From Phycisphaerae bacterium (GTDB lineage: Bacteria > Planctomycetota > Phycisphaerae > Sedimentisphaerales > Anaerobacaceae), in the NCBI GenBank assembly GCA_028714255.1, contig JAQTMR010000006.1, positions 1 to 64,000 of the forward strand: 64,000 nucleotides of DNA, written 5' to 3'. Below the pieces are notes generated by a model, which made no database searches, had not been told where the DNA came from, and saw only the letters and a program-made list of their open reading frames with translations. Below, piece after piece: positions 1 to 64,000 of this stretch. A program made the position numbers and the translations under genes. How positions within the stretch are numbered: position 1 is the first letter of the stretch; the number at the start of each line of letters is the position of its first letter.

Positions 1-427
1 AAAAGCCTCTTTTGTCCCCTTACAATCTCTGTTCTCTTTATCGCCATATGCCTTTGCCATATAACCTGCCTTCCCCCCCAAATCCCCAACTTAAAAAACC
101 TCTGAACTTTCTCGCGCTATGTGGCATCGAGACCTACTGAAAAAACTACGTATTAAAAATCACCTGCGACTACTTGCGCTATATGGCATTGCCACCTACT
201 GAAAAAAAACATCTAAAATCTCTGTGTTCTCCGCGGAAACTTATCACCCTTAAGGGTGTCAATCAAATGCGCAGGGGGGGGGCAAAATTGGTGAATATTT
301 GGCCTCACTTTTGGCAAATTTTGTATAAGTTTGGCTAAGTTTGGCTATGGTTGGCTATGGTTTTTGTAACTTTGCGCACGTTTCGCAGCGCGAACTTGCG
401 CGTTTGATCGCGCATCTCCTCTTTAAA
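1..427. other. Noncoding stretch with short repeats
   Basis: I see no gene here. The stretch holds two related ~35-bp segments (about 111-146 and 172-207) that share GCGCTATRTGGCAT and CCTACTGAAAAAA. A reversed copy of the 'cacagag' dispersed repeat lies near 216-236. A run of short tandem TTTGGCTA-type units lies at about 318-362. The unit CCTACTGAAAA recurs near 9347. Confidence 0.6.
318..362. repeat. Short imperfect tandem repeat
   Basis: Four to five imperfect copies of a 9-10 base unit of the form TTTGGCTAAG or TTGGCTATGG run head to tail upstream of tRNA-Val. No function can be read from them. Confidence 0.55.
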
Positions 428-501
428 TGGGCGGTATTGGACTCGAACCAACGACCTCCTGCGTGTCGAGCAGGCGTTCTAACCAGCTGAACTAACCGCC
501 C
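428..501 (-). tRNA. tRNA-Val (GAC)
   Basis: On the minus strand the sequence folds into a full cloverleaf. It has a 7-bp acceptor stem GGGCGGT/ACCGCCC, a D arm GTTC/GAAC, an anticodon stem CCTGC/GCAGG and a T arm with the TTCGAGT loop. The loop TCGACAC places GAC at positions 34-36, and the discriminator base is A, as expected for valine. Position 33 reads C instead of the near-universal U. No CCA is encoded. Confidence 0.88.
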
Positions 502-667
502 TTTAAGTATTTATACTATCGTTAAATGCGCAAAGAAAATCAAGAACTTTGTTATAAATGTCAAATCGCCCATTTCATCGGCGAATGTAACAGATGCTCC
601 CGAAGTGAGTTATGGTAAGTTTGCGCGTCAGCTGGCAGGATTCGATAACAACCGACGCAAGTGATTA

Positions 668-1168
668 TTAGTCCAGAATTCTCCTGACCACCGCTGCCGC
701 CGCGACTGTTTTTTCAATATTACCGCTCGCGACCGTTATGGAAATCTGAACACTCTTAACATCCGCCCCATTAATAGTTAAGGTCTTAACAAAAGTCATC
801 GCAGTGATATTGTCACACAGCACATAATCGCTGTCGGATGAATCATCATTTGTAATCAGATAGAGTTTGTTCTCTTCGCTGCTGTATCGATAAGTTATAT
901 CATCTCCTGCGGCAGTAATTAGTGTACATTCATTGTTCGGCGAACCCGGGGCAACCGCATTTGCCGTGCGAACCTGGGTTGTTATTCGAAGAAGCGCCTG
1001 CCTGGCTTTGTTTATTGACCCTAAGATATCCTCATTTACCCGATAATTTGCGAGCGACGCGTTAAATGCCACAGCCATAGCGACAAGCAATATGCCCGTT
1101 ACCATCAAGGCAATCAGTAATTCCGCCATCGTAAAACCCGCGGCAGATTTAGTAGGCCTAACTAACAT
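668..1168 (-). CDS. Type II secretion/type IV pilus pseudopilin, GspJ/PilW-like
   Basis: A 166-residue minor pilin-like protein. The N-terminus has a short basic leader, then a prepilin peptidase site G|FTMAE at residues 11-16 with Glu at +5, followed by a ~20-residue hydrophobic helix. The rest is a small globular domain with two cysteines (in NECTL and VLCDN) that may pair. Pseudopilins of this kind are cleaved and N-methylated by PilD and sit at the tip of the pilus or pseudopilus. It is the last gene of the operon, 15 bases after the other pseudopilin. Its length and N-terminus fit GspJ or PilW, but the C-terminal part is not diagnostic. Confidence 0.75.
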   Translation of the reverse strand: MLVRPTKSAAGFTMAELLIALMVTGILLVAMAVAFNASLANYRVNEDILGSINKARQALLRITTQVRTANAVAPGSPNNECTLITAAGDDITYRYSSEENKLYLITNDDSSDSDYVLCDNITAMTFVKTLTINGADVKSVQISITVASGNIEKTVAAAAVVRRILD

Positions 1169-1183
1169 AAACGCCCCCTGCTT

Positions 1184-1612
1184 TTAATCTCCGGTATTGG
1201 CCCGAAGCCAGCTTGTCGAGCTGATTTCCTTAGAGTTCAAAAAGACCCTGGCAGTTATTCTTATAAAGCCGCTGTCGTAAGCAACAACCTGTGTCAAATT
1301 ATTTTCGCTGACGTTTTCAACCGTAATTTGTTCGCTGAACGCAGCAAAGCTGTTGAGACTGCTCCCATCCGCACTCATCGGCGGTGAAAATACTACATTG
1401 TCGAAGTGTTGCAGGCTGGATAAGCCGGTATATTTGACCGAGGCGGAACGTTCCCTTACCTGCTCGATTAGAAACTCAACGGTCGATAAATCCGTCGCTA
1501 CGGCGCTACCCTTGGTAAATGAAGTATTGGCCACAATCAAAGAGGCAATTGAAAGTCCGAGCAGAAGTATTGCAATCAAGACCTCAACAAGTGAAAAAGC
1601 ACGGTTTTTCAT
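1184..1612 (-). CDS. Type II secretion/type IV pilus pseudopilin, GspI/PilV-like
   Basis: A 142-residue minor pilin-like protein. Its very short leader MKNRA is followed by FSLVEVLIA, a class III prepilin signal with Glu at +5. The residue before the cleavage site is Ala rather than the usual Gly, which prepilin peptidases often tolerate less well. One N-terminal membrane helix precedes a small soluble domain. The pairing of this gene with a GspJ-like one is typical of the minor pseudopilin set (GspH-I-J-K), of which only two members are visible here. It starts 29 bases after the stop of the pilC/gspF-like gene, so it is probably co-transcribed. Confidence 0.72.
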   Translation of the reverse strand: MKNRAFSLVEVLIAILLLGLSIASLIVANTSFTKGSAVATDLSTVEFLIEQVRERSASVKYTGLSSLQHFDNVVFSPPMSADGSSLNSFAAFSEQITVENVSENNLTQVVAYDSGFIRITARVFLNSKEISSTSWLRANTGD

Positions 1613-1641
1613 AATAGCACACAGAATACTTTCGTCCTCAT

Positions 1642-2838
1642 TTACCTGCCCGTAACGGCACTGGACATTTTGAATATCGGCAGAATAATACTCATCGCAA
1701 TAAAACCGACCAAAACACCCATTATGACTATCATTATAGGCTCTATCATCGAGACAGTTGTTTTTATAACCGTTTTCAGTTCTCTCGCATAATAATCAGA
1801 AACATCTTTCAGCACCTCGCTCATCGTACCCGAATCTTCGCCGCTTCTTATCATCTGCACTACATTGCCCGGCATCAAATTGTACCGCATGAGACTGGAT
1901 GCGATTTTTTTGCCCTGACGAACCTGCTCATATACACCGAGCCACATATTCTTATAAAGAACATTTCCCGATATCTGGGCTGTTATCGAAATGGTATCCA
2001 GAATAGGCACGCCCGCCCTGGTCAACACGCCCATCGTGTGCAGGCTCCTTGTTATATAAAGACTTCGGCACAGCGTTTTCACAAGAGGCAGCAGCAGCTT
2101 CGTCCTGTCCCACCACAGCCGGCCGGTCTTTGTACCAATAAAGTACCAAAACCCCACGGATATTCCACCGACGGCTATCAGAATAAAAAACCAGTAACCC
2201 CGCAGAAATGCGCTGCTGGCCATTAAGGCTTTGGTAGGACCCGGCAACAGATGTTCTTTGCCCGCGAATATAGCGGTAAACCTCGGCAAAACAAAGCACA
2301 ACAGAAAAACAGTTACAAATATCGCCATAGTCGCGATGACAACCGGATAAACCATTGTCCCTTTAATCTGCGAACGTGTCTCGGCCTCCTGGTCCAGATA
2401 CTCGGCCAATTTCTGCAACATCGAGCTAAGGGAACCTGAAACCTCGGCAGCAGCGACCATATTTATATAAAGATTGCTGAATACGTGCGGATGGCCGGCA
2501 AGCGCCTGCGAAAAACTACAGCCCGCCTCTACCTTGTTTTTCAAATCGACGATTATTGCCCTAAATTTATGGTTCTGAATCTGGACAGCTATCGCTTCCA
2601 GCGAATCCGGAATACTTATCCCGGCCCTGACCATAACTGCAAGTTGATTCGTGAAATTCAGAATATCCTTATTGCTCGGCCCGAACTCAACTCTGAAGTT
2701 CTGAATTTTTTTCAGTATATCCTTCATCTGGCTTCCGGATTTCCCACTCCAGTTTTGTTCCTGCGGCACATAGGCAGGCCGCGGACTCTCTGCAACCGCA
2801 ACCGCTCCCCCAGAATTTTGCGAAAAATTACCGACCAT
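1642..2838 (-). CDS. pilC: Pilus/secretion inner-membrane platform protein PilC/GspF
   Basis: A 398-residue polytopic protein of the PilC/GspF family. After a ~50-residue N-terminal segment come two tandem T2SSF domains (about residues 60-190 and 265-390). Each is followed by strong transmembrane helices, including one ending in FVLPRF and one with GVLVGFIAMSIILPIF at the C-terminus. These proteins form the inner-membrane base that the PilB and PilT motors act on. The length matches the family (about 400). The ATG has an AGGT-type ribosome site just upstream. It follows pilT by about 60 bases in the same operon. Confidence 0.9.
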   Translation of the reverse strand: MVGNFSQNSGGAVAVAESPRPAYVPQEQNWSGKSGSQMKDILKKIQNFRVEFGPSNKDILNFTNQLAVMVRAGISIPDSLEAIAVQIQNHKFRAIIVDLKNKVEAGCSFSQALAGHPHVFSNLYINMVAAAEVSGSLSSMLQKLAEYLDQEAETRSQIKGTMVYPVVIATMAIFVTVFLLCFVLPRFTAIFAGKEHLLPGPTKALMASSAFLRGYWFFILIAVGGISVGFWYFIGTKTGRLWWDRTKLLLPLVKTLCRSLYITRSLHTMGVLTRAGVPILDTISITAQISGNVLYKNMWLGVYEQVRQGKKIASSLMRYNLMPGNVVQMIRSGEDSGTMSEVLKDVSDYYARELKTVIKTTVSMIEPIMIVIMGVLVGFIAMSIILPIFKMSSAVTGR

Positions 2839-2899
2839 ATACCTATACCCTTTCCACGGCTATGCCCTCTATATCCGCAACTCACCACATCTTAGAAAC

Positions 2900-3988
2900 T
2901 TAAGACTGCTGGACAACTTCGAACTGTTTCATACTCGCAAGCGTCTTCTCCATTTTCCCCGGGTTGGTCGATTTCATAACCGCTTCGTCTTTGCCTATGA
3001 AGCCCTTGAAATACATATCAGCAATGCTGTTATCCATATTTTGCATGCCAAGGCTGCGGGAGGTCTCGATAATATTGGCTATCTCGTAGATTCTGTTTTC
3101 ACGAATACAGTTTCTCACCGCTATGGTGCACAAAAGAATTTCCACGCACGGCACCATCCCCGGTTTATCTATTCGCTTAAACAGCGTCTGCGAGATAACG
3201 GCCTGCAGCGTATTGGCCAGCATTGTTCGAATCTGGTCCTGCTGATTCGCGGGATAAATATCTATAATGCGCTCGATGGTCTGAGGCGCATTCATCGTAT
3301 GCAGCGTACTGAAGACAAGATGGCCTGTTTCGGCGGCAGTAATTGTCGAGCTGGTAGCTTCGAGGTCCCGCATTTCACCGACCATAATGATGTCCGGGTC
3401 CTGCCGGAGAACGTGCCGCAGACCAGATGTAAAATCAGGACAGTCATCGCCGATTTCACGCTGCTCTATCATACTTTTTTCGTTTTCCAGCAAATATTCG
3501 ATAGGGTCTTCCAGCGTAACTATACGTTTTTTATATTTCCTGTTTATTAATCCTATCATTCCGGCCAGTGTCGTGCTTTTACCTGAACCGGTATGGCCCG
3601 TAACCAGAACCAGTCCCCTCGGCAAGTCAGTCAATCCTTCGGCTATCAGCGGCAGATGCAAATCGCTTATCAAAGGAACCTGATTCGGAATTACTCTAAA
3701 CGAAATCGCTATCGTCTCACGCTGATAGTGAGCATTAACGCGGAACCGATGGCCGTCTTCAATGGTTGTCGAGAAATCAAGGTCCCTCTTTGCCTCGAGT
3801 TTTTTGAACTTGTCCGGCCCAATCATTTCAAGGACCATTTTTTTCGCATCTTCGTTACTTACAACAGGGTAATTCATCTCTATCAGTTCCGTGTTTCTCC
3901 GCAATATCGGCCTCATGCCAACGTTGATATGCACATCGCTCGCTTTTTCCCCCATTGTTTCAGCCAGTATCGTTTTTATACTCGTCAT
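2900..3988 (-). CDS. pilT: Type IV pilus retraction ATPase PilT
   Basis: A 362-residue hexameric secretion ATPase. It shows the PilT N-terminal domain, Walker A GHTGSGKST at residues 131-139, an Asp box near TLEDPIEY, Walker B DIIMVGEMRD and a His box TGHLVFSTLHT. It lacks the long N-terminal domain and the tetracysteine of PilB/GspE, and its length fits PilT/PilU. PilT powers pilus depolymerisation and twitching, so its presence argues for a dynamic pilus rather than a pure type II secretion machine. A GGGA ribosome site lies about 8 bases upstream of the ATG. Confidence 0.92.
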   Translation of the reverse strand: MTSIKTILAETMGEKASDVHINVGMRPILRRNTELIEMNYPVVSNEDAKKMVLEMIGPDKFKKLEAKRDLDFSTTIEDGHRFRVNAHYQRETIAISFRVIPNQVPLISDLHLPLIAEGLTDLPRGLVLVTGHTGSGKSTTLAGMIGLINRKYKKRIVTLEDPIEYLLENEKSMIEQREIGDDCPDFTSGLRHVLRQDPDIIMVGEMRDLEATSSTITAAETGHLVFSTLHTMNAPQTIERIIDIYPANQQDQIRTMLANTLQAVISQTLFKRIDKPGMVPCVEILLCTIAVRNCIRENRIYEIANIIETSRSLGMQNMDNSIADMYFKGFIGKDEAVMKSTNPGKMEKTLASMKQFEVVQQS

Positions 3989-4071
3989 ATCATAATCCCT
4001 TTTTTAACAAACAGGTGCCGTTTCGCTTCAAGTAAAAGTAAATTATGGCCGCCCCCCCGGGCGGCCATTAA

Positions 4072-6054
4072 TCAATTCTTTCTTTTCGTGTCTGATGTAT
4101 TTTCATCCTCACTTTGGTTATACATTTTGGTCACCCGCAGCAGCTCTTCTATTGTCGTAACACCCTGTTTTACTTTTTTCACCCCATCATCAAACAAACT
4201 CGGCTGTTTGCTCTGGTGAAATACCCGCTGCATATTAGCTAAGGATGGGTCTTTGTTAATCATGCCTCTGAATTCCTCGTCAACGACCAACAACTCATAA
4301 ATACCCACCCGGCCAACGTAGCCCGAATTCCTGCAATAATCACAACCGGCGCCATGGAAAAGCTGGTTTGGGTCAACCCCTGATTTTTCCACATACTTGA
4401 GCAACTCTTCGGGGGCATGGTAATTCTGTTTGCACTTCGGACAAATCTTTCTGACCAGCCTTTGAGCCAGCACCGCATTCAACGATGCCGCTATCAGGTA
4501 GGCATCAACGCCGATATCGACCAGCCTTGTAATACTGCTGGCCGCATCATTCGTGTGCAAGGTCGAAAGTACCAAATGTCCCGTCAAGGCCGCCCGCACA
4601 GCTATTTGAGCCGTCTGGCCGTCCCTGATTTCGCCTATCATTATGACATCCGGGTCCTGGCGCAGCAAACTCCTCAACGTCGCGGCAAAGTCGAGACCAA
4701 TTTTTTCGCAGACCTGCACCTGATTACAAAAACCAAGTTCATATTCTACGGGGTCTTCAACCGTTGAGATGTTCAATTTATCGCCGTCCATCTGGCACAG
4801 AGCCGAGTACAGCGTAGTACTTTTACCCGAACCTGTGGGACCTGTAACAAGCAAAATCCCATTGGGCTGCAATACCTGGTTGTTAAAAGCAGCCATTACT
4901 TCGGGCTCCATACCCAACTTCTCAAGGCCCCGCATAATCGACTTGCTGTCCAGCACGCGGATAACCACTTTCTCTCCGCAATTCGTCGGCAGTGTGGAAA
5001 TTCGCAAATCAATCCCTCTGTTATTGATAATAACTGAAATTTTCCCGTCCTGCGGCAGCCGCCTTTCAGAAATATCGAGGTTGGACATAATTTTAATACG
5101 TGAAATGATGGCGGGATGCATCTTTAACGGCGACTGCATCAACTCGAAAAGCACTCCGTCGATGCGGTATCTTATTCTTGTAAATTTTTCCTTCGGCTCA
5201 ATGTGAATGTCACTTGCGCCTTCGTTTACCGCCTTGCTAATCAGATAATTAACGAACTTAATAACCGGCGATTGGCCGGCCATTTTTTCGAGGTTCTCAA
5301 AATCTTTCTCCTGGTCCTTGACGACCTCAACATCGGCCATATCGCTAATGATATCATCGAAGTTGTAATCGACTTTTTCCTCCTCGAACGAATCGCACAC
5401 AGCCTCAATGGTCTCTGCGCTGCATACTACGACCTTCAGATTCATCCGGGTACGCCTTTTTACTTCTTCTATCGCAAAGACATTCGCAGGTTCAGAAGTT
5501 GCGACAACCAAGGTTTCTTCCCCAGCTTCATCCTGCAGGTCGCTCTTTTCTATCGCAACAGGGCAGATAGAATTGCTCTTTATAAAATTAACGTCGAGCT
5601 TCTCAAAAGCTTTCTTCTCCACATCTTCCGGCTTTATAGACCGAAACTCCAGGCCATAGAGCAAAGCTTTGGCCTCTAAGATATCATCAGGTTTGATTAG
5701 CCCCATCTTAAGCAGCGAAGTCGCGGCTTCAGAAGCTGATTTTATTCTGCCGCAGGCAACATCCTGCAGCAGGAAGCCGTGCACTTCCGGCGTAAGTTTG
5801 CCCATCTCCAGCAGGGCGTCAGCGATATCACAAACGTGCGATTCCCCGGTCTCTTCGGGGCAATAAAGACTGCTCAGCCCGCGTATCGAGTGGTCCGGAT
5901 TATCATTTCGTGACTTATTATTAAACGGGACTCCGCTCTCGGAGCAGATTTCTCCGTTTATGGTTTCCATATCCAATCCTCCGCCGGCAGATTGCAAATC
6001 GATTTCCGACCCTGATGAATCACTCTCTCCTCGAAATGTAAAAGGTAGTTTCAT
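4072..6054 (-). CDS. pilB: Pilus assembly/type II secretion ATPase PilB/GspE
   Basis: A 660-residue assembly ATPase. Residues ~1-75 are a family-atypical, low-complexity acidic leader. MshEN/GspE N-terminal domains follow (about 75-230). The C-terminal ATPase has Walker A GPTGSGKST at residues 405-413, an Asp box VEDPVEYEL, Walker B DVIMIGEIRD and a His box LTGHLVLSTLHT. A zinc-binding tetracysteine (CPKC ... CDYC) follows, as in PilB and GspE. It drives pilin polymerisation. The start codon overlaps the stop of the upstream PilP-like gene in an ATGA arrangement, indicating translational coupling. The sequence alone cannot separate PilB from GspE, but the adjacent pilT and pilMNO favour PilB. 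Confidence 0.9.
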   Translation of the reverse strand: MKLPFTFRGESDSSGSEIDLQSAGGGLDMETINGEICSESGVPFNNKSRNDNPDHSIRGLSSLYCPEETGESHVCDIADALLEMGKLTPEVHGFLLQDVACGRIKSASEAATSLLKMGLIKPDDILEAKALLYGLEFRSIKPEDVEKKAFEKLDVNFIKSNSICPVAIEKSDLQDEAGEETLVVATSEPANVFAIEEVKRRTRMNLKVVVCSAETIEAVCDSFEEEKVDYNFDDIISDMADVEVVKDQEKDFENLEKMAGQSPVIKFVNYLISKAVNEGASDIHIEPKEKFTRIRYRIDGVLFELMQSPLKMHPAIISRIKIMSNLDISERRLPQDGKISVIINNRGIDLRISTLPTNCGEKVVIRVLDSKSIMRGLEKLGMEPEVMAAFNNQVLQPNGILLVTGPTGSGKSTTLYSALCQMDGDKLNISTVEDPVEYELGFCNQVQVCEKIGLDFAATLRSLLRQDPDVIMIGEIRDGQTAQIAVRAALTGHLVLSTLHTNDAASSITRLVDIGVDAYLIAASLNAVLAQRLVRKICPKCKQNYHAPEELLKYVEKSGVDPNQLFHGAGCDYCRNSGYVGRVGIYELLVVDEEFRGMINKDPSLANMQRVFHQSKQPSLFDDGVKKVKQGVTTIEELLRVTKMYNQSEDENTSDTKRKN

Positions 6055-6794
6055 TCTGACAATTTCAATATTACTTCAACGCCATCCGATTCAAGCAAAA
6101 CCGTGTTATCGCCAATTTTGCGGACATCGAAGCCTTTTATTGAATCTCCCTCGTAAAGGATTTTATCGTCAATCATACAACAGTTGTTTGTACCCGTTTT
6201 CATAATGCTCAAAAGCTGCATACTCTTTATTTGCTGTTTTAGCTGCTCCTGCCTCATTTGAGCGTTAATGTCGAAATCTCCTTTTTCAGCATCTGACTGT
6301 TCCTTTAAATCGCCCAATAATACCTCATGCTTAAACGGATTTTTCATCAACTCCTCGGCCTTTACCTGCCGGACGTCCGAAAACTCATAAAATTTCTTAA
6401 CTATTTCATCCATCCGGCCAAACATTTCCGACCTTCCGCCGACAAGTTGTGCAATTGCCATCTCAATCCGGGCTCCCTCTATGCCGGGCTGCTTCTGAGA
6501 GGCTGCCGCAGTCTGGGGCGAGCTCTTTTTTATCATGAACCAAAGACTCAATACGCCTAAGATAAAAATGACGGCAAGCAACATCGTGCTTCTGCGAACA
6601 TTTTTATTTCGAGCCTCTACGGCAAGATACTCCTGTTGTGTCCCCGGCGCATCTTGCTGCGTTTGAGGGCACGCCCCTGCCTGTGTTTTTTCGAGCGCAT
6701 CTGAACGAGGCTTTTCCGCCTCATTACAACTAAGGTGAGGCGGTTTTTGTCCCGATGGCTCTCCACGACCCTGTTCTCGCATGAAAGACATCAT
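6051..6794 (-). CDS. Pilus assembly protein, PilP/GspB-like (tentative)
   Basis: A 247-residue bitopic membrane protein. The N-terminal ~68 residues are polar and probably cytoplasmic. A membrane helix (about residues 70-87, containing LLAVIFILGVLSLW) follows, then a helical periplasmic part. A C-terminal beta-rich domain contains ILYEGDSIKGF and VLLESDGVEV, a pattern typical of the PilP/GspC/GspB C-terminal domain that docks onto the secretin. Its position directly after pilO and before pilB matches pilP in pilMNOPQ clusters, but it lacks an obvious lipobox. I infer the role from the C-terminal motif and position. Confidence 0.6.
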   Translation of the reverse strand: MMSFMREQGRGEPSGQKPPHLSCNEAEKPRSDALEKTQAGACPQTQQDAPGTQQEYLAVEARNKNVRRSTMLLAVIFILGVLSLWFMIKKSSPQTAAASQKQPGIEGARIEMAIAQLVGGRSEMFGRMDEIVKKFYEFSDVRQVKAEELMKNPFKHEVLLGDLKEQSDAEKGDFDINAQMRQEQLKQQIKSMQLLSIMKTGTNNCCMIDDKILYEGDSIKGFDVRKIGDNTVLLESDGVEVILKLSE

Positions 6795-6868
6795 ATCAAC
6801 CTCCGTTAACTCCGTATCCGGCGTTTCTTTTGAAACAAGGCAAAAGCTTCACAAGAACACACGGATTT

Positions 6869-7405
6869 TTAACTTGTTTTATTCTGGAAAAATATGCTCA
6901 CTACAAAATTAACCACTATTTGGCCCTCGGCGTTCGGCTGCTTCTTCAACTCAAGCTCGCGTACTTTCATTATGCGGGGAAGCTTCTCAAGCTCGAGAAT
7001 GAACGAATAAAACGAATTAAAATCCCCCTCTAACTTCATTTCCAGCGGTTGTTCAACGTACCCGCTGTTATCTTTTTTATCCAGTCTTCGAATCGCCTTG
7101 CATTTTATTCCCTGCTTTTCTCCGATTACGGTTATATCCTGAAGAACCTTATCGATTTCAATCGTAGGCGGCAGTTTGCTTTCAAAAAATTCTACCGCCT
7201 CCCGCAATTGCTCAAGCTGTTTATTCAAATCCTCCGCTGCTACAGAGGCCTTTTCAAATTCAGCCAATTTAGTCAATTTCGTTTGAAGCTGGACTTTCTG
7301 CGCAGCCAAATGTTTGTTGGCCGGCTTAATCATATACTGATACCCGGCCCAGGCCACTCCCAACAACAAAACGAAAAACACCGCTTTTCTTAAACCGCTT
7401 GTCAT
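6869..7405 (-). CDS. pilO: Type IV pilus alignment protein PilO-like
   Basis: A 178-residue protein from the ATG at 7405; an in-frame TTG six codons upstream is less likely. One N-terminal membrane helix is followed by a coiled coil (about residues 25-75, with LNKQLEQLREAVEFFESKLP). A PilO ferredoxin-like domain then contains the pattern LEGDFNSFYSFILELEKLPR, the family hallmark. PilN and PilO dimerise in the periplasm and link the cytoplasmic PilM ring to PilP and the secretin. It lies between pilN (58 bases upstream) and the PilP-like gene. Confidence 0.85.
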   Translation of the reverse strand: MTSGLRKAVFFVLLLGVAWAGYQYMIKPANKHLAAQKVQLQTKLTKLAEFEKASVAAEDLNKQLEQLREAVEFFESKLPPTIEIDKVLQDITVIGEKQGIKCKAIRRLDKKDNSGYVEQPLEMKLEGDFNSFYSFILELEKLPRIMKVRELELKKQPNAEGQIVVNFVVSIFFQNKTS

Positions 7406-7463
7406 AATTTTACTTCTTCGCAACCGTTATTGATAAAAAGTTCACTCAAAACAGCAACACGAT

Positions 7464-8201
7464 TCAATGAGCAACACTCAATAAAACGTCCCCTTCGGAC
7501 TTGGTTTCAATTTCCACGATATCTTCTATGGCAAGATTGGCGTTCTTTTTAATCACAGCCGTCAATTTGAATCGCCTGAATATGGAACCTTCTATCCCGT
7601 ACTCTTTCGACTCCACCAGCGCCACATTATCAAGTAAACTATCGGAACCAGAGAGCTGCTCAATATAAGCGGCGACTTGAATATCGCTGGGGGCAATACC
7701 CTCAATATCTATGTACGTCTCCAACAACCTCTCCGGTGGTATTTCCGGCTGAACATCTTTTGGCTTTTTTTTGGCCTGCGCCTTTTCGTATTTATTAGTT
7801 GCTGCAACGTGCCTCGGCGTCTTTGGTTCTTTTTGGACAATGTTTAGTCGCAAAAACGATACTCCCCTCGGCAGGCTATTCGTCAGTGACGCCAACAGAA
7901 CACTTCGGGGTATCGGTTCAAGCAGGCTCGCTGTCGTAAGAACTGTTTTCATCATTACCTGACGCTTAGCTTGAAGCTCCTCGAATTGTTTTATGGCCTT
8001 CTCTGTGCGGGTCATTTTAGCGTTCACAAGTTTTTCCTTGGCGATGAGAGCTCCCTGCCTCACCTTGATAGTCATAAATACGCTGCCCAACGCGGCCATC
8101 ACTACGGCAAACAATGCGAGATACATAAAGTTCGCTCGGCGTGATTCGCCGCTTTGAATGTATTCATCGGGCACAAAATTTACATTAGGCATTTTTAACA
8201 C
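7464..8201 (-). CDS. pilN: Type IV pilus alignment protein PilN-like
   Basis: A 245-residue protein with the PilN layout: a short cytoplasmic N-terminus with NFVPDEYI (the PilM-binding region in PilN is a short motif of the type INLLP), one membrane helix (about residues 25-47), a coiled coil, and a periplasmic PilN domain. A charged insertion of about 35 residues (about 130-160, Lys/Pro/Ala rich) sits within the periplasmic domain. It starts 3 bases after pilM ends, so the two are translationally linked. Confidence 0.8.
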   Translation of the reverse strand: MLKMPNVNFVPDEYIQSGESRRANFMYLALFAVVMAALGSVFMTIKVRQGALIAKEKLVNAKMTRTEKAIKQFEELQAKRQVMMKTVLTTASLLEPIPRSVLLASLTNSLPRGVSFLRLNIVQKEPKTPRHVAATNKYEKAQAKKKPKDVQPEIPPERLLETYIDIEGIAPSDIQVAAYIEQLSGSDSLLDNVALVESKEYGIEGSIFRRFKLTAVIKKNANLAIEDIVEIETKSEGDVLLSVAH

Positions 8202-8204
8202 CTG

Positions 8205-9245
8205 TTACGATAAGCTAAGCCCAAAGGCTGTAATCCAATTAACCTCACATTCCCTTCTGTCCACACCTAATCTATAGAGATTGGTCGTTTCCACCGCCGC
8301 CAAACAATCTCCCATCTGGGCGGGCATTTCCAGTTGTTTTGCCATTGCTATATATATGTCCCTGTCAACGGTCTGGCTGGAAAGGAAAATCAACCGTTCT
8401 ATTTGCGCTTTTTCGTGCATAGAACTAAAACGCCGTTTGCAGGCGGTCAACTCAAAGACCAATTTTGCCATCGCCTCGTCGTCGCCGGCGACCAAATGTT
8501 TTTGGCCGCAGTCGGAAGCCTCTTCAAGCTGCTTTGCCCCGATAGGTATCGAACGAGCAAATAGCGGATTATTGTGACGGCAAATTGCAACATTCGTATA
8601 ATTCATATTTATATCGAGTAACATCACAACCACTTCAACATCAGACTTACGCCTGCCAAAAAAGCTGACATAGTTGTTTGTCAATGCCGTGGGCCAAACA
8701 ACAATAGACTTAATCTTCAGGCCGGCCTTTTCGTATATCGCCAGATGCCTGTCAATTTTTTTTCGCTCAGCCGCCATTACCAAAACATTATCGTCCTCCG
8801 CAGGGAGGAATTTTATCATTGCATCATCAGGCTTGAACGGCAGTTTCTGTTTTATCTCTGCAAAGACAGCATTCTGCATTTTGTCTTTTTCTGTTTTCGG
8901 CATTTTTATATGGTCAATAAACACCTCGCTGGCCGGTATCGTCGCGATTACATCTTTGCCACGAAATTGGCCGTTCGCTGTCAACTCGCGTATAGTTTCG
9001 ACGGCCCATCGCTGCCAATCACTACTGCCAAGCTCGATGTCCTCCGGCCGATTCTTACTGCCGCCCGCTACTAAACCTATGAATCCCTTTTTGTTATTTT
9101 CAAGCTGAACAATTGTCAGGGCATCATCTCCCATATCCACACCGATAGGGTAACATTTAGCAAAGCCCCGAATGTGAAAACCAGAACTCGGCAGCTCGGC
9201 AATACGCCGCAGGACAGGAAATTTCGAATATATACTCCTCAACAT
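8205..9245 (-). CDS. pilM: Type IV pilus assembly protein PilM-like (actin fold)
   Basis: A 346-residue cytoplasmic ASKHA-fold protein. The phosphate-1 type segment IGVDMGDDALTIVQLE near the N-terminus, the central PKTEKDKMQNAVFAEIKQKLPF segment (typical of PilM/GspL-like proteins) and the second lobe all fit PilM. I chose the ATG at 9245 because CGGAG lies 6 bases upstream; an in-frame upstream codon at 9284 has no better site. PilM binds ATP and the PilN N-terminus and forms a ring below the membrane. It is the first gene of the nine-gene operon. Confidence 0.82.
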   Translation of the reverse strand: MLRSIYSKFPVLRRIAELPSSGFHIRGFAKCYPIGVDMGDDALTIVQLENNKKGFIGLVAGGSKNRPEDIELGSSDWQRWAVETIRELTANGQFRGKDVIATIPASEVFIDHIKMPKTEKDKMQNAVFAEIKQKLPFKPDDAMIKFLPAEDDNVLVMAAERKKIDRHLAIYEKAGLKIKSIVVWPTALTNNYVSFFGRRKSDVEVVVMLLDINMNYTNVAICRHNNPLFARSIPIGAKQLEEASDCGQKHLVAGDDEAMAKLVFELTACKRRFSSMHEKAQIERLIFLSSQTVDRDIYIAMAKQLEMPAQMGDCLAAVETTNLYRLGVDRRECEVNWITAFGLSLS

Positions 9246-9600
9246 ATCAATCTCCGCACAAAAGTCAGGAGCCTCACCTTGCACCGTATCGCAAAATGGA
9301 GCCCCCTCCCAAGAGCTATCAACCGGGATTTATTGGGCTGATGCCTACTGAAAATATATAAAATAGACCTTAACCAGCCAAACGGGAGCGAAAATATTAA
9401 GCCTTTATCTAACGACTTTCGGTGTACCCGAAGTAAAAGTTGATTTTACTTCCTATAAAACGTGCGATTTTAGCCGATGAACCGGGGAGAACTCGTAAAC
9501 GGTTTTAATTTATGAGCGAAAATTGTGGCGAAAAAATTTTGGTTTTTCTTAAAAAAAGGAAAAATAAAGCTTATGGGACGAGTCTGCGAAGGCAGGATGC
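9246..9600. other. Intergenic region upstream of the pilus operon
   Basis: No gene is visible. The 3' end of gpsA and the 5' end of the pilus operon face this gap. A perfect 9-bp inverted repeat GAAGTAAAA/TTTTACTTC lies at 9430-9452. It is not followed by a T run, so I do not call it a terminator. I could not pick a convincing promoter for pilM. Confidence 0.5.
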
Positions 9601-10617
9601 TCACTCGGCTTTGAGCTGACGCTGCATTAAATCAGCGATTGCCCTCTGCACCGATTTGCCCTCGAACAGCACTTCATAAACAGCAGTAGTAATCGGCATT
9701 TCAACTTTATATTGTCGCCCAAGTGCAATAGCGGATTCGCAGGTAGCAATCCCCTCAATGACTGATTCGGTAGCTTCTTTGGCCTGGGCCGCGGTTTGGC
9801 CTTTGCCTATTCTCTCGCCGAACGAACGGTTTCTGCCCCGCGGAGAAATGCAGGTTGTTACCAAATCGCCCAGTCCCGTTAATCCCGCGAATGTCTGCGG
9901 CCTTGCTCCACAGGCGATTCCCAGGCGGGTTATCTCGGCAAGTCCCCTGCTCAACAGCGCAGCCTTTGCGTTGTCCCCTGCTCCCATTCCGTCTATAATG
10001 CCCGCAGCTATAGCGATAATGTTTTTCATCGCACCGGCTAACTCGACGCCGACAATGTCGGTATTAGTGTAAACACGCAGCCATTGAGTTGAAAATGTGA
10101 TTTGAACTTGCCTGGCTAATTCCTCATCACTGCAGGCAATCGCGGCGGTCGCCGGTAGTTTTTGGGCCAATTCATCGGAAATGGTCGGGCCGCTCAAGAC
10201 AACCGCCTTGACCCCTTCGCCCAGCACGTCAGCAAAAATCTGGCTGGGGCGTAGCAGCGTATCATTTTCAATGCCTTTGGTTACCGAAAGTATCGGGACA
10301 TCGATTGGGAAATACTTTTTCAGCCTGACCCAAACGCTGCGTGTAAATTGGCAAGGCACCGCCGAGATAATCAAATCGGCGCCTGCCATTATGTGGTCGT
10401 CTCTGCTTTCAAAAACGAGATTTTCAGGCAGTTTGTAGCCTGGCAGAAATTTTTTGTTTTCACGGGCCTTTTCTATCTGCTCTAACTGCTCTCGGTCATA
10501 ACCCCACATCTTAACTGTCATTCCGAGCGAAGCCGAGGAATCTCTTTTTTCGCAGAGCAGCATGGCCAAAACTGTGGCCATCGCACCATCACCGATTATG
10601 GAAATATTCTTAAACAT
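9601..10617 (-). CDS. gpsA: Glycerol-3-phosphate dehydrogenase [NAD(P)+]
   Basis: A 338-residue GpsA that reduces dihydroxyacetone phosphate to sn-glycerol-3-phosphate for phospholipid synthesis. The N-terminal Rossmann motif is ISIIGDGAMAT, followed by the GpsA segments ISVTKGIE, VVLSGPT and ELAGAMKNIIAIAAG, the last with the catalytic Lys, and by GLTGLGDLVTTC. I start it at ATG 10617, giving the normal family length. The open frame continues 73 codons upstream but that part is dispersed-repeat sequence. Residues ~25-34 (RDSSASLGMT) are an in-frame copy of a different dispersed repeat, placed in the loop after the first Rossmann helix. There is no Shine-Dalgarno site; a promoter sits right at the ATG. 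Confidence 0.93.
   Translation of the reverse strand: MFKNISIIGDGAMATVLAMLLCEKRDSSASLGMTVKMWGYDREQLEQIEKARENKKFLPGYKLPENLVFESRDDHIMAGADLIISAVPCQFTRSVWVRLKKYFPIDVPILSVTKGIENDTLLRPSQIFADVLGEGVKAVVLSGPTISDELAQKLPATAAIACSDEELARQVQITFSTQWLRVYTNTDIVGVELAGAMKNIIAIAAGIIDGMGAGDNAKAALLSRGLAEITRLGIACGARPQTFAGLTGLGDLVTTCISPRGRNRSFGERIGKGQTAAQAKEATESVIEGIATCESAIALGRQYKVEMPITTAVYEVLFEGKSVQRAIADLMQRQLKAE
10516..10544 (-). repeat. Dispersed repeat inserted in frame in gpsA
   Basis: On the plus strand the segment begins TGTCATTCCGAGCGAAGC and ends GAGGAATCTC, a common interspersed bacterial repeat. Read in the gpsA frame it gives RDSSASLGMT. Related but different repeat sequence recurs at about 50576-50622. 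Confidence 0.75.
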
Positions 10618-10624
10618 AGATGAG

Positions 10625-10652
10625 ATTATAGTACCAAACCCCGGAATTGCAA
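10625..10652 (-). promoter_or_regulatory. Putative leaderless sigma-70 promoter of gpsA
   Basis: On the minus strand TTGCAA (10652-10647) is followed after 16 bases by a perfect TATAAT (10630-10625). The gpsA ATG begins 7 bases further on, so transcription would begin at or next to the start codon. The absence of a ribosome site fits a leaderless message. Confidence 0.55.
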
Positions 10653-10702
10653 CGTGTTTGCCAATTCTCGTATCCCTTTTGAAATAGTTCGACAAGCTCA
10701 CT

Positions 10703-11108
10703 ATAAATTGGGTTCGTTTGGCTTTGTTTTGGGTTTGTTTTAACCAAGTGTCCAAAGCGGTTTTCTCGTTGTAATCCATTGTTATTGCTAATGTTGCAAG
10801 CACTTGACTTTTTTTGAAATTGGGTTCGTTTTGCATAATTTACTCATTTTGATTGAATCATTAACCGCGGAGAGCGCAGAGGACGCAGAGAAAAATTAAC
10901 CACGGATGAACACAGATTTACACGGATTTTTTTCATAATGTTTAGACGTAAAACTGGCTCCTTTATTAAGGGCGGAGATGCGCGTTTGGTTGAAAAATGT
11001 AATCGTCGCTTGTCGCTAGTCTCTCGTAACTCGATGCGAGAAAAGGATTAAAAAATTTTAAATTAGCCGGTTTTGGGTGTGTGGGTAGATATGCTCTTGA
11101 TTGCAAAT
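10703..11108 (+). repeat. Composite dispersed repeat, copy A
   Basis: A ~400-bp unit made of four blocks in fixed order. Block 1 is about 10703-10862 and reads MQNEPNFKKSQ-type on the minus strand. Block 2 is 'gcagaggacgcagag ... cacggatgaacacag', about 10863-10937. Block 3 is GGCGGAGATGCGCGTTTGG, about 10956-10996. Block 4 is an AT-rich tail ending in a GATTG-like segment, about 11027-11108. The same blocks recur in the same order at 62336-62747 and in part at 12296-12465. No gene is contained. Confidence 0.65.
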
Positions 11109-11181
11109 TACCCACGTTAACTCCGCTGAAGGCAAACGCCTAATGTATCGGCAACCAATAAATAGTTAAATTGCCCAAAAA

Positions 11182-11601
11182 CTAATACAAATCGTGTTCA
11201 GATGTTACCCACAGAATACTTAATGTTCTTCCATCAACCCTAACCCCGCCCATTCTTGCTTTGTCTGTTAGGCGAAACACTTTTACTTTTTCCTCTGGGC
11301 TAACACTAATTGGGGACACTGGTTTGATTTGAGCAATTGGTATTTTTTCGTAACCTAAACCATTTTTGGGTGCAACATCTATTTGTTGCCAAGTCATTTG
11401 CCCAAGCTTATGAATGGTGCTGGCAAAAATTTCTTTTGTTGAACTGTCGCATCTTTCTAAACAATACTCACTACAATCACATCTAATATCGAAAAGCGGT
11501 TTCATAAATTGAAAATTAGGTGTTATCGTTGAATGCAGTTTAATCCCGTTTTTGCTCTGTGTTTCACGAGATTTAAATTTTTTGAGATGCCCCTTACCCA
11601 T
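11182..11601 (-). CDS. Unknown protein, probable toxin partner of the Panacea gene
   Basis: A 139-residue protein I do not recognise. Its middle has a cysteine cluster, CDCSEYCLERC (about residues 41-51), that could bind zinc. Its C-terminus has VKVFRLTDKARMGGVRVDG followed by ILWVTSEHDLY, resembling the ending of several small single-domain toxins. It overlaps the upstream Panacea-domain gene by 8 bases, the usual antitoxin-first order for Panacea (PanAT/SocAB-like) modules, which pair with varied toxins. The toxin role is inferred from this position alone. The DNA is more AT-rich than the housekeeping genes and lies between two repeat copies. Confidence 0.5.
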   Translation of the reverse strand: MGKGHLKKFKSRETQSKNGIKLHSTITPNFQFMKPLFDIRCDCSEYCLERCDSSTKEIFASTIHKLGQMTWQQIDVAPKNGLGYEKIPIAQIKPVSPISVSPEEKVKVFRLTDKARMGGVRVDGRTLSILWVTSEHDLY

Positions 11602-12115
11602 TATCAGCAGTCAATAAAGTTTTGAAGTATTTTTCCATTTCTTCGTGGCTGATAATACTATTAAGATCGGTGCTTTTCCAAGGGGCTTCTTCGTGGGTCA
11701 AATTGGCTAATTTTAAAGCCGAAAATTGACCGTATATCTCATAGACATCATTGAGAAGATGTTTTACTTTTTTGCTATAAAGACTCAAGTCAATATTTTC
11801 AGGAACAGGTAAGGGTTTATTATCATTCGCTTTGTAATTATGATAGATGTCAACTACAACTGGTCCGTAACGCCACGCTTCAATTGGGTCATCAAAAAGA
11901 GGTTCTCCATACATTGCCAAATGAAACCCTTGTGCATAATAAAGTAATTTTTGCAATTTGAGATTTGATAGACTGTCTCCGCAATCTTCATCTACTAACG
12001 AAAGAAAGTAATCCGCTATTTGTTGTGCCGTTAATTTACCCACTTTACCATCCCGCTGTTGCTTTTGAGTAATTACTATAACAATGCTATCGTCAATGTC
12101 AAGTAAAATCTCCAT
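11594..12115 (-). CDS. Panacea-domain (DUF4065, SocA/GepA-like) antitoxin
   Basis: A 173-residue protein with a clear Panacea/DUF4065 domain. The signature LSNLKLQKLLYYAQGFHLA is followed by GEPLFDDPIEAWRYGPVV and a helical tail that includes HEEAPW. The domain acts as a hyper-promiscuous antitoxin in PanAT modules and in SocA, a proteolytic adaptor for its toxin. The domain begins at about residue 28; the first ~25 residues (ending QKQQRDGKVGKL) are outside it. GGTGG lies 6 bases before the ATG. It overlaps the presumed toxin gene downstream. Confidence 0.85.
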   Translation of the reverse strand: MEILLDIDDSIVIVITQKQQRDGKVGKLTAQQIADYFLSLVDEDCGDSLSNLKLQKLLYYAQGFHLAMYGEPLFDDPIEAWRYGPVVVDIYHNYKANDNKPLPVPENIDLSLYSKKVKHLLNDVYEIYGQFSALKLANLTHEEAPWKSTDLNSIISHEEMEKYFKTLLTADNG

Positions 12116-12295
12116 AAAATTCCACCATATATTGTATAGAATCGCTTATTGTGTAGTGTGGTCTGTGCGGTAAGTATACATTGGGGGCTCTTGGGAAATT
12201 AGGTTTGTTTTGATTGAACGAAGCTCATCGTTAATAGTTCATTGTTAATTGTCGATTGATAGAGTTTATTGTTTATTGCCATAAGCAGTTTTAGT

Positions 12296-12465
12296 TTCAT
12301 AAATAGACTTTCTCCTTATTAGGGCGGACATGCGCGTTTGGTGTCAAAGTTAGAAATTTTAATAGATGTGGGTTCGGTTAAGTCATTTTAGTTGAAGGGA
12401 TAAAAAAAATTTCAAATCCGTCATTTGGGATATGCAGGTAGTTGCGATTTCGATTGAATCCTTGA
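12296..12465 (+). repeat. Composite dispersed repeat, copy B (partial)
   Basis: This holds only blocks 3 and 4 of the composite repeat: TTAGGGCGGACATGCGCGTT at about 12319, then GGTTAAGTCATTTTAG and an AT-rich tail with GTAGTTGCGATTTCGATTG. It lies in the same orientation as copies A and C. Copies A and B bracket the Panacea module. Confidence 0.55.
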
Positions 12466-12553
12466 CCCCGAAAAGTTCAAAGGGTGTAAAGATTTTGGAT
12501 TGATAATATGATGCTGCTGATAGGGTCTAAATGCTGTTACTTCCGTAAATGTT

Positions 12554-12611
12554 AAAAAGGATTGCGTAGTACTGCCGGAGGTCGGCATGAGGAAACGTAC
12601 AGTATTACGCA
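12554..12611 (-). terminator. Probable terminator of hflX
   Basis: On the minus strand a 12-bp stem TGCGTAATACTG/CAGTACTACGCA with one A-C mismatch (12611-12600 and 12574-12563) encloses a 25-base loop. It is followed by ATCCTTTTT. It lies about 95 bases beyond the hflX stop. The large loop lowers confidence. Confidence 0.45.
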
Positions 12612-12706
12612 GTACCGTGAGGGACGCAGTAGAAAAACAAGCTTCCGAACAGCAGGCAGCACAAGCGAGTAAACCAAAACCCCTGCTACAAGCGGCGGTG
12701 CTAAAC

Positions 12707-14044
12707 TTAGTTTTGGACAACTTCGAGGGTATCGGGGTGGAGCCTTTGCAGGTTGGCCAGCTGGTTTTTGCCGAGCTTGACATCAATCAGGACAGAGCCA
12801 TCACGATATTGCTCTTTTAAGACCTGGCCGTGTGCCCGCAGAAAACTTTGGACTTTGCCGTTGGATTGGCTGCTGCAGACCCGCAGCAGAACTTCGCCGC
12901 CTTTGTATTTGGCCAATACGGCCTCTGCTAACTGTTCGAGGCCGAAGGCGGTTTTGGCTGATACGCAAATCGCGTTTGGAAGCAGGGTTTGCAGGACCTC
13001 AACCTCGCGGATTCTTTTGACAACATCAACCTTGTTAAGCACTTCGATGGTCTGCTTTTGGCCGCAGCCTATCTCTTTCAAGACCGAATTGACGGCCTCA
13101 ATCTGTTTCAGCGCTTCGGGATTCGAGGCATCTATGACATGCAGGAGCAAATCGGCGTTAATGGCCTCTTCCAATGTCGCTTTGAACGAGGCGACCAGCT
13201 GATGAGGCAGGTTTTTTACAAAGCCGACGGTGTCACTCAAAAGCACCTCGGCGCCGTGAGCCGGGGCCCATTTTCTTGTTCTCGTATCGAGTGTCGCGAA
13301 GAGCCTGTCCTCGACAAGCACCCCGGCATTGGTAAGAGCGTTTAAGAGTGTGCTTTTGCCGGCGTTGGTATATCCGACGATACCGACTTTAAACAGGCCT
13401 TTGCGTCCGTCGATTTCACGAATTTTGCGTTTATCGATATCGGCGAGTTCGCGTTTGAGTTCTGTGATTCGTTTACTAACCAGTCGGCGGTCGATTTCCA
13501 ACTGCTGCTCGCCTGTTCCCCTTGTACCTATGCCGCCAACGGCGCCTGCGGTGGTTGCTCCGCCTGCGCCCGCTACGCTGTCTAAGTGCGACCACATTTT
13601 GGCCAATCTCGGGTAGGTATATTCAAGCTGGGCGAGTTCTACCTGAAGCTGGGCCTGTTTGGTTCTGGCCTTGCTGGCAAATATATCCAAAATCAATTCG
13701 CTGCGGTCGAGGACCTTGATGTTAATAATCTCTTCAAGCTCGCGAATCTGGCGAGGCGAGAGGTCGTTATCGAATATTACGACATCGGCCTTGAACCGCT
13801 TGACCCGCTCGGCAAGCTGGTCAACTTTGCCTTTACCTATATATGTAGTCGGATTTATTGTGTGGATTTTCTGCTGAAATCTATCTACGACTACCGCCCC
13901 TGCGCTTGTCGCCAGAGCCGTAAGCTCAACTAAATCATCCCCATCACCGCTGTGACTTTGCCGTCCAGCCCCCTTATGAAGGATAGCGGCAACCAAAATG
14001 GCCCGCTCTCTCCCAACTCTTAGCGTCTGCCGCAGTTTTTCCAA
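12707..14044 (-). CDS. hflX: Ribosome-associated GTPase HflX
   Basis: A 445-residue GTPase with the HflX layout. The N-terminal subdomain (about 1-180) includes NPTTYIGKGKV and FDNDLSPRQIRELE. The glycine-rich linker GAGGATTAGAVGGIGTRGTGE follows, then a coiled helix pair and the G domain. G1 is GYTNAGKST, G3 is DTVGF (in LLSDTVGFVKNLP), and G4 is NKVD. HflX binds the 50S subunit and splits stalled ribosomes, often under heat stress. The length is normal. It is apparently monocistronic, with a candidate terminator downstream. Confidence 0.95.
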   Translation of the reverse strand: MEKLRQTLRVGRERAILVAAILHKGAGRQSHSGDGDDLVELTALATSAGAVVVDRFQQKIHTINPTTYIGKGKVDQLAERVKRFKADVVIFDNDLSPRQIRELEEIINIKVLDRSELILDIFASKARTKQAQLQVELAQLEYTYPRLAKMWSHLDSVAGAGGATTAGAVGGIGTRGTGEQQLEIDRRLVSKRITELKRELADIDKRKIREIDGRKGLFKVGIVGYTNAGKSTLLNALTNAGVLVEDRLFATLDTRTRKWAPAHGAEVLLSDTVGFVKNLPHQLVASFKATLEEAINADLLLHVIDASNPEALKQIEAVNSVLKEIGCGQKQTIEVLNKVDVVKRIREVEVLQTLLPNAICVSAKTAFGLEQLAEAVLAKYKGGEVLLRVCSSQSNGKVQSFLRAHGQVLKEQYRDGSVLIDVKLGKNQLANLQRLHPDTLEVVQN

Positions 14045-14334
14045 TTGAAAAGGCCTCCTAAAACCATTTTGCCGTTTATGTTAGCACATCCTCTTATACT
14101 ACTCAATAAAATCACGCTGGGCGGCAAATTTGCGGGTTTTTCAGGCCGAAAAACGCATTTTTCAGCCCAAAAACCCTGTTTTTGCATAAAAAGCAGCCCG
14201 CAAAGATTTTTGGGCTTGAAAAAATACAAAATCTAAATTATAGTAACGATTCTTAATATTCTGGACGAATTTAATACGATGCTTTTTCCTTTGTGTTTGG
14301 TAGTTTTTTGAAGGGTTGAAAGGGTCCTTTTGAT

Positions 14335-14520
14335 ATGCTAAAAGTAAAATCGCGTACAGGTGAATCAGTTCAGCAAATGATGAGGCGCTTTAAGAAACTG
14401 TGCGAAAAAGAGGGTTTAATCAGAGATATGAAGCGTAATGCTTATTACGAGAAGCCCTCGGAGAAAAATCGTCGGCGTATCCGCAAGGCCCAGCGGGTTG
14501 CAAGTTTCAATAATTTCTAA
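14335..14520 (+). CDS. rpsU: 30S ribosomal protein S21
   Basis: A 61-residue basic protein with the S21 core: SVQQMMRRFKK near residue 12, then a Lys/Arg-rich tail with RRIRKAQR. The length matches bacterial S21 (60-70). It binds the 30S platform near the 16S 3' end and aids initiation. AAAGGG lies about 10 bases before the ATG. A strong intrinsic terminator follows within 70 bases, so it is probably a single-gene unit. Confidence 0.95.
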   Translation: MLKVKSRTGESVQQMMRRFKKLCEKEGLIRDMKRNAYYEKPSEKNRRRIRKAQRVASFNNF

Positions 14521-14562
14521 TGTAAAGGCCCTTCGCAAATTTTATCGCCCAATAATCAATTC

Positions 14563-14587
14563 GGCCGGCTTGCCCGGCCTTTTTTTT
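14563..14587 (+). terminator. Rho-independent terminator of rpsU
   Basis: A 6-bp GC stem GGCCGG/CCGGCC with loop CTTGC is followed directly by eight T residues, 43 bases after the rpsU stop. Confidence 0.85.
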
Positions 14588-14708
14588 GCGCCGGCCAACT
14601 CAGTCTTCGACAATCCCATCTGCCGTAAGGTGTCCTGTGGACTGCGGACTAATTTGCTTGCAAAACAGCTTTTAACTTACAATAATTAAATATCAATAAT
14701 CAAATTCG

Positions 14709-14794
14709 GGAGCAGTGGCTGAGCGGCTGAAAGCGACGGTCTTGAAAACCGTTTTACCCATTGGGTAACGGGGGTTCGAATCCCTCCTGCTCCG
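14709..14794 (+). tRNA. tRNA-Ser (TGA)
   Basis: An 86-base class II tRNA with acceptor GGAGCAG/CTGCTCC and discriminator G. The anticodon stem is ACGGT/ACCGT with loop CTTGAAA, giving anticodon TGA. The long variable arm is TACCCATTGGGTA, and the T loop is TTCGAAT. No CCA is encoded. Confidence 0.95.
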
Positions 14795-14906
14795 GTGATT
14801 TTCTTGTGTGCCAATCAAAGGCAACTGATTATTTTCATTGCCTAACATACCTGACTCTAAGGACATGCCGGCTTTTAATTTTCGATTTTCCTCTATTAAA
14901 AGATTT

Positions 14907-15674
14907 TTAAATCGATTCTTTTATTTTTCCAAGCAGTCTCAGCAGCCCATCAAGAATCGTCAATGGATGTGGTGGGCAGCCTGGAATATAAAGGTCGACA
15001 GGTACTATTTTGTCAGCACCGTTATTAACCTGAGGGTGGTCCGCATATATACATCCTGAGATGGCACAAGCACCAACAGCAATAACTATTTTAGGAGCAG
15101 GTACAGCCTCATAGGTTTTCTGCAAAGCAAGCCGCATATTCCCTGTAACCGGGCCCGTAATAAGCAATCCGTCGGCGTGTCTTGGCGAAGCGACGAATTG
15201 GATACCGAACCTTCCCAAATCGAAGACAACGGTACTCAAAACATTTGTGTCAGCCTCGCAGGCATTACAGCCCCCGGCAGAGACCTGTCTTAATTTCAGA
15301 GATCGGCCAAACAAACTTTTTGTCTTTTTGTCCAGGGCCTCAGCCAATTTCATTTCACTTCCGGAAAGTATCAAATCAGCTTTTGTCCCTGCTGCAAGGC
15401 GGTAATCGCGGCTGAAGTTTATGGCATCTGCGGGACATTTTTGCGTACATTGTGCACAGAACAGACATCTTGCTAAGTCGATAGTTAAAGCACCGTTTTC
15501 CTTTTTAAGAGCTGCCGCAGGGCACACATCAATGCAAAGTTTACAATCCGCGGAGCATTTGGTTTGGTCAATCGTAGGCTTTCCGCAGAATCTTTCCGGA
15601 AGTTCCGGCTTGGCCTTCGGAAACGAAATCGTTCTGTGTTTCTGCTGTAATCTTGCAAATAATGGTTTTATCAT
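14907..15674 (-). CDS. Ehr/Hyf-type complex: ferredoxin-NuoB fusion subunit
   Basis: A 255-residue fusion. Residues ~30-75 hold two [4Fe-4S] ferredoxin motifs (CSADCKLCIDVCP and CLFCAQCTQKCP). The C-terminal half is a NuoB/HyfI-like small subunit. Its four cysteine ligands for the proximal cluster are retained: CNAC, the C of GACAISG, and the C of IPGCPPHP. In Hyf and Hyc these functions are separate proteins (HyfH and HyfI). It would pass electrons between a cytoplasmic partner and the membrane arm. It is the last gene of the six-gene operon, 9 bases after the large subunit gene. Confidence 0.85.
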   Translation of the reverse strand: MIKPLFARLQQKHRTISFPKAKPELPERFCGKPTIDQTKCSADCKLCIDVCPAAALKKENGALTIDLARCLFCAQCTQKCPADAINFSRDYRLAAGTKADLILSGSEMKLAEALDKKTKSLFGRSLKLRQVSAGGCNACEADTNVLSTVVFDLGRFGIQFVASPRHADGLLITGPVTGNMRLALQKTYEAVPAPKIVIAVGACAISGCIYADHPQVNNGADKIVPVDLYIPGCPPHPLTILDGLLRLLGKIKESI

Positions 15675-15683
15675 TTTGCCACC

Positions 15684-17207
15684 TTAGAGGTCGTGCCCGC
15701 AATAAGACAAGTTGAAACTCTTGTTGCATAGCGGGAAGTCAGATATTTGCTGATTCCCCATCGCCATAGCTAAACCTGTCCAGTTATGAAAGGATGGGTC
15801 GGTAATTTTGTAATGATATAAAGAACCATTGCTGTCAGTAATGCCGACATGGCATATTTCGCCTCTCCAGCCTTCGACGAGACTTACACAAAATTTATCA
15901 GGTGCAGGCAGTTTAATATTTGTTTTTATCTGCACCTGTGGACACGTTTTTATCTGGTCAAGTATGAATGCAATCGACCTTTGTATTTCGAGCCAGCGTA
16001 CGTAAGCCCTTGCAAAAACATCTCCCGTATGCCAGCTTGAGACTGGTATTTGCGCAAAGCTATAGATGCCAGCGGGGAAATTAAATCTGCAATCGATTTC
16101 TGCGCCACAGGCTCTGGCCGGCACACCTACCAGCCCGAGTTCCCTGCACGTCTGGGGAGGGACAACGCCGGTATCTTCGAATCGAGCCAAAACTGAGGGT
16201 GTGCTCCACAGCAATTTGGCGGCGACTTCCACATCTTTTTTCAAACGTGTGAGTTTTTCAGCAAGTATATCAGAAATCCTGGGACTTATATCGAAGCCAA
16301 CCCCGCCGGGCGAAACCAGTCCTCTGCCAAAACGATTGCCGCAGATAAGGGCTGTTAAATTCAGGAAATCGCCCCGAATTCTGCCGCAAAAAGAAGATGT
16401 CGGCAAATAACCAATATCACCGGCGAGCGCTCCCAAATCGCCGGTGTGGTTGGCAAGTCTTTCCAACTCGAGCGCTATGCCGCGAAGTGATTGTACCCCC
16501 GAGGGAACCCGGCTTCCTGAGAGCGATTCTATAAGGTGACAGTATGCCGTTGTGTGACCTATTGTGGTATCGCCGGCAACGGTCTGCATATAGTACAGCG
16601 TCTTTTTGTCAGGGCCGCCTATCAGGGCACGTTCTATGCCGCGATGCTGAAACCCGAGCGATATTTCGAGATTTAATACATTTTCTCCATGACACTGAAA
16701 ACGAAAATGCCCGGGTTCAATTACCCCGGCATGCACGGGGCCAACAGCAACTTCGTGTATTTGTTCGCCTTCGACCTTGAAAAAATCCATGACAGAAGGG
16801 ACTATTTGTTCACCATTTTTCCGGCCCCAGGCGTCCCGGCCCTTAATATAGGAAGCATGGAAACGAATCGGCTTTAACCAGGGATGGCCCTGAGGTGTTA
16901 TCGCCCACTGCTCAGCTATTTCACGTTCAAACAGGTGGGCCTGGGTACAATCCGGAGTAAGCGAAGAATATTTATCCGACACCTCGGACGATAATACGGA
17001 AAGTTTGCCGGAGTTATCATCAGCAAGAACCGCATAAAGACAAAACATATCGGAACCTGACGGAGCGGCAAAAAGAGAGGCTATTCTTTGCCCTGATGCG
17101 ACAGCCTCTATGACAGAATCCCTGAATTTATTAATATGAACAACCGGAATCTGTTTAACATCAATTGACTGGCAATTATAAAATGAAATTGAGTTTGATA
17201 CCGGCAT
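15684..17207 (-). CDS. Ehr/Hyf-type complex large subunit (NuoCD-like, no NiFe ligands)
   Basis: A 507-residue fusion of a NuoC-like domain (about 1-150) and a NuoD/HyfG-like domain (about 155-507). It shares GPVHAGVIEPGHFRF, the HRGIE motif at ~189 and the C-terminal SFNLSYCGHDL with group 4 hydrogenase large subunits. The NiFe-binding cysteines are absent. The position of the first CxxC reads VAGDTTIGH (residues ~210-218), and the position of the second reads DPSFHNW (residues 470-476). It therefore should not bind NiFe or evolve hydrogen. Such proteins are known from energy-converting hydrogenase-related (Ehr) complexes, whose substrate is unknown. Confidence 0.88.
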   Translation of the reverse strand: MPVSNSISFYNCQSIDVKQIPVVHINKFRDSVIEAVASGQRIASLFAAPSGSDMFCLYAVLADDNSGKLSVLSSEVSDKYSSLTPDCTQAHLFEREIAEQWAITPQGHPWLKPIRFHASYIKGRDAWGRKNGEQIVPSVMDFFKVEGEQIHEVAVGPVHAGVIEPGHFRFQCHGENVLNLEISLGFQHRGIERALIGGPDKKTLYYMQTVAGDTTIGHTTAYCHLIESLSGSRVPSGVQSLRGIALELERLANHTGDLGALAGDIGYLPTSSFCGRIRGDFLNLTALICGNRFGRGLVSPGGVGFDISPRISDILAEKLTRLKKDVEVAAKLLWSTPSVLARFEDTGVVPPQTCRELGLVGVPARACGAEIDCRFNFPAGIYSFAQIPVSSWHTGDVFARAYVRWLEIQRSIAFILDQIKTCPQVQIKTNIKLPAPDKFCVSLVEGWRGEICHVGITDSNGSLYHYKITDPSFHNWTGLAMAMGNQQISDFPLCNKSFNLSYCGHDL

Positions 17208-17208
17208 A

Positions 17209-18684
17209 TCAATACCCCCCCATTATCACGGCAACATCGTGCAGCAGGTTGTTAACAACCGGCGGGATATATAGTCCGAGCATCAGTGTTAATGCTCCGA
17301 GCGCCAATGGTGGAAGCACGGAAATAGCGGTATCCGGGTTGTCAGCAATCTGCAGACTGTCATCTTTCCTGCCCTGAGCCATATTTAAAAAAGCGATGGC
17401 CATGCCAATAAAGATAAGAGCCAGGATAGCTAAAAAAGCAACTGCAATGCCGATTCTGCCCTGTTCAATCATTGATTTTACAATCGTAAATTCACTTAGA
17501 AAAATGCCGAAAGGCGGTATGCCGGTAATGGCAAAAAAACCTGCTATCCATATTATGCCAGTAGCAGGCATAATGGTCATGATGCCGCTTACCCTTTTGG
17601 TTGTTTTTGTTTTGTAAACAGCAAGAATATTTCCCGCCGCCAGAAACAACATCGCCTTTGTAAGCGAATGATTAACCGCATGCAGCATCGCTCCGAATGT
17701 TGCACCGGCGCCAATACCCACACCAAGCGCTAAGATTCCCATATGTTCGACACTCGAATACGCGAGCATTCTTTTATAGTCGGGCTGGCCCAATATGAAG
17801 ACAGCTGCCCAGCCAATTGATATCAATCCGAACAATACAAGCAGATCCTGGCAGAACCGTCCCAGACCCGCAGCCAGGCAAACCTGATAGCTTCTTAATA
17901 TCCCCAGGAAAGCACAATTCAAAAGTGCGCCAGACATCAACGCAGATACCACAGAGGGGGATTCGCTGTGTGCATCCGGCAGCCAGGTGTGCATCGGCGC
18001 CAGGCCCATCTTCGTGCCGTAGCCAACAAGGAAAAGCAGAAAAGCGGCCTTGAGCCACGGGACATTCAACAGATGTCCCTGCTGGAGCAAAACGCTTAAA
18101 ATCATGGATTTATCATTTGATTCAGGGGCTGAAGCGGCAATAACCATAAAAAAGTTGCCTAATAGCGCCAGGGCTATTCCAACCGAGCATATCAGTAAAT
18201 ATTTCCAGGTGGCTTCAAGAGAACGATGATGCCGATGGAAATATATCAGAGGCGCACTTGCAAGAGTGGTAGCCTCCATAGCTACCCACATCAAACCAAA
18301 ATGCTGGCTTACGGTCACAAGTGTCATTGTTGTAAGGAACGCCAGGAGACACGCACAAAAAATTGCCGCGGGCGCGTTAGTAAAAAAAATCCCCTCTTCA
18401 AAATCCTGTTCCTTTCTGCCGGATTCGCCGGCAAGATATCCAAAAGCATAGAGTGAACAGGCCAGAAAAAGTACGCTGGTTATTGTCAAAAATAAAAGGC
18501 CCGGCTTATCCAGCATAAGCCAGCCGTTCAATAGCGGATTTGCTTCCTTGTTCCAGGCAGTTATGGTTATGACCGTATGACTAACTGCCGCCGTGACAAG
18601 AATGATACGGCGAAAGATATTGCTTCGTACTATCAACGACAAAACTGCCGCTATCGCAGGAATCAACAACAAGGCATATATCAT
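17209..18684 (-). CDS. Ehr/Hyf-type complex antiporter-like subunit (HyfF/NuoN-like)
   Basis: A 491-residue membrane protein with about 13-14 helices, of the NuoL/M/N and Mrp antiporter family. The pumping residues are visible: a Glu in VAMEATTLAS (TM5), a Lys in GYGTKMGLAPMH (TM7) and PDAHSESPS next to it. It closely follows the HyfF pattern. It would carry ions or protons in the membrane arm. It lies between the HyfE-like gene (4 bases upstream) and the large subunit gene. Confidence 0.88.
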   Translation of the reverse strand: MIYALLLIPAIAAVLSLIVRSNIFRRIILVTAAVSHTVITITAWNKEANPLLNGWLMLDKPGLLFLTITSVLFLACSLYAFGYLAGESGRKEQDFEEGIFFTNAPAAIFCACLLAFLTTMTLVTVSQHFGLMWVAMEATTLASAPLIYFHRHHRSLEATWKYLLICSVGIALALLGNFFMVIAASAPESNDKSMILSVLLQQGHLLNVPWLKAAFLLFLVGYGTKMGLAPMHTWLPDAHSESPSVVSALMSGALLNCAFLGILRSYQVCLAAGLGRFCQDLLVLFGLISIGWAAVFILGQPDYKRMLAYSSVEHMGILALGVGIGAGATFGAMLHAVNHSLTKAMLFLAAGNILAVYKTKTTKRVSGIMTIMPATGIIWIAGFFAITGIPPFGIFLSEFTIVKSMIEQGRIGIAVAFLAILALIFIGMAIAFLNMAQGRKDDSLQIADNPDTAISVLPPLALGALTLMLGLYIPPVVNNLLHDVAVIMGGY

Positions 18685-18688
18685 AATA

Positions 18689-19333
18689 TCAAACTTTCAA
18701 TCTCGATAACTGGTCCGTGTCTATATGGTCAAATTCACGGTTAATGTGAAACATAGTGATACCCATTACAAAAACAGCCACAAAAACATCCAACAGGATA
18801 CCGAGCTCGACAAGGACAGGCTGTTTTTGGACTAAAGCGACTCCGAAAGTGTATATCCCGTTTTCCATCACCAAATAACCGAGTACCTGAGTCACAGCTT
18901 TTTTTCGGCTGATTATAAGAAACAACCCCGACATAATCGTAAAAAAGGCGACCGGAACAATCAGCGTGGACATTGCTGCAACAGGTAACGGCAGACGCGA
19001 ACCAAGCCACATACATATTACAAGAATTACCATCCCCAAAGCTATTGAGGTTCCATATCCAATTAAAGGCTCGACTTCCCGCTGAGTCTTTAAATCTCTC
19101 AATGCTCTCGTAAGCAACCACGGAAAAACAATTCCCTTTAAGCTGATTATGGCTGCAGAAAAAAAGACGAGATGTAATTCCAAACTCCACCCATTCAATA
19201 AAAGCGGCAATAAGCCCAGCACCACCCCCTGTACCGCTACAATACGAATACATGTCCCCAATCTGCTTAAACCAAGCAGTGTAAGATTGGTAAGCACAAG
19301 AAATATCATGATGGTATCCGCGGCGTTGTTCAT
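18689..19333 (-). CDS. Ehr/Hyf-type complex subunit HyfE-like
   Basis: A 214-residue protein with about six transmembrane helices. Its length and position are those of HyfE, a NuoK-related subunit fused to extra helices. The C-terminal portion with VTQVLGYLVMENGIY holds the NuoK-type membrane glutamate. The gene begins 4 bases after the NuoH-like gene ends. Assignment rests on the gene order and on this motif. Confidence 0.8.
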   Translation of the reverse strand: MNNAADTIMIFLVLTNLTLLGLSRLGTCIRIVAVQGVVLGLLPLLLNGWSLELHLVFFSAAIISLKGIVFPWLLTRALRDLKTQREVEPLIGYGTSIALGMVILVICMWLGSRLPLPVAAMSTLIVPVAFFTIMSGLFLIISRKKAVTQVLGYLVMENGIYTFGVALVQKQPVLVELGILLDVFVAVFVMGITMFHINREFDHIDTDQLSRLKV

Positions 19334-19337
19334 AAAA

Positions 19338-20249
19338 TTACCTTAAAATCAATACCAGAGCTAAAATTGAAAGAGTTGTCGCCCCAATTAGAAGCTGGGG
19401 CACATGCAGCAGTTTTAATCTTGCCATTGAAGATTCGATTACGCCTATGACTATCGCAAGAAGTATCATAAAAAGCATCGCTGCCGAGATATCAAATAAC
19501 GCATTGCCGCTATGTACCGGAACAACAATACCAATAAGTATCGCACCGAGAAGCCACATTTTTATAGCGGCTCCGTAAAGAATCATTGCCAAATCCGGGC
19601 CGCTATGGTCAAGTATCATAACCTCATGTATCATTGTCAGTTCAAGGTGCGTATTGGGATCATCGATTGGTATCCTTGAATTTTCCGTTAAAAAGACAAT
19701 CAGAATGGCAAAGCCAACCAGTACAAAGGCCGGCCCGGCGTTTAACCAAACACTGAGATTGAGTGATGAAAACATCTGTGAAAGAGAAATATAACCTGTG
19801 TATTTTGCGATAGCTGCAAGCCCTATGAGCAACGCCGGTTCAGAGAGCGTAGAGAATGTCACTTCCCTGCTGGCGCCCATTCCTTCAAAACTTGAACCAG
19901 TATCCATCGCCATTAAAACTGTGAAAAACCGCGAGAGACCAAAAAGATAGGCAAACAAAATCAAATCCCCTTTGAAGCTGATAACAGCAGGCAGCCCTCC
20001 AAAAGGAATGAGTGCCGCAGCGATTAAAGCAACGGAGAGACCAATCACCGGGCCGACGCGGAATATCCACGAAGTTGAGCGGCTGTAAACTGCCCCTTTG
20101 CGTAAAAGTTTCCATATATCATAATATAGCTGCAATAAAGGTTGTCCCGTTCTGCCCGCGAAGACAGCTTTTGTTCTGTTAATGATGCCAAGTAACAGCG
20201 GCGCTGCAGCAAGTGCAATAACCATATTGAGTAACTTCAAGATAATCAT
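19338..20249 (-). CDS. Ehr/Hyf-type complex subunit HyfC/NuoH-like
   Basis: A 303-residue membrane protein of the NuoH/HyfC/EchB family with about eight helices. The diagnostic acidic stretch is ENSRIPIDDPNTHLELTMIHE (about residues 190-210), which in NuoH lines the E-channel between the redox and pumping modules. The retained acidic residues suggest that energy coupling is intact even though the NiFe site is lost. It starts 4 bases after the HyfB-like gene. Confidence 0.9.
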   Translation of the reverse strand: MIILKLLNMVIALAAAPLLLGIINRTKAVFAGRTGQPLLQLYYDIWKLLRKGAVYSRSTSWIFRVGPVIGLSVALIAAALIPFGGLPAVISFKGDLILFAYLFGLSRFFTVLMAMDTGSSFEGMGASREVTFSTLSEPALLIGLAAIAKYTGYISLSQMFSSLNLSVWLNAGPAFVLVGFAILIVFLTENSRIPIDDPNTHLELTMIHEVMILDHSGPDLAMILYGAAIKMWLLGAILIGIVVPVHSGNALFDISAAMLFMILLAIVIGVIESSMARLKLLHVPQLLIGATTLSILALVLILR

Positions 20250-20253
20250 TATG

Positions 20254-22233
20254 CTACATCATCTTCCATATTAAAAGTATACCCAGTGTCAGAGCGATAT
20301 ATAAAACATATATCTGAAGCCGGCCATGCTGGAACCATCGCAGTTTCGAAAGCAATAAACTGATCCATTTATACGCAGGCTCATACATATACTTTTCACT
20401 AATATCCGATGTGTCCGTATGGAAAGCAGATTGGACGGGGAAAACACCTTTTGGATGCGAAATATCTTTACGGGTTCGCAGGAAAAGCTTGAACAGGTCC
20501 GTAAGAGGCTGAGCGAACGAAGTAGCCGTGTACTGCATCTTTGGGCCCGGCTGAGCATAGCCGCAATCCCAGGTCACCGTCTGTCTGACACAGCGGCCGC
20601 TAAGCAGCAGTTTACGCAAAACCGTGAAAACACCTATAATTCCAAAGAGGATTAATGATACAAAGACAAAATTCCACAATACTGTCGATGCAGATGCAAG
20701 CTCGGCCTGAACATCTGGAAACGTGAGCAAGGTTATTTCTAAAATGACGTTTTCCGCAGATTTTATTACAAGCGGCGAGAATATTCCCAGGAGTAAGCAG
20801 AGAGCCGCAAGAGTTACCATCGAAAATTTCATACCCGGCCCAACCTCGTGAGCCTGTTGTGCGTAATCACTTCGCGGATGGCCAAGAAATATTACACCGA
20901 ACGCCTTTGTAAAACAAGCTAACGCCAGTCCGCCAATAAGAGCAAGGGCGCCTATTACAATCAGAGCAGGAATTACTGCTTCAAGTCCTCCACCCATGCC
21001 GTTCTTGAAAACTCCGAGATAAATCAGGAACTCGCTGACAAAACCATTTAGAGGAGGTAATCCGCAAATCGCTATAGAGCCAATAAGAAAAGTAAAGGCT
21101 GTCCATGGCATACGCTTAATAATCCCGCCGAGTAAATCTATATGTCCTGTTTTGCAACTGTGCAAAACCGCGCCGGCGCCTAAAAAAAGCAGTCCTTTAA
21201 ATACAGCGTGATTTATCACATGAAACAACCCGCCGGCAAAACCAAGGACCGCAAGAATTGGCGAATTCATATTGATGCCTAACAAGCCGACACCTAAGCC
21301 AATGGTTATAATGCCGATATTTTCGACACTGTGATAGGCCAAAAGACGTTTCAAATCATGTTGTGCAAGTGCGAAAAGTACACCAAGAACACCAGATACA
21401 GCGCCAATTAAAATCAACACCCAACACCACCAGGCAGGAGGAAACCCCAAAATAGTTAAGGCCCTGACTAAACCGTAGATGCCGGTTTTTATCATAACAC
21501 CGCTCATAACCGCGGAAACATGGCTGGGCGCCGCTGGATGGGCATAAGGCAGCCACACATGCAGGGGCATAAATCCAGCTTTCGTGCCAAAGCCAACTAT
21601 TGCCAACATAAATAAGACATTGGCCAGCGACGACGGCACACCTGAAATTTTATCAAAATCCAGCGAACCTGCGTGGTGACCAAGTAAAATAAAAAAAACG
21701 ACAAGAAACGCTGTTCCGATATGCATTGCGATAAGATATATCAAGCCGGCCTGACGGACCGTCTGCCGTTCATATTCAAATGTAACAAGAAAGAAAGAAG
21801 AAAGTGACATTATCTCCCATGCAACCAAAAACAATAAACCATTTCTGGCAACAACCACCAGCGCCATTCCTATCAATAGCAAGTTGTAAAAAAACCATGG
21901 GGCTCCAAGATTTTTCTTTTCTCGATATGCCAAAAGATACTCGGCTCCATAGACAGCAGCGATGGCCGATAATCCGAATATTGGTATTAAAAATACTGCT
22001 GATATCGCGTCTATCTGAACAAAAAACGAACCGAAAGGTATGTTCCAATTCAAACGAAATGATTCTGTAACGCCATGCAAAAACACCTTAAAGGCTGGAA
22101 TAACAGCGGTAATACTGCCGGCGACAGCACCCGCAGCACCAAAAAAAGACGCCAAACCTGCCCTTCGGCCGTTGATGAGTGAAGCCAAACCACCAACGAA
22201 TATAATTACCAGGCCCCAAAGAAAAAGTGACAT
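20254..22233 (-). CDS. Ehr/Hyf-type complex antiporter-like subunit HyfB/NuoL-like
   Basis: A 659-residue protein with about 14-16 helices and the HyfB form of the NuoL/M family. The pumping residues are visible: Glu in VAWEIMSLSSF (TM5), Lys in GFGTKAGFMPLHVW (TM7), then LPYAHPAAPSHVSAVMSG, and the loop HDLKRLLAYHSVENIG. The final ~120 residues are an extension ending in one more helix, as in HyfB. It is the first structural gene of the operon and its ATG is directly adjacent to the stop of the regulator gene, so the two are probably translated together. Confidence 0.9.
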   Translation of the reverse strand: MSLFLWGLVIIFVGGLASLINGRRAGLASFFGAAGAVAGSITAVIPAFKVFLHGVTESFRLNWNIPFGSFFVQIDAISAVFLIPIFGLSAIAAVYGAEYLLAYREKKNLGAPWFFYNLLLIGMALVVVARNGLLFLVAWEIMSLSSFFLVTFEYERQTVRQAGLIYLIAMHIGTAFLVVFFILLGHHAGSLDFDKISGVPSSLANVLFMLAIVGFGTKAGFMPLHVWLPYAHPAAPSHVSAVMSGVMIKTGIYGLVRALTILGFPPAWWCWVLILIGAVSGVLGVLFALAQHDLKRLLAYHSVENIGIITIGLGVGLLGINMNSPILAVLGFAGGLFHVINHAVFKGLLFLGAGAVLHSCKTGHIDLLGGIIKRMPWTAFTFLIGSIAICGLPPLNGFVSEFLIYLGVFKNGMGGGLEAVIPALIVIGALALIGGLALACFTKAFGVIFLGHPRSDYAQQAHEVGPGMKFSMVTLAALCLLLGIFSPLVIKSAENVILEITLLTFPDVQAELASASTVLWNFVFVSLILFGIIGVFTVLRKLLLSGRCVRQTVTWDCGYAQPGPKMQYTATSFAQPLTDLFKLFLRTRKDISHPKGVFPVQSAFHTDTSDISEKYMYEPAYKWISLLLSKLRWFQHGRLQIYVLYIALTLGILLIWKMM

Positions 22234-22944
22234 TTAACTTTTTCCTCCGGTCTCTAAAACAGCTTGATTTTGTTTCAGGCCGGACTCTATCCGAGATATT
22301 TCAGAGAAAATCTCATCCCGGCTGCCCTGATTCTTTATAACATTTCTGAAGCCTTTATCACGTAAGGCATAAGCCAATCTGGAAAGCAAATACAGATGTG
22401 TTTTGACAGTAGGGCTTATAAGTGTAAAAAGGCAGTTTACCAGTTTGCCATCGAGAGAATTAAAATCAATTGGTTTTTCAAGAAAACACAGTGAAACAAT
22501 AGGTTCGGTTATATGTAAAACTATTGGATTACGGACATGTGGTATGGCTATTCCATCACCAATCGCAGTAGAAGCCATGGCTTCCCGTGCCAAAAGAACC
22601 TGTAAAAGAAACTCTCTATCTACTTCCGGCGGCAGCTTCATGAGTTCAACAACGCTTTTTATAGCGGATTTTTTATTCTCGCCTTCGGTACGGTAATATA
22701 TTCCACCAAAGGTCAGTGCATCCGATAAGCTGTGCATTGGAACCTGTAAGTTTTCCGGTTCATGGAATATATCTGCTGAAACATTGATTTGGCGGGATGT
22801 TACCCATTCGAGCAGTTCAGCCCGGTTGAAACGGTAATGGTCACCAACCCTATAAACGGGTAGTTCACCTTTTTTCAACCATCTATAAATCGTTTTCTCA
22901 TTTACCTTTAGCAAATTTGCTACATCTTTTACAGTAAGTTGCAT
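22234..22944 (-). CDS. Helix-turn-helix/PTS-EIIA fusion regulator
   Basis: A 236-residue protein. Residues 1-55 form an excisionase/MerR-like DNA-binding domain (TVKDVANLLKVNEKTIYRWLKKGELPVYRVG). Residues ~85-225 form a PTS EIIA domain of the fructose/PtsN type. The expected phosphorylation His is His136 in GDGIAIPHVRN. I start it at the ATG at 22944, which has AAGGCGAG upstream; the 26 upstream codons overlap three direct repeats that look like an operator. It sits immediately before the Ehr-like operon and is probably its regulator, with phosphorylation as the input. Confidence 0.85.
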   Translation of the reverse strand: MQLTVKDVANLLKVNEKTIYRWLKKGELPVYRVGDHYRFNRAELLEWVTSRQINVSADIFHEPENLQVPMHSLSDALTFGGIYYRTEGENKKSAIKSVVELMKLPPEVDREFLLQVLLAREAMASTAIGDGIAIPHVRNPIVLHITEPIVSLCFLEKPIDFNSLDGKLVNCLFTLISPTVKTHLYLLSRLAYALRDKGFRNVIKNQGSRDEIFSEISRIESGLKQNQAVLETGGKS

Positions 22945-22958
22945 AATTCTCGCCTTGT

Positions 22959-22998
22959 GGACATTTATATCTATTAATAGGACATTTTGGGACATTTT
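22959..22998 (-). promoter_or_regulatory. Three phased direct repeats, candidate operator
   Basis: Three copies of GGACATTT (plus strand) begin at 22959, 22980 and 22990. The spacings of 21 and 10 bases correspond to about two and one helical turns, so all copies lie on one face of the DNA. They sit 15-55 bases upstream of the HTH-EIIA start codon, where an autoregulatory site would be expected. Confidence 0.5.
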
Positions 22999-23113
22999 AC
23001 ATAAAAAGGCATAAATCGTCAAGCTTATTTTGCTATAGTTTCAATAAATACGAATGAAATCGCCGATTCCATGGCTTGCTTGAACAGCTTCCGCTATACC
23101 ATATCCATTTAAA

Positions 23114-24229
23114 TCAGTTCATTAACTTAATAAACTGTTCAAAGAGATACTGTGAATCGTGCGGGCCGGGAGAAGCTTCGGGGTGGTATTGAACCGAAAA
23201 AGCAGATAACTTCTTAGATATTATGCCTTCATTGGTATTATCGTTAAGATTGACGTGGGTAACCTCGATGCCTTTGCCTTTTAGAGAATCGACATCGACA
23301 CAAAAGCCGTGGTTCTGGCTGGTTATTTCAACTGCACCCGTCAACAGGTTTTTAACCGGATGGTTCGCGCCTCTGTGGCCGAACTTGAGCTTGTAAGTTT
23401 GTCCGCCGAGAGCAAGGCCAAGTATTTGATGGCCGAGACAAATTCCGAATATGGGCAGCTTACCGAGAAGATTTTGAACTGTTTCTATAGCATAGCCCAA
23501 AGGCGCCGGGTCACCGGGGCCGTTGCTTAGGAAAACGCCGTCCGGCTTCAGGCGGAGAACTTCTTTTGCCGAAGTGGCAGCCGGGACAACCTGTACTTCA
23601 CAGCCGTGCGAACAAAGTAGTCTGAGAATATTATGTTTTATGCCGAAATCGAAGGTTACGACCTTGTATTTTTTTTCGGTTTTCCACTCTGAGCCAGTCA
23701 ATACATTTACAACGCCATCGTTCCAGCTGTAAGTTTTTCCGGCAGTTACGTCTTTAACTATGTCCCTGCCAACAAGGCCGGGGTAATCCCGGAGTTTTTC
23801 TTTTAGTTTATTTATATTCAGCTCTGTCGATGAGATAATTCCTCTCATCGCCCCTTTGGTTCGGATATGCTTAACCAGCTTTCTCGTATCAATCCCCTCG
23901 AGGCCGACGACATTGTTTTTCTGCAAATACTCACCAAGGGATATTCCGCTTCGCCAATTGCTCGGATACGGGCAGTTTTCTTTGACGATAAAGCCGCTGA
24001 CGAATGATTTTCTCGATTCCGAATCCTCGCTGTTGGTGCCGTAGTTGCCAATCAGCGGATACGTCATCGTTATTATCTGCTCATTATAAGATGGGTCGGT
24101 CAATATCTCCTGATAGCCTGTCATGCTCGTATTAAAAACGACCTCCCCGCACTTTTGGCCTTCGGCGCCAAAAGAATTGCCTTCAAAAACCATACCATCT
24201 TCAAGCAGCAGAATAGCTTTCAAATCCAC
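23114..24229 (-). CDS. carA: Carbamoyl-phosphate synthase small (glutaminase) chain
   Basis: A 371-residue CarA. The N-terminal CPSase small-chain domain has MTGYQEILTDPSY. The C-terminal class I glutamine amidotransferase domain holds the nucleophile Cys in FGICLGHQ and the His/Glu pair in QYHPEASPGP. It releases ammonia from glutamine for CarB. The length is typical. It is the last gene of the long nitrogen operon and starts 2 bases after carB ends. carB before carA is the reverse of the common carAB order. Confidence 0.96.
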   Translation of the reverse strand: MDLKAILLLEDGMVFEGNSFGAEGQKCGEVVFNTSMTGYQEILTDPSYNEQIITMTYPLIGNYGTNSEDSESRKSFVSGFIVKENCPYPSNWRSGISLGEYLQKNNVVGLEGIDTRKLVKHIRTKGAMRGIISSTELNINKLKEKLRDYPGLVGRDIVKDVTAGKTYSWNDGVVNVLTGSEWKTEKKYKVVTFDFGIKHNILRLLCSHGCEVQVVPAATSAKEVLRLKPDGVFLSNGPGDPAPLGYAIETVQNLLGKLPIFGICLGHQILGLALGGQTYKLKFGHRGANHPVKNLLTGAVEITSQNHGFCVDVDSLKGKGIEVTHVNLNDNTNEGIISKKLSAFSVQYHPEASPGPHDSQYLFEQFIKLMN

Positions 24230-24231
24230 TC

Positions 24232-27200
24232 CTAATCGTAATATTTCTGAACAGGTTTTACGCTGATTTTTCTTCGTTTCATTGCCGCGACGGCTTTTAC
24301 GACCGCAATAGCAGCCCTGATGCTTGTTACATAGGGGATTTGTTTATCAAGGGCAGTCCTTCTTATCGGAAAAGAATCTCCTACCGATTGAGCACCTGCC
24401 GTGCTATTTACGATGAGGTCGATTTTGCCGTTTATTATCCAATCGACCACGTTGGGTCTGCCCTCACTCATTTTGAGCACAAACTCCGATGGGATATTAT
24501 TGTTCACAAGCTCAAGGCATGTGCCTTTTGTAGCCACGATTCTAAAACCCATTTCATTCATTTGACGCGCCAGCTCAACGGCTTTTTTCTTGTCACTATC
24601 TTTTACGCTAAAAAGCACGTTGCCGCTCATCGGCAGGCCATTGCCGGCAGCTATCTGAGATTTTGCGAAAGCGATTCCAAAATCATCGTCTATTCCCATA
24701 ACTTCGCCGGTAGAAAGCATCTCCGGCCCAAGCAATGTGTCTATGCCGGGGAACTTCAGGAACGGAAATACCGCCTCTTTCACCGAAAAATGCTTCGGTT
24801 TTATTTCCTCTGTAAAGCCTAACTCATCCAGGGTGGCCCCTGCCATAATCTTTGTCGCAAGTTTAGCTAAAGGCACGCCAATAGCCTTACTCACAAACGG
24901 AATTGTTCTGGATGCGCGGGGGTTCACTTCGAGAATATAGATTTTGTCATCTTTTATGGCAAACTGAATGTTTATAAGGCCCTTTACTTTCAGAGCGAGC
25001 GCTAAAAGCCTGGTTTGTCTTTTAATATCCTTGAGAATTTTTTCGCTTATCGAAACAGGAGGCAGCGAACAGGCGCTATCGCCCGAATGTACCCCTGCTT
25101 CCTCGATGTGCTCCATAACTCCGCCGATGACCACTCGCTTGCCGTCGCATATAGCATCGACGTCCATCTCCGTCGCATCGTCAAGGAACTGGTCTATCAG
25201 AACAGGATGTTCGTCCGAAGCCTCGAACGCATTTCTGACAGCGGACTCGAAAGACTTCTCGTCGTAAACAATTTTCATTGCCCGGCCTCCTAATACGTAG
25301 GATGGCCGAACAAGCAAAGGAAATCCGATTTTTCGCGCTATTTTCAGTGCCTTGTCATAAGTTGTAGCGGTGCCGCTGTCAGGCTGACGCAGTTCGAGTT
25401 TCTTAACAAGATTGTTGAATCGTTTGCGGTCCTCGGCGCAGGCAATACTGTCCGGCGACGTGCCGATTATTTTTACGCCTGCTTTTTCGAGGGGGACAGC
25501 CAGCTTGAGCGGAGTCTGTCCGCCAAACTGGACTATTACGCCATCCGGCTTTTCCTTTTCGACAATCGACATAACATCTTCATAAGTCAACGGTTCGAAA
25601 TACAATCTGTCGGATGTATCGTAATCTGTGCTTACAGTTTCAGGGTTGCAGTTGACCATTATCGACTCGATGCCTATTTCCTTCAACGCGAAGGAGGCAT
25701 GAACGCAGCAATAATCGAATTCGATTCCCTGACCTATGCGATTGGGGCCGCCGCCGAGAATAACTATTTTTCTTTTATCGGTCGGGTTGGCTTCACATTC
25801 GCTCTCGAACGTCGAATAAAGATAAGGAGTATGGGCCTCGAACTCGGCTCCGCAGGTATCAACCGTTTTGTACACGGGTTCGACCCCAAGCCGAAGGCGA
25901 TGTTTCCTGAACTGTTCTTCCGATATATTCAACACAGTCGCCAGGTACTTATCGCTAAAGCCATACTCTTTCACCTGACGAAGGAAATCACTATCAAATT
26001 TATCAAGAGCAGTTGACTTTATTTTTTTCTCCAGCTTGACAATGTCGTGGATGTTATTGAGGAACCACGGGTCGATTTTCGTCAGAGCAAATATTTCGTC
26101 CGTAGAAAGTTTTCTTCTAAAAGCCTCGGCTACATACCATATTTTATCCCAGCATCTCGTCCGCAGCTTTTTCCTCAGTTGAGCTAGGCTAAGCTCGCTA
26201 TTGATATATTTTTTATCAAGCGAAAAGCGGTTTATTTCGAGCGACCTTACAGCTTTATGCAGTGCTTCCTTAAACGTTCTCCCTATTGCCATAGCTTCGC
26301 CGACCGACTTCATCTGTACCGTAAGCTCCTGGTTAGTGTTGGGGAACTTTTCAAATGTAAAACGCGGCCACTTAACCACACAATAATCAATGGTCGGCTC
26401 AAAACAGGCAGGGGTTTTCTTGGTAATATCGTTAGGAATTTCATCGAGAGTATAGCCAACCGCCAACAGGGAAGCAATTTTGGCAATTGGAAATCCTGTA
26501 GCCTTCGATGCGAGAGCGGAGCTTCGCGAAACGCGTGGGTTCATCTCTATCACATACAGTTTGCCGTTTTCGGGATTGACCGCAAACTGTATATTCGAGC
26601 CTCCGGTTTCAACTCCTATTGCCCGGATAATCTTGATGGCGGCATCGCGCATCCATTGGTATTCTTTGTCCGTCAACGTCTGAGCAGGAGCAACGGTGAT
26701 GCTGTCGCCGGTATGAATGCCCATTGGGTCGAAGTTTTCTATCGGGCAGACAATGACAACGTTGTCTTTTCTGTCCCGCATCACCTCGAGTTCATACTCT
26801 TTCCAGCCGGCGACGGATTGTTCTATCAAGACTTCGGTTTTGGGGCTCAAATCCAAACCCCAGTCAACGTACCTTTTATACTCTTCAACATTATTCGCTA
26901 TATTTCCGCCAGTGCCGCCCAGAGTATATGAGGGTCTGATGATAGCGGGGAAACCAACATATTTGATTATTTCCTGAGCCTGCTGCCAGGAATGGGCACA
27001 ACCGCTTCTGGGAACTTCAAGCCCGATATCTCCGATAATTTTCTTGAACTTATCTCTTTCTTCGGCTTTTTTAATCGCCTGCAAACTGGCCCCCAAAAGA
27101 CGAACGCCGTATTTTTTCAACACGCCGCTTTCCGCCAGCGCCACTGCGGTGTTCAGGCCGGTTTGTCCTCCGAGGGTTGGCAGCAGGCTGTCGGGCCGTT

Positions 27201-27441
27201 CTTTCTGAATTATTTTTTCGACTATCTCGGGCGTGATAGGTTCAATATAGGTTCTGTCCGCGATTTCGGGGTCAGTCATTATTGTGGCAGGATTGCTATT
27301 GACAAGCACAACCTTGAAACCTTCCTGCTTTAATACCTTGCAGGCCTGCGTGCCTGAATAATCAAATTCACAACCCTGGCCTATAACAATAGGGCCTGAG
27401 CCTATAATCAGTATCTTTTTAATATCCTTGCGCTTCGGCAT
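24232..27441 (-). CDS. carB: Carbamoyl-phosphate synthase large chain
   Basis: A 1069-residue CarB with its two homologous ATP-grasp halves. The first has [17 protein letters not shown], the second [19 protein letters not shown]-terminal MGS-like allosteric domain (about 930-1069) contains [14 protein letters not shown]. It makes carbamoyl phosphate from bicarbonate, ammonia and two ATP for pyrimidine and arginine synthesis. The length is normal and no motif is lost. It lies between nadE (52 bases upstream) and carA. Confidence 0.97.
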
Positions 27442-27493
27442 TGGTTGTTTTTGCCCCTTTTATATCACAGGTCGCGGCACTTTGCCAGCAATA

Positions 27494-29146
27494 TCAAAAG
27501 TTCTCAGAGGTATAAAGATTAGTTATGGGCATTCGCCTGTCTTTACCAAACGCTTTCGGAGTGATTTTTATTCCGGGCGGGGACTGTCTTCTTTTATATT
27601 CGTTCCTGTCCACCATCCCGATAATCTGATTGACTCTGTCTTCAGGCAAACCATCCCTGATTAATTCAGATGCGGATTTATCCTGTTCCACATAACCACA
27701 AAGTATTTTGTCCAGAATGTCATACTCCGGAAGAGAATCCGTATCCTTCTGGTTTTTACGCAATTCAGCAGTCGGAGGCCGTTTTATTACTGAAACGGGA
27801 ATAACCTCGCGATGATGAAGTTCATTTACATATTCAGCTAATTGGTAAATCATAGTCTTTAGCACATCCTTCAAAACAGCAAATCCGCCCGCAGTGTCAC
27901 CATACAACGTGGCATATCCGACGGCGGTTTCGCTTTTGTTGCTGGTGGTCAAAACAAGATAGCCATACCGGTTACTCAAAGACATAAGTATAGACCCGCG
28001 AATTCTCGCCTGCAGATTTTCATAAGCCACTGTGTTTTTGTCCCAATCAGCCATTTCCGTCAGCAGCTTATTGAATTGTTCCAACACCACCTTAATCGGC
28101 AGTGCGTAAAACTCAATATCAAGATTGTCCGCCAAAACCTGCGCATCTTTAATGGTATCGGGGCTGTTAAATTGCGACGGCATAGTTACGCCGACGACAT
28201 TTTTCGCTCCCAGCGCACTTACCGCAATTGCCGCGGTAAGAGACGAATCTATTCCGCCGCTGAGGCCGATTATAACCTTGGAAAAATTGCTTTTTCGCAC
28301 GTAGTCCCTGACTCCAAGAACAAGGGCGTTATAAACTTCGGAAATATGGTCATCCGGCAAAGACTTGTCAGGCTTCGAAGCGGCAGCAACAGCTTTAAGT
28401 CGGGGCTTTTTATTCTCGACTGATGTTAAATCCGCCAGCAGCATATCTTCCGCAAAGGCATGTGCCTGGCAAACGACTTTGCCGGACGAATCCACAAACA
28501 TACTTCGTCCGTCGAAAACCAACTCGTCCTGACCGCCGATTAAATTGCAATAGGCAACCGCACATTGAAAATGCTTTGCGCATTGGGAAAGAATCTCCTG
28601 CCTCTGTTTGATTTTTCCCACGTGAAAAGGAGATGCTGAAATATTTATGATTACGTCTATCCGGGGTATTTCACTAAAAAAGCTGTCCAGCCACTTTAGC
28701 CGCCACACGTCCTCACAAATCGTAAAAGCTACCGCCATGCCCTTTATCATAATTCGTACTGTTTCGGTTCCGGGCCGAAAATAACGTCTCTCGTCGAACA
28801 CGCCGTAGTTGGGCAGAATGCTTTTGCGATAAATTTTCGATATTTCGCCGTTTTGCAGCACGGCAAGCGAATTAAAACAGCCATTTTCATTTAACTCCGC
28901 AAAGCCGGCGACAACAACAATATCAGGACAGTTTTTCGCTATGTGTTCCACAGCCAGCCGGTTATTCTCTAAAAAATGTTTTTTAAGCAGCAGGTCTTCG
29001 GGAGGATAACCGCACACCGACATTTCGGGAAAAACCACAATATCAGCGCCTAAGTCATAGGCCTCGGCGCTTAGCTTTTTTATTTTCTCGGTGTTTCCCC
29101 TGATATCACCGACCGATGTATTAAATTGTGCCAAAGCGATTCGCAT
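27494..29146 (-). CDS. nadE: Glutamine-dependent NAD+ synthetase
   Basis: A 550-residue NadE of the two-domain type. The N-terminal nitrilase-like glutaminase carries the Glu-Lys-Cys triad: Glu in VFPEMSVCGYP, Lys in IYRKSILPNYG and Cys in FTICEDVW. The C-terminal synthetase has the P-loop LSGGIDSSL. It amidates deamido-NAD+ using glutamine. Its place between gltD (3 bases upstream) and carB puts a glutamine user inside the glutamine-producing operon. Confidence 0.95.
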   Translation of the reverse strand: MRIALAQFNTSVGDIRGNTEKIKKLSAEAYDLGADIVVFPEMSVCGYPPEDLLLKKHFLENNRLAVEHIAKNCPDIVVVAGFAELNENGCFNSLAVLQNGEISKIYRKSILPNYGVFDERRYFRPGTETVRIMIKGMAVAFTICEDVWRLKWLDSFFSEIPRIDVIINISASPFHVGKIKQRQEILSQCAKHFQCAVAYCNLIGGQDELVFDGRSMFVDSSGKVVCQAHAFAEDMLLADLTSVENKKPRLKAVAAASKPDKSLPDDHISEVYNALVLGVRDYVRKSNFSKVIIGLSGGIDSSLTAAIAVSALGAKNVVGVTMPSQFNSPDTIKDAQVLADNLDIEFYALPIKVVLEQFNKLLTEMADWDKNTVAYENLQARIRGSILMSLSNRYGYLVLTTSNKSETAVGYATLYGDTAGGFAVLKDVLKTMIYQLAEYVNELHHREVIPVSVIKRPPTAELRKNQKDTDSLPEYDILDKILCGYVEQDKSASELIRDGLPEDRVNQIIGMVDRNEYKRRQSPPGIKITPKAFGKDRRMPITNLYTSENF

Positions 29147-29148
29147 AA

Positions 29149-30603
29149 TCAGCCGTTCCCTGCTCCTGCTTTTATCCAGTTATCGATGGCCGCAGCGGCT
29201 TCGCGCCCGCTGTTAACAGCCCGAACAACCAATGAAGCTCCGCTGGCCGTGTCACCGGCAGCAAATACTCCCTGTTCGCTGGTCTGATAATTTTCTACCG
29301 CGATATTGCCGGAACCATCGAGTTTTAAACCTAAATCTTTCACAAGCCCGCTATGCGCCACGTGAAGAAATCCGAGAGCCAAAATGACAACATCAGCCGC
29401 AAGAGTAAATTCCGTTCCCGCTAATTCCTTGAGTTTCCACTGGCCGTTTTTTCTGAACCACTCGACCTCACAGCAGTGCAACTGGCTAACGCGAGTTTCG
29501 GCGCCGGAGAATTTCTTTGTCATTACGCCCCAGCGGCGGTTACAGCCTTCCTGATGCGAAGAAGAAGTCCGCATAATCCTCGGCCACATAGGCCAGGGTG
29601 TATCGGGCGGCGGGGTCTCCGGGGGCTTCGGCAGAATCTCAAGCTGGTAAATTTCTTTGGCTCCCTGTCTGCGGGCCGTTCCAACACAATCGCTTCCCGT
29701 GTCACCGCCTCCTACTACCACTACAATCCTGTTCTTCATCGACATAGAAGACTCATCTTTAATCCCGTTGGCGCAAAGTCCACCAGGGGACGTCTCACGG
29801 CACTTGTTCTGCGCCTTCAAATAATCCATAGCAAACAAAATGTTTTCGTACCCACGCCCCTCTATATTGAGGTCGCGAGGCTGGCCCGCACCCATTGTAA
29901 GACAGATACAATCGAATTTGTTTTTCAGGTATCTCGCGGAGATGTCCTCTCCCACATTAACCGCAGTCTGAAATTCAACGCCTTCGGCAATCAATTGTTT
30001 CACCCTGCGGTCGATAACATCCTTGGCGAGTTTAAAATCCGGAATACCATAACGCAGCAGACCTCCTACCCGCTGGTCCTTTTCGAAAACAACTATACTG
30101 TGACCTGCGCGTGCCAACTGCTGAGCTGCCGCTAGGCCGGCAGGTCCGGAGCCGACCACGGCGATTTTTTTGCCGGTCTTTCGTTTAGCCGGCAGAGGTT
30201 TTATCCAACCTTGCTGGAAGCCGCGCTCAACTATCTGATACTCAATATGTCTTATCAATACCGGCTTATCGTTAATAGAAAGCGTACATGCGGTTTCGCA
30301 GGGAGCCGGGCATACTCGGCCGGTAATCTCCGGGAAGTTGTTGGTCGAATGAAGCAACTGGCAGGCCTGTTCCCATTTATCCTTATAAATCAGCTCGTTT
30401 AAGTCCGGTATAGAATTTTTCAGCGGACAGCCGGCGCCGTGGCAAAACGGTACCCCGCAATCCATACATCTTGCGGTCTGCTCGTGGATTTGCTCCGGCG
30501 TAAGCGGCACATCTATTTCATTAAAATCATGTACCCTCTGCTCAATCGGCCGATGGTCAACTTCCTGCCGGCTATATTTTAGAAAACCCTTTACTTCACC
30601 CAT
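29149..30603 (-). CDS. gltD: Glutamate synthase small subunit
   Basis: A 484-residue GltD. An N-terminal cysteine-rich domain has CMDCGVPFCHGAGCP for [4Fe-4S] clusters. An FAD-binding motif VVGSGPAGLAAAQQLARAG and a second dinucleotide motif VVVGGGDTGSDC follow. It passes electrons from NAD(P)H to the GltB subunit. Its start overlaps the end of gltB by 13 bases, which supports coupled translation and equal stoichiometry. Confidence 0.96.
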   Translation of the reverse strand: MGEVKGFLKYSRQEVDHRPIEQRVHDFNEIDVPLTPEQIHEQTARCMDCGVPFCHGAGCPLKNSIPDLNELIYKDKWEQACQLLHSTNNFPEITGRVCPAPCETACTLSINDKPVLIRHIEYQIVERGFQQGWIKPLPAKRKTGKKIAVVGSGPAGLAAAQQLARAGHSIVVFEKDQRVGGLLRYGIPDFKLAKDVIDRRVKQLIAEGVEFQTAVNVGEDISARYLKNKFDCICLTMGAGQPRDLNIEGRGYENILFAMDYLKAQNKCRETSPGGLCANGIKDESSMSMKNRIVVVVGGGDTGSDCVGTARRQGAKEIYQLEILPKPPETPPPDTPWPMWPRIMRTSSSHQEGCNRRWGVMTKKFSGAETRVSQLHCCEVEWFRKNGQWKLKELAGTEFTLAADVVILALGFLHVAHSGLVKDLGLKLDGSGNIAVENYQTSEQGVFAAGDTASGASLVVRAVNSGREAAAAIDNWIKAGAGNG

Positions 30604-33600
30604 GTAAATACCTCTTCCGTCGCCGGTACTGTTTCAGTATCTCGCTGCTGGGCAACACGCATTTTTTCGAGGGCCTTGCGGTAATCTATCGGGACAACCT
30701 TCACGAATTTGCCGACTATATCCAGCCATGTATCCAAAACACTTTTCGCACGAGCACTTCCGGTCCATTTAAGATGCTGCTGAATAAGCTCATGCAGCAG
30801 TTCTTTGTCTTCTTCCTTCCAGACGCTTTCCAGCTCGACCATATCAAGGTTGCACATCGTATCAAACAGCTGCGCCTCGTCGAGCACATAAGCAAGGCCG
30901 CCGCTCATTCCCGCGGCGAAGTTGCATCCGGTCTTGCCAAGAACCACGACCAGGCCTCCGGTCATATATTCGCAACAGTGGTCGCCGACGCCTTCGACGA
31001 CAGCAGTCGCTCCGCTGTTTCGCACGCAGAATCTCTCGCCGGTCATTCCATTTATAAAAGCCTCGCCTGACGTCGCGCCGTAAAGAGCGGTATTGCCTAT
31101 AATAATATTTTCATGACTTATAAATTGCGAACCTTCCGGCGTCCTGACAATGATTCGTCCGCCGGAAAGACTTTTGCCCAGATAATCGTTGCTGTCGCCG
31201 ATGAGCTTCAAAGTCACGCCGGGCACAAGAAAAGCTCCAAAGCTCTGGCCCGCGGAACCGTTCAGGACGATTTCAAGCGTATCGCCGGGCAAACCTTTTT
31301 CGCCGTACTTCCTTACTATCTTATTACTCAAAATCGCCCCAACTGTTCGGTCGGTGTTGTGAATCGGCATTTCTATAACAGTATGTTTGGCCCGCTCAAT
31401 CGCCGGTTCGGCTTTCTCAATAAGCTGCCAATCAAGATGGTCCTTGAGTTTGTCCGCCTGTTGGCTTACCAATCTTATCGCCCTGCCGTCCGAGGCATCG
31501 GGCTGTTGGAAAATCGCGGAAAAATCCAGACCCTTTGCCTTCCAGTGATTAATCGCGGCGGCGGTTTTCAATTTTTCCACTCTGCCAATCATATCCTCGA
31601 ACTTACTGAACCCCAGGCGTGACATAATTTGTCTGACTTCTTCAGCCACAAAATACATAAACCTCTCGATGTACTCGGGCTTTCCCGCAAATCGTTTTCG
31701 CAGTTCAGGGTCCTGTGTGCCGATTCCAAAGGGACAGGCTCCTTCGTGACACTTGCGAAGCAGGGTACAGCCAAGCGATACCAAAGCGGCCGTACCGAAA
31801 CCGAACTGCTCGGCTCCGAGCAAAGCCGCGATAACAACATCCCTGCCGGTCTTTATTTGGCCATCCGCCTGAAGGCGAATACGGCCTCTTAGATTGTTCA
31901 TTACCAAAACCTGCTGGGTCTCAGCCACACCGAGCTCCCAGGGACATCCTGTATGTTTTATCGAAGATAAAGGACTGGCTCCGGTTCCGCCGTCGTGTCC
32001 GCTGATAAGCACTTCGTCCGCGTTGCCCTTGGCAACTCCGGCGGCGATAGCGCCGACTCCGACCTCGGCAACAAGCTTAACTGAAACTTTCACCCCGGGA
32101 TTACTGCACTTGAGGTCGTATATAAGCTGTGCCAGGTCCTCGATTGAATATATATCGTGGTGCGGCGGAGGCGATATCAGTGTTACCCCCGCGGTCGAAT
32201 GCCGCAGCCGGGCGATTTCTTCGGTGACCTTATGACCCGGCAGCTGCCCACCTTCGCCGGGCTTAGCGCCCTGGGCTATTTTTATTTGAAGCTCTTTGGC
32301 ATGTGCGAGATAATTCGCTGTGACGCCGAACCGTCCACTGGCAACCTGCTTAATGGCACAATTTTTCGAATCGCCGTTTGGTTCAAGTTTATATCGGCTG
32401 GAGTCTTCGCCTCCTTCGCCGCTATTACTCATCGCGCCTATGCGATTCATGGCAATAGCCAGGCACTCGTGTGTTTCTTTGCTGATTGAGCCGTGACTCA
32501 TCGCACCAGTGCAGAATCTCTTGACTATTTTCTCGGCAGATTCGACCTGCTCAATCGGTATCGGCTTGCCATCAACAAATTCAAAAAGTCCGCGCAGGGT
32601 GTACAGGCTTTGGGCCTGCTGGTTCACCTCTTTTGCATAATTTTCGTAAGCCTGCTGGTCAGCGAACTTGACGGCATGCTGCAAAGACGTAATGGTCGCA
32701 GGATTCCAAAGATGCCGTTCGCTGTTATGTCTGTAATGATAGTCCCCGCCAAAATCCAATTCAAGCGTCCCCAAGGGACGCTGCTCAAAAGCCGCTTTAT
32801 GGCGTTCAGCCGCCTCACTGGCAATTTCCGCCAGCCCTATCCCACCAACTCTTGAACTTGTCCCTGTAAAGTACTCATCTACGAAAGAACGATTCAGCCC
32901 GATAGCCTCGAACAACTGGGCCGCCGTGTAACTTCTCAAAGTCGATATCCCCATTTTGCTTATTGTTTTTAAGATGCCTTTCTTAATCGCGGCAATATAA
33001 TTGTCCGCTATTTGAGATGGCTCCATCTCGCTGGGAAGCTCGGTCTGCTGGTGCAGATAATTAAGCATCTCAAACGCCAGATAGGGATTTATCGCGTTTG
33101 CGCCGAAGCCACATAAAAGGCAAAAATGCATGACTTCGCGCGGCTCGCCGCTTTCGACAATCAAACCCGCCTCGCCGCGCAGCCCGCGATTAAGCAGGCC
33201 GTGATGAACCGCAGCCGTTGCTAAAAGCGATGGAATCGGAGCTTTTGTCTGCGAAGCTTCCCTGTCACTGATTATTATAAGTGCAGCCCCCTTCTTTATG
33301 GCCTGCTCGGCAGAACCGACCAGTTCGCTCAGGGCCTGTTTCAAACTCTGCGCGAGATTGGAAGCGCCAATATCAAAAACAGCCGATATGGTAACGGTTT
33401 TAAGGTCCTGTCTCTTTACCGTACGCAGCCGTTGAATATCTTCATTAGCCAAAATCGGATGAGGCAATTTAAGCTGACGGCAGTGCTCGGGCGTTTCTTC
33501 GAGAATGTTTGACTTTTTGCCCACGAAATTCATCAAACTCATAACTAATCCCTCGCGCAGAGGGTCTATTGGAGGATTTGTCACCTGGGCAAAAAGCTGT

Positions 33601-35153
33601 TTGAAATAATTAAATAATAACTTCGGCTTGTCGGAAAGCACCGCCAGCGGCGAGTCATTTCCCATAGAACCTACCGGCTCTTGTCCGTGTAAGGCCATCG
33701 GAAGCAAAATCATTTTCAGTTCTTCGCGCGTGTAGCCGAACAATCGCAAATTCCGGACTAATGTTTCAGGGTCGGCCTGCACCAATTTGGGCGCATCGAA
33801 TAAACCGCGAAGCTCAATCCTGTTTTCATCAAGCCATCTTCGATAAGGCTTTTGGCGGGCAATTTTACTTTTTGTCTCGTTGTCGGAGATTATCCGTCCT
33901 TCAACCGTATCAACAAGAAACATATGGCCCGGCTGCAGACGGCCCTTTTGCCGGATTTTCTCCGGCGGAATCTGAACGACGCCGGCTTCACTGGCCATGA
34001 TGACCAAATCATCAGTTGTTACAAGATACCGGCAGGGCCGCAGACCATTGCGGTCGAGTGTTCCGCCGACAATCCGTCCATCGGTAAAAACCACCGCGGC
34101 AGGTCCGTCCCATGGTTCAAGTATCGCTGCGTGATACTCGTAAAAAGCGCGTTTGTCCGTACTGATATGATATTTTGCTCCGAACGCTTCGGGTATCATC
34201 ATCATCATCGAATGAGGCAGGCTTCGGCCGGAACGAACAAGCAGTTCGAGCACATTATCAAAACACGCCGAGTCACTGCCTTGAGGAGTCAATATCGGCA
34301 GCAAATCGCTGATGTCGTCACCAAACGCCTCGCTGGACATCTTCATCTGACGGGCCTGCATCCAGTTGCGATTGCCGCTGAGTGTGTTTATCTCTCCGTT
34401 ATGAGCAATGCACCGCAACGGCTGGGCAAGCCGCCAGTTTGGAAACGTATTGGTGCTGTACCGCTGATGCACTATTGCCAGGGCAGAAACCATCCGTTCA
34501 TCCGCAAGGTCGGGATAATAGGCGAACAACTGCCATGCCATAAACATGCCCTTGTAACAAATGGTTCTGCAGGAAAGTGATGAGACATAGAAATCTTCGC
34601 CTTCCTGCCCGAACTTTTTTCTGGCAAGCTTTTCGGCCCGTTTACGCGCTAAATACAGCTTCCGTTCGAGCAGCACATCTTCAAGACCCAAACCATCAAC
34701 GAAAATCTGTTTTATAAAAGGCTCGGCTCCCAATGCTATTTGGCCCAGACAATCATTTGACGTAGGTACATCCCGCCAGCCCAGTACTTTCAAGCCGTAA
34801 TGTTTAATCGAGTCCTCTAAGATTTGGTCACAGCCCCTGCGAAGCTCTTCGTTTTGGGGGCCGAATACCATACCCACCCCATATTTGTCAGAGCCGGGCA
34901 GGGAAAAGCCCAGGCGTTCACACTCGGCCCGCAGAAACTCATGAGGGATTTGAAACAAAATGCCCGCGCCATCGCCTGTTATCTCGTCGGCACCAGCCGC
35001 CCCGCGGTGTCGCAGGTTTAGAATAATCTCCTTGCCGTATTCAATAATAGAGTGGTCGCGTCGGCCCGATATGTTGACAACGGCGCCTATACCGCAGGAG
35101 CCATGCTCGTACTGCTCATCATAAAGTCCAATGTTTTTCGGGTTCTTCACCAT
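30591..35153 (-). CDS. gltB: Glutamate synthase large subunit
   Basis: A 1520-residue GltB. A 19-residue propeptide precedes the catalytic Cys20 in HGSCGIGAVV. The glutaminase domain is followed by the central domain, the FMN/synthase domain (KPGEGGQLPGHKV, HDGGTGASPLSS) and the [3Fe-4S] cysteines near CHEGACPFGIGTQD. The C-terminal GXGXG beta-helix domain comes last. It converts 2-oxoglutarate and glutamine into two glutamates. The length is normal. It lies about 110 bases after glnA, with an intercistronic hairpin between. Confidence 0.97.
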   Translation of the reverse strand: MVKNPKNIGLYDEQYEHGSCGIGAVVNISGRRDHSIIEYGKEIILNLRHRGAAGADEITGDGAGILFQIPHEFLRAECERLGFSLPGSDKYGVGMVFGPQNEELRRGCDQILEDSIKHYGLKVLGWRDVPTSNDCLGQIALGAEPFIKQIFVDGLGLEDVLLERKLYLARKRAEKLARKKFGQEGEDFYVSSLSCRTICYKGMFMAWQLFAYYPDLADERMVSALAIVHQRYSTNTFPNWRLAQPLRCIAHNGEINTLSGNRNWMQARQMKMSSEAFGDDISDLLPILTPQGSDSACFDNVLELLVRSGRSLPHSMMMMIPEAFGAKYHISTDKRAFYEYHAAILEPWDGPAAVVFTDGRIVGGTLDRNGLRPCRYLVTTDDLVIMASEAGVVQIPPEKIRQKGRLQPGHMFLVDTVEGRIISDNETKSKIARQKPYRRWLDENRIELRGLFDAPKLVQADPETLVRNLRLFGYTREELKMILLPMALHGQEPVGSMGNDSPLAVLSDKPKLLFNYFKQLFAQVTNPPIDPLREGLVMSLMNFVGKKSNILEETPEHCRQLKLPHPILANEDIQRLRTVKRQDLKTVTISAVFDIGASNLAQSLKQALSELVGSAEQAIKKGAALIIISDREASQTKAPIPSLLATAAVHHGLLNRGLRGEAGLIVESGEPREVMHFCLLCGFGANAINPYLAFEMLNYLHQQTELPSEMEPSQIADNYIAAIKKGILKTISKMGISTLRSYTAAQLFEAIGLNRSFVDEYFTGTSSRVGGIGLAEIASEAAERHKAAFEQRPLGTLELDFGGDYHYRHNSERHLWNPATITSLQHAVKFADQQAYENYAKEVNQQAQSLYTLRGLFEFVDGKPIPIEQVESAEKIVKRFCTGAMSHGSISKETHECLAIAMNRIGAMSNSGEGGEDSSRYKLEPNGDSKNCAIKQVASGRFGVTANYLAHAKELQIKIAQGAKPGEGGQLPGHKVTEEIARLRHSTAGVTLISPPPHHDIYSIEDLAQLIYDLKCSNPGVKVSVKLVAEVGVGAIAAGVAKGNADEVLISGHDGGTGASPLSSIKHTGCPWELGVAETQQVLVMNNLRGRIRLQADGQIKTGRDVVIAALLGAEQFGFGTAALVSLGCTLLRKCHEGACPFGIGTQDPELRKRFAGKPEYIERFMYFVAEEVRQIMSRLGFSKFEDMIGRVEKLKTAAAINHWKAKGLDFSAIFQQPDASDGRAIRLVSQQADKLKDHLDWQLIEKAEPAIERAKHTVIEMPIHNTDRTVGAILSNKIVRKYGEKGLPGDTLEIVLNGSAGQSFGAFLVPGVTLKLIGDSNDYLGKSLSGGRIIVRTPEGSQFISHENIIIGNTALYGATSGEAFINGMTGERFCVRNSGATAVVEGVGDHCCEYMTGGLVVVLGKTGCNFAAGMSGGLAYVLDEAQLFDTMCNLDMVELESVWKEEDKELLHELIQQHLKWTGSARAKSVLDTWLDIVGKFVKVVPIDYRKALEKMRVAQQRDTETVPATEEVFTWVK

Positions 35154-35183
35154 TTAATTCCGTTAAAACCATACATAAAGCCG

Positions 35184-35217
35184 CCCTGTCGACCCGGCAG
35201 CAGCCGCACCGACAGGG
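35184..35217 (-). other. Intercistronic hairpin between glnA and gltB
   Basis: An 8-bp perfect stem CCCTGTCG/CGACAGGG encloses an 18-base loop. It has no convincing T run, so full termination is unlikely. It may be a partial terminator or an mRNA-stabilising element that raises glnA over gltB. Confidence 0.5.
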
Positions 35218-35264
35218 AGGCGAAACACATCAATGCAACAGTTTACAAACTGCACTGCTACATA

Positions 35265-36677
35265 TCAACTATCATAATACAGATGGAACTCATGTGGGTG
35301 CGGCCGAAGCGCCATCTCGTCCAGTTCCTTTTCACGTTTCCACTGAATCCAGGTCTCGACAAGGTCGTCAGTAAAGACGTCACCCTCGATGAGGAATTTA
35401 TGGTCCTTTTCGAGCGCGTCAATAGCTTCATTGAGTGAGCCCGGCGCTTTTTTGGTTTTTTCCAGCTCCTTCTTCGAGAGCTCATAAACATCCACATCCA
35501 TCGGTTTGCCTGGGTCGAGTTTGCGTTTAATGCCGTCGTTGGCAGCCATCAGCATCGCGGCGAAAGTAAGGTAGCCGTTGCAGCTCGGGTCCGGGCAGCG
35601 GAATTCTACTCGCTTTGCGCTTGCACTTGATGAATACATCGGGATTCGGCAGGCAGCCGAGCGGTTGCGGGCGGACATACAAAGGTTCACCGGCGCCTCG
35701 AAACCGGGGACGAGCCGACGATACGAATTTGTTGTCGGAGCCGCAAAAGCTAAAATGGCCGGGGCGTGCGCGATAAGCCCGGCAATCGCATGCATAGCAA
35801 GGTCGGAAAGTCCCGCGTAGCCCTTGCCGGCGAACAGGTTTTTGCCGTTTTTCCAAAGCGAGAAGTGCGTGTGCATACCTGAGCCGTTGTCCTGGAATAC
35901 CGGCTTGGGCATAAACGTCGCCGTTTTGCCGTGACGCTTGGCAACATTCTTGACTATGTATTTATACCACATAAGCTTGTCGGCCTGTTCGACTAATGGC
36001 GCGTAAACCATATCGATTTCAGCCTGACCGCCGGTTGCTACTTCATGATGGTGTTTCTCAATCGCAATCCCGACCTTCTGCATTTCCTCGACCATTTCGG
36101 TACGAATATCCTGCTGGGTATCGGTCGGGCTTACAGGGAAATAACCGCCTTTGTACGAAGGCTTGTACCCAAGATTGGGTTCTTCGAAACGGGCAGTATT
36201 CCATGAACCTTCCGCCGAATCGATTGAGTACATTCCGGTGTGCTGGTTCTGCTCATAGCGGACTTCGTCGAAGATAAAGAACTCCGGCTCAGGACCGTAA
36301 TAAGCGGTATCCGCCAAGCCTGTTTTCTTCGCGAATTCCTCCGCCCTTTTGGCGATATATCGCGGGTCGCGGTTGTACTCTTCCCGTGTGAGCGGGTCGA
36401 AAATATCAGCGAGGACACTCACCGTTGGCTTGGCAAAAAATTGGTCCATTACCACGGTGTTCATATCCGGAACCGCCATCATGTCGGACTGGTGAATCGG
36501 CTTCCAGCCGCGGATTGAAGAACCGTCGAAGCCGAGACCTTCCTTCAAGGTCTTTTCATCGAGGAACTCCACTGGGAACGTGCAGTGCTGCCAGGTGCCG
36601 AGAAGGTCAACGAACTTCAGGTCCACCATCCTGGCGTTGTTCTTCTTTGCAAATTCAAAAAACTCTTTTGGTTTCAT
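35265..36677 (-). CDS. glnA: Glutamine synthetase, type I
   Basis: A 470-residue GSI. Visible motifs are [11 protein letters not shown] near residue 50, the ATP/glutamate-binding GSGMHTHFS, and the active-site loop [12 protein letters not shown]. The C-terminus has VDVYEL, where Tyr398 aligns with the adenylylated Tyr397 of the enteric enzyme, so GlnE-type control is possible. It forms dodecamers and makes glutamine from glutamate and ammonia. It lies 42 bases after glnB. Confidence 0.97.
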
Positions 36678-36719
36678 TAGCTTACCTCATTAAAAAATTA
36701 GATTGTTAATATTTGTCTT

Positions 36720-37061
36720 TTATCCAATAGCCTCGCCGCCTCTTTCACCCGTTCTGATGCGGATGCATTCCGGCAGGTCGAGTACAAAAATCTTACCGTC
36801 ACCGATTTGTCCCGTCTTTGCGCCATCGATGATTGCCTTTATCGTTCGCTCTACGAAATTATCATTTACCGCTATCTCCAGCCGAACTTTCTTCAGCAGG
36901 TTCACTTCCATACCAACGCCGCGATATGATTCATGATAACCTTTCTGCTGACCGCAGCCCAGCGAGTTCGTTACGGACATTTTGTAAACTTCTTCCTTGT
37001 ATAGCGACTGCTTAACATCATTGAGCTTATGCGGCTGGATATATGCAATTACCAGTTTCAT
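36720..37061 (-). CDS. glnB: Nitrogen regulatory protein P-II (first copy)
   Basis: A 113-residue PII signalling protein. The N-terminal strand is [12 protein letters not shown], the T-loop ends in HESYRG, and [11 protein letters not shown] and IRIRTGE are the nucleotide-binding motifs. In the T-loop the residue aligned with the uridylylated Tyr51 is Met (YRGVGMEV), while Tyr46 is kept. Control by GlnD uridylylation is therefore not expected. It sits between amt and glnA, the usual place for a GlnK that gates the Amt channel. It is almost identical to the second copy at 38804. Confidence 0.95.
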
Positions 37062-37094
37062 AATTTTATCTCCTTTGAGTCAAGTCCGCCTTAC

Positions 37095-38390
37095 TTATTC
37101 TGTGGTGAATATTTGAAATCCTGCATACGCCTCATTGCCATGCTCGCCAATATCAAGGCCGCGTATTTCTTCTTCCCGCGAAACCCGAATACCGATGGTT
37201 GCTTTCAAGACAATCCAGGTCACTGCGGCTATAACCAGCACAAATGCTCCCACTGAAACAACAGTGATTAATTGTGCTTTCAGCAAAGTAAATCCGCCGC
37301 CGTAGAACAATCCGTTGCCTGTCGCTATGCCGGCGATTTTATCTTTTGCAAACAATCCTACGCAAAGGGTGCCGAATATGCCATTAACAAGATGCACAGA
37401 TAACGCACCAACCGGGTCATCCAGACGAAGACGGTCAAACATCATTACCGCAAGCACAACTAAACCGCCAGCTATAAACCCGATTAGCAATGAGCAGCCT
37501 ACGCTAACGAATGCACACGGAGCCGTAATTGCCACCAGACCAGCGAGGCATCCGTTTAAAGTCATACCCAAATCGGGCTTGCCAAGCAACAGCCAGGAGG
37601 TCAGTGTAGCGCTCAGAATCCCCATTGCCGCGGCCATATTGGTGGTTACCGCAACATGACTGATTGCGATTGGGTCGGCACACATAGTTGAGCCGGGATT
37701 AAATCCGAACCAACCGAACCACAGAACAAATGCGCCGATTGTTGCCAGCGACAGGTTGTGACCGGGAATTGCTCTGATGCGGCCGTTATCATACTTGCCG
37801 ATTCGCGGCCCGAGTATTGCCACGCCCGCCAGTGCTGCCCATCCTCCGACACTATGAACCACTGTCGAGCCGGCAAAATCTAACGCCCCCAATTTCGAAA
37901 GCCAGCCGCCCCCCCATACCCAGTGTCCAATTATCGGATATATCAACATAGCCATAACAAATGAAAAGATGATGAACGATACATATTTAATGCGTTCTGC
38001 TACCGCTCCTGAAACAATAGTTGCCGCTGTTCCGCAGAATACCAATTGGAAAAAGAATTTGGCCCAGAAGGGGACACCCGTCCACGAAATGGCCGAGTAC
38101 ACGCCCCTGTACGCCTCACCTACCGCAGGAGAATTGTCTAAACCGCCGGCGAAAAACAACCCCTTAAGGCCGACCAGGCCGTTGCCGTCACCAAACATCA
38201 GGCCCCAGCCTAAAATTAGAAATCCCAGTGATGACACCGCAAAGACTACGAAATTCTTTGATAATATATTTACACAGTTTTTCGACCGTGCGAACCCTGA
38301 TTCAACAGCTGCGAACCCGAGGTTCATAAAGAAAACCATCTTGGCTGTAATCAAAACCCAAATTGTATCTACAATTACTTTATTGTCCAT
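37095..38390 (-). CDS. amt: Ammonium transporter (first copy)
   Basis: A 431-residue Amt/Rh family channel with about 11 helices and no cleaved signal. The pore histidines are visible in [13 protein letters not shown] and SVHLVNGIFG. The C-terminal tail [20 protein letters not shown] is the PII-responsive segment. I start it at ATG 38390, which has TAGGAGAG upstream; the open frame runs 15 codons further. It conducts ammonium/ammonia across the inner membrane. A weak sigma-54 element lies about 145 bases upstream. Confidence 0.95.
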   Translation of the reverse strand: MDNKVIVDTIWVLITAKMVFFMNLGFAAVESGFARSKNCVNILSKNFVVFAVSSLGFLILGWGLMFGDGNGLVGLKGLFFAGGLDNSPAVGEAYRGVYSAISWTGVPFWAKFFFQLVFCGTAATIVSGAVAERIKYVSFIIFSFVMAMLIYPIIGHWVWGGGWLSKLGALDFAGSTVVHSVGGWAALAGVAILGPRIGKYDNGRIRAIPGHNLSLATIGAFVLWFGWFGFNPGSTMCADPIAISHVAVTTNMAAAMGILSATLTSWLLLGKPDLGMTLNGCLAGLVAITAPCAFVSVGCSLLIGFIAGGLVVLAVMMFDRLRLDDPVGALSVHLVNGIFGTLCVGLFAKDKIAGIATGNGLFYGGGFTLLKAQLITVVSVGAFVLVIAAVTWIVLKATIGIRVSREEEIRGLDIGEHGNEAYAGFQIFTTE

Positions 38391-38533
38391 TTCTCTTACT
38401 CTCCTAATTGACCTCAGGAGCAAGGTGCCCAACAAAAGTCATTGAGCCTCCATCCCTGTGTTGCTCTTAAACTGCTTCCACAGCTTACAACAAACGGCTG
38501 TACAAAGATACGGAAAAACTGTAAAGACATTGA

Positions 38534-38548
38534 GCAATTGCTATACCA
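38534..38548 (-). promoter_or_regulatory. Possible sigma-54 promoter of the amt-glnB-glnA operon
   Basis: On the minus strand TGGTAT, 5 bases, then TTGC gives the GG-N10-GC spacing of a -24/-12 promoter, with two mismatches in the -24 box. It would give a leader of about 130 bases before amt. Confidence 0.45.
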
Positions 38549-38701
38549 GAAACGCCTGAATCTAAGAAACATCTTTAAGTGCAGCTAAGACAAAGAGTTA
38601 TACTCAGTCAACACCATAGGCGAGAGGGATTTGCTCTTACATTTATGTAACTATGGCGAGCCAAGATTACATAATTGTAACTATTTACAATCTAATCCGA
38701 G

Positions 38702-38740
38702 AAAAAAAAGATGGGCTCTGCCAGCCGTGGAACAGAGCCC
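38702..38740 (-). terminator. Rho-independent terminator after the second glnB
   Basis: On the minus strand an 8-bp stem GGGCTCTG/CAGAGCCC is followed within a few bases by a run of eight T residues, about 65 bases after the glnB stop. Confidence 0.85.
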
Positions 38741-38803
38741 TCCCTGACTAAAGCAACCGCCTGTGCGATGCCCCGTCATTCTATTGAAAATTCACTTCTG
38801 CTT

Positions 38804-39145
38804 CTACCCGATGGCTTTGCTGCCGGTTTCACCTGTCCGAATGCGGATACACTCAGCAAGGTCAACAACGAAAATTTTGCCGTCACCGATTTGCCCTGTA
38901 TTTGCGCCATCAATGATTGCCTTTATCGTGCGATCGACGAAGTCCTCATTCACAGCTATCTCCAACCGAACTTTTTTCAGCAGGTTCACTTCCATACCCA
39001 CGCCGCGGTACGACTCGTGATAGCCCTTTTGCTGTCCGCAACCCAGTGAATTCGTCACCGACATCTTGTAAACTTCCTCTTTATATAGCGACTGCTTCAC
39101 GTCATTGAGCTTGTGCGGCTGGATGTATGCAATAATCAGTTTCAT
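38804..39145 (-). CDS. glnK: Nitrogen regulatory protein P-II (second copy)
   Basis: A 113-residue PII protein differing from the first copy at only about ten positions, mostly in the C-terminal half. I start it at ATG 39145, which has AAAGGAGA upstream. The open frame extends 98 codons further into the end of amt, and that part is not real. The T-loop again has Met in place of Tyr51. It follows the second amt directly, so it probably gates that channel. The symbol glnK is a choice by context. Confidence 0.94.
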
Positions 39146-39180
39146 AATCGTATCTCCTTTTTTAAACAGGGTTGTCTCAT

Positions 39181-40584
39181 TTATTCTGTAGTGAATACCT
39201 GGAACCCTGCATATGCTTCGTTGCCATGCTCGCCAATATCCAGTCCTTTGCTCTCTTCTGCGGCACTGACACGCAACCCTGTTGTTCGGCTCAAAAACCA
39301 GAACAGTATCAATCCGAGTCCAAAGGCCCATGCGAACGCCGTCGCGGCTCCTAAAACCTGCACTCCGAATAGCTTGAGACCGCCGCCGTAAAACAAGCCG
39401 CCGTCGGTCGCAAACAATCCGTAAGAAAGAGTACCCCACAAACCGTTTACGCCGTGAACACTGACGGCACCGACCGGGTCATCAACTTTCAGCACATAAT
39501 CGAAGAACAATACGCTGAGCACCACCAGAACACCGGCAACACTACCGATGGCAATTGCACCTGCCGGAGAAACGCCATCGCAGGGACATGTAATTGCCAC
39601 AAGACCTGCCAATGCTCCGTTGAGGGTCATTGAAATATCAGGCTTTTTCAAAAGTGACCACGAAGCAACCAGCGCCATAACCGCACCGGCCGCGGCAGCC
39701 AAATTAGTTGTTACCGCAATATACCCTATGGAACCGTTTCCAGCCGTGGTGCTGCCGGGGTTAAACCCGAACCAGCCGAACCACAGAATAAACACACCCA
39801 AAGCCGCCAAAGGCAGGTTGTGTCCGAGAATGGCACGCGGCTTACCGTCAGGTGCATATTTTCCTAAACGAGGCCCCAGCATAACAGCGCCCGCCAAAGC
39901 CAGCCAGCCGCCGATAGAATGCACAACCGTCGAGCCTGCAAAGTCGTGAAAGCCCATATTCGCCAGCCAACTGTTATTGTCAGTCAAAAGAAGGTTGCCC
40001 CATGCCCATGAGCCGAATACAGGGTATATCACCAGTGAAATCACGGCGCTGTAAAACAAATACGCTATAAATTTGGTTCGTTCAGCCATTGCGCCGGAGA
40101 CGATGGTCGCAGCTGTTGCAGCAAAGACCGTCTGAAAAATCAGGAACGTCCAGTTCCAGTCCGCTCCAGGCTCGGTCCCGGCAAGACCGAACATAGTAGT
40201 CCCGAATAAACCGTTCGAGACGCCGAACATCAGCCCGAATCCGACCAGGAAAAACGCAAGACTGCCGACAGAAAAATCCATCAGGTTCTTCATCAAAATA
40301 TTGACGGCGTTTTTGGCCCTGGTAAAACCCGTCTCGACCATCGCGAAGCCGGCCTGCATAAAGAACACCAGGAACGCCGCTACGCAGGTCCAGACTATGT
40401 TGATGTTTAGCTGGAGTTCTTCTTTGATGCTTTCCAGGCTTGCCGCGGGTACATCTTCAACCTTTGCCCCAGCGGGTGCTTCCGCTGCCATTACGCCCTC
40501 CGGGCTATCCTGTTCAGCAGCAAATAGTGCGGCACCAGATAGCAATACCACTGCCAACACAATAATAAGAAGCAACTTTTTCAT
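39181..40584 (-). CDS. amt: Ammonium transporter (second copy, with signal peptide)
   Basis: A 467-residue Amt. It begins with a signal peptide ([21 protein letters not shown]) and a ~35-residue acidic periplasmic segment before the first pore helix, which the first copy lacks. Pore histidines are visible in [13 protein letters not shown] and [10 protein letters not shown], and the C-terminal tail matches the first copy. GAAAGGA lies 9 bases before the ATG. It is co-transcribed with the porin-like gene (25 bases upstream) and the second PII gene. Confidence 0.95.
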
Positions 40585-40609
40585 ATTAATATCCTTTCAA
40601 ACATCATCA

Positions 40610-41377
40610 TTAAAAGCTTTTGGAAAGACTAACGCCGGCGAAAAACATATCACTGTCAGCCCCGGTATCGCGTATGGAGTCGCTGAGCAGCGTGACATAA
40701 TTAAGGCTTGGTGATAAACTCCAACCGCCAATATCTATCGGGAAACTAACCGAAAGCGCAAGGTCCTGCATCTTGCCGCCGCTAACTCCCCAGTAAGCCT
40801 TGTTATATGCACTGCTGCCCCAGCCTAAACTTGCACCAAGTTCCATTCCGACCGGCAGGTCAGGACCAAGTTCGAAAATCTTTTCAATGCTGTGCCCAAA
40901 CCCAAGTGAAACATATGTGCCGTCCACCTCGTCAACATCGTGATAAACCGTTATCGATGGATTGAACGGAGCGTCCAAACTAAATCCCCAGTAAATTTCC
41001 GTAGTAGCTTCAAAGGCTGTATTCGGAAAATCATAGTATATCATACCGACCGAATAGCTTAGGCCTTCTATACCTGGAACTGCACCTGTATAATCAAGTG
41101 TATAATCAAGCTCCGTAAACTCGCCGCTGTTATCATTAACGCTTGTCATTTCAAGATTGCCCCAGATTGATGCGGTAAAACCCTTATAGCCGACGCTAAA
41201 ACCGGGCTGAAATACCGAACCATCAGTCAGATTCTGTCCTCGCCATATATACTTGCCGAAATAGTCCGCTGAAAAACCAAACTCTACCTTGTCTTCTGCC
41301 ATGGCGGCCCCTACTGTAAACGCCAACATCATTAGCACTAAACCTAAACTGCCAAGTCTTCCAAGCCTCACTGTCAT
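40610..41377 (-). CDS. Outer-membrane beta-barrel protein, TorF-like putative porin
   Basis: A 255-residue exported protein. A signal peptide ends near AMAEDKV and alternating beta strands follow. They include FSADYFGKYIWRGQNLTDG, which resembles the start of the TorF/TIGR02001 putative porin family, and the protein ends in Phe as barrels do. The GTG two codons inside the frame (41371) has better spacing from GGAG than the ATG and may be the true start. As the first gene of a sigma-54-driven porin-amt-glnB unit it may let a nitrogen source cross the outer membrane. The substrate is unknown. Confidence 0.65.
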   Translation of the reverse strand: MTVRLGRLGSLGLVLMMLAFTVGAAMAEDKVEFGFSADYFGKYIWRGQNLTDGSVFQPGFSVGYKGFTASIWGNLEMTSVNDNSGEFTELDYTLDYTGAVPGIEGLSYSVGMIYYDFPNTAFEATTEIYWGFSLDAPFNPSITVYHDVDEVDGTYVSLGFGHSIEKIFELGPDLPVGMELGASLGWGSSAYNKAYWGVSGGKMQDLALSVSFPIDIGGWSLSPSLNYVTLLSDSIRDTGADSDMFFAGVSLSKSF

Positions 41378-41437
41378 TCTCCTTTCAGATTTTTACCTAT
41401 AGTTCTTTCGGCACCGATACAATTACCCCTACACATA

Positions 41438-41452
41438 GCAACGCCCGTGCCA
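41438..41452 (-). promoter_or_regulatory. Sigma-54 (-24/-12) promoter of the porin-amt-glnB unit
   Basis: On the minus strand TGGCACGGGCGTTGC is a full match to the TGGCACG-N4-TTGC consensus. It lies about 60 bases before the porin start, so the leader would be ~50 bases. A sigma-54 activator gene starts divergently 300 bases away. Confidence 0.88.
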
Positions 41453-41683
41453 GCACCGCCAAACAAAACGTAACTGCTTATTTAACATATAGATATGGTT
41501 TAATCCCACCAAAAAACAATGGGAAAAACGCAACATTTTTGTAACCTGCCACAAAAACAGCACATTTACGTCTCTGCCCCGCAGGAACTAAAAACCTGTG
41601 TCTCGCTGCCAGAAAAAATATTCTGACAAAAACGTGTTTTCGCATCTCCTTTTATCTGCTATACTTACGCAACATCGTCCCTT

Positions 41684-41711
41684 GTTGCGAATTTTCTTGA
41701 AAAGAAACAAC
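41684..41711. promoter_or_regulatory. 28-bp dyad upstream of the NifA-type gene
   Basis: The symmetric arrangement is GTTG-N4-TTTTC-TT-GAAAA-N4-CAAC. It lies 62-90 bases before the activator start and 232 bases from the sigma-54 promoter. It could be an operator or an enhancer site for the activator. This is inference from symmetry only. Confidence 0.4.
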
Positions 41712-41773
41712 TTGTGCCTCTCTCGGAATATGTTACATTTATGTCATATTGAATTTAGAGAGGTCTTTTGAAA

Positions 41774-43351
41774 ATGACTAAAAAAGAAACGTCCTGGCAA
41801 ACAAGAGCGGCATCCGCTCCTCACGACTTAAAACAGCTTGAAGCCCTTTACAAGGTAAGTCAAATACTGGCCGGCGGTACACGCCAAAAATCAGCTCTTG
41901 TCGAGGTCTTGAATATCCTGGACGAGGAGCTTAATCTTAACCGAGGCACAATTACGCTTCTTGCGCCGAGCGGCGATGAGATTAGAATCGAAGCGGTGCA
42001 TAATCTCTCACAGGAACAAAGCAGCAAAATCACATACCGCATTGGCGAAGGCGTAACCGGCAAGGTAATGCAAACCGGCAAAGCAATGATTATACCGAGG
42101 GTTTCTCAGGAGCCGTTGTTTCTGAATCGGTTTGAAAGATGGAATGTTACAAAGCAGGATTTAAGTTTTATCTGTGTGCCAATTACCATCGGCAACGAGG
42201 TCATCGGGACAATCTCGGTTGACAAGCCATTTGAAGAAACAGCGCCATCCAGTGATGAGATACGCATACTAAGCATCGTAGCAAGTATGATTGCCAATGA
42301 TTTGAGGACTCGGCGGGAAGCTACTATCGAGCGTCAGCAGCTCGAAGATGAAAACCTGCGTCTGCGCCACGAACTGGAAGACAGGTTCCGCCCAGAAAAC
42401 ATAATAGGCAATTCCAGCACAATGCGCGACGTGTATCACCAAATTCATCAGGTCGCCGGCAGTGACACAACCGTTCTTATCCGCGGCGAATCAGGAACCG
42501 GCAAGGAATTAGTCGCTCACGCTATTCACTTTTCCAGCCCCAGAGCAAATGGGCCTTTTATAAAAGTTAACTGCGCAGCCCTAAATGAAAACCTGCTCGA
42601 AAGCGAACTGTTCGGCCATGAAAAAGGCGCTTTCACCGGAGCGATACAAGGCAGAAAAGGCAGGCTTGAAGAAGCGAACAATGGAACGCTGTTTTTGGAT
42701 GAAATAGGCGATTTCTCCTCTGCTACCCAGGTAAGGCTTCTTCGAGTTCTTCAGGAAAGGGAATTCGAACGCGTCGGCAGCAACCAAACCATAAAAACAA
42801 ACGCACGAATCCTCGTAGCTACGAACCGGGATTTGGAAAAATGTGTAGATAAAGGAATCTTCAGGCAGGACCTTTACTATCGCATAAACGTGTTTCCTAT
42901 TTTCCTGCCGCCGCTGCGGCGGCGAAAGGATGACATTTTACTATTGGCTGATTTTTTCGCGGAGCGATATTCCCGGAAAATGAATAAAGACATCAGACGC
43001 ATCAGCACTCCTGCGATTAATATGATGGTGTCGTATCACTGGCCGGGCAATGTCCGCGAGCTTGAAAACTGCATCGAAAGAGCAGTACTTTTAAGCAGCG
43101 ACGGCGTTATCCACGGCCATCACCTGCCTCCGACCCTGCAGCTTTCAGATACGTCCGACACTATCGGCGCAGGCTCGTTAACAGAAAGGATAAATTTATT
43201 CGAACGCGACCAGATTGTCGATGCGCTCAAACGCTGTGATGGAAACCTGGCGGCAACAGCACGGGACTTAAAAACCACCGCAAGGATTGTGCGATATAAA
43301 GTCAAAGAACTGGGTATCGACTATAAGCGATACCGCGAGAAGAAAGGCTGA
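41774..43351 (+). CDS. NifA-type sigma-54-dependent activator (GAF-AAA+-HTH)
   Basis: A 525-residue enhancer-binding protein. The N-terminal GAF domain (about 20-180) is typical of NifA. The AAA+ domain (about 205-430) has Walker A GESGTGKE, the sigma-54 contact loop GAFTGA and Walker B LFLDEIGD. The C-terminal Fis-type HTH (about 480-525) has [20 protein letters not shown]. No nif genes are visible, so a role in ammonium uptake is more likely than nitrogen fixation. A TTG two codons upstream (41768) is an alternative start. The following gene begins 2 bases after the stop, so the pair forms an operon. Confidence 0.92.
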
Positions 43352-43353
43352 TT

Positions 43354-45936
43354 ATGACAGCATGGGCGAGTACCGGCTTTGCCGGCCTGGATAAGATACT
43401 CTGCGATTTGAAAAAAGGCGACAACGTCGTCTGGCAGGTTGACAGCATCGAAGACTATAGCCACTTTGTTAAGCCGTACATAAACAAGGCCCTCGAAGAC
43501 AAACGCAATGTTATTTATATGAGGTTCGCCCAACACAGGCCCCTTATCGAAAACCAGCCTAACGTTACGGTCTATCAGCTCGACGCAAAAGGCGGCTTCG
43601 AAAGTTTCTCCACACAGGTCCACAACATCATTTCCAAGGAAGGTATCGGAGCATATTACCTGTTCGATTGTCTTTCCGACCTGTTAAGCGCATGGGCAAC
43701 AGACCTGATGGTTGGAAATTTCTTTTTGGTCACCTGTCCTTATCTTTTCGAGCTGGACACAATCGCATACTTCGCCCTGCTGCGTAATTATCATTCTTTT
43801 CAAACCATTGCCCGTATCCGCGAAACAACTCAACTGCTGCTGGACGTTTATGATTTCGACGAAAATTTTTACGTCCACCCATTGAAGGTGCTGGGCCGAT
43901 ACTCGCCTACGATGTTTCTGCCTCATCTGCAGAAGAAGGATAACTTCGCACCTGTAATAAGCAGCATCGACGCGAGCAGGCTGTTTTCTCACATTTCGCA
44001 GAAAGGCCTCGGTGGCCCGGCAAGAGTGCTGGATTACTGGGACCGCCTGTTTATGAAAGCGGACAGCCTCGCAAAAGAACCCGCGGATTCTCCAAAAATC
44101 AAAGAGCTTGGGAAGGAGCTTTGCAGAATAATGATTGGGCGGGAGAAAAGAATCTCACAGCTCGCTCAACGTAATTTCGCGATTAAAGATTTGATAAATA
44201 TCAAAAGCAGATTAATCGGCAGCGGCTTTATCGGCGGCAAGGCTACCGGAATGTTGATAGCGCAAAAAATCCTTTTAGACGATAAAGCATTCGACTGGGG
44301 CCAATACATGGAAACCCATGATTCGTTCTACGTCGGCTCGGATATCTTCTACAGCTACATCGTTGAAAACGGCTGGTGGCAATTGCTTATGAAGCAGAAA
44401 ACAAAGGATGGATATTTTCAGGTCGCTCCCGAACTGAAAGAAAAAATGCTCCGAGGCAAATTTCCAGACCAGATTCGCGAACGATTTCGTGAGATAATAG
44501 AATATTTCGGTCAGTCTCCAATTATAGTTCGCTCAAGCAGTCTGCTCGAAGATTCGTTCGGCAACGCATTCGCCGGTAAATACGAAAGCCTGTTTCTTGT
44601 AAGTCAGGGCGACCCTGACCGGCGATATTCTGAGTTCGAAGAGGCGGTGCGAAGAATTTACGCAAGCACCATGGACGAAGACGCCCTGACGTATCGCTTG
44701 CAGCGAGGGCTTGACCAGCAGGACGAACAAATGGCTTTGCTCGTCCAGCGGGTATCCGGCTCTTATAAAAACAAATACTTTTTCCCCGACCTGGCAGGCG
44801 TAGGCGTCTCGTATAATACTTTCGCATGGAGCCCGGAACTTGACCCGAAAGCGGGGATGCTCAGGCTCGTTATGGGTCTCGGCACCAGGGCAGTAGAGCG
44901 GGCAGAAGACGATTACCCACAGATAATCGCATTGGACCAGCCGTTGCTGCGGCCTTATGCCGACAGGGAAGACGAAAGAAGATTCTCACAGCACAATATA
45001 GACCTGCTTGATACCGACCAAAATTGTTTAAGGACCGTTGACTTATCCGAACTGCTGAACGAAAACCTCGATATCAAATTAGACCTGATAGCCAGTTCCG
45101 ACCACCTTACCGACCAAAAAAGGAAAGGGCTTGGTATGAAAGCCCAAAGGTCTTGGGTTTTGACTTTTAAGAAGCTCCTGTCAGATACGAACTTCATACA
45201 AATAATGCAGAACCTGCTCAAAACACTCGAAAATTATTATCAATACCCGCTGGATATAGAATTTACCGTCAACTTCGCCGACGATAATTCGTTCAAAATA
45301 AATTTGGTTCAATGCAGACCCCTGCAAACCAAAGGCTTAAGGGCAAGCGTGCAAATGCCGGAAGATATCAAACCCGAAAATATTCTTTTTGCGTCAAAAG
45401 GATATACGATGGGCGGCAGCATATCTCAACCGATTAAGAGAATCATCTATGTTGACCCGCAGGCGTATGTCGAAACCCCAATTGCGCAGAGATACAGCAT
45501 CGCAAGGCTGGTAGGCAAATTAAACAAACAGATAATCAGCAGAGAAACGACCCCTGCTATTCTGTTCGGGCCGGGCAGATGGGGGACAACAACTCCGAGC
45601 CTGGGTGTCCCTGTCAGCTTCTCCGAAATCAGCAAAATAGCTGTCCTTGTCGAAGTAGCTTACGAAGGAGGCAACTTAATGCCTGAACTGTCCTTCGGCA
45701 CTCACTTCTTTCAGGACCTCGTGGAAACTGATATATTTTACGTGGCTCTCTTCCCGCAGAAGCAGGATGTGGTATTCAGCAAAGACCGACTGCTGAAAAT
45801 GCCTAATTTACTGGCCGACTTTCTCCCTGAAGAGCAAAAGTACGAGAATGTCGTGAAGGTATATGAAATTGAATCAGGCCAGCTTCAGATTATCAGCGAT
45901 ATAGCATCCCAGAAAATCGTTTGCTTCTTCACATAA
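43354..45936 (+). CDS. KaiC-like/PEP-synthase N-domain fusion protein
   Basis: An 860-residue protein. Residues 1-~180 look like a KaiC/RecA-type ATPase domain that begins STGFAGLDKIL. Where the P-loop should be there is QVDSIEDYSHF, so Walker A is lost. Residues ~290-660 are a pyruvate-phosphate dikinase/PEP synthase ATP-grasp-like N-domain with GGKATGM, PIIVRSSSLLED, FAGKYESLFL and a C-terminal LVQCRPLQ. The ~190-residue C-terminal part is unrecognised. I see no phosphohistidine domain (TSHAA-type) and no PEP-binding barrel, so it should not be a complete PEP synthase. Co-transcription with a NifA-type activator hints at signalling. The function is unknown. Confidence 0.75.
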   Translation: MTAWASTGFAGLDKILCDLKKGDNVVWQVDSIEDYSHFVKPYINKALEDKRNVIYMRFAQHRPLIENQPNVTVYQLDAKGGFESFSTQVHNIISKEGIGAYYLFDCLSDLLSAWATDLMVGNFFLVTCPYLFELDTIAYFALLRNYHSFQTIARIRETTQLLLDVYDFDENFYVHPLKVLGRYSPTMFLPHLQKKDNFAPVISSIDASRLFSHISQKGLGGPARVLDYWDRLFMKADSLAKEPADSPKIKELGKELCRIMIGREKRISQLAQRNFAIKDLINIKSRLIGSGFIGGKATGMLIAQKILLDDKAFDWGQYMETHDSFYVGSDIFYSYIVENGWWQLLMKQKTKDGYFQVAPELKEKMLRGKFPDQIRERFREIIEYFGQSPIIVRSSSLLEDSFGNAFAGKYESLFLVSQGDPDRRYSEFEEAVRRIYASTMDEDALTYRLQRGLDQQDEQMALLVQRVSGSYKNKYFFPDLAGVGVSYNTFAWSPELDPKAGMLRLVMGLGTRAVERAEDDYPQIIALDQPLLRPYADREDERRFSQHNIDLLDTDQNCLRTVDLSELLNENLDIKLDLIASSDHLTDQKRKGLGMKAQRSWVLTFKKLLSDTNFIQIMQNLLKTLENYYQYPLDIEFTVNFADDNSFKINLVQCRPLQTKGLRASVQMPEDIKPENILFASKGYTMGGSISQPIKRIIYVDPQAYVETPIAQRYSIARLVGKLNKQIISRETTPAILFGPGRWGTTTPSLGVPVSFSEISKIAVLVEVAYEGGNLMPELSFGTHFFQDLVETDIFYVALFPQKQDVVFSKDRLLKMPNLLADFLPEEQKYENVVKVYEIESGQLQIISDIASQKIVCFFT

Positions 45937-45961
45937 TCTTCACTGTCGCGGGCGAATATTG

Positions 45962-46630
45962 CTACTCGTACATATCCGGCATAACTTCCGGATACAACTG
46001 ACCTGCCGAGCTTATCTTGAAGACGTAAACAAGCCCCTTCCTAAGCTTCGTGTACACTACGTTGCCATAGACAGCTTTGATACCGTGTTCTTTCAACTGG
46101 TCAGGATCCCATATATTCGTCCAGAACAAATTTCTTTCGTTCGTCGGTAGAAGCTCCAGCAGGTCTTTGTATCTTTGAGGTTCCCTGCCCGGCTCTTCGA
46201 TTGTCAAACCGTTCTCCGGGGCGGTATTTTCACCATATACCCTCCGCCACAGGTACAACGCCTTTGCCTTGCCGTCCATTACCATCTTGTCGCCGAATTT
46301 CACGACCAGTGCGTCGAAATGAACTATGTCACCCTCGACAGTGTAATTTTTTTCGAGCACCTTTTTCAGCTTATCGTCCCTGGCGGTTTCAACGAACCTT
46401 ACGTTCGTAAACAATTTTCCGTCGCGGGTCTCCTGTGAAATCACTTTTGCGTAACCGATTTGGTCTTCGACTGTGAGGTTTGTTATCGCCTGCTTGAGCT
46501 GTTTGTTCTCGGTTAAGAGTTCGCGTATAGTGGCAGCCCCATAAAACCAGCCGCGCCCCATATACACCATTGCTGCAAGGCACGCGAAAACTATGATATA
46601 AACAACAACTCTTCTCATTTTGACGGCCAT
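45962..46630 (-). CDS. Unknown membrane-anchored protein downstream of mltA
   Basis: A 222-residue protein from the ATG at 46630 (GAGG 8 bases upstream). It has one N-terminal membrane helix (about residues 7-24), a short coiled segment (ELLTENKQLKQAITNL), and a soluble, probably periplasmic, domain rich in beta strands. I do not recognise a family. It follows mltA by 27 bases, so a cell-envelope role is possible. Confidence 0.6.
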   Translation of the reverse strand: MAVKMRRVVVYIIVFACLAAMVYMGRGWFYGAATIRELLTENKQLKQAITNLTVEDQIGYAKVISQETRDGKLFTNVRFVETARDDKLKKVLEKNYTVEGDIVHFDALVVKFGDKMVMDGKAKALYLWRRVYGENTAPENGLTIEEPGREPQRYKDLLELLPTNERNLFWTNIWDPDQLKEHGIKAVYGNVVYTKLRKGLVYVFKISSAGQLYPEVMPDMYE

Positions 46631-46657
46631 TTGCAATGCCTCTTTTTAGCCCGGTTT

Positions 46658-47845
46658 TTATTGCTTCAAAAACAGGTAATACAGTCTTCCTTCCTGATAT
46701 GTCTGTCCCGCAAGCTTGCCCGCCGTATCTCCAACACCGATATAAACATCACAGCGCCCGGGTGCGCGGATTGCGCCGCCGGTGTCCTGGTCAAGCATAA
46801 ATCCCGTGAAAGGCCGCATAACAACATCGCCGGCCTCTTTCCGGGGCAGCGTAGTGGACACAAAGGTCAGACAGCCGCGGGGAAATATCGACTTGTCTGT
46901 GGCAATACTCCTCATCGGAGTTACTGGCTCGTTCAAACTGCCACGGGGTTCGCCCTTCTGCTCGCCGAAGAAAATGTATCTCGGATTTAATCGCGTATAA
47001 TACGAAATCTCATCGGGATGCTTCTTGAAGTAATCTATAATTCCGGTCAGACTCAGTTGCGAACCGGATATTTTGCCGTCGTTCACCATGGCCTGCGACA
47101 TACTTCTATATTCGTACCCGTTATGCGCGACATAACCTACCGTAAACAAATTGCCGTCCGGCAGTCTTATTTTAGCCGAACCCTGTATGTGCGCTATATA
47201 CGCTTCGAGCGGGTCCTTCAGCCAGACTAATTCTTTGCCCCTGAGCATCATCGCATCTTCAATCACGGCCCGCGATGGATATGGTATGATACTGCCGTCC
47301 GCCATCTTTCGCCCGAATACCACGCCGTTAGCGTCTTTGACCAAATTATCAGGCTGCTTATACAGCGGATACTTGAAATCATCGCTTGGCTCGAGCGAGC
47401 CCTCGAAAATAGGCGTGAAATAGCCTGTGAACAGTACCGTCCCCTCATCGTCACAGCCCACCGACGTATAAACATCGAATTTGTCCCTGATGGCGGCGTT
47501 CAAATCCGTACCGTTCATGCCCGAATCCAATAGCGCCGAGAACTCCTTCAAACTGTCCACCGCCATTTGATGGTCTATGCCGCTGACCGGGAAAAACCCC
47601 TTACTCGATGGCTTACTGAGGTAATTAAGGCTTCTTTCAACTGCGACCTTCAAACCATCCACGTCAAAACAGGCTAATGTAAAATCGGGAATCTCCGCCG
47701 GGTTTGTTATTTTGCGCAGCGCCGATTGGCCTGGCAGCAGGGGCTTATCATAAGGCGGAGCGACAGCCTTTTTCATAGGGGCTTTACAGCCGGTTATTAC
47801 AACCGCAACTGACAGCAGTAGATAAAGTAAAACCTTGTTTCTCAC
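46658..47845 (-). CDS. mltA: Membrane-bound lytic murein transglycosylase A
   Basis: A 395-residue lipoprotein that starts at GTG (GGAG 9 bases upstream). The signal peptide ends in a lipobox VVITGC (Cys20). The MltA insert domain and the C-terminal 3D domain are visible. The latter has FMLDQDTGGAIRAPGRCDVYIG, with the catalytic Asp expected in DTGGAI. It cleaves peptidoglycan to 1,6-anhydromuropeptides from the outer membrane. The length fits the family. Confidence 0.92.
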   Translation of the reverse strand: MRNKVLLYLLLSVAVVITGCKAPMKKAVAPPYDKPLLPGQSALRKITNPAEIPDFTLACFDVDGLKVAVERSLNYLSKPSSKGFFPVSGIDHQMAVDSLKEFSALLDSGMNGTDLNAAIRDKFDVYTSVGCDDEGTVLFTGYFTPIFEGSLEPSDDFKYPLYKQPDNLVKDANGVVFGRKMADGSIIPYPSRAVIEDAMMLRGKELVWLKDPLEAYIAHIQGSAKIRLPDGNLFTVGYVAHNGYEYRSMSQAMVNDGKISGSQLSLTGIIDYFKKHPDEISYYTRLNPRYIFFGEQKGEPRGSLNEPVTPMRSIATDKSIFPRGCLTFVSTTLPRKEAGDVVMRPFTGFMLDQDTGGAIRAPGRCDVYIGVGDTAGKLAGQTYQEGRLYYLFLKQ

Positions 47846-48045
47846 AGTTTAAACTCCCAATACCATATGCAATATAATAGTTTCTTCCAGAATAGCTATA
47901 TTCGACCATATTGGATGAATTTGAGCAAATTTTTCTTACCGCTTCTGCAATATTGTTTTTCCAGGGCCGAATGCTAAACTCTCACTCTTTTACTAAGTTA
48001 TTTGGATATATAGGATTAACATATTGAACGAAAGGCCCCTGGAAA

Positions 48046-48375
48046 GTGAAAACCATCATTCTTTTGCTGATATCGAATGTATTTATGACTATCGCCTGGT
48101 ATGGACACTTAAAGTTTAAATCGGCCCCCTTGTTGGGGGTAATCATCGTTAGCTGGCTAATCGCGTTTTTCGAATACTGCTTTCAGGTCCCGGCCAACCG
48201 AATAGGACACTGCCAGTTTACCGCCGCACAGCTAAAAACCATTCAGGAAGTTATTACCCTGCTGGTTTTTTCCGTCTTTTCCGTCGTATATCTCAAGGAA
48301 GAACTCAAATGGAATTATGCGGTCGGTTTTATAATGATGGTTGCCGCTGTTTTTTTTATATTTAAGAAATGGTAG
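48046..48375 (+). CDS. DMT-superfamily small membrane protein (DUF486)
   Basis: A 109-residue protein with four predicted helices and the DUF486 pattern. It contains FMTIAWYGHLKF near the N-terminus, the central FEYCFQVPANRIGH and the C-terminal YLKEELKWNYAVGF. The GTG start follows a CTGGAAA ribosome-site-like stretch. The family is widespread, uncharacterised and related to drug/metabolite transporters. It ends 3 bases from the convergent radical SAM gene. Confidence 0.88.
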   Translation: MKTIILLLISNVFMTIAWYGHLKFKSAPLLGVIIVSWLIAFFEYCFQVPANRIGHCQFTAAQLKTIQEVITLLVFSVFSVVYLKEELKWNYAVGFIMMVAAVFFIFKKW

Positions 48376-48378
48376 CGA

Positions 48379-50247
48379 TTAATATTCGTATTCTTTTTCG
48401 TCTCGGCTGCGCTTTCTCTGCTCCAGCAGACGGTTAATCCGGGTGATTAAATCCGTTCGGCTGCAGCGCCTGAGAAAATCGGTTACCGTCTTTTCGTTTC
48501 TGCTCTCGCTGTATCGCAGCAAGGCTGCCTGAAGAATCTTTTCCTTGTGCCCTTTCGGGATAAAGATTCTTTTGCCCTTCGTGTCAAGGCCGGACACATA
48601 CATTGCCGTCGAAGCAGTCAACGGCACCGGGCCGAAATCCTGAACCTGCTGGGGACACCAGCCTCGTGAGACCAAATACTCGGTCAGCTTCAGCGCATCA
48701 TCGCTGGTGCAGCCCGGATGCGAGCTTATAAAATACGGCACGATGTATTGCTTTTTACCCGCCCTGCTCGAAGCCTCCTGAAAATACGCCTCGAATTCCT
48801 CGAAGAGTTCGAATGGCGGTTTGCCCATAAGCTCAAGAACTCCGGGACAATAATGTTCGGGAGCGACCTTGAGATGGCCGCCAACAAAATGCCTCGCCAG
48901 CAGGTCGATGTATTCCTTGTTTTGGAGCGCCAAATCGTGACGAATGCCCGAAGCGACATATATATTTATCCGGGAAGACTTGCTGCTTTGCCACTTCAGA
49001 AAAGCTTTCATCATTTCAATCAACGGCCCCGCGTCGGATTTCAAATGCTTGCACACCGAAGGAAAAAGACAGCTCACCATTGCGCAGCCGCCGCCCCTGC
49101 CGCATTTCATCCCGTACATATTAGCCGTCGGCCCGCCTATGTCACTGATAGTGCCGCGAAACTGCTTGTGTTTCGTCAGATTGTCAGCTTCTGCCAATAA
49201 GCTCTCGATGGAACGGGAGCTGATTTCTTTACCCTGATGAAAATAAATCGCGCAAAACGAACAGCCGCCGAAACAGCCCCGATGCGTCGTTATCGAAAAC
49301 TGTATCGGCTCCAAGGCAGGCACGCCGCCGAGCCTGTCATAACGCGGATGCCAATTTCTGGTAAAAGGCGCATCGTATAAATCATCCATCTCTGATGTAC
49401 TTAAAGGTTCCGCCGGCGGCATCACGATAATCTCGCCTGCCTGCTGGTCCTGGATTACGGCCAGTCCCTTCGGATGAGCCTGCGCCTCGTATAATTCCTG
49501 CGCGGACATAACCAAATTCGGTTCGTCCTCCTGCTGCGATAACGAAGGCAGACGAACCGCATTGTCGGGAATTATTGTCCCGCGCCTGACTGGATACGCG
49601 GTGCCCGGGATACCTGCTAAATCACTGATAGCCACGCCTCTGCTTAACCGCTCCGCAATTTCTTTGATTGCCCTTTCGCCCATTCCGTGAACGAGCAAAT
49701 CAGCCTTGGCGTCAATTAACACCGACTTCTTGAGTTTGTCTTCGATATAGTCGTAATGCGCGAGCCTGCGCAAGCTGGCTTCGAGTCCGCCCAAAATAAC
49801 AGGGATTCCCTTGAACGCCTCGCGTACCCGCGCCGCATAAACAAGCAAAGGCCTTCTCGGCCGAAGCCCCAACGCCCCGCCCGGACTATACACATCTCTT
49901 TTCCGCCGATGCCCCATCGAAGCGTAATCATTGAACTGCGAATCGATTGCGCCGGATGTAATCCCCCAAAACAATCTCGGAGGCCCCAGCGTTCGAAACG
50001 CGTCCGCGCTCCGCCAGTCGGGCTGGGCGAGTATCGCAACCTTGTAGCCTGATTTCTCCAGATACCTGCCAATCAGCGCAACGCCGAAACTCGGATGGTC
50101 AACATACCCGTCGCCGGTAACAAGAATAACATCAGCCTGCTTCCACCCGAGCTGACACATCTCCTCAGGAGTAGTTGGGAGAAAAAGACTTGTCGCGGCG
50201 AAGCGTGCCGCAGCCGGATTTGAACTCTCATCTCTCATTTTCGGCAC
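48379..50247 (-). CDS. YgiQ-family radical SAM protein
   Basis: A 622-residue protein of the YgiQ family. An N-terminal cobalamin-binding-like domain (about 30-200) has [23 protein letters not shown]. The radical SAM core has [12 protein letters not shown], where three Cys bind the [4Fe-4S] cluster. The characteristic C-terminal segment is FISSHPGC. The frame can start at GTG 50247 or ATG 50238; neither has a clear ribosome site. The substrate is unknown. The length is usual for YgiQ (600-720). Confidence 0.9.
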
Positions 50248-50648
50248 ATGGGCCGGTGGTTCTACATGTTCTTGAAAAGACTTCTAACGTTGGTTGGGCG
50301 TCCTGCCCGGCGTTTATTGCTGATTGTCTTTCGGCCCTTACTGGTTCGCATCCGGGCCCTGAAACCGCTTTTCCGTAACTTCTTAATACTGCTCTTGCGT
50401 CGGCTTTCCATTGATTATGTCCTCTATTAGTAATAGCTTATCTTCATCCGAAATTCACGAAGACAGCATTATAACCTTATTTAATTTCGTTTCAAGCTAA
50501 ATAACTGACGGGGTCCTGCGGCTGCGCCACACTGTACAATTCGCCCCCCTTCCCCTGTCATTTCCGCGAAGGCGGGGATCCGCTTTTCGTCATTGCGAGG
50601 AGCGAAAGCGACGAAGCAATCTCGACCCCGCCCGACCAAAAATGCGAC
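50248..50648. other. Intergenic region with dispersed repeats
   Basis: No gene is supported; short plus-strand frames here are not gene-like. The 3' part (about 50543-50625) carries two common interspersed repeats, of the type TCATTTCCGCGAAGGCGG and GTCATTGCGAGGAGCG, back to back. Confidence 0.55.
50543..50625. repeat. Two adjacent dispersed palindrome-type repeats
   Basis: TCATTTCCGCGAAGGCGGGG (about 50549) and GTCATTGCGAGGAGCGAAAG (about 50580) are both interspersed repeat types seen in many bacterial genomes. The first is related to the copy at 53667-53742. Confidence 0.6.
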
Positions 50649-51443
50649 TCAATCCCCCTTCTTTTTCACCTCTCCGGTCATAGGAACGAATCGAACAGGC
50701 ATAACGTTTCTCTTGCTGAGATTTCCCTTCTCGTCTTTGGTTATCAATACGAGATATTGAAAACCCGCCTCGGTCTCGTAAGGCAGTATCATCCTGCCGC
50801 CCGGCTTTAACTGCTCGACCAAAGGCTGCGGGATTCGCTCCGCCGCCGCCGTACCGATTATCGCATCGAAAGGCCCCTTCTCCGGCCAGCCGAAATACCC
50901 GTCGCCGGCCCTGACGAATACATTCGGATAACCAAGCTCTTTTAATTTCTCATCCGCGTATTTCGCCAGCCCTTCAACAATCTCTATCGTATATACCTCC
51001 GCCGCGATTTCTGCACACACTGCCGCCTGATAGCCCGACCCCGTCCCGATTTCCAACACCTTCGAAGTAGGATTAAGTTCCAGCGCCTCGGTCATAAACG
51101 CCACGATATAAGGCTGGCTTATCGTCTGGCCGAGGCCTATCGGAAGCGGACGGTCCGTGTAGGCTAATTTCCGCACATTCTCCGGAACGAACGCGTGCCT
51201 CGGCACAATCCGCATCGCGCTTAAAACGTTAAGGTCTCGAATGTCCCTCGCCTCAATCTGCGCGATTACCATTCTCTCCCGTTCTTTTGCCCGTTCCGTG
51301 AAAGCCGGATGCTTATGTTCCTGCCGTGCCGGTTTTTCCTCTTTCGCCCCCGGCTGATTCACATCGGCGAAAACGCTCGCAGCAAAAAAAATCACCGCAG
51401 ACAAAAATACTATTTTGAATAATCTCAGATACTTCGCACCCAT
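50649..51443 (-). CDS. pcm: Protein-L-isoaspartate O-methyltransferase, exported form
   Basis: A 264-residue Pcm from the ATG at 51443, where a signal peptide follows directly (IVFLSAVIFFAASVFA). A GTG at 51500 overlapping the upstream stop is an alternative. The catalytic domain has SAMRIVPRHAFVP, the SAM-binding motif VLEIGTGSGYQAAV and the Pcm-specific GLGQTISQPYIVAFM. It repairs isoaspartyl residues. The export signal suggests a periplasmic enzyme, which is seen in some Gram-negative Pcm proteins. Translation is coupled to the upstream gene if GTG is used. Confidence 0.9.
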   Translation of the reverse strand: MGAKYLRLFKIVFLSAVIFFAASVFADVNQPGAKEEKPARQEHKHPAFTERAKERERMVIAQIEARDIRDLNVLSAMRIVPRHAFVPENVRKLAYTDRPLPIGLGQTISQPYIVAFMTEALELNPTSKVLEIGTGSGYQAAVCAEIAAEVYTIEIVEGLAKYADEKLKELGYPNVFVRAGDGYFGWPEKGPFDAIIGTAAAERIPQPLVEQLKPGGRMILPYETEAGFQYLVLITKDEKGNLSKRNVMPVRFVPMTGEVKKKGD

Positions 51444-51496
51444 TTTCCCGCCAATTCTTCTTTGTATAGAACATGCAGTGGTAAAACTGCTCGTAC

Positions 51497-52291
51497 TCAC
51501 CTAAGACCAATATAAGCAATCCAAAATTTATTGTCCAACGCAGTACTGATCGCTGAGGAATGCGCAAACACAAACAGGGAAACACGTTTTTTGTTGACGC
51601 AATGGAAATCAGCAGTCGGAATAACATAGCCGTGCCATCCTGTTTTCACGGGTAATTTCAACTTTGTCTCATTACTTTCTCTGTCTTTGAAGCCGATTTC
51701 TATAATATCGTTGGCCTCGGAATTGAGAATAAGAAGCATCTCTGATTTCTGTGATAGATCAACGGAAAAAACACCAAAATACTTACACAGCATGAACCCA
51801 GACCATGAATTCATGGGGCGGAGATGTGACTCAAGATATATGCACTCTTTTGGAATTGGCACAGGACGTGATATCTCGGCAGTAAAAGCCTGCAACAAAT
51901 TTGTGTCTTGTTTATGATATTTATTTGCGCTTAACTCAACTGTCTTTGGGGAAAGCCACATCAATGTCTTGGGAAATGCCAGATTCTTTTGGTGTTTGAT
52001 ATACATCGAAGAATTAGATTGAAGTGGCAGACGAATTACATACCCGAAGTCAGGAGTAATCATCTTGTACCTGCTTGCAGCATTAAGGAAAAGGGCGATA
52101 GTCAAGACAAATCCGGACGTTAGGATGCCTGCGAAGCAGAAAAAGCCTATGCGGTAGATTCTGTCCCGTGTCTCATTGGGGCATTTTTTGCTCGGAACTG
52201 AATGGAGTGCCCACTGAATGAATGGAGTAAGAACAGCAGCTACTAAGGTAGCTGTTGCTGTGACTAACGCGGCAAGTATATAGGAATCCAT
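51497..52291 (-). CDS. Unknown membrane protein upstream of pcm
   Basis: A 264-residue protein with two N-terminal membrane helices (about 6-28 and 48-72) and a ~190-residue soluble C-terminal domain. I recognise no motif or family. Its stop overlaps the possible GTG start of pcm by two bases (GTGA). The pair may be co-transcribed, though the composition here is more AT-rich than pcm. Confidence 0.55.
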   Translation of the reverse strand: MDSYILAALVTATATLVAAVLTPFIQWALHSVPSKKCPNETRDRIYRIGFFCFAGILTSGFVLTIALFLNAASRYKMITPDFGYVIRLPLQSNSSMYIKHQKNLAFPKTLMWLSPKTVELSANKYHKQDTNLLQAFTAEISRPVPIPKECIYLESHLRPMNSWSGFMLCKYFGVFSVDLSQKSEMLLILNSEANDIIEIGFKDRESNETKLKLPVKTGWHGYVIPTADFHCVNKKRVSLFVFAHSSAISTALDNKFWIAYIGLR

Positions 52292-52438
52292 TTAAATTTC
52301 TTCTCCGCCAATTCTTATTTCATAATCAGCATGGGCAATTCCGCAATTTTGCCCTTTTAGTTTTGATTTTTAATTTTCATTATTATCCCCCCAATCCCAC
52401 CCAAACACAAGGCGGAAATTTGGCTGGTTAAAATAGGG

Positions 52439-52804
52439 CTATTGGATTTGTTCTATTCGCTTGATTGTACTGCTGCAGCCGATTTCGTATGCGCCCGGGT
52501 CTTTGGCAACCAGAAAGAAAATCGTCGTATCATCATTCGCTATATTGCCGATGAATTTTTCCCGCTGGGCGTCCCCGAATAACTCCGCTGCCAGCTCGGC
52601 ATCGAGACAAACTCCCCCGCCCGGCAGCGCAGACTGGTATTCGGCCATAAGCTCCTCGAATTTGCGTCTGGAGATATGAACCGCGCCCGAAAGCCTCTGC
52701 AATCCGCCGTCGCCCGCCCGTCTGGCCCAGAGTTCCTTATCGGCCTCGACCGACTGGATATAAACGCTCGAATTGCTTGTAAAATACTCTCTCCGCATAA
52801 CCAA
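52439..52804 (-). CDS. Unknown 121-residue protein
   Basis: A small soluble protein with no family I recognise. It has no signal peptide. The middle is a helical ELMAEYQSALPGGG segment, then VCLDAELAAELFGD. The C-terminal part is beta-rich with FFLVAKDPGAYEIGC. Codon choice resembles the surrounding genes, which supports it as real. No strong ribosome site precedes the start. Confidence 0.45.
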   Translation of the reverse strand: MVMRREYFTSNSSVYIQSVEADKELWARRAGDGGLQRLSGAVHISRRKFEELMAEYQSALPGGGVCLDAELAAELFGDAQREKFIGNIANDDTTIFFLVAKDPGAYEIGCSSTIKRIEQIQ

Positions 52805-52940
52805 TTCCGTAACCGCTTAAAAGCCGGTAGAAGCAATCCGTTATCTTGTTACAGACCCCAATTACTCTCTATCATATTTCTTCCCGCTATTTTTGCAAAG
52901 GATAATAAATTACTTTTTCGCCCTTTCAAAAAAATATTCA

Positions 52941-53013
52941 GCTACAGAGGGCACAGAGAACACAGAGATATAAAAGTTAAAAAAATCCGTGCAAATCCAT
53001 GGTTAATTTTTAT
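52941..53013 (+). repeat. 'Cacagag' dispersed repeat
   Basis: The core is GCTACAGAGGGCACAGAG followed by AACACAGAG and, further on, AAATCCATGGTTAATTTTTA. Related copies occur at 216-236 (reversed), 10863-10937 and 62488-62516. Confidence 0.65.
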
Positions 53014-53124
53014 AAAACCGCACGGCCTCAAGCAGCCAGGGGGCAGGCCGCAAGCTCGGAGGAGGAAAAAAACAGTAAACGAGCCGTCAGGCCGTGCAGT
53101 AAACGGGGGAGGGAATTTTCTCTG

Positions 53125-53298
53125 TCAGGATTTCCTAATTTCAAAAAAACCTCCCGCCACCCAGCAGACTATCCACCCCGCGCAACATAGTGTGCACATA
53201 ACACCTAACACGAACTCCTCGGCGACAGGCAGACATGCTAAAACTACTGCTGTTGCCAGCACAAGTCGGAACAATCCCCTTTTGAACGTGAGTTTCAT
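53125..53298 (-). CDS. Possible small two-helix membrane protein
   Basis: A 57-residue frame from ATG 53298, preceded by AAGGA 9 bases upstream. It has a basic N-terminus (MKLTFKRGLFR), a hydrophobic segment (LVLATAVVLACLPV), a second hydrophobic segment rich in Cys and Trp (MCTLCCAGWIVCWVAGGFF) and a charged end. Small size and isolation keep confidence low. The stem-rich element lies directly upstream on the same strand and could be its leader. Confidence 0.4.
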   Translation of the reverse strand: MKLTFKRGLFRLVLATAVVLACLPVAEEFVLGVMCTLCCAGWIVCWVAGGFFEIRKS

Positions 53299-53334
53299 GG
53301 CCGCAGTCCTTTCCGCGGCGGGCATAAAATTAAA

Positions 53335-53501
53335 GAGCACCGCCGCAATTACGCTCGGTCAGGGGCAGGAAACCCCTTGGGAACGTAAAGGACGATGCTC
53401 TTTCTATAGCTTTACGAAAGCACCCGCTGCTTTGTACAAAAGCAATCGGTGCTCCCCGTAAACGAGAGCACCGAGCCTTCCAACCGTTTCCCAAGTCCTT
53501 T
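53335..53501 (-). ncRNA. Candidate structured RNA or switch-like leader
   Basis: Dense nested complementarity is visible. CTTGGGAA/TTCCCAAG (53376-53383 with 53488-53495) closes a domain. Inside it are CGTAAAG/CTTTACG (53384-53390 with 53410-53416), AAAGCA/TGCTTT (53417-53422 with 53428-53433) and CGGTGCTC/GAGCACCG (53447-53454 with 53466-53473). A second GAGCACCG at 53335-53342 could compete for the 53447 arm. An alternative outer pairing AAAGGAC/GTCCTTT (53387-53393 with 53495-53501) also exists. The strand is not certain; minus is chosen because of the downstream small frame. Confidence 0.4.
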
Positions 53502-53666
53502 TTCCTGCTTTGACCGAAACGTTTGAAATCTCAGTGATACACTTTATTTGCGGTTTTCTCTCCGCTACTTATATTATATCCCGAATCGGCATTCGGGCAA
53601 ACAAAACTTTCAAAAAATTCCCGCCCTTTTTCTGGGTATATGCATGCTTACGATTTCATAAAAAGT

Positions 53667-53742
53667 GTCATTCCCGCGAAAGCGGGAATCCATATCAACT
53701 ATAAATTGCTGGATACCTGCTTTCGCAGGTATGACAACCGAA
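53667..53742. repeat. Palindromic dispersed repeat
   Basis: Two arms, TCATTCCCGCGAAAGCGGGA and CCTGCTTTCGCAGGTATGAC, form a long imperfect inverted repeat of a type common in bacterial genomes. It is related to the repeat at 50549. Confidence 0.7.
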
Positions 53743-53929
53743 CAGGTCTGTACGAAAAGGCTATAAAACGGCTTGTAAACCAGTTATTCCAACCCCGTTT
53801 TCAGCCGATATAAACGCCCAACTTTCGCAAAAAACCACTTGCAGCTCCGGCAAACCTTTTTTACAATAGCGGTATCTTTTGGCAAGTTAAAAATAATAAA
53901 TAGTAAATAGAAAATCATAAATAATTGAC

Positions 53930-54001
53930 GCGGGTGTAGCTCAGTGGTAGAGCGTCACGTTGCCAACGTGAATGTCGTGAGTTCGAGCCTCATCACCCGC
54001 T
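53930..54001 (+). tRNA. tRNA-Gly (GCC)
   Basis: A 72-base cloverleaf with acceptor GCGGGTG/CACCCGC, D arm GCTC/GAGC, anticodon stem CACGT/ACGTG with loop TGCCA inside TTGCCAA (anticodon GCC), and T loop TTCGAGC. The discriminator is T. No CCA is encoded. Confidence 0.95.
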
Positions 54002-54224
54002 TTGTATAACCGTGACCCGTTACTCGGCTCTTGTGACCCGTCGTTTTCGAGCCACGAGACACGAGCGGCGAATTACGGATATAGTATCGGCGAGTTACCG
54101 GCTAAATGTAGTCAGGGCGATGGTTGCCGATATGTTTAAAAATTGCTGAAATTGGGCTTAGAGAACTTGTTTTCTCGATGCCTTTTTTGTTTATTATCTC
54201 ATAGATTCGGTTAGGAGCGCCAAA

Positions 54225-55757
54225 ATGGCTGACGAAGAAAAGCAAACCACAATGGTAAAGAACACGGTAAAAATCGAAGAGGCAGGCCCCTGCAAGAAAA
54301 AAGTCTCCATAGAGGTCCCGGAAGAAACGGTCAAAGCAACCTCCGACGAACAGTACGAGACATTGCGCAAGGATGCTTTAGTGCCGGGCTTTCGCAAAGG
54401 CAGAGTCCCCCGCAGGCTTTTGGAGAAAAGGTTCGGCAAAGAAACATCCGAGCAGGTCAAACTGAAACTGCTGGCTGACGCGAGCGAGTCGGCCCTTAAA
54501 GATAACAAGCTCGAAGTTCTTCGCGACCCGGACATCGACTACGAAAAGGTGGAGCTGCCCGAAACAGGGCCTTTGAAATTCGAGTTCGAGGTCGAAGTGC
54601 GTCCGGAGTTCGATTTGCCCAAACTCGAAGGCATACCCGTCGAAAAGACAAAATTGAAAATTACAGACGAGCAAATCGACAGTGAAATCGAGCAGCTGCA
54701 AAAATGGTCGGGTATATGGACGCCTCGCGAAGGCGGAACAGTCGAGCTCGAAGACCAGGTAATCGCCGACGTGATGCTGAAAGTCGAAGGCGTCGAAGAG
54801 GAAGAAAAACTCGACAACGTCGAGATATACGCCCGGCGAAACGGCTTTGTCGGAGCAATACCCGTAGAAAAACTCGATGAGCTTCTCACAGGCGCCAAAT
54901 CCGGCAGCTACAAACACATAAGCGTTGATGTCCCGAAAACGTATTACCGACAGGAGTACCGCGGCAAAAAAGTTGAGGTTCATATCACCGTCAAAGAATC
55001 AAAATATCTCAAGCCCGCGGAGCTGAACGAAAATCTCTTCAACAGGTTCGGCGTCAAAGACGAAGCCGAGTTGAAAGACAAACTGCGCGAGAGCCTGCAG
55101 GCAAGACTCGAACAGCAGTCACGCGGCGAGATGGCTGAGCAGATTCACAAATATATGCTCGACAATACCAAACTCGACCTGCCTGTGAACGTCGTCGCGG
55201 AACAATCGACCTCGATATTGCAGAGACAATATACCAACCTGCTGATGCGCGGAGTCGGACGCGAGCAAATCGAAGAGCAGATGGAACAACTCAAGGCTGG
55301 CAGTGAGCAGCAGGCGAAAGAGCAGCTCAAGACGTTCTTTATAATGAATAAGGTCGCGGAGAAATTCGACATCGAAGTCAGCGAAGAGGAAATGAACGGC
55401 CATATCGCACAATTAGCCGTTCAGCGCGGACAGCGTCCCGAAAGAATGAGGGAAGAAATGCTGCGTGACGGCTCGCTGGTACAATTCAGGCTCCAGGTCC
55501 GGGAAGATAAGTGCATCGCGAAATTACTCGAATCGGCAAAAATAACGGAAGTCGAGCCTAAAAAAGAAATCAAAAAGGCCGAGAAAAAACCGGCTAAGAC
55601 CGAGAAGACCGTAAAGAAAGAAGAAACAACTAAGCCGGCAGCTAAGAAGTCAGCGCCGAAAACCGCTAAAAAGACAGCCCCGGCAGAGAAAAAACCGTCC
55701 CAAAAAAGCAAAACAACCGCCCAAAAAAAGAAACCTAAGGGCAAAAATACCCGATAA
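54225..55757 (+). CDS. tig: Trigger factor with basic C-terminal tail
   Basis: A 510-residue ribosome-associated chaperone. The N-terminal ribosome-binding domain has the signature PGFRKGRVPRRL. A FKBP-like middle domain (about 160-255) and the helical C-terminal chaperone domain (about 260-445) follow. The last ~65 residues are an unusual Lys/Ala/Pro/Thr tail with repeated KKxxKxx and PAAKKSAPK motifs, beyond the usual ~430-residue length. TTAGGAG lies upstream of the ATG. It heads a tig-clpP1-clpP2-lipoprotein gene set. Confidence 0.95.
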   Translation: MADEEKQTTMVKNTVKIEEAGPCKKKVSIEVPEETVKATSDEQYETLRKDALVPGFRKGRVPRRLLEKRFGKETSEQVKLKLLADASESALKDNKLEVLRDPDIDYEKVELPETGPLKFEFEVEVRPEFDLPKLEGIPVEKTKLKITDEQIDSEIEQLQKWSGIWTPREGGTVELEDQVIADVMLKVEGVEEEEKLDNVEIYARRNGFVGAIPVEKLDELLTGAKSGSYKHISVDVPKTYYRQEYRGKKVEVHITVKESKYLKPAELNENLFNRFGVKDEAELKDKLRESLQARLEQQSRGEMAEQIHKYMLDNTKLDLPVNVVAEQSTSILQRQYTNLLMRGVGREQIEEQMEQLKAGSEQQAKEQLKTFFIMNKVAEKFDIEVSEEEMNGHIAQLAVQRGQRPERMREEMLRDGSLVQFRLQVREDKCIAKLLESAKITEVEPKKEIKKAEKKPAKTEKTVKKEETTKPAAKKSAPKTAKKTAPAEKKPSQKSKTTAQKKKPKGKNTR

Positions 55758-55795
55758 GGGAGTGTTTGGGTATAGACAATATAAGGAAGCAATAA

Positions 55796-56443
55796 ATGTT
55801 CATTGAACATCCCGAAAGAAAGATTTTGAAACCTCAGGAAATATACGACCAGTACGGCCCCGGAAGCGATTATCAGCGATTCCGCCAGATGAGCCTCGAC
55901 GATATGCTGCTGGACAACCGTATTGTCTTTTTGATTGGCGAGATATCATACGCCAGGGCCGCCGAGGTCATTATGAAGATGCTCTACCTCGACAATCTCA
56001 AACGCAACAGCGAAATCAGCCTGTACATCAATTCTCCCGGCGGCAGCGTTGACGATACGATGGCTATTTACGACACCATGCACTTCGTCAATTCCCCTGT
56101 CGCGACCTATTGTATCGGCAGGGCCCAGTCCGGCGGTGCGGTGGTATTGGCAGCCGGCACAAAAGGCAAACGCTTCGCCCTTCCGCACGCAAAGGTTATG
56201 CTTCACCAGCCGTGGGGCGGCGTCACGGGCCAGGCTTCGGATATCAAAATCCAGGCGGAAGAAATCCTCAAAGCCAAAACCATGCTAAACGAGATTCTCG
56301 CCAAACACACGGGACTGCCTATCGAAAAAATCGCCGCCGAAACTGAAAGAGACAGATATATGACCGCAGACGAAGCAAAAGAGTACGGCCTTATTGACGA
56401 GGTGCTCCACGAACACGACGATAAAGAAAAAGATAAAAAGTAA
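55796..56443 (+). CDS. clpP: ATP-dependent Clp protease proteolytic subunit (copy 1)
   Basis: A 215-residue ClpP with the triad intact: Ser112 in GRAQSGGAV, His137 in VMLHQP and Asp186 in ERDRYMTADEA. The Ser context is AQSGG rather than the usual AASMG. The N-terminal ~40 residues are divergent from the canonical [15 protein letters not shown] motif, which matters because that segment lines the axial pore. It lies between tig and the second clpP, 38 and 25 bases away. It probably forms a mixed complex with that protein. Confidence 0.93.
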   Translation: MFIEHPERKILKPQEIYDQYGPGSDYQRFRQMSLDDMLLDNRIVFLIGEISYARAAEVIMKMLYLDNLKRNSEISLYINSPGGSVDDTMAIYDTMHFVNSPVATYCIGRAQSGGAVVLAAGTKGKRFALPHAKVMLHQPWGGVTGQASDIKIQAEEILKAKTMLNEILAKHTGLPIEKIAAETERDRYMTADEAKEYGLIDEVLHEHDDKEKDKK

Positions 56444-56467
56444 ATCAGCCTATACGAGATATGAGAT

Positions 56468-57100
56468 ATGACTATTAATCAAACTTTAGTGCCGATAGTA
56501 ATCGAAAAAAGCGGACGAACCGAACGCGCCTACGATATTTATTCCAGACTGCTCAAGGACAGAATCGTCTTTCTTGGCGGCAGCGTTAACGATGATACGG
56601 CGAATCTAATTGTCGCACAGATGCTCTTCCTGAGCAACGAAGATAACAAGGCCGACATCCACTTTTATATCAATTCAGGAGGCGGCTCAATCACCGCGGG
56701 CCTTGCGATATACGACACCATGCAGTTCCTGCGATGCGACGTCGCGACTTACTGCGTCGGACAAGCGGCGAGTATGGCCGCGGTATTACTGGCAAGCGGA
56801 AAGGCCGGCAAACGCTTTGTCCTCAATAACAGCAGAGCTCTTTTACATCAGCCGTTAATTTCAGGCGTACTCGAAGGACCCGCTACCGATTTGGATATCG
56901 AAGCGAAGGAAATATTGCGGTTACGCAACAGACTTTATAATATATTGGCCAGGCATACGGGGCAAACCCCCGAAAAGGTAGAAAAGGATTGCGACCGAAA
57001 TCTCTGGCTCGAGGCGGAAGAGGCAATCAACTACGGATTAGCCGACAGGATATTGCAGAAAGCGCCTGAAATCGCCAAGCACCAGGAACAGAACGGTTAA
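56468..57100 (+). CDS. clpP: ATP-dependent Clp protease proteolytic subunit (copy 2)
   Basis: A 210-residue ClpP with the canonical N-terminus ([18 protein letters not shown]), Ser102 in GQAASMAAV and His127 in ALLHQP. At the catalytic Asp position it has Asn178 ([12 protein letters not shown]), as in Listeria ClpP1. There is a 2-residue insertion after the His. Such a change usually lowers activity of the homomer, so this copy may depend on the first. No clpX or clpA is in the window. Confidence 0.93.
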
Positions 57101-57133
57101 AAAAAACACGAATGGATTGAAAGGGCTGCGCAG

Positions 57134-57724
57134 GTGAGAAAAACCATCATTCTGGTCGGATGCCTGCTTGCCGCTGTTGCAGGCTGCCAAAGCGGCAATC
57201 CGGCGAAAGAGGTCGAAACGCTCAGGCTGGAAAAAAAGGAACTGAAAAACCAAATCGAGCAGTCCAAATCAGAAACGGAACAATTAAAAAATCAGGTGCA
57301 GGTCCTCTCCAAGTTGCCGGCTGATGTCAGGCTCGAAGACCTTTATAACCTACAAAAAATCAAAATTACCAGGTACACCAATCTTTACGATAAAGACAAA
57401 GACGGCAAAAAAGAAAAGCTGCTCGTCTATATACAGCCAATCGACGAACAGAACGACATCGTAAAAGCCAGCGGCACTGTGGATGTCGAGCTGTGGAACT
57501 TGAACAAAGAGGATGGTGAAGCGAAACTCGGCAGCTGGCACGTAACGCCTGACCAGTTGAAAAAACTCTGGTGTGCAACGCTCGTAACGATTAATTACAG
57601 ACTCCCCTTTGACATAGGCGACGAAATCACCGGCGAGGAAAAATCGCTGGTAGTCAAAGTAACTTTCACCGATTACCCCAGCGGCAAGGTGTTTAAGGAA
57701 CAAAAAATAATTAAGCCTCGCTAA
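57134..57724 (+). CDS. Putative lipoprotein with coiled coil
   Basis: A 196-residue protein that starts at GTG. The signal peptide ends in a lipobox-like AVAGC (Cys18). A coiled coil (about 25-60, VETLRLEKKELKNQIEQ) and a C-terminal beta-rich domain with DKDKDGKKEK and ELWNLNKEDGEAKLG follow. I recognise no precise family. It lies 33 bases after clpP2 and before a terminator. Confidence 0.7.
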   Translation: MRKTIILVGCLLAAVAGCQSGNPAKEVETLRLEKKELKNQIEQSKSETEQLKNQVQVLSKLPADVRLEDLYNLQKIKITRYTNLYDKDKDGKKEKLLVYIQPIDEQNDIVKASGTVDVELWNLNKEDGEAKLGSWHVTPDQLKKLWCATLVTINYRLPFDIGDEITGEEKSLVVKVTFTDYPSGKVFKEQKIIKPR

Positions 57725-57763
57725 AAACACACTTTATAAACTGGCGGGATTGTTGTGCGAATC

Positions 57764-57794
57764 AAAAAAAGGCAGGGTTAAAATCCTGCCTTTT
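57764..57794. terminator. Bidirectional Rho-independent terminator
   Basis: The stem AAAAGGCAGG/CCTGCCTTTT has an 8-base loop. It carries a T run on the plus side and an A run on the other, and sits between the convergent lipoprotein and PEP-CTERM genes. Confidence 0.88.
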
Positions 57795-57816
57795 AAATAA
57801 TCACATCGGCTCGATT

Positions 57817-58371
57817 TTATTTATGCCGTCTTAGCAACAATGCACCGAGGGCAAAGAGGGCAAGTGTCGCCGGCTCAGGGATGTAATGTAAAACAGGTCC
57901 GTCTATATGACCTTCATAAAAGGAACCATCGGCATAATCAATGTAAGATAAGAGGTACAAATCACCATCAGCAAATGTTTCAATCGAAACGATTGTCGAC
58001 ATTGGGACGTCAGGCACGTGATACTCAAAGCTGTACAAAAAGCCGACAGGAAAAGGTCCTGCGGGCATTGTGACGCCGGCAGCGACATACACAACTAATT
58101 TCCCATCATAATTGAGCGTCCCTGGCATCGTAAAATCAAAACCACCGTTAAATAACTGTGGTTCAGCAGCTATGCCACCGATACCATTATCGGTGATTGC
58201 CTCGATATAAAAGCTGCGAACCGGCTGGTTGTCCCACAGTTGAATCGTAATAACATCACTCGGCATAAAATGGTCCTTTGCGTCGGCGGGGTCAACTCGA
58301 AAGTAAGGAAGTGCCAAAGCCAATTGAGACATTGAAAGGGCCACGCAGAATATTAATAACTTTTTCATCAT
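57817..58371 (-). CDS. PEP-CTERM sorting-signal protein
   Basis: A 184-residue exported protein from the ATG at 58371 (GGAGGGA upstream). A signal peptide (LLIFCVALSMSQLALA) is followed by a beta-sandwich, cohesin-like domain. The C-terminal sorting signal has PEPATLALFALGALLL and a terminal RRHK. The signal directs such proteins to the exosortase/archaeosortase-type system. No exosortase is in the window, so it acts elsewhere in the genome. Function of the domain is not known. Confidence 0.88.
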   Translation of the reverse strand: MMKKLLIFCVALSMSQLALALPYFRVDPADAKDHFMPSDVITIQLWDNQPVRSFYIEAITDNGIGGIAAEPQLFNGGFDFTMPGTLNYDGKLVVYVAAGVTMPAGPFPVGFLYSFEYHVPDVPMSTIVSIETFADGDLYLLSYIDYADGSFYEGHIDGPVLHYIPEPATLALFALGALLLRRHK

Positions 58372-58881
58372 TCCCTCCTTCCTCTTAAAGAAAAAATACA
58401 CTAATTATCTAACGGCGCAAGGCGCAGATTAACACACGGGGCATTGTCTTTATTAGTTCCTGCGAGACTTGTAACCGGAAATTCTCCATTTGCACTATCC
58501 TCTTCTTGGGCTTTAGTATAATTAAACTTAAACAATTGTCAAGATAAATTTGAAGGAATTTATAAGCTGAAGGAAATCGCGGAACCTCTAAAAACAGCCC
58601 TAAACGGCATTCTGCCTAACACCGCCAAAAACGCAGACGGCACAATCTTCCCGGGTTCGGCCTGTGTGGGAACGAACTGTGTTATTGCAAAGGATGTACC
58701 TGATAACGCAGTCGTCGCAGGCATTCTCGGGAGGCAATCTCACATAAAGGTTAGCGAGATTACGCGAACAGGACAGACCACCTCCGCTGAACCTGCCAAG
58801 AAACAACTAAAGAACTGGCGGGGTTTCGATACCGCGTTACTAAATAGAGATAAACCCACCCGAGGCAACAGGGGCAATCAT
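58372..58881. other. Intergenic region with a possible gene remnant
   Basis: No complete gene. The middle holds the C-terminal fragment of an acyltransferase-like sequence (58576-58750). The rest shows nothing recognisable. Confidence 0.5.
58576..58750 (+). pseudogene. Remnant of a left-handed beta-helix acyltransferase (CysE-like tail)
   Basis: In the frame that reads from the stop at 58552, the translation includes FPGSACVGTNCVIAKDVPDN followed by AVVAG. This matches the end of serine acetyltransferase-like hexapeptide proteins (GANAVVxKDVPxxxxxxG). No hexapeptide repeats or start codon lie upstream, and the tail runs on to unrelated sequence. It is probably a decayed fragment. Confidence 0.4.
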
Positions 58882-59094
58882 TTATATCTTGCCGAGAGAC
58901 TTCAGGTATTTCCTCGACTTTTTAAGACCCATTCTGGATGCTTTCTTCTTTACTGCATCGGTCTTTCTTTTCAGCTTCACAGCTACCTTAGAGGTTGGGT
59001 TCGTCGGGAAGAGTCTCTTCAACAGATTGACCTCTGCGGTCGTCCACAGTGCCGGAGTCTTTTTCCTTTTCGCAGCTTTTCTCCTCTTTGCCAT
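58882..59094 (-). CDS. Small basic DNA-binding protein (Myb/SANT-like)
   Basis: A 70-residue, strongly basic protein. An N-terminal MAKRRKAAKRKK tail is followed by WTTAEVNLLKRLFPTNPTSK and VAVKLKRKTDAVKKKASRMGL. This is the three-helix pattern of small SANT/Myb-like or GcrA-like domains. AAGGAGA lies 6 bases before the ATG. A nucleoid or transcription role is likely but the target is not known. Confidence 0.7.
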   Translation of the reverse strand: MAKRRKAAKRKKTPALWTTAEVNLLKRLFPTNPTSKVAVKLKRKTDAVKKKASRMGLKKSRKYLKSLGKI

Positions 59095-59320
59095 TTTATA
59101 TCTCCTTTCGCCAAATGTTAATCACTTGGATACATTTCAGTACCTTACATACGTCACAATCTACTTAGGAGTTTCTACGGTGTCAAGTTTTTTTAACAAT
59201 TCTAAAATATAAAATACTGCCGGCAACCGCCCTACCCGCCGAGGAAGGGGCTGGCAAGGCTGGCCGATTCCGCTGGTGCTCTTTACAGGCAGGAGTTTTT
59301 GTGTATACTTGGAGCCGGTT

Positions 59321-61111
59321 ATGGCAGAAACAGGGAAAAATTCAGTGGGTCTTGTTAAAACAGATAAGATGCGCGTTATTGAGCAGGATAAGCCGCTTGA
59401 GCTGGAGAGCGGCAAAAAATTAGGCCCTATCGATGTGGCATACGAGACGTACGGCAAGCTTAACGAAGCGGGCGATAACGCCATTCTGATTTGCCACGCC
59501 CTTAGCGGCAACGCACACGTTGCCGGCGTGAACAGTCCTGAAGACAAAAAACCAGGCTGGTGGAACGTTATGGTCGGGCCGGGTAAGGGTATCGATACGA
59601 ATAAATATTTTGTTATCTGCTCCAACTTTCTGGGTGGCTGCAGCGGAACGACCGGGCCTCGCTCGGTTAATCCGCAAACACAAAAACCATACGGACTGGA
59701 CTTTCCGATTATAACAATCGCTGATATGGTGAAGGTGCAGAAACTGCTGGCCGACAAACTCGGCATAAAAAATCTGCTGAGCGTAATCGGCGGCTCAATC
59801 GGAGGAATGCAGGTCCTGCAGTGGGCGATTGCATATCCCGATTTTGTCAAATCGGCGATTGCGATTGCGACGACGACGCACCTAAGCGCACAATCGATAG
59901 CGTTCGACGCAGTAGGAAGAAACGCGATACTGGCCGATTCCAATTTCGCCGGCGGACAGTATCATACCGGCAAAAGCCCGGACATGGGATTGGGCATCGC
60001 GAGGATGATAGGACATATAACATACCTCTCGGAACAGGGGATGCGCGCAAAGTTCGGACGCGAGCTGCGAAGCGCAGAAAGCTACAGTTACGATTTCAAC
60101 AGCGAGTTTGCGGTCGAAACATACCTTGACTATCAGGGCCAGAGCTTCGTCGAAAGGTTCGACGCCAACAGCTACCTTTATATAACCAAGGCCGCGGACT
60201 ATTTCGACCTCGAAAAAGAGTACGGGTCGCTGGAAAAAGCGTTTGCGGAAACGAAGTCGCGGTTCCTTGTAATCAGTTTTGCGAGCGACTGGCTCTTTAC
60301 CCCCGCACAATCGAAGGCGATGGTGGACGCTCTGGCCGCCGCGAACAAGCCCGTCAGCTACTGTGATATCGCTTCGCCCTACGGCCACGATGCGTTCCTG
60401 CTGGAGCCGGAAATACTCGGCTCATTTCTTTCAGGCTTCTTAGATGCGACGCATCGGCCGGGGATAACGCGTGCGACGAAACACAAAACACAAAAGGCAA
60501 AATACAAAATGCCGTCCAGCCGGGCACGCGTCGATTATGAACTGATTGAATCGCTGATAAAGCCGAACAGCACGGTACTGGATATCGGCTGCGGAAACGG
60601 AGAACTGCTCGCCAACCTCACCGCCGACAAGAACGTAAAGGGCAGAGGCATCGAATTTCAGCAGGAACTTGTACTGGCGTGCGTAAATCGCGGGCTGTCC
60701 ATTATCCAGCACGATATCGAGCTCGGCCTGGCCAATTACGCCAACAAGAGCTTCGATTATGTGATTCTGTCGCAAACGCTGCAGACGGTAAAAGAGCCAA
60801 AGAAGGTTTTTAAAGAACTGCTTCGGGTCGGAAAGAAAGTGATAGTCAGTTTTCCCAACTTCGCGCACTGGCAATGCAGGGCGCAGTTGTTATTCCTCGG
60901 CAAAGCGCCCCAGACCAAACAATTGCACTGCAAATGGCACAATTCGCAAAACATACACTTCTTGTCGATTAAGGATTTCGACGATTTCTGCGCCAAGCTC
61001 GGCGTCAAAGTCGAAGAGAAGATTCCGTTAGGTAAAGCTCGCCTTAAGCCGATACGATTCGCACCGAACTTCTTCGCCGAGCAGGTAATATACGTTACCA
61101 GAAAGGATTGA
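59321..61111 (+). CDS. metXW: MetX-MetW fusion (homoserine O-acyltransferase)
   Basis: A 596-residue protein from ATG 59321 (GGAG 6 bases upstream). Residues 1-~375 are MetX, which acylates homoserine: the nucleophile Ser lies in GGSIGGMQV, the Asp in SDWLFTP and the His in YGHDAFL. Residues ~400-596 are MetW, a SAM-dependent methyltransferase-like protein with DIGCGNGELL, usually encoded by the next gene. The linker (about residues 378-402) is basic with KHKTQKAKYKMP. The internal Met in that linker could start a separate MetW. Confidence 0.93.
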   Translation: MAETGKNSVGLVKTDKMRVIEQDKPLELESGKKLGPIDVAYETYGKLNEAGDNAILICHALSGNAHVAGVNSPEDKKPGWWNVMVGPGKGIDTNKYFVICSNFLGGCSGTTGPRSVNPQTQKPYGLDFPIITIADMVKVQKLLADKLGIKNLLSVIGGSIGGMQVLQWAIAYPDFVKSAIAIATTTHLSAQSIAFDAVGRNAILADSNFAGGQYHTGKSPDMGLGIARMIGHITYLSEQGMRAKFGRELRSAESYSYDFNSEFAVETYLDYQGQSFVERFDANSYLYITKAADYFDLEKEYGSLEKAFAETKSRFLVISFASDWLFTPAQSKAMVDALAAANKPVSYCDIASPYGHDAFLLEPEILGSFLSGFLDATHRPGITRATKHKTQKAKYKMPSSRARVDYELIESLIKPNSTVLDIGCGNGELLANLTADKNVKGRGIEFQQELVLACVNRGLSIIQHDIELGLANYANKSFDYVILSQTLQTVKEPKKVFKELLRVGKKVIVSFPNFAHWQCRAQLLFLGKAPQTKQLHCKWHNSQNIHFLSIKDFDDFCAKLGVKVEEKIPLGKARLKPIRFAPNFFAEQVIYVTRKD

Positions 61112-61153
61112 TTTCTGTTTGCTATTAGAAGTTTTTCATTTGGAGAAAGGTTT

Positions 61154-62278
61154 ATGAAAAAATACAGGTTACTATCGAATGCGGTTGTGATTGTATTAAC
61201 TCTGGCTTGCGTCTGTTTTGCCGAATCAAAACATATTGTCCCGCTGGCAATAGGTTCTGTCGCGCCGGATTTTAATCTTCCCGCCGTCGATGGGCGAAAT
61301 TATACGCTTGCCGATTTTGCCGACGCCAATATTATCGTTATTGTCTTCACCGCCAATCACTGCCCTACCGCACAGGCATACGAAAGCAGAATTATAAAGC
61401 TCGCAGCCGATTACAAAGATAAGGGCGTCGCGGTAATCGCCATATCGCCCAATGACCCATTGGCCGTTCGGCTCGATGAGATGGGGTACAGCGATATGGG
61501 TGATTCTTTAGAGGAAATGAAAATGCGCGCGACCGAACGTCATTTCAACTTCCCATACCTATACGACGGCCAAACACAAAGCGTCTCCGTTCAATACGGC
61601 CCGGTCAGCACGCCTCACGTATTCGTATTCGATAAGCAGCGCAGGCTTCAATACACGGGCGCTATCGATAACGTCGAGGACCCGAGCAAGGTCAACAAGA
61701 ACTTTCTGCGCGACGCACTCGATGCGATGCTGCAAGGCGGGGATGTAACATTGAAAAAGACAAAAACCTTCGGCTGCTCGGTCAAATGGGCCGACAAACG
61801 CAAATCCGCTGAACGGGCGTTTTTAGATTGGGCGAAAGAGCGAGTCGATATAAATCTTATCGATGCTGACGGCGTCAGGGCTCTGTTGAAAAACGATTCC
61901 GAAAAACTGCGTATGGTAAATATCTGGGCGACATGGTGCGGGCCATGTGTCATCGAAATACCCGAGCTTGTAAATATAAACAGGATGTATCGGGGCAGAG
62001 CCTTCGAGATGGTGACAATCAGCGGCGATACGCCGAGTAAAAAGACAAACGTATTGAAGTTCCTGAAAGACAAACAGGTCTCCTGCAAAAATTACTTGTT
62101 TAGCTCTGATGATAAAACCGGGCTCGGAGAGGCTTTGGGCGAGGATTGGCATGGCGGCATCCCTTATACGGTCATCATCAAGCCCGGCGGTGAGATTTTG
62201 TATCGCCATACCGGAGCCATAGACCCGCTCGAAGTCAAGAAGGTCATTGTTGACTATTTGGGAAGATACTATTTTTAA
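61154..62278 (+). CDS. Exported protein with two thioredoxin-fold domains
   Basis: A 374-residue protein with a signal peptide (SNAVVIVLTLACVCFA). The first domain (about 30-190) is peroxiredoxin/redoxin-like: it has APDFNLPAVDG, and the CxxC position reads CPTA with one Cys. The second (about 235-374) is a TlpA-like thioredoxin with the active site WCGPC. It may reduce periplasmic disulfides or peroxides. GGAGAAAGG lies just upstream of the ATG. It follows metXW by 42 bases but need not share its function. Confidence 0.85.
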   Translation: MKKYRLLSNAVVIVLTLACVCFAESKHIVPLAIGSVAPDFNLPAVDGRNYTLADFADANIIVIVFTANHCPTAQAYESRIIKLAADYKDKGVAVIAISPNDPLAVRLDEMGYSDMGDSLEEMKMRATERHFNFPYLYDGQTQSVSVQYGPVSTPHVFVFDKQRRLQYTGAIDNVEDPSKVNKNFLRDALDAMLQGGDVTLKKTKTFGCSVKWADKRKSAERAFLDWAKERVDINLIDADGVRALLKNDSEKLRMVNIWATWCGPCVIEIPELVNINRMYRGRAFEMVTISGDTPSKKTNVLKFLKDKQVSCKNYLFSSDDKTGLGEALGEDWHGGIPYTVIIKPGGEILYRHTGAIDPLEVKKVIVDYLGRYYF

Positions 62279-62886
62279 CCGCATACCATAAATCCTTCGA
62301 CTCCTTCGATTGCATTCAGGACAGGTACGCTCAGGATAAATTGGGTTCGTTTGGGTTTGTTTTAACCAAGTGTCCAATGTTGTTTTTTCGTTGCAATTCA
62401 TTGTTACTGCTAATGTTGCAAGCATTTGACTTTTTTTAAAATTGGGTTTGTTTTGCATAATTTAGTTGTTTTAATTGATTCATTTTTAGCCACAGAGTTC
62501 ACAGAGAACACAGAGTAAATAGTTAGAAGTAAAATTGTGTTTTGGTTTTTCATAGCATTTCGTAAAAAGACCTCCTCCTTAGTAAGGCGGACTTGCGCAA
62601 ATGGAGCGAAAATTGTGCCCGTCTTCGCCAAGGTCTGCGCTACGCTCCGAGGTGCAGCGTTGGTTAAGTCGTTGCGATTAAAGAAACAAAAAAATTTTGA
62701 AATTAGCCGTTTTTGGTTTCGGGTAGCTGCGATTTTGATTGAAGTTTAAACCGTGGATTACGTGGGAAAATTTGGCGTTGTAAAAGAATGTGGTTTGGGT
62801 AGAATTATACATAACAAGAAAAAAAGGCATTATGGCAGGTTAAAAATGGTGGCTGTCCCTATTTATCTACCATTGTCTAGATAAAG
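62279..62886. other. Noncoding region with composite repeat copy C
   Basis: No gene is supported. Nearly all of it is composite repeat copy C (62336-62747). A minus-strand frame (MQNKPNFKKSQ...) is repeat translation. Confidence 0.6.
62336..62747 (+). repeat. Composite dispersed repeat, copy C
   Basis: It has the same four blocks in the same order as copy A: block 1 (about 62336-62485), 'cacagag' block 2 (62488-62516), GGCGGACTTGCGCAAATGG block 3 (about 62575-62608), and the AT-rich block 4 with GGTTAAGTCGTTGCGATT and GATTTTGATTGAAG (about 62653-62747). Confidence 0.65.
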
Positions 62887-63909
62887 ATGAAAACAGATAT
62901 ATTTAAGAAACCCTCGATTATAAAAAATAAAGAAGGCAAATGGGAGTACACAAAATTACCTAAAGGTATTGTTCCTATTTACAAGGATTTATTTATAGAT
63001 TATCTAAATGCCTTTGATCCATTATTTGAAAGAGCGAAAGATACCTGTGAGTTTGAATTTATATTAACTTTACTTAGAGTAGGAGGGTGCTCAGGGCCTG
63101 GCTGGGATCCCTTCGAAAGCAGCCAACAAATTTTCAAAAGTGTTTCTTACTTAGAGAAAAAGATCAAAGATTTCTACCTGTCTCGTCACCTTAATTTGCT
63201 TCTATATGCTCATATAGTTGAGGCATCAGCACCATATGAAATATTGGCGAATTTGATTTGTATTTGTGAGGGGGAACGTTTTTGCATTGATAATTTCCCC
63301 GACCACCAAGGTAAAAATAACTATCTAAGACCTCAAACACCCTCTGAAAAGATTAGAACGTTAGATTTAATGGCATCAAGAATTAATATGGGTAACTCTA
63401 TTTATCCTTTAAAAGATGTATTTGACCGTGATTTAAGAAATGCTGTTTTTCACTCCGATTATTCATTATACGAAGGTGAAGTTAGGATTAAAAAACCGCT
63501 AAAGTCATATTCTAATCACGAAATTACGAAGATAATGAACAAAGGTTTAGCATATTTCAATGCTCTTTTAACGCTTTTTTTGGGTAACATTCGTTCCTAC
63601 GATAAACCTAAGATAGTTCCAGTGCATAAAGATTTTGGCGGTCATCCAGAGGAAAAGGCTATAACCATAATCAGAAAAAACTATGGATTGGCTGGCATTA
63701 AAGATAACTGGACTTTAGAACAATTGGGAAAAGGGTATATTCCCTTCAGGATAGGAAACTTTTATTCTTACGAAACAAAACTGTTGGACAAAGACCCTCT
63801 TCTTGCAACATTACCCCCGAACAAGATCGATAGGATAAATACTATTTTAAAAACATTACCCAAATTTCTAAGTAAATATATTGTAAAAAAATTACAAAGT
63901 AAGGTATAG
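62887..63909 (+). CDS. HEPN-like protein, possible RNase or toxin
   Basis: A 340-residue protein of unknown family. The DNA is clearly more AT-rich than the genes around it. Around residues 180-190 the sequence LRNAVFHSDY fits the RX4-6H motif of HEPN domains (RNAVFH). The surrounding region is helical, with a conserved-looking MASRINMGNSIYPLKDVF before it. HEPN proteins are often RNases in toxin or phage-defence systems. No partner gene is seen; the window ends 91 bases downstream. No clear ribosome site precedes the ATG. Confidence 0.55.
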   Translation: MKTDIFKKPSIIKNKEGKWEYTKLPKGIVPIYKDLFIDYLNAFDPLFERAKDTCEFEFILTLLRVGGCSGPGWDPFESSQQIFKSVSYLEKKIKDFYLSRHLNLLLYAHIVEASAPYEILANLICICEGERFCIDNFPDHQGKNNYLRPQTPSEKIRTLDLMASRINMGNSIYPLKDVFDRDLRNAVFHSDYSLYEGEVRIKKPLKSYSNHEITKIMNKGLAYFNALLTLFLGNIRSYDKPKIVPVHKDFGGHPEEKAITIIRKNYGLAGIKDNWTLEQLGKGYIPFRIGNFYSYETKLLDKDPLLATLPPNKIDRINTILKTLPKFLSKYIVKKLQSKV

Positions 63910-64000
63910 CGAGGTCGAGCGAACACGCAGAGTCTGCCCCCTACGTTCTGAATTTTGCGGGCATTTTTGTTAGGTTATTGCGATTTTACCGCTTTTATAA

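Follow-up and report, generated by a model that had tools for sequence, protein, structure and literature searches.

Seven closely packed genes lie on the minus strand at positions 14,907–22,944 of the window (the whole 64,000-nucleotide stretch of Phycisphaerae bacterium DNA that we analyzed), separated by intergenic gaps of 0–9 bp. The first gene of the operon (22,234–22,944) encodes a regulator in which an excisionase/BldC-like HTH domain (HTH_17) is joined to a PtsN-like PTS EIIA domain, and it is followed by homologues of hyfB-C-E-F-G-I. A preliminary description of the locus had counted six genes in that order; the order held, and the regulator adds a seventh gene to the same span. Four of the genes encode membrane subunits: a hyfB-like antiporter-type subunit (20,254–22,233) that retains E140, K218, K249, K295, H338, H342, K346 and E401; a hyfC/NuoH-like subunit (19,338–20,249) with the invariant acidic residues D95, D116, E129, E137, E189, D196, E203, E209 and E272; a hyfE/NuoK-like subunit (18,689–19,333) that retains E157 and E176; and a second antiporter-type subunit, hyfF-like (17,209–18,684), that retains E137, K225, K304, K343 and E398. 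Residue comparison with E. coli Hyf showed that the antiporter residues of HyfB and HyfF, the nine acidic residues of HyfC and the two glutamates of HyfE are all conserved, confirming the earlier statement that the membrane subunits keep their pumping Lys and Glu and their E-channel acids. The operon ends with a hyfG-like large subunit (EhrL; 15,684–17,207) and a small subunit (EhrS; 14,907–15,674). Pfam E-values of the operon genes range from 1e-6 to 1e-53 and the same gene order is found in Variovorax, Rhizobium, Allomeiothermus and others; matches of this strength, together with an order common to these genomes, exclude chance as an explanation for the operon.

The large subunit resembles those of group 4 hydrogenases, and all four of its NiFe cysteines have been lost, as the preliminary description had reported. 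When aligned with E. coli HycE and HyfG, TVAGDTT falls opposite HycE RVCGICG, which puts A211 and T214 in place of the first ligand pair, and NLSYCGHDL, the exact C-terminus of the protein, falls opposite HycE DPCYSCTDR, which puts S501 and G504 in place of the second. The former L1 site is thus A211-G212-D213-T214-T215 (AGDTT; 16,563–16,577, minus strand), a motif highly conserved in Ehr, and the former L2 site is S501-YCGHD-L507 (15,687–15,707, minus strand). Of the two ligand sites proposed earlier, VAGDTTIGH was placed correctly; DPSFHNW was not, since it aligns with HycE AATYANW some 25 residues before the C-terminal site. One cysteine, Cys503, stands one position out of register; the clade of the window copy conserves it, whereas several relatives (proteobacterial, actinobacterial and from Allomeiothermus) have Ser or Ala there. 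Across 12 diverse relatives there is no variation at P165-G166-H167-F168-R169-F170, D470-P471-S472, N495-K496-S497, Y502, G504, D506 or L507, and the glutamate equivalent to MbhL Glu21 is retained (IEPGHF). An AlphaFold model of the large subunit was poor (pLDDT 50). With its NiFe ligands missing, the complex does not count as a [NiFe] hydrogenase and cannot produce hydrogen.

The small subunit joins a HycF-like 2[4Fe-4S] ferredoxin domain to a NuoB/HycG-like domain in one fused protein. It was said to keep its cluster cysteines, and all 12 are indeed present in the window copy, eight in the ferredoxin domain, whose first cluster carries a C-x3-C insertion, and four at the proximal cluster, which is of the hydrogenase type (CxxC...C...C).

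Several publications describe Ehr (energy-converting-hydrogenase-related) complexes as having group 4 architecture, Hyf/Ech-like membrane subunits and no NiFe ligands, and state their function as unknown (PMC7894505, PMC6349859, PMC10284858, PMC6728331); these widespread complexes were left out of HydDB as proteins that do not metabolize H2 (PMC5037454). By its gene and residue content, the complex in the window is an intact Ehr of this already published kind: the large subunit lacks both NiFe-binding CxxC motifs that a group 4a (Hyf/Hyc) enzyme would have, antiporter-like and NuoH-like membrane subunits are encoded in the same cluster, and the protein groups with cysteine-free relatives to the exclusion of hydrogenases, so that the earlier label "Ehr-like" was well founded. 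A tree built from 81 large subunits, none of them a Geobacter or other published Ehr sequence, joined the window copy and 70 other cysteine-free sequences in a single clade (71 sequences; support 100/100), sister to E. coli HycE/HyfG (support 100/99). One loss of NiFe therefore accounts for this whole clade, and these sequences indicate that a single remodeling gave the pocket its conserved pair of motifs, AGDTT and a C-terminal NKSFNLSYxGxDL. The closest named relatives are Sedimentisphaerales and Phycisphaerales MAGs (77–82% identity), and the host probably belongs to the same group. An Ehr turned up in about 51 of the 392 genomes sampled across the phylum, separated by a gap in E-value from other matches. 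Two genomes of the same genus (G001 and G002) had no close Ehr match and gave only a weaker group 4 match, which makes the presence of Ehr patchy within the genus; the match in G001 (L039) has both CxxC motifs and is a real group 4 [NiFe] hydrogenase.

The Ehr of Geobacter sulfurreducens (GSU0739-45), of Margulisbacteria/Saganbacteria, of comammox Nitrospira and of the Mycobacterium tuberculosis Rv0081-Rv0087 region share this definition and architecture. The window operon differs from published Ehr in the HTH-EIIA regulator with a common operator at its front, in the fusion of its small subunit to a 2[4Fe-4S] domain and in a host genome without formate dehydrogenase. Its nearest NiFe-containing relatives, E. 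coli Hyf and Hyc, share with it the order of the genes, the EPGHFR loop and the residues of the membrane subunits; unlike them, the window complex has its four NiFe cysteines replaced, lacks HyfA, D and J and a separate H, has no tail past the C-terminal ligand site of the large subunit and has no formate dehydrogenase partner. Respiratory complex I (NuoB/C/D/H/K/L/M) has homologous large and small subunits, E-channel and antiporter subunits, whereas the window complex has no NADH module and no quinone-binding His/Tyr and carries a hydrogenase-like proximal cluster.

The two halves of the regulator match PtsN (EIIA-Ntr) and BldC-type HTH proteins, respectively; unlike either, the regulator fuses both halves and is tied to an Ehr operon. 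The HTH half matches PDB chains 6ama and 6amk ("putative DNA-binding protein"), which we take to be Streptomyces BldC. BldC binds direct repeats. Both EIIA histidines are retained (AIPH, KTHL), the phosphorylatable histidines of the AIPH and THL motifs are kept in 15/15 aligned close copies, and the genome encodes EI and HPr, clustered with a free EIIA on contig C7; an AlphaFold model of the regulator was poor (pLDDT 47). Among phylum loci with a visible upstream side, an HTH-EIIA gene immediately precedes hyfB in about 31 of 47 (30, or 31 with L089, which was recognized by eye). Upstream of the first gene we found a putative promoter-operator (22,959–23,022, minus strand), in which TTGAC is followed by the direct repeats TGTCC-N5-TGTCC and a third TGTCC (22,959–22,963). 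The common architecture, TTGAC-N22-TGTCC-N5-TGTC upstream of the regulator, to which several loci add another TGTCC about two helical turns further, was present with at most one mismatch in 14 of 31 EIIA-led operons, in none of 17 Ehr operons without EIIA and in 0.4% of 160-mers drawn at random from these loci. Loci that are related do not count as independent, but the matches span several families (L109, L113, L111). A relaxed pattern (TTGAC-N15-23-TGTC-N3-6-TGTC) matched once in the window against 0.04 expected, and across 143 fetched loci every match to the operator pattern except one lies upstream of an HTH-EIIA regulator. Locus L023 has a second TTGAC-N-TGTC-N-TGTC match (3353–3387), away from its Ehr operon, which may be a further target of the regulator.

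The position of the gene in the operon, the conserved histidines and the putative operator lead us to infer that the operon is regulated by the state of the PTS through the HTH-EIIA protein, and regulator and operator offer a handle that suggests which signal switches Ehr on. Two features are new in our analysis: Ehr operons across the phylum usually start with an HTH-EIIA regulator that has a conserved promoter-operator, and in some relatives an electron-transfer cluster has been lost as well. A literature search found no link between EIIA and Ehr, which is weak evidence of novelty given that most subscription journals lay outside the search.

The preliminary description had suggested that a survey of neighbourhoods might find a conserved partner oxidoreductase; none recurs in the phylum loci examined, in which the HTH-EIIA gene is the only widely recurrent neighbour. 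The host genome, which is 98.9% complete, encodes Rnf and one [FeFe] hydrogenase, gene content that points to a ferredoxin-based fermenter. It also encodes one further [NiFe] large subunit, and no other complex-I-type large subunit was found in it. A second large subunit with CxxC pairs, which had been named as grounds for rejecting the Ehr assignment, thus does exist; being an unrelated group 3b protein in its own, sulfhydrogenase-like cluster, it is not the supplier of the Ehr complex.

The reading that we favor, at a probability of roughly 0.55, is that the seven genes form an intact Ehr in which ferredoxin-fed ion translocation proceeds via the rebuilt pocket and expression is tuned by the EIIA repressor. 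As the window copy retains all clusters, ferredoxin-linked ion translocation is its most likely function as judged from the proteins encoded; the earlier proposal of an ion pump with a redox partner in place of hydrogen is plausible. A low-potential carrier such as ferredoxin would deliver electrons to the fused 2[4Fe-4S] domain and from there to the proximal cluster, and the reaction would end at the rebuilt pocket with a small ligand or acceptor. Movements of the pocket loops would then drive H+ or Na+ through the E-channel and HyfB/HyfF, possibly reversibly. Through its phosphorylation state, governed by the EI/HPr of the genome, the EIIA domain would tune a repressor bound to the TGTCC repeats, which would set expression by carbon or energy status. 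Counting against this reading, no more than about half of the operons led by EIIA have a recognizable operator.

A less probable alternative is that Ehr translocates ions, or exchanges them as an antiporter, independently of redox chemistry or under the gating of a ligand; its pocket would bind a regulatory ligand and its Fe-S clusters would be relics or sensors. This alternative draws on relatives in which proximal-cluster cysteines have been lost at three places in the large-subunit tree (at least three lineages): the small subunit on the Allomeiothermus silvanus plasmid (L045, 16,293–17,165) has none of the four left, that of L111 (1–720) has lost at least three, and those of L035 (2828–3620), L116 (from 1154) and L121 (from 15,392) share the replacement pattern D-C-D-N. 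These relatives without the proximal (N2) cluster retain the C-terminal pocket motif and the readable pump residues of HyfB, HyfF and HyfC. In addition, four genomes of one genus (L117–L120) have no small-subunit gene in the region adjacent to the large subunit, which itself retains AGDT and NKSFNLSYCGxDL, and the ferredoxin domain is missing from several Ehr of Proteobacteria. On the other side, the window copy has its full set of 12 cysteines and 59 of 66 Ehr small subunits retain all four proximal cysteines (another two are truncated at contig ends); moreover, HyfE glutamates are altered in L116 and L121, and HyfB K249 and K295 in L118 and L119, the two members of L117–L120 that were checked. 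Retention of the cluster in the window copy and in most small subunits means that the clusters matter in most members. Nevertheless, the N2-less relatives, together with those apparently without a small subunit, weaken redox coupling for the family, and relatives that keep the pump without the proximal cluster mean that redox driving is not to be assumed family-wide. A more tentative extension of this thinking, which we consider doubtful, is that Ehr is a complex-I-family machine progressively stripped of its redox centers, first of NiFe in all members and then, in several independent lineages, of the proximal [4Fe-4S] cluster or the neighboring small-subunit gene, with the rebuilt pocket and most of the path for ions retained. 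If true, redox-driven pumping would not be the conserved job of Ehr, which would instead transport ions in a ligand-driven or gated way and, in this phylum, often answer to the PTS (EIIA). The N2-less variants, one of them in the cultured Allomeiothermus silvanus DSM 9946, offer a handle on complex-I-type ion translocation without the terminal Fe-S cluster.

Acceptors known from related complexes fit the window copy of this Ehr poorly. Ferredoxin:quinone oxidoreduction of the complex I type would agree with the family fold and with the one MenA-like prenyltransferase in the genome; however, Ile and Gly stand at the positions of Nqo4 His38 and Tyr87, which bind quinone, and we found no futalosine-pathway gene and no MenD above the cut-off in the genome, so that quinone is an unlikely acceptor. 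About as improbable is reduction of sulfane sulfur (polysulfide) as in archaeal MBS. The P. furiosus complex is likewise a relative of complex I with an altered, partly lost NiFe site (PMC7684303), but it retains two of four NiFe cysteines and uses an under-coordinated, three-cysteine proximal cluster with a non-cysteine ligand, whereas the window copy has all four proximal cysteines (CxxC and two Cys) in hydrogenase spacing. Both acceptors were rejected on the absence of their signature residues.

A complex of Ehr with formate dehydrogenase, or one resembling formate hydrogenlyase, published as a hypothesis for Margulisbacteria and Geobacter (PMC6349859, PMC7894505) and in keeping with the sister position of Ehr to formate hydrogenlyase subunits, is very improbable here. 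No PF00384 molybdopterin oxidoreductase was found in the 98.9% complete genome and none recurs in the neighborhoods; the genome therefore has no Mo/W formate dehydrogenase, the formate dehydrogenase partner of group 4a enzymes is missing, and the formate dehydrogenase-Ehr model is inapplicable to it. Such a partner is refuted for this genome, unless its gene lies in the missing 1%. That the operon is a decaying hydrogenase operon, as loss of the NiFe ligands might suggest and as the preliminary description had allowed, can be dismissed: reading frames are intact, the replacement motifs are conserved over one clade of wide taxonomic spread, and dN/dS against L023, L003 and L024 is about 0.04–0.15 in all seven genes (rough values, as dS is often >1), so that every gene is under purifying selection.

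Several relatives carry rearranged or duplicated operons. The hyfF of L025 (10,237–11,752) is 35% identical to that of the window, against 61–85% for the other genes of its operon, and has likely been replaced or recombined. Two tandem hyfB-like genes, that is, an extra antiporter-type subunit, occur in L032, L034, L087, L088, L091 and L095. On a Variovorax plasmid (L043), about 3.4 kb separates two different Ehr operons (9923–17,207 and 20,619–27,803), and L121 (1562–16,200) has a tandem pair of complete Ehr operons, of which the first retains the proximal-cluster ligands and the second lacks them.
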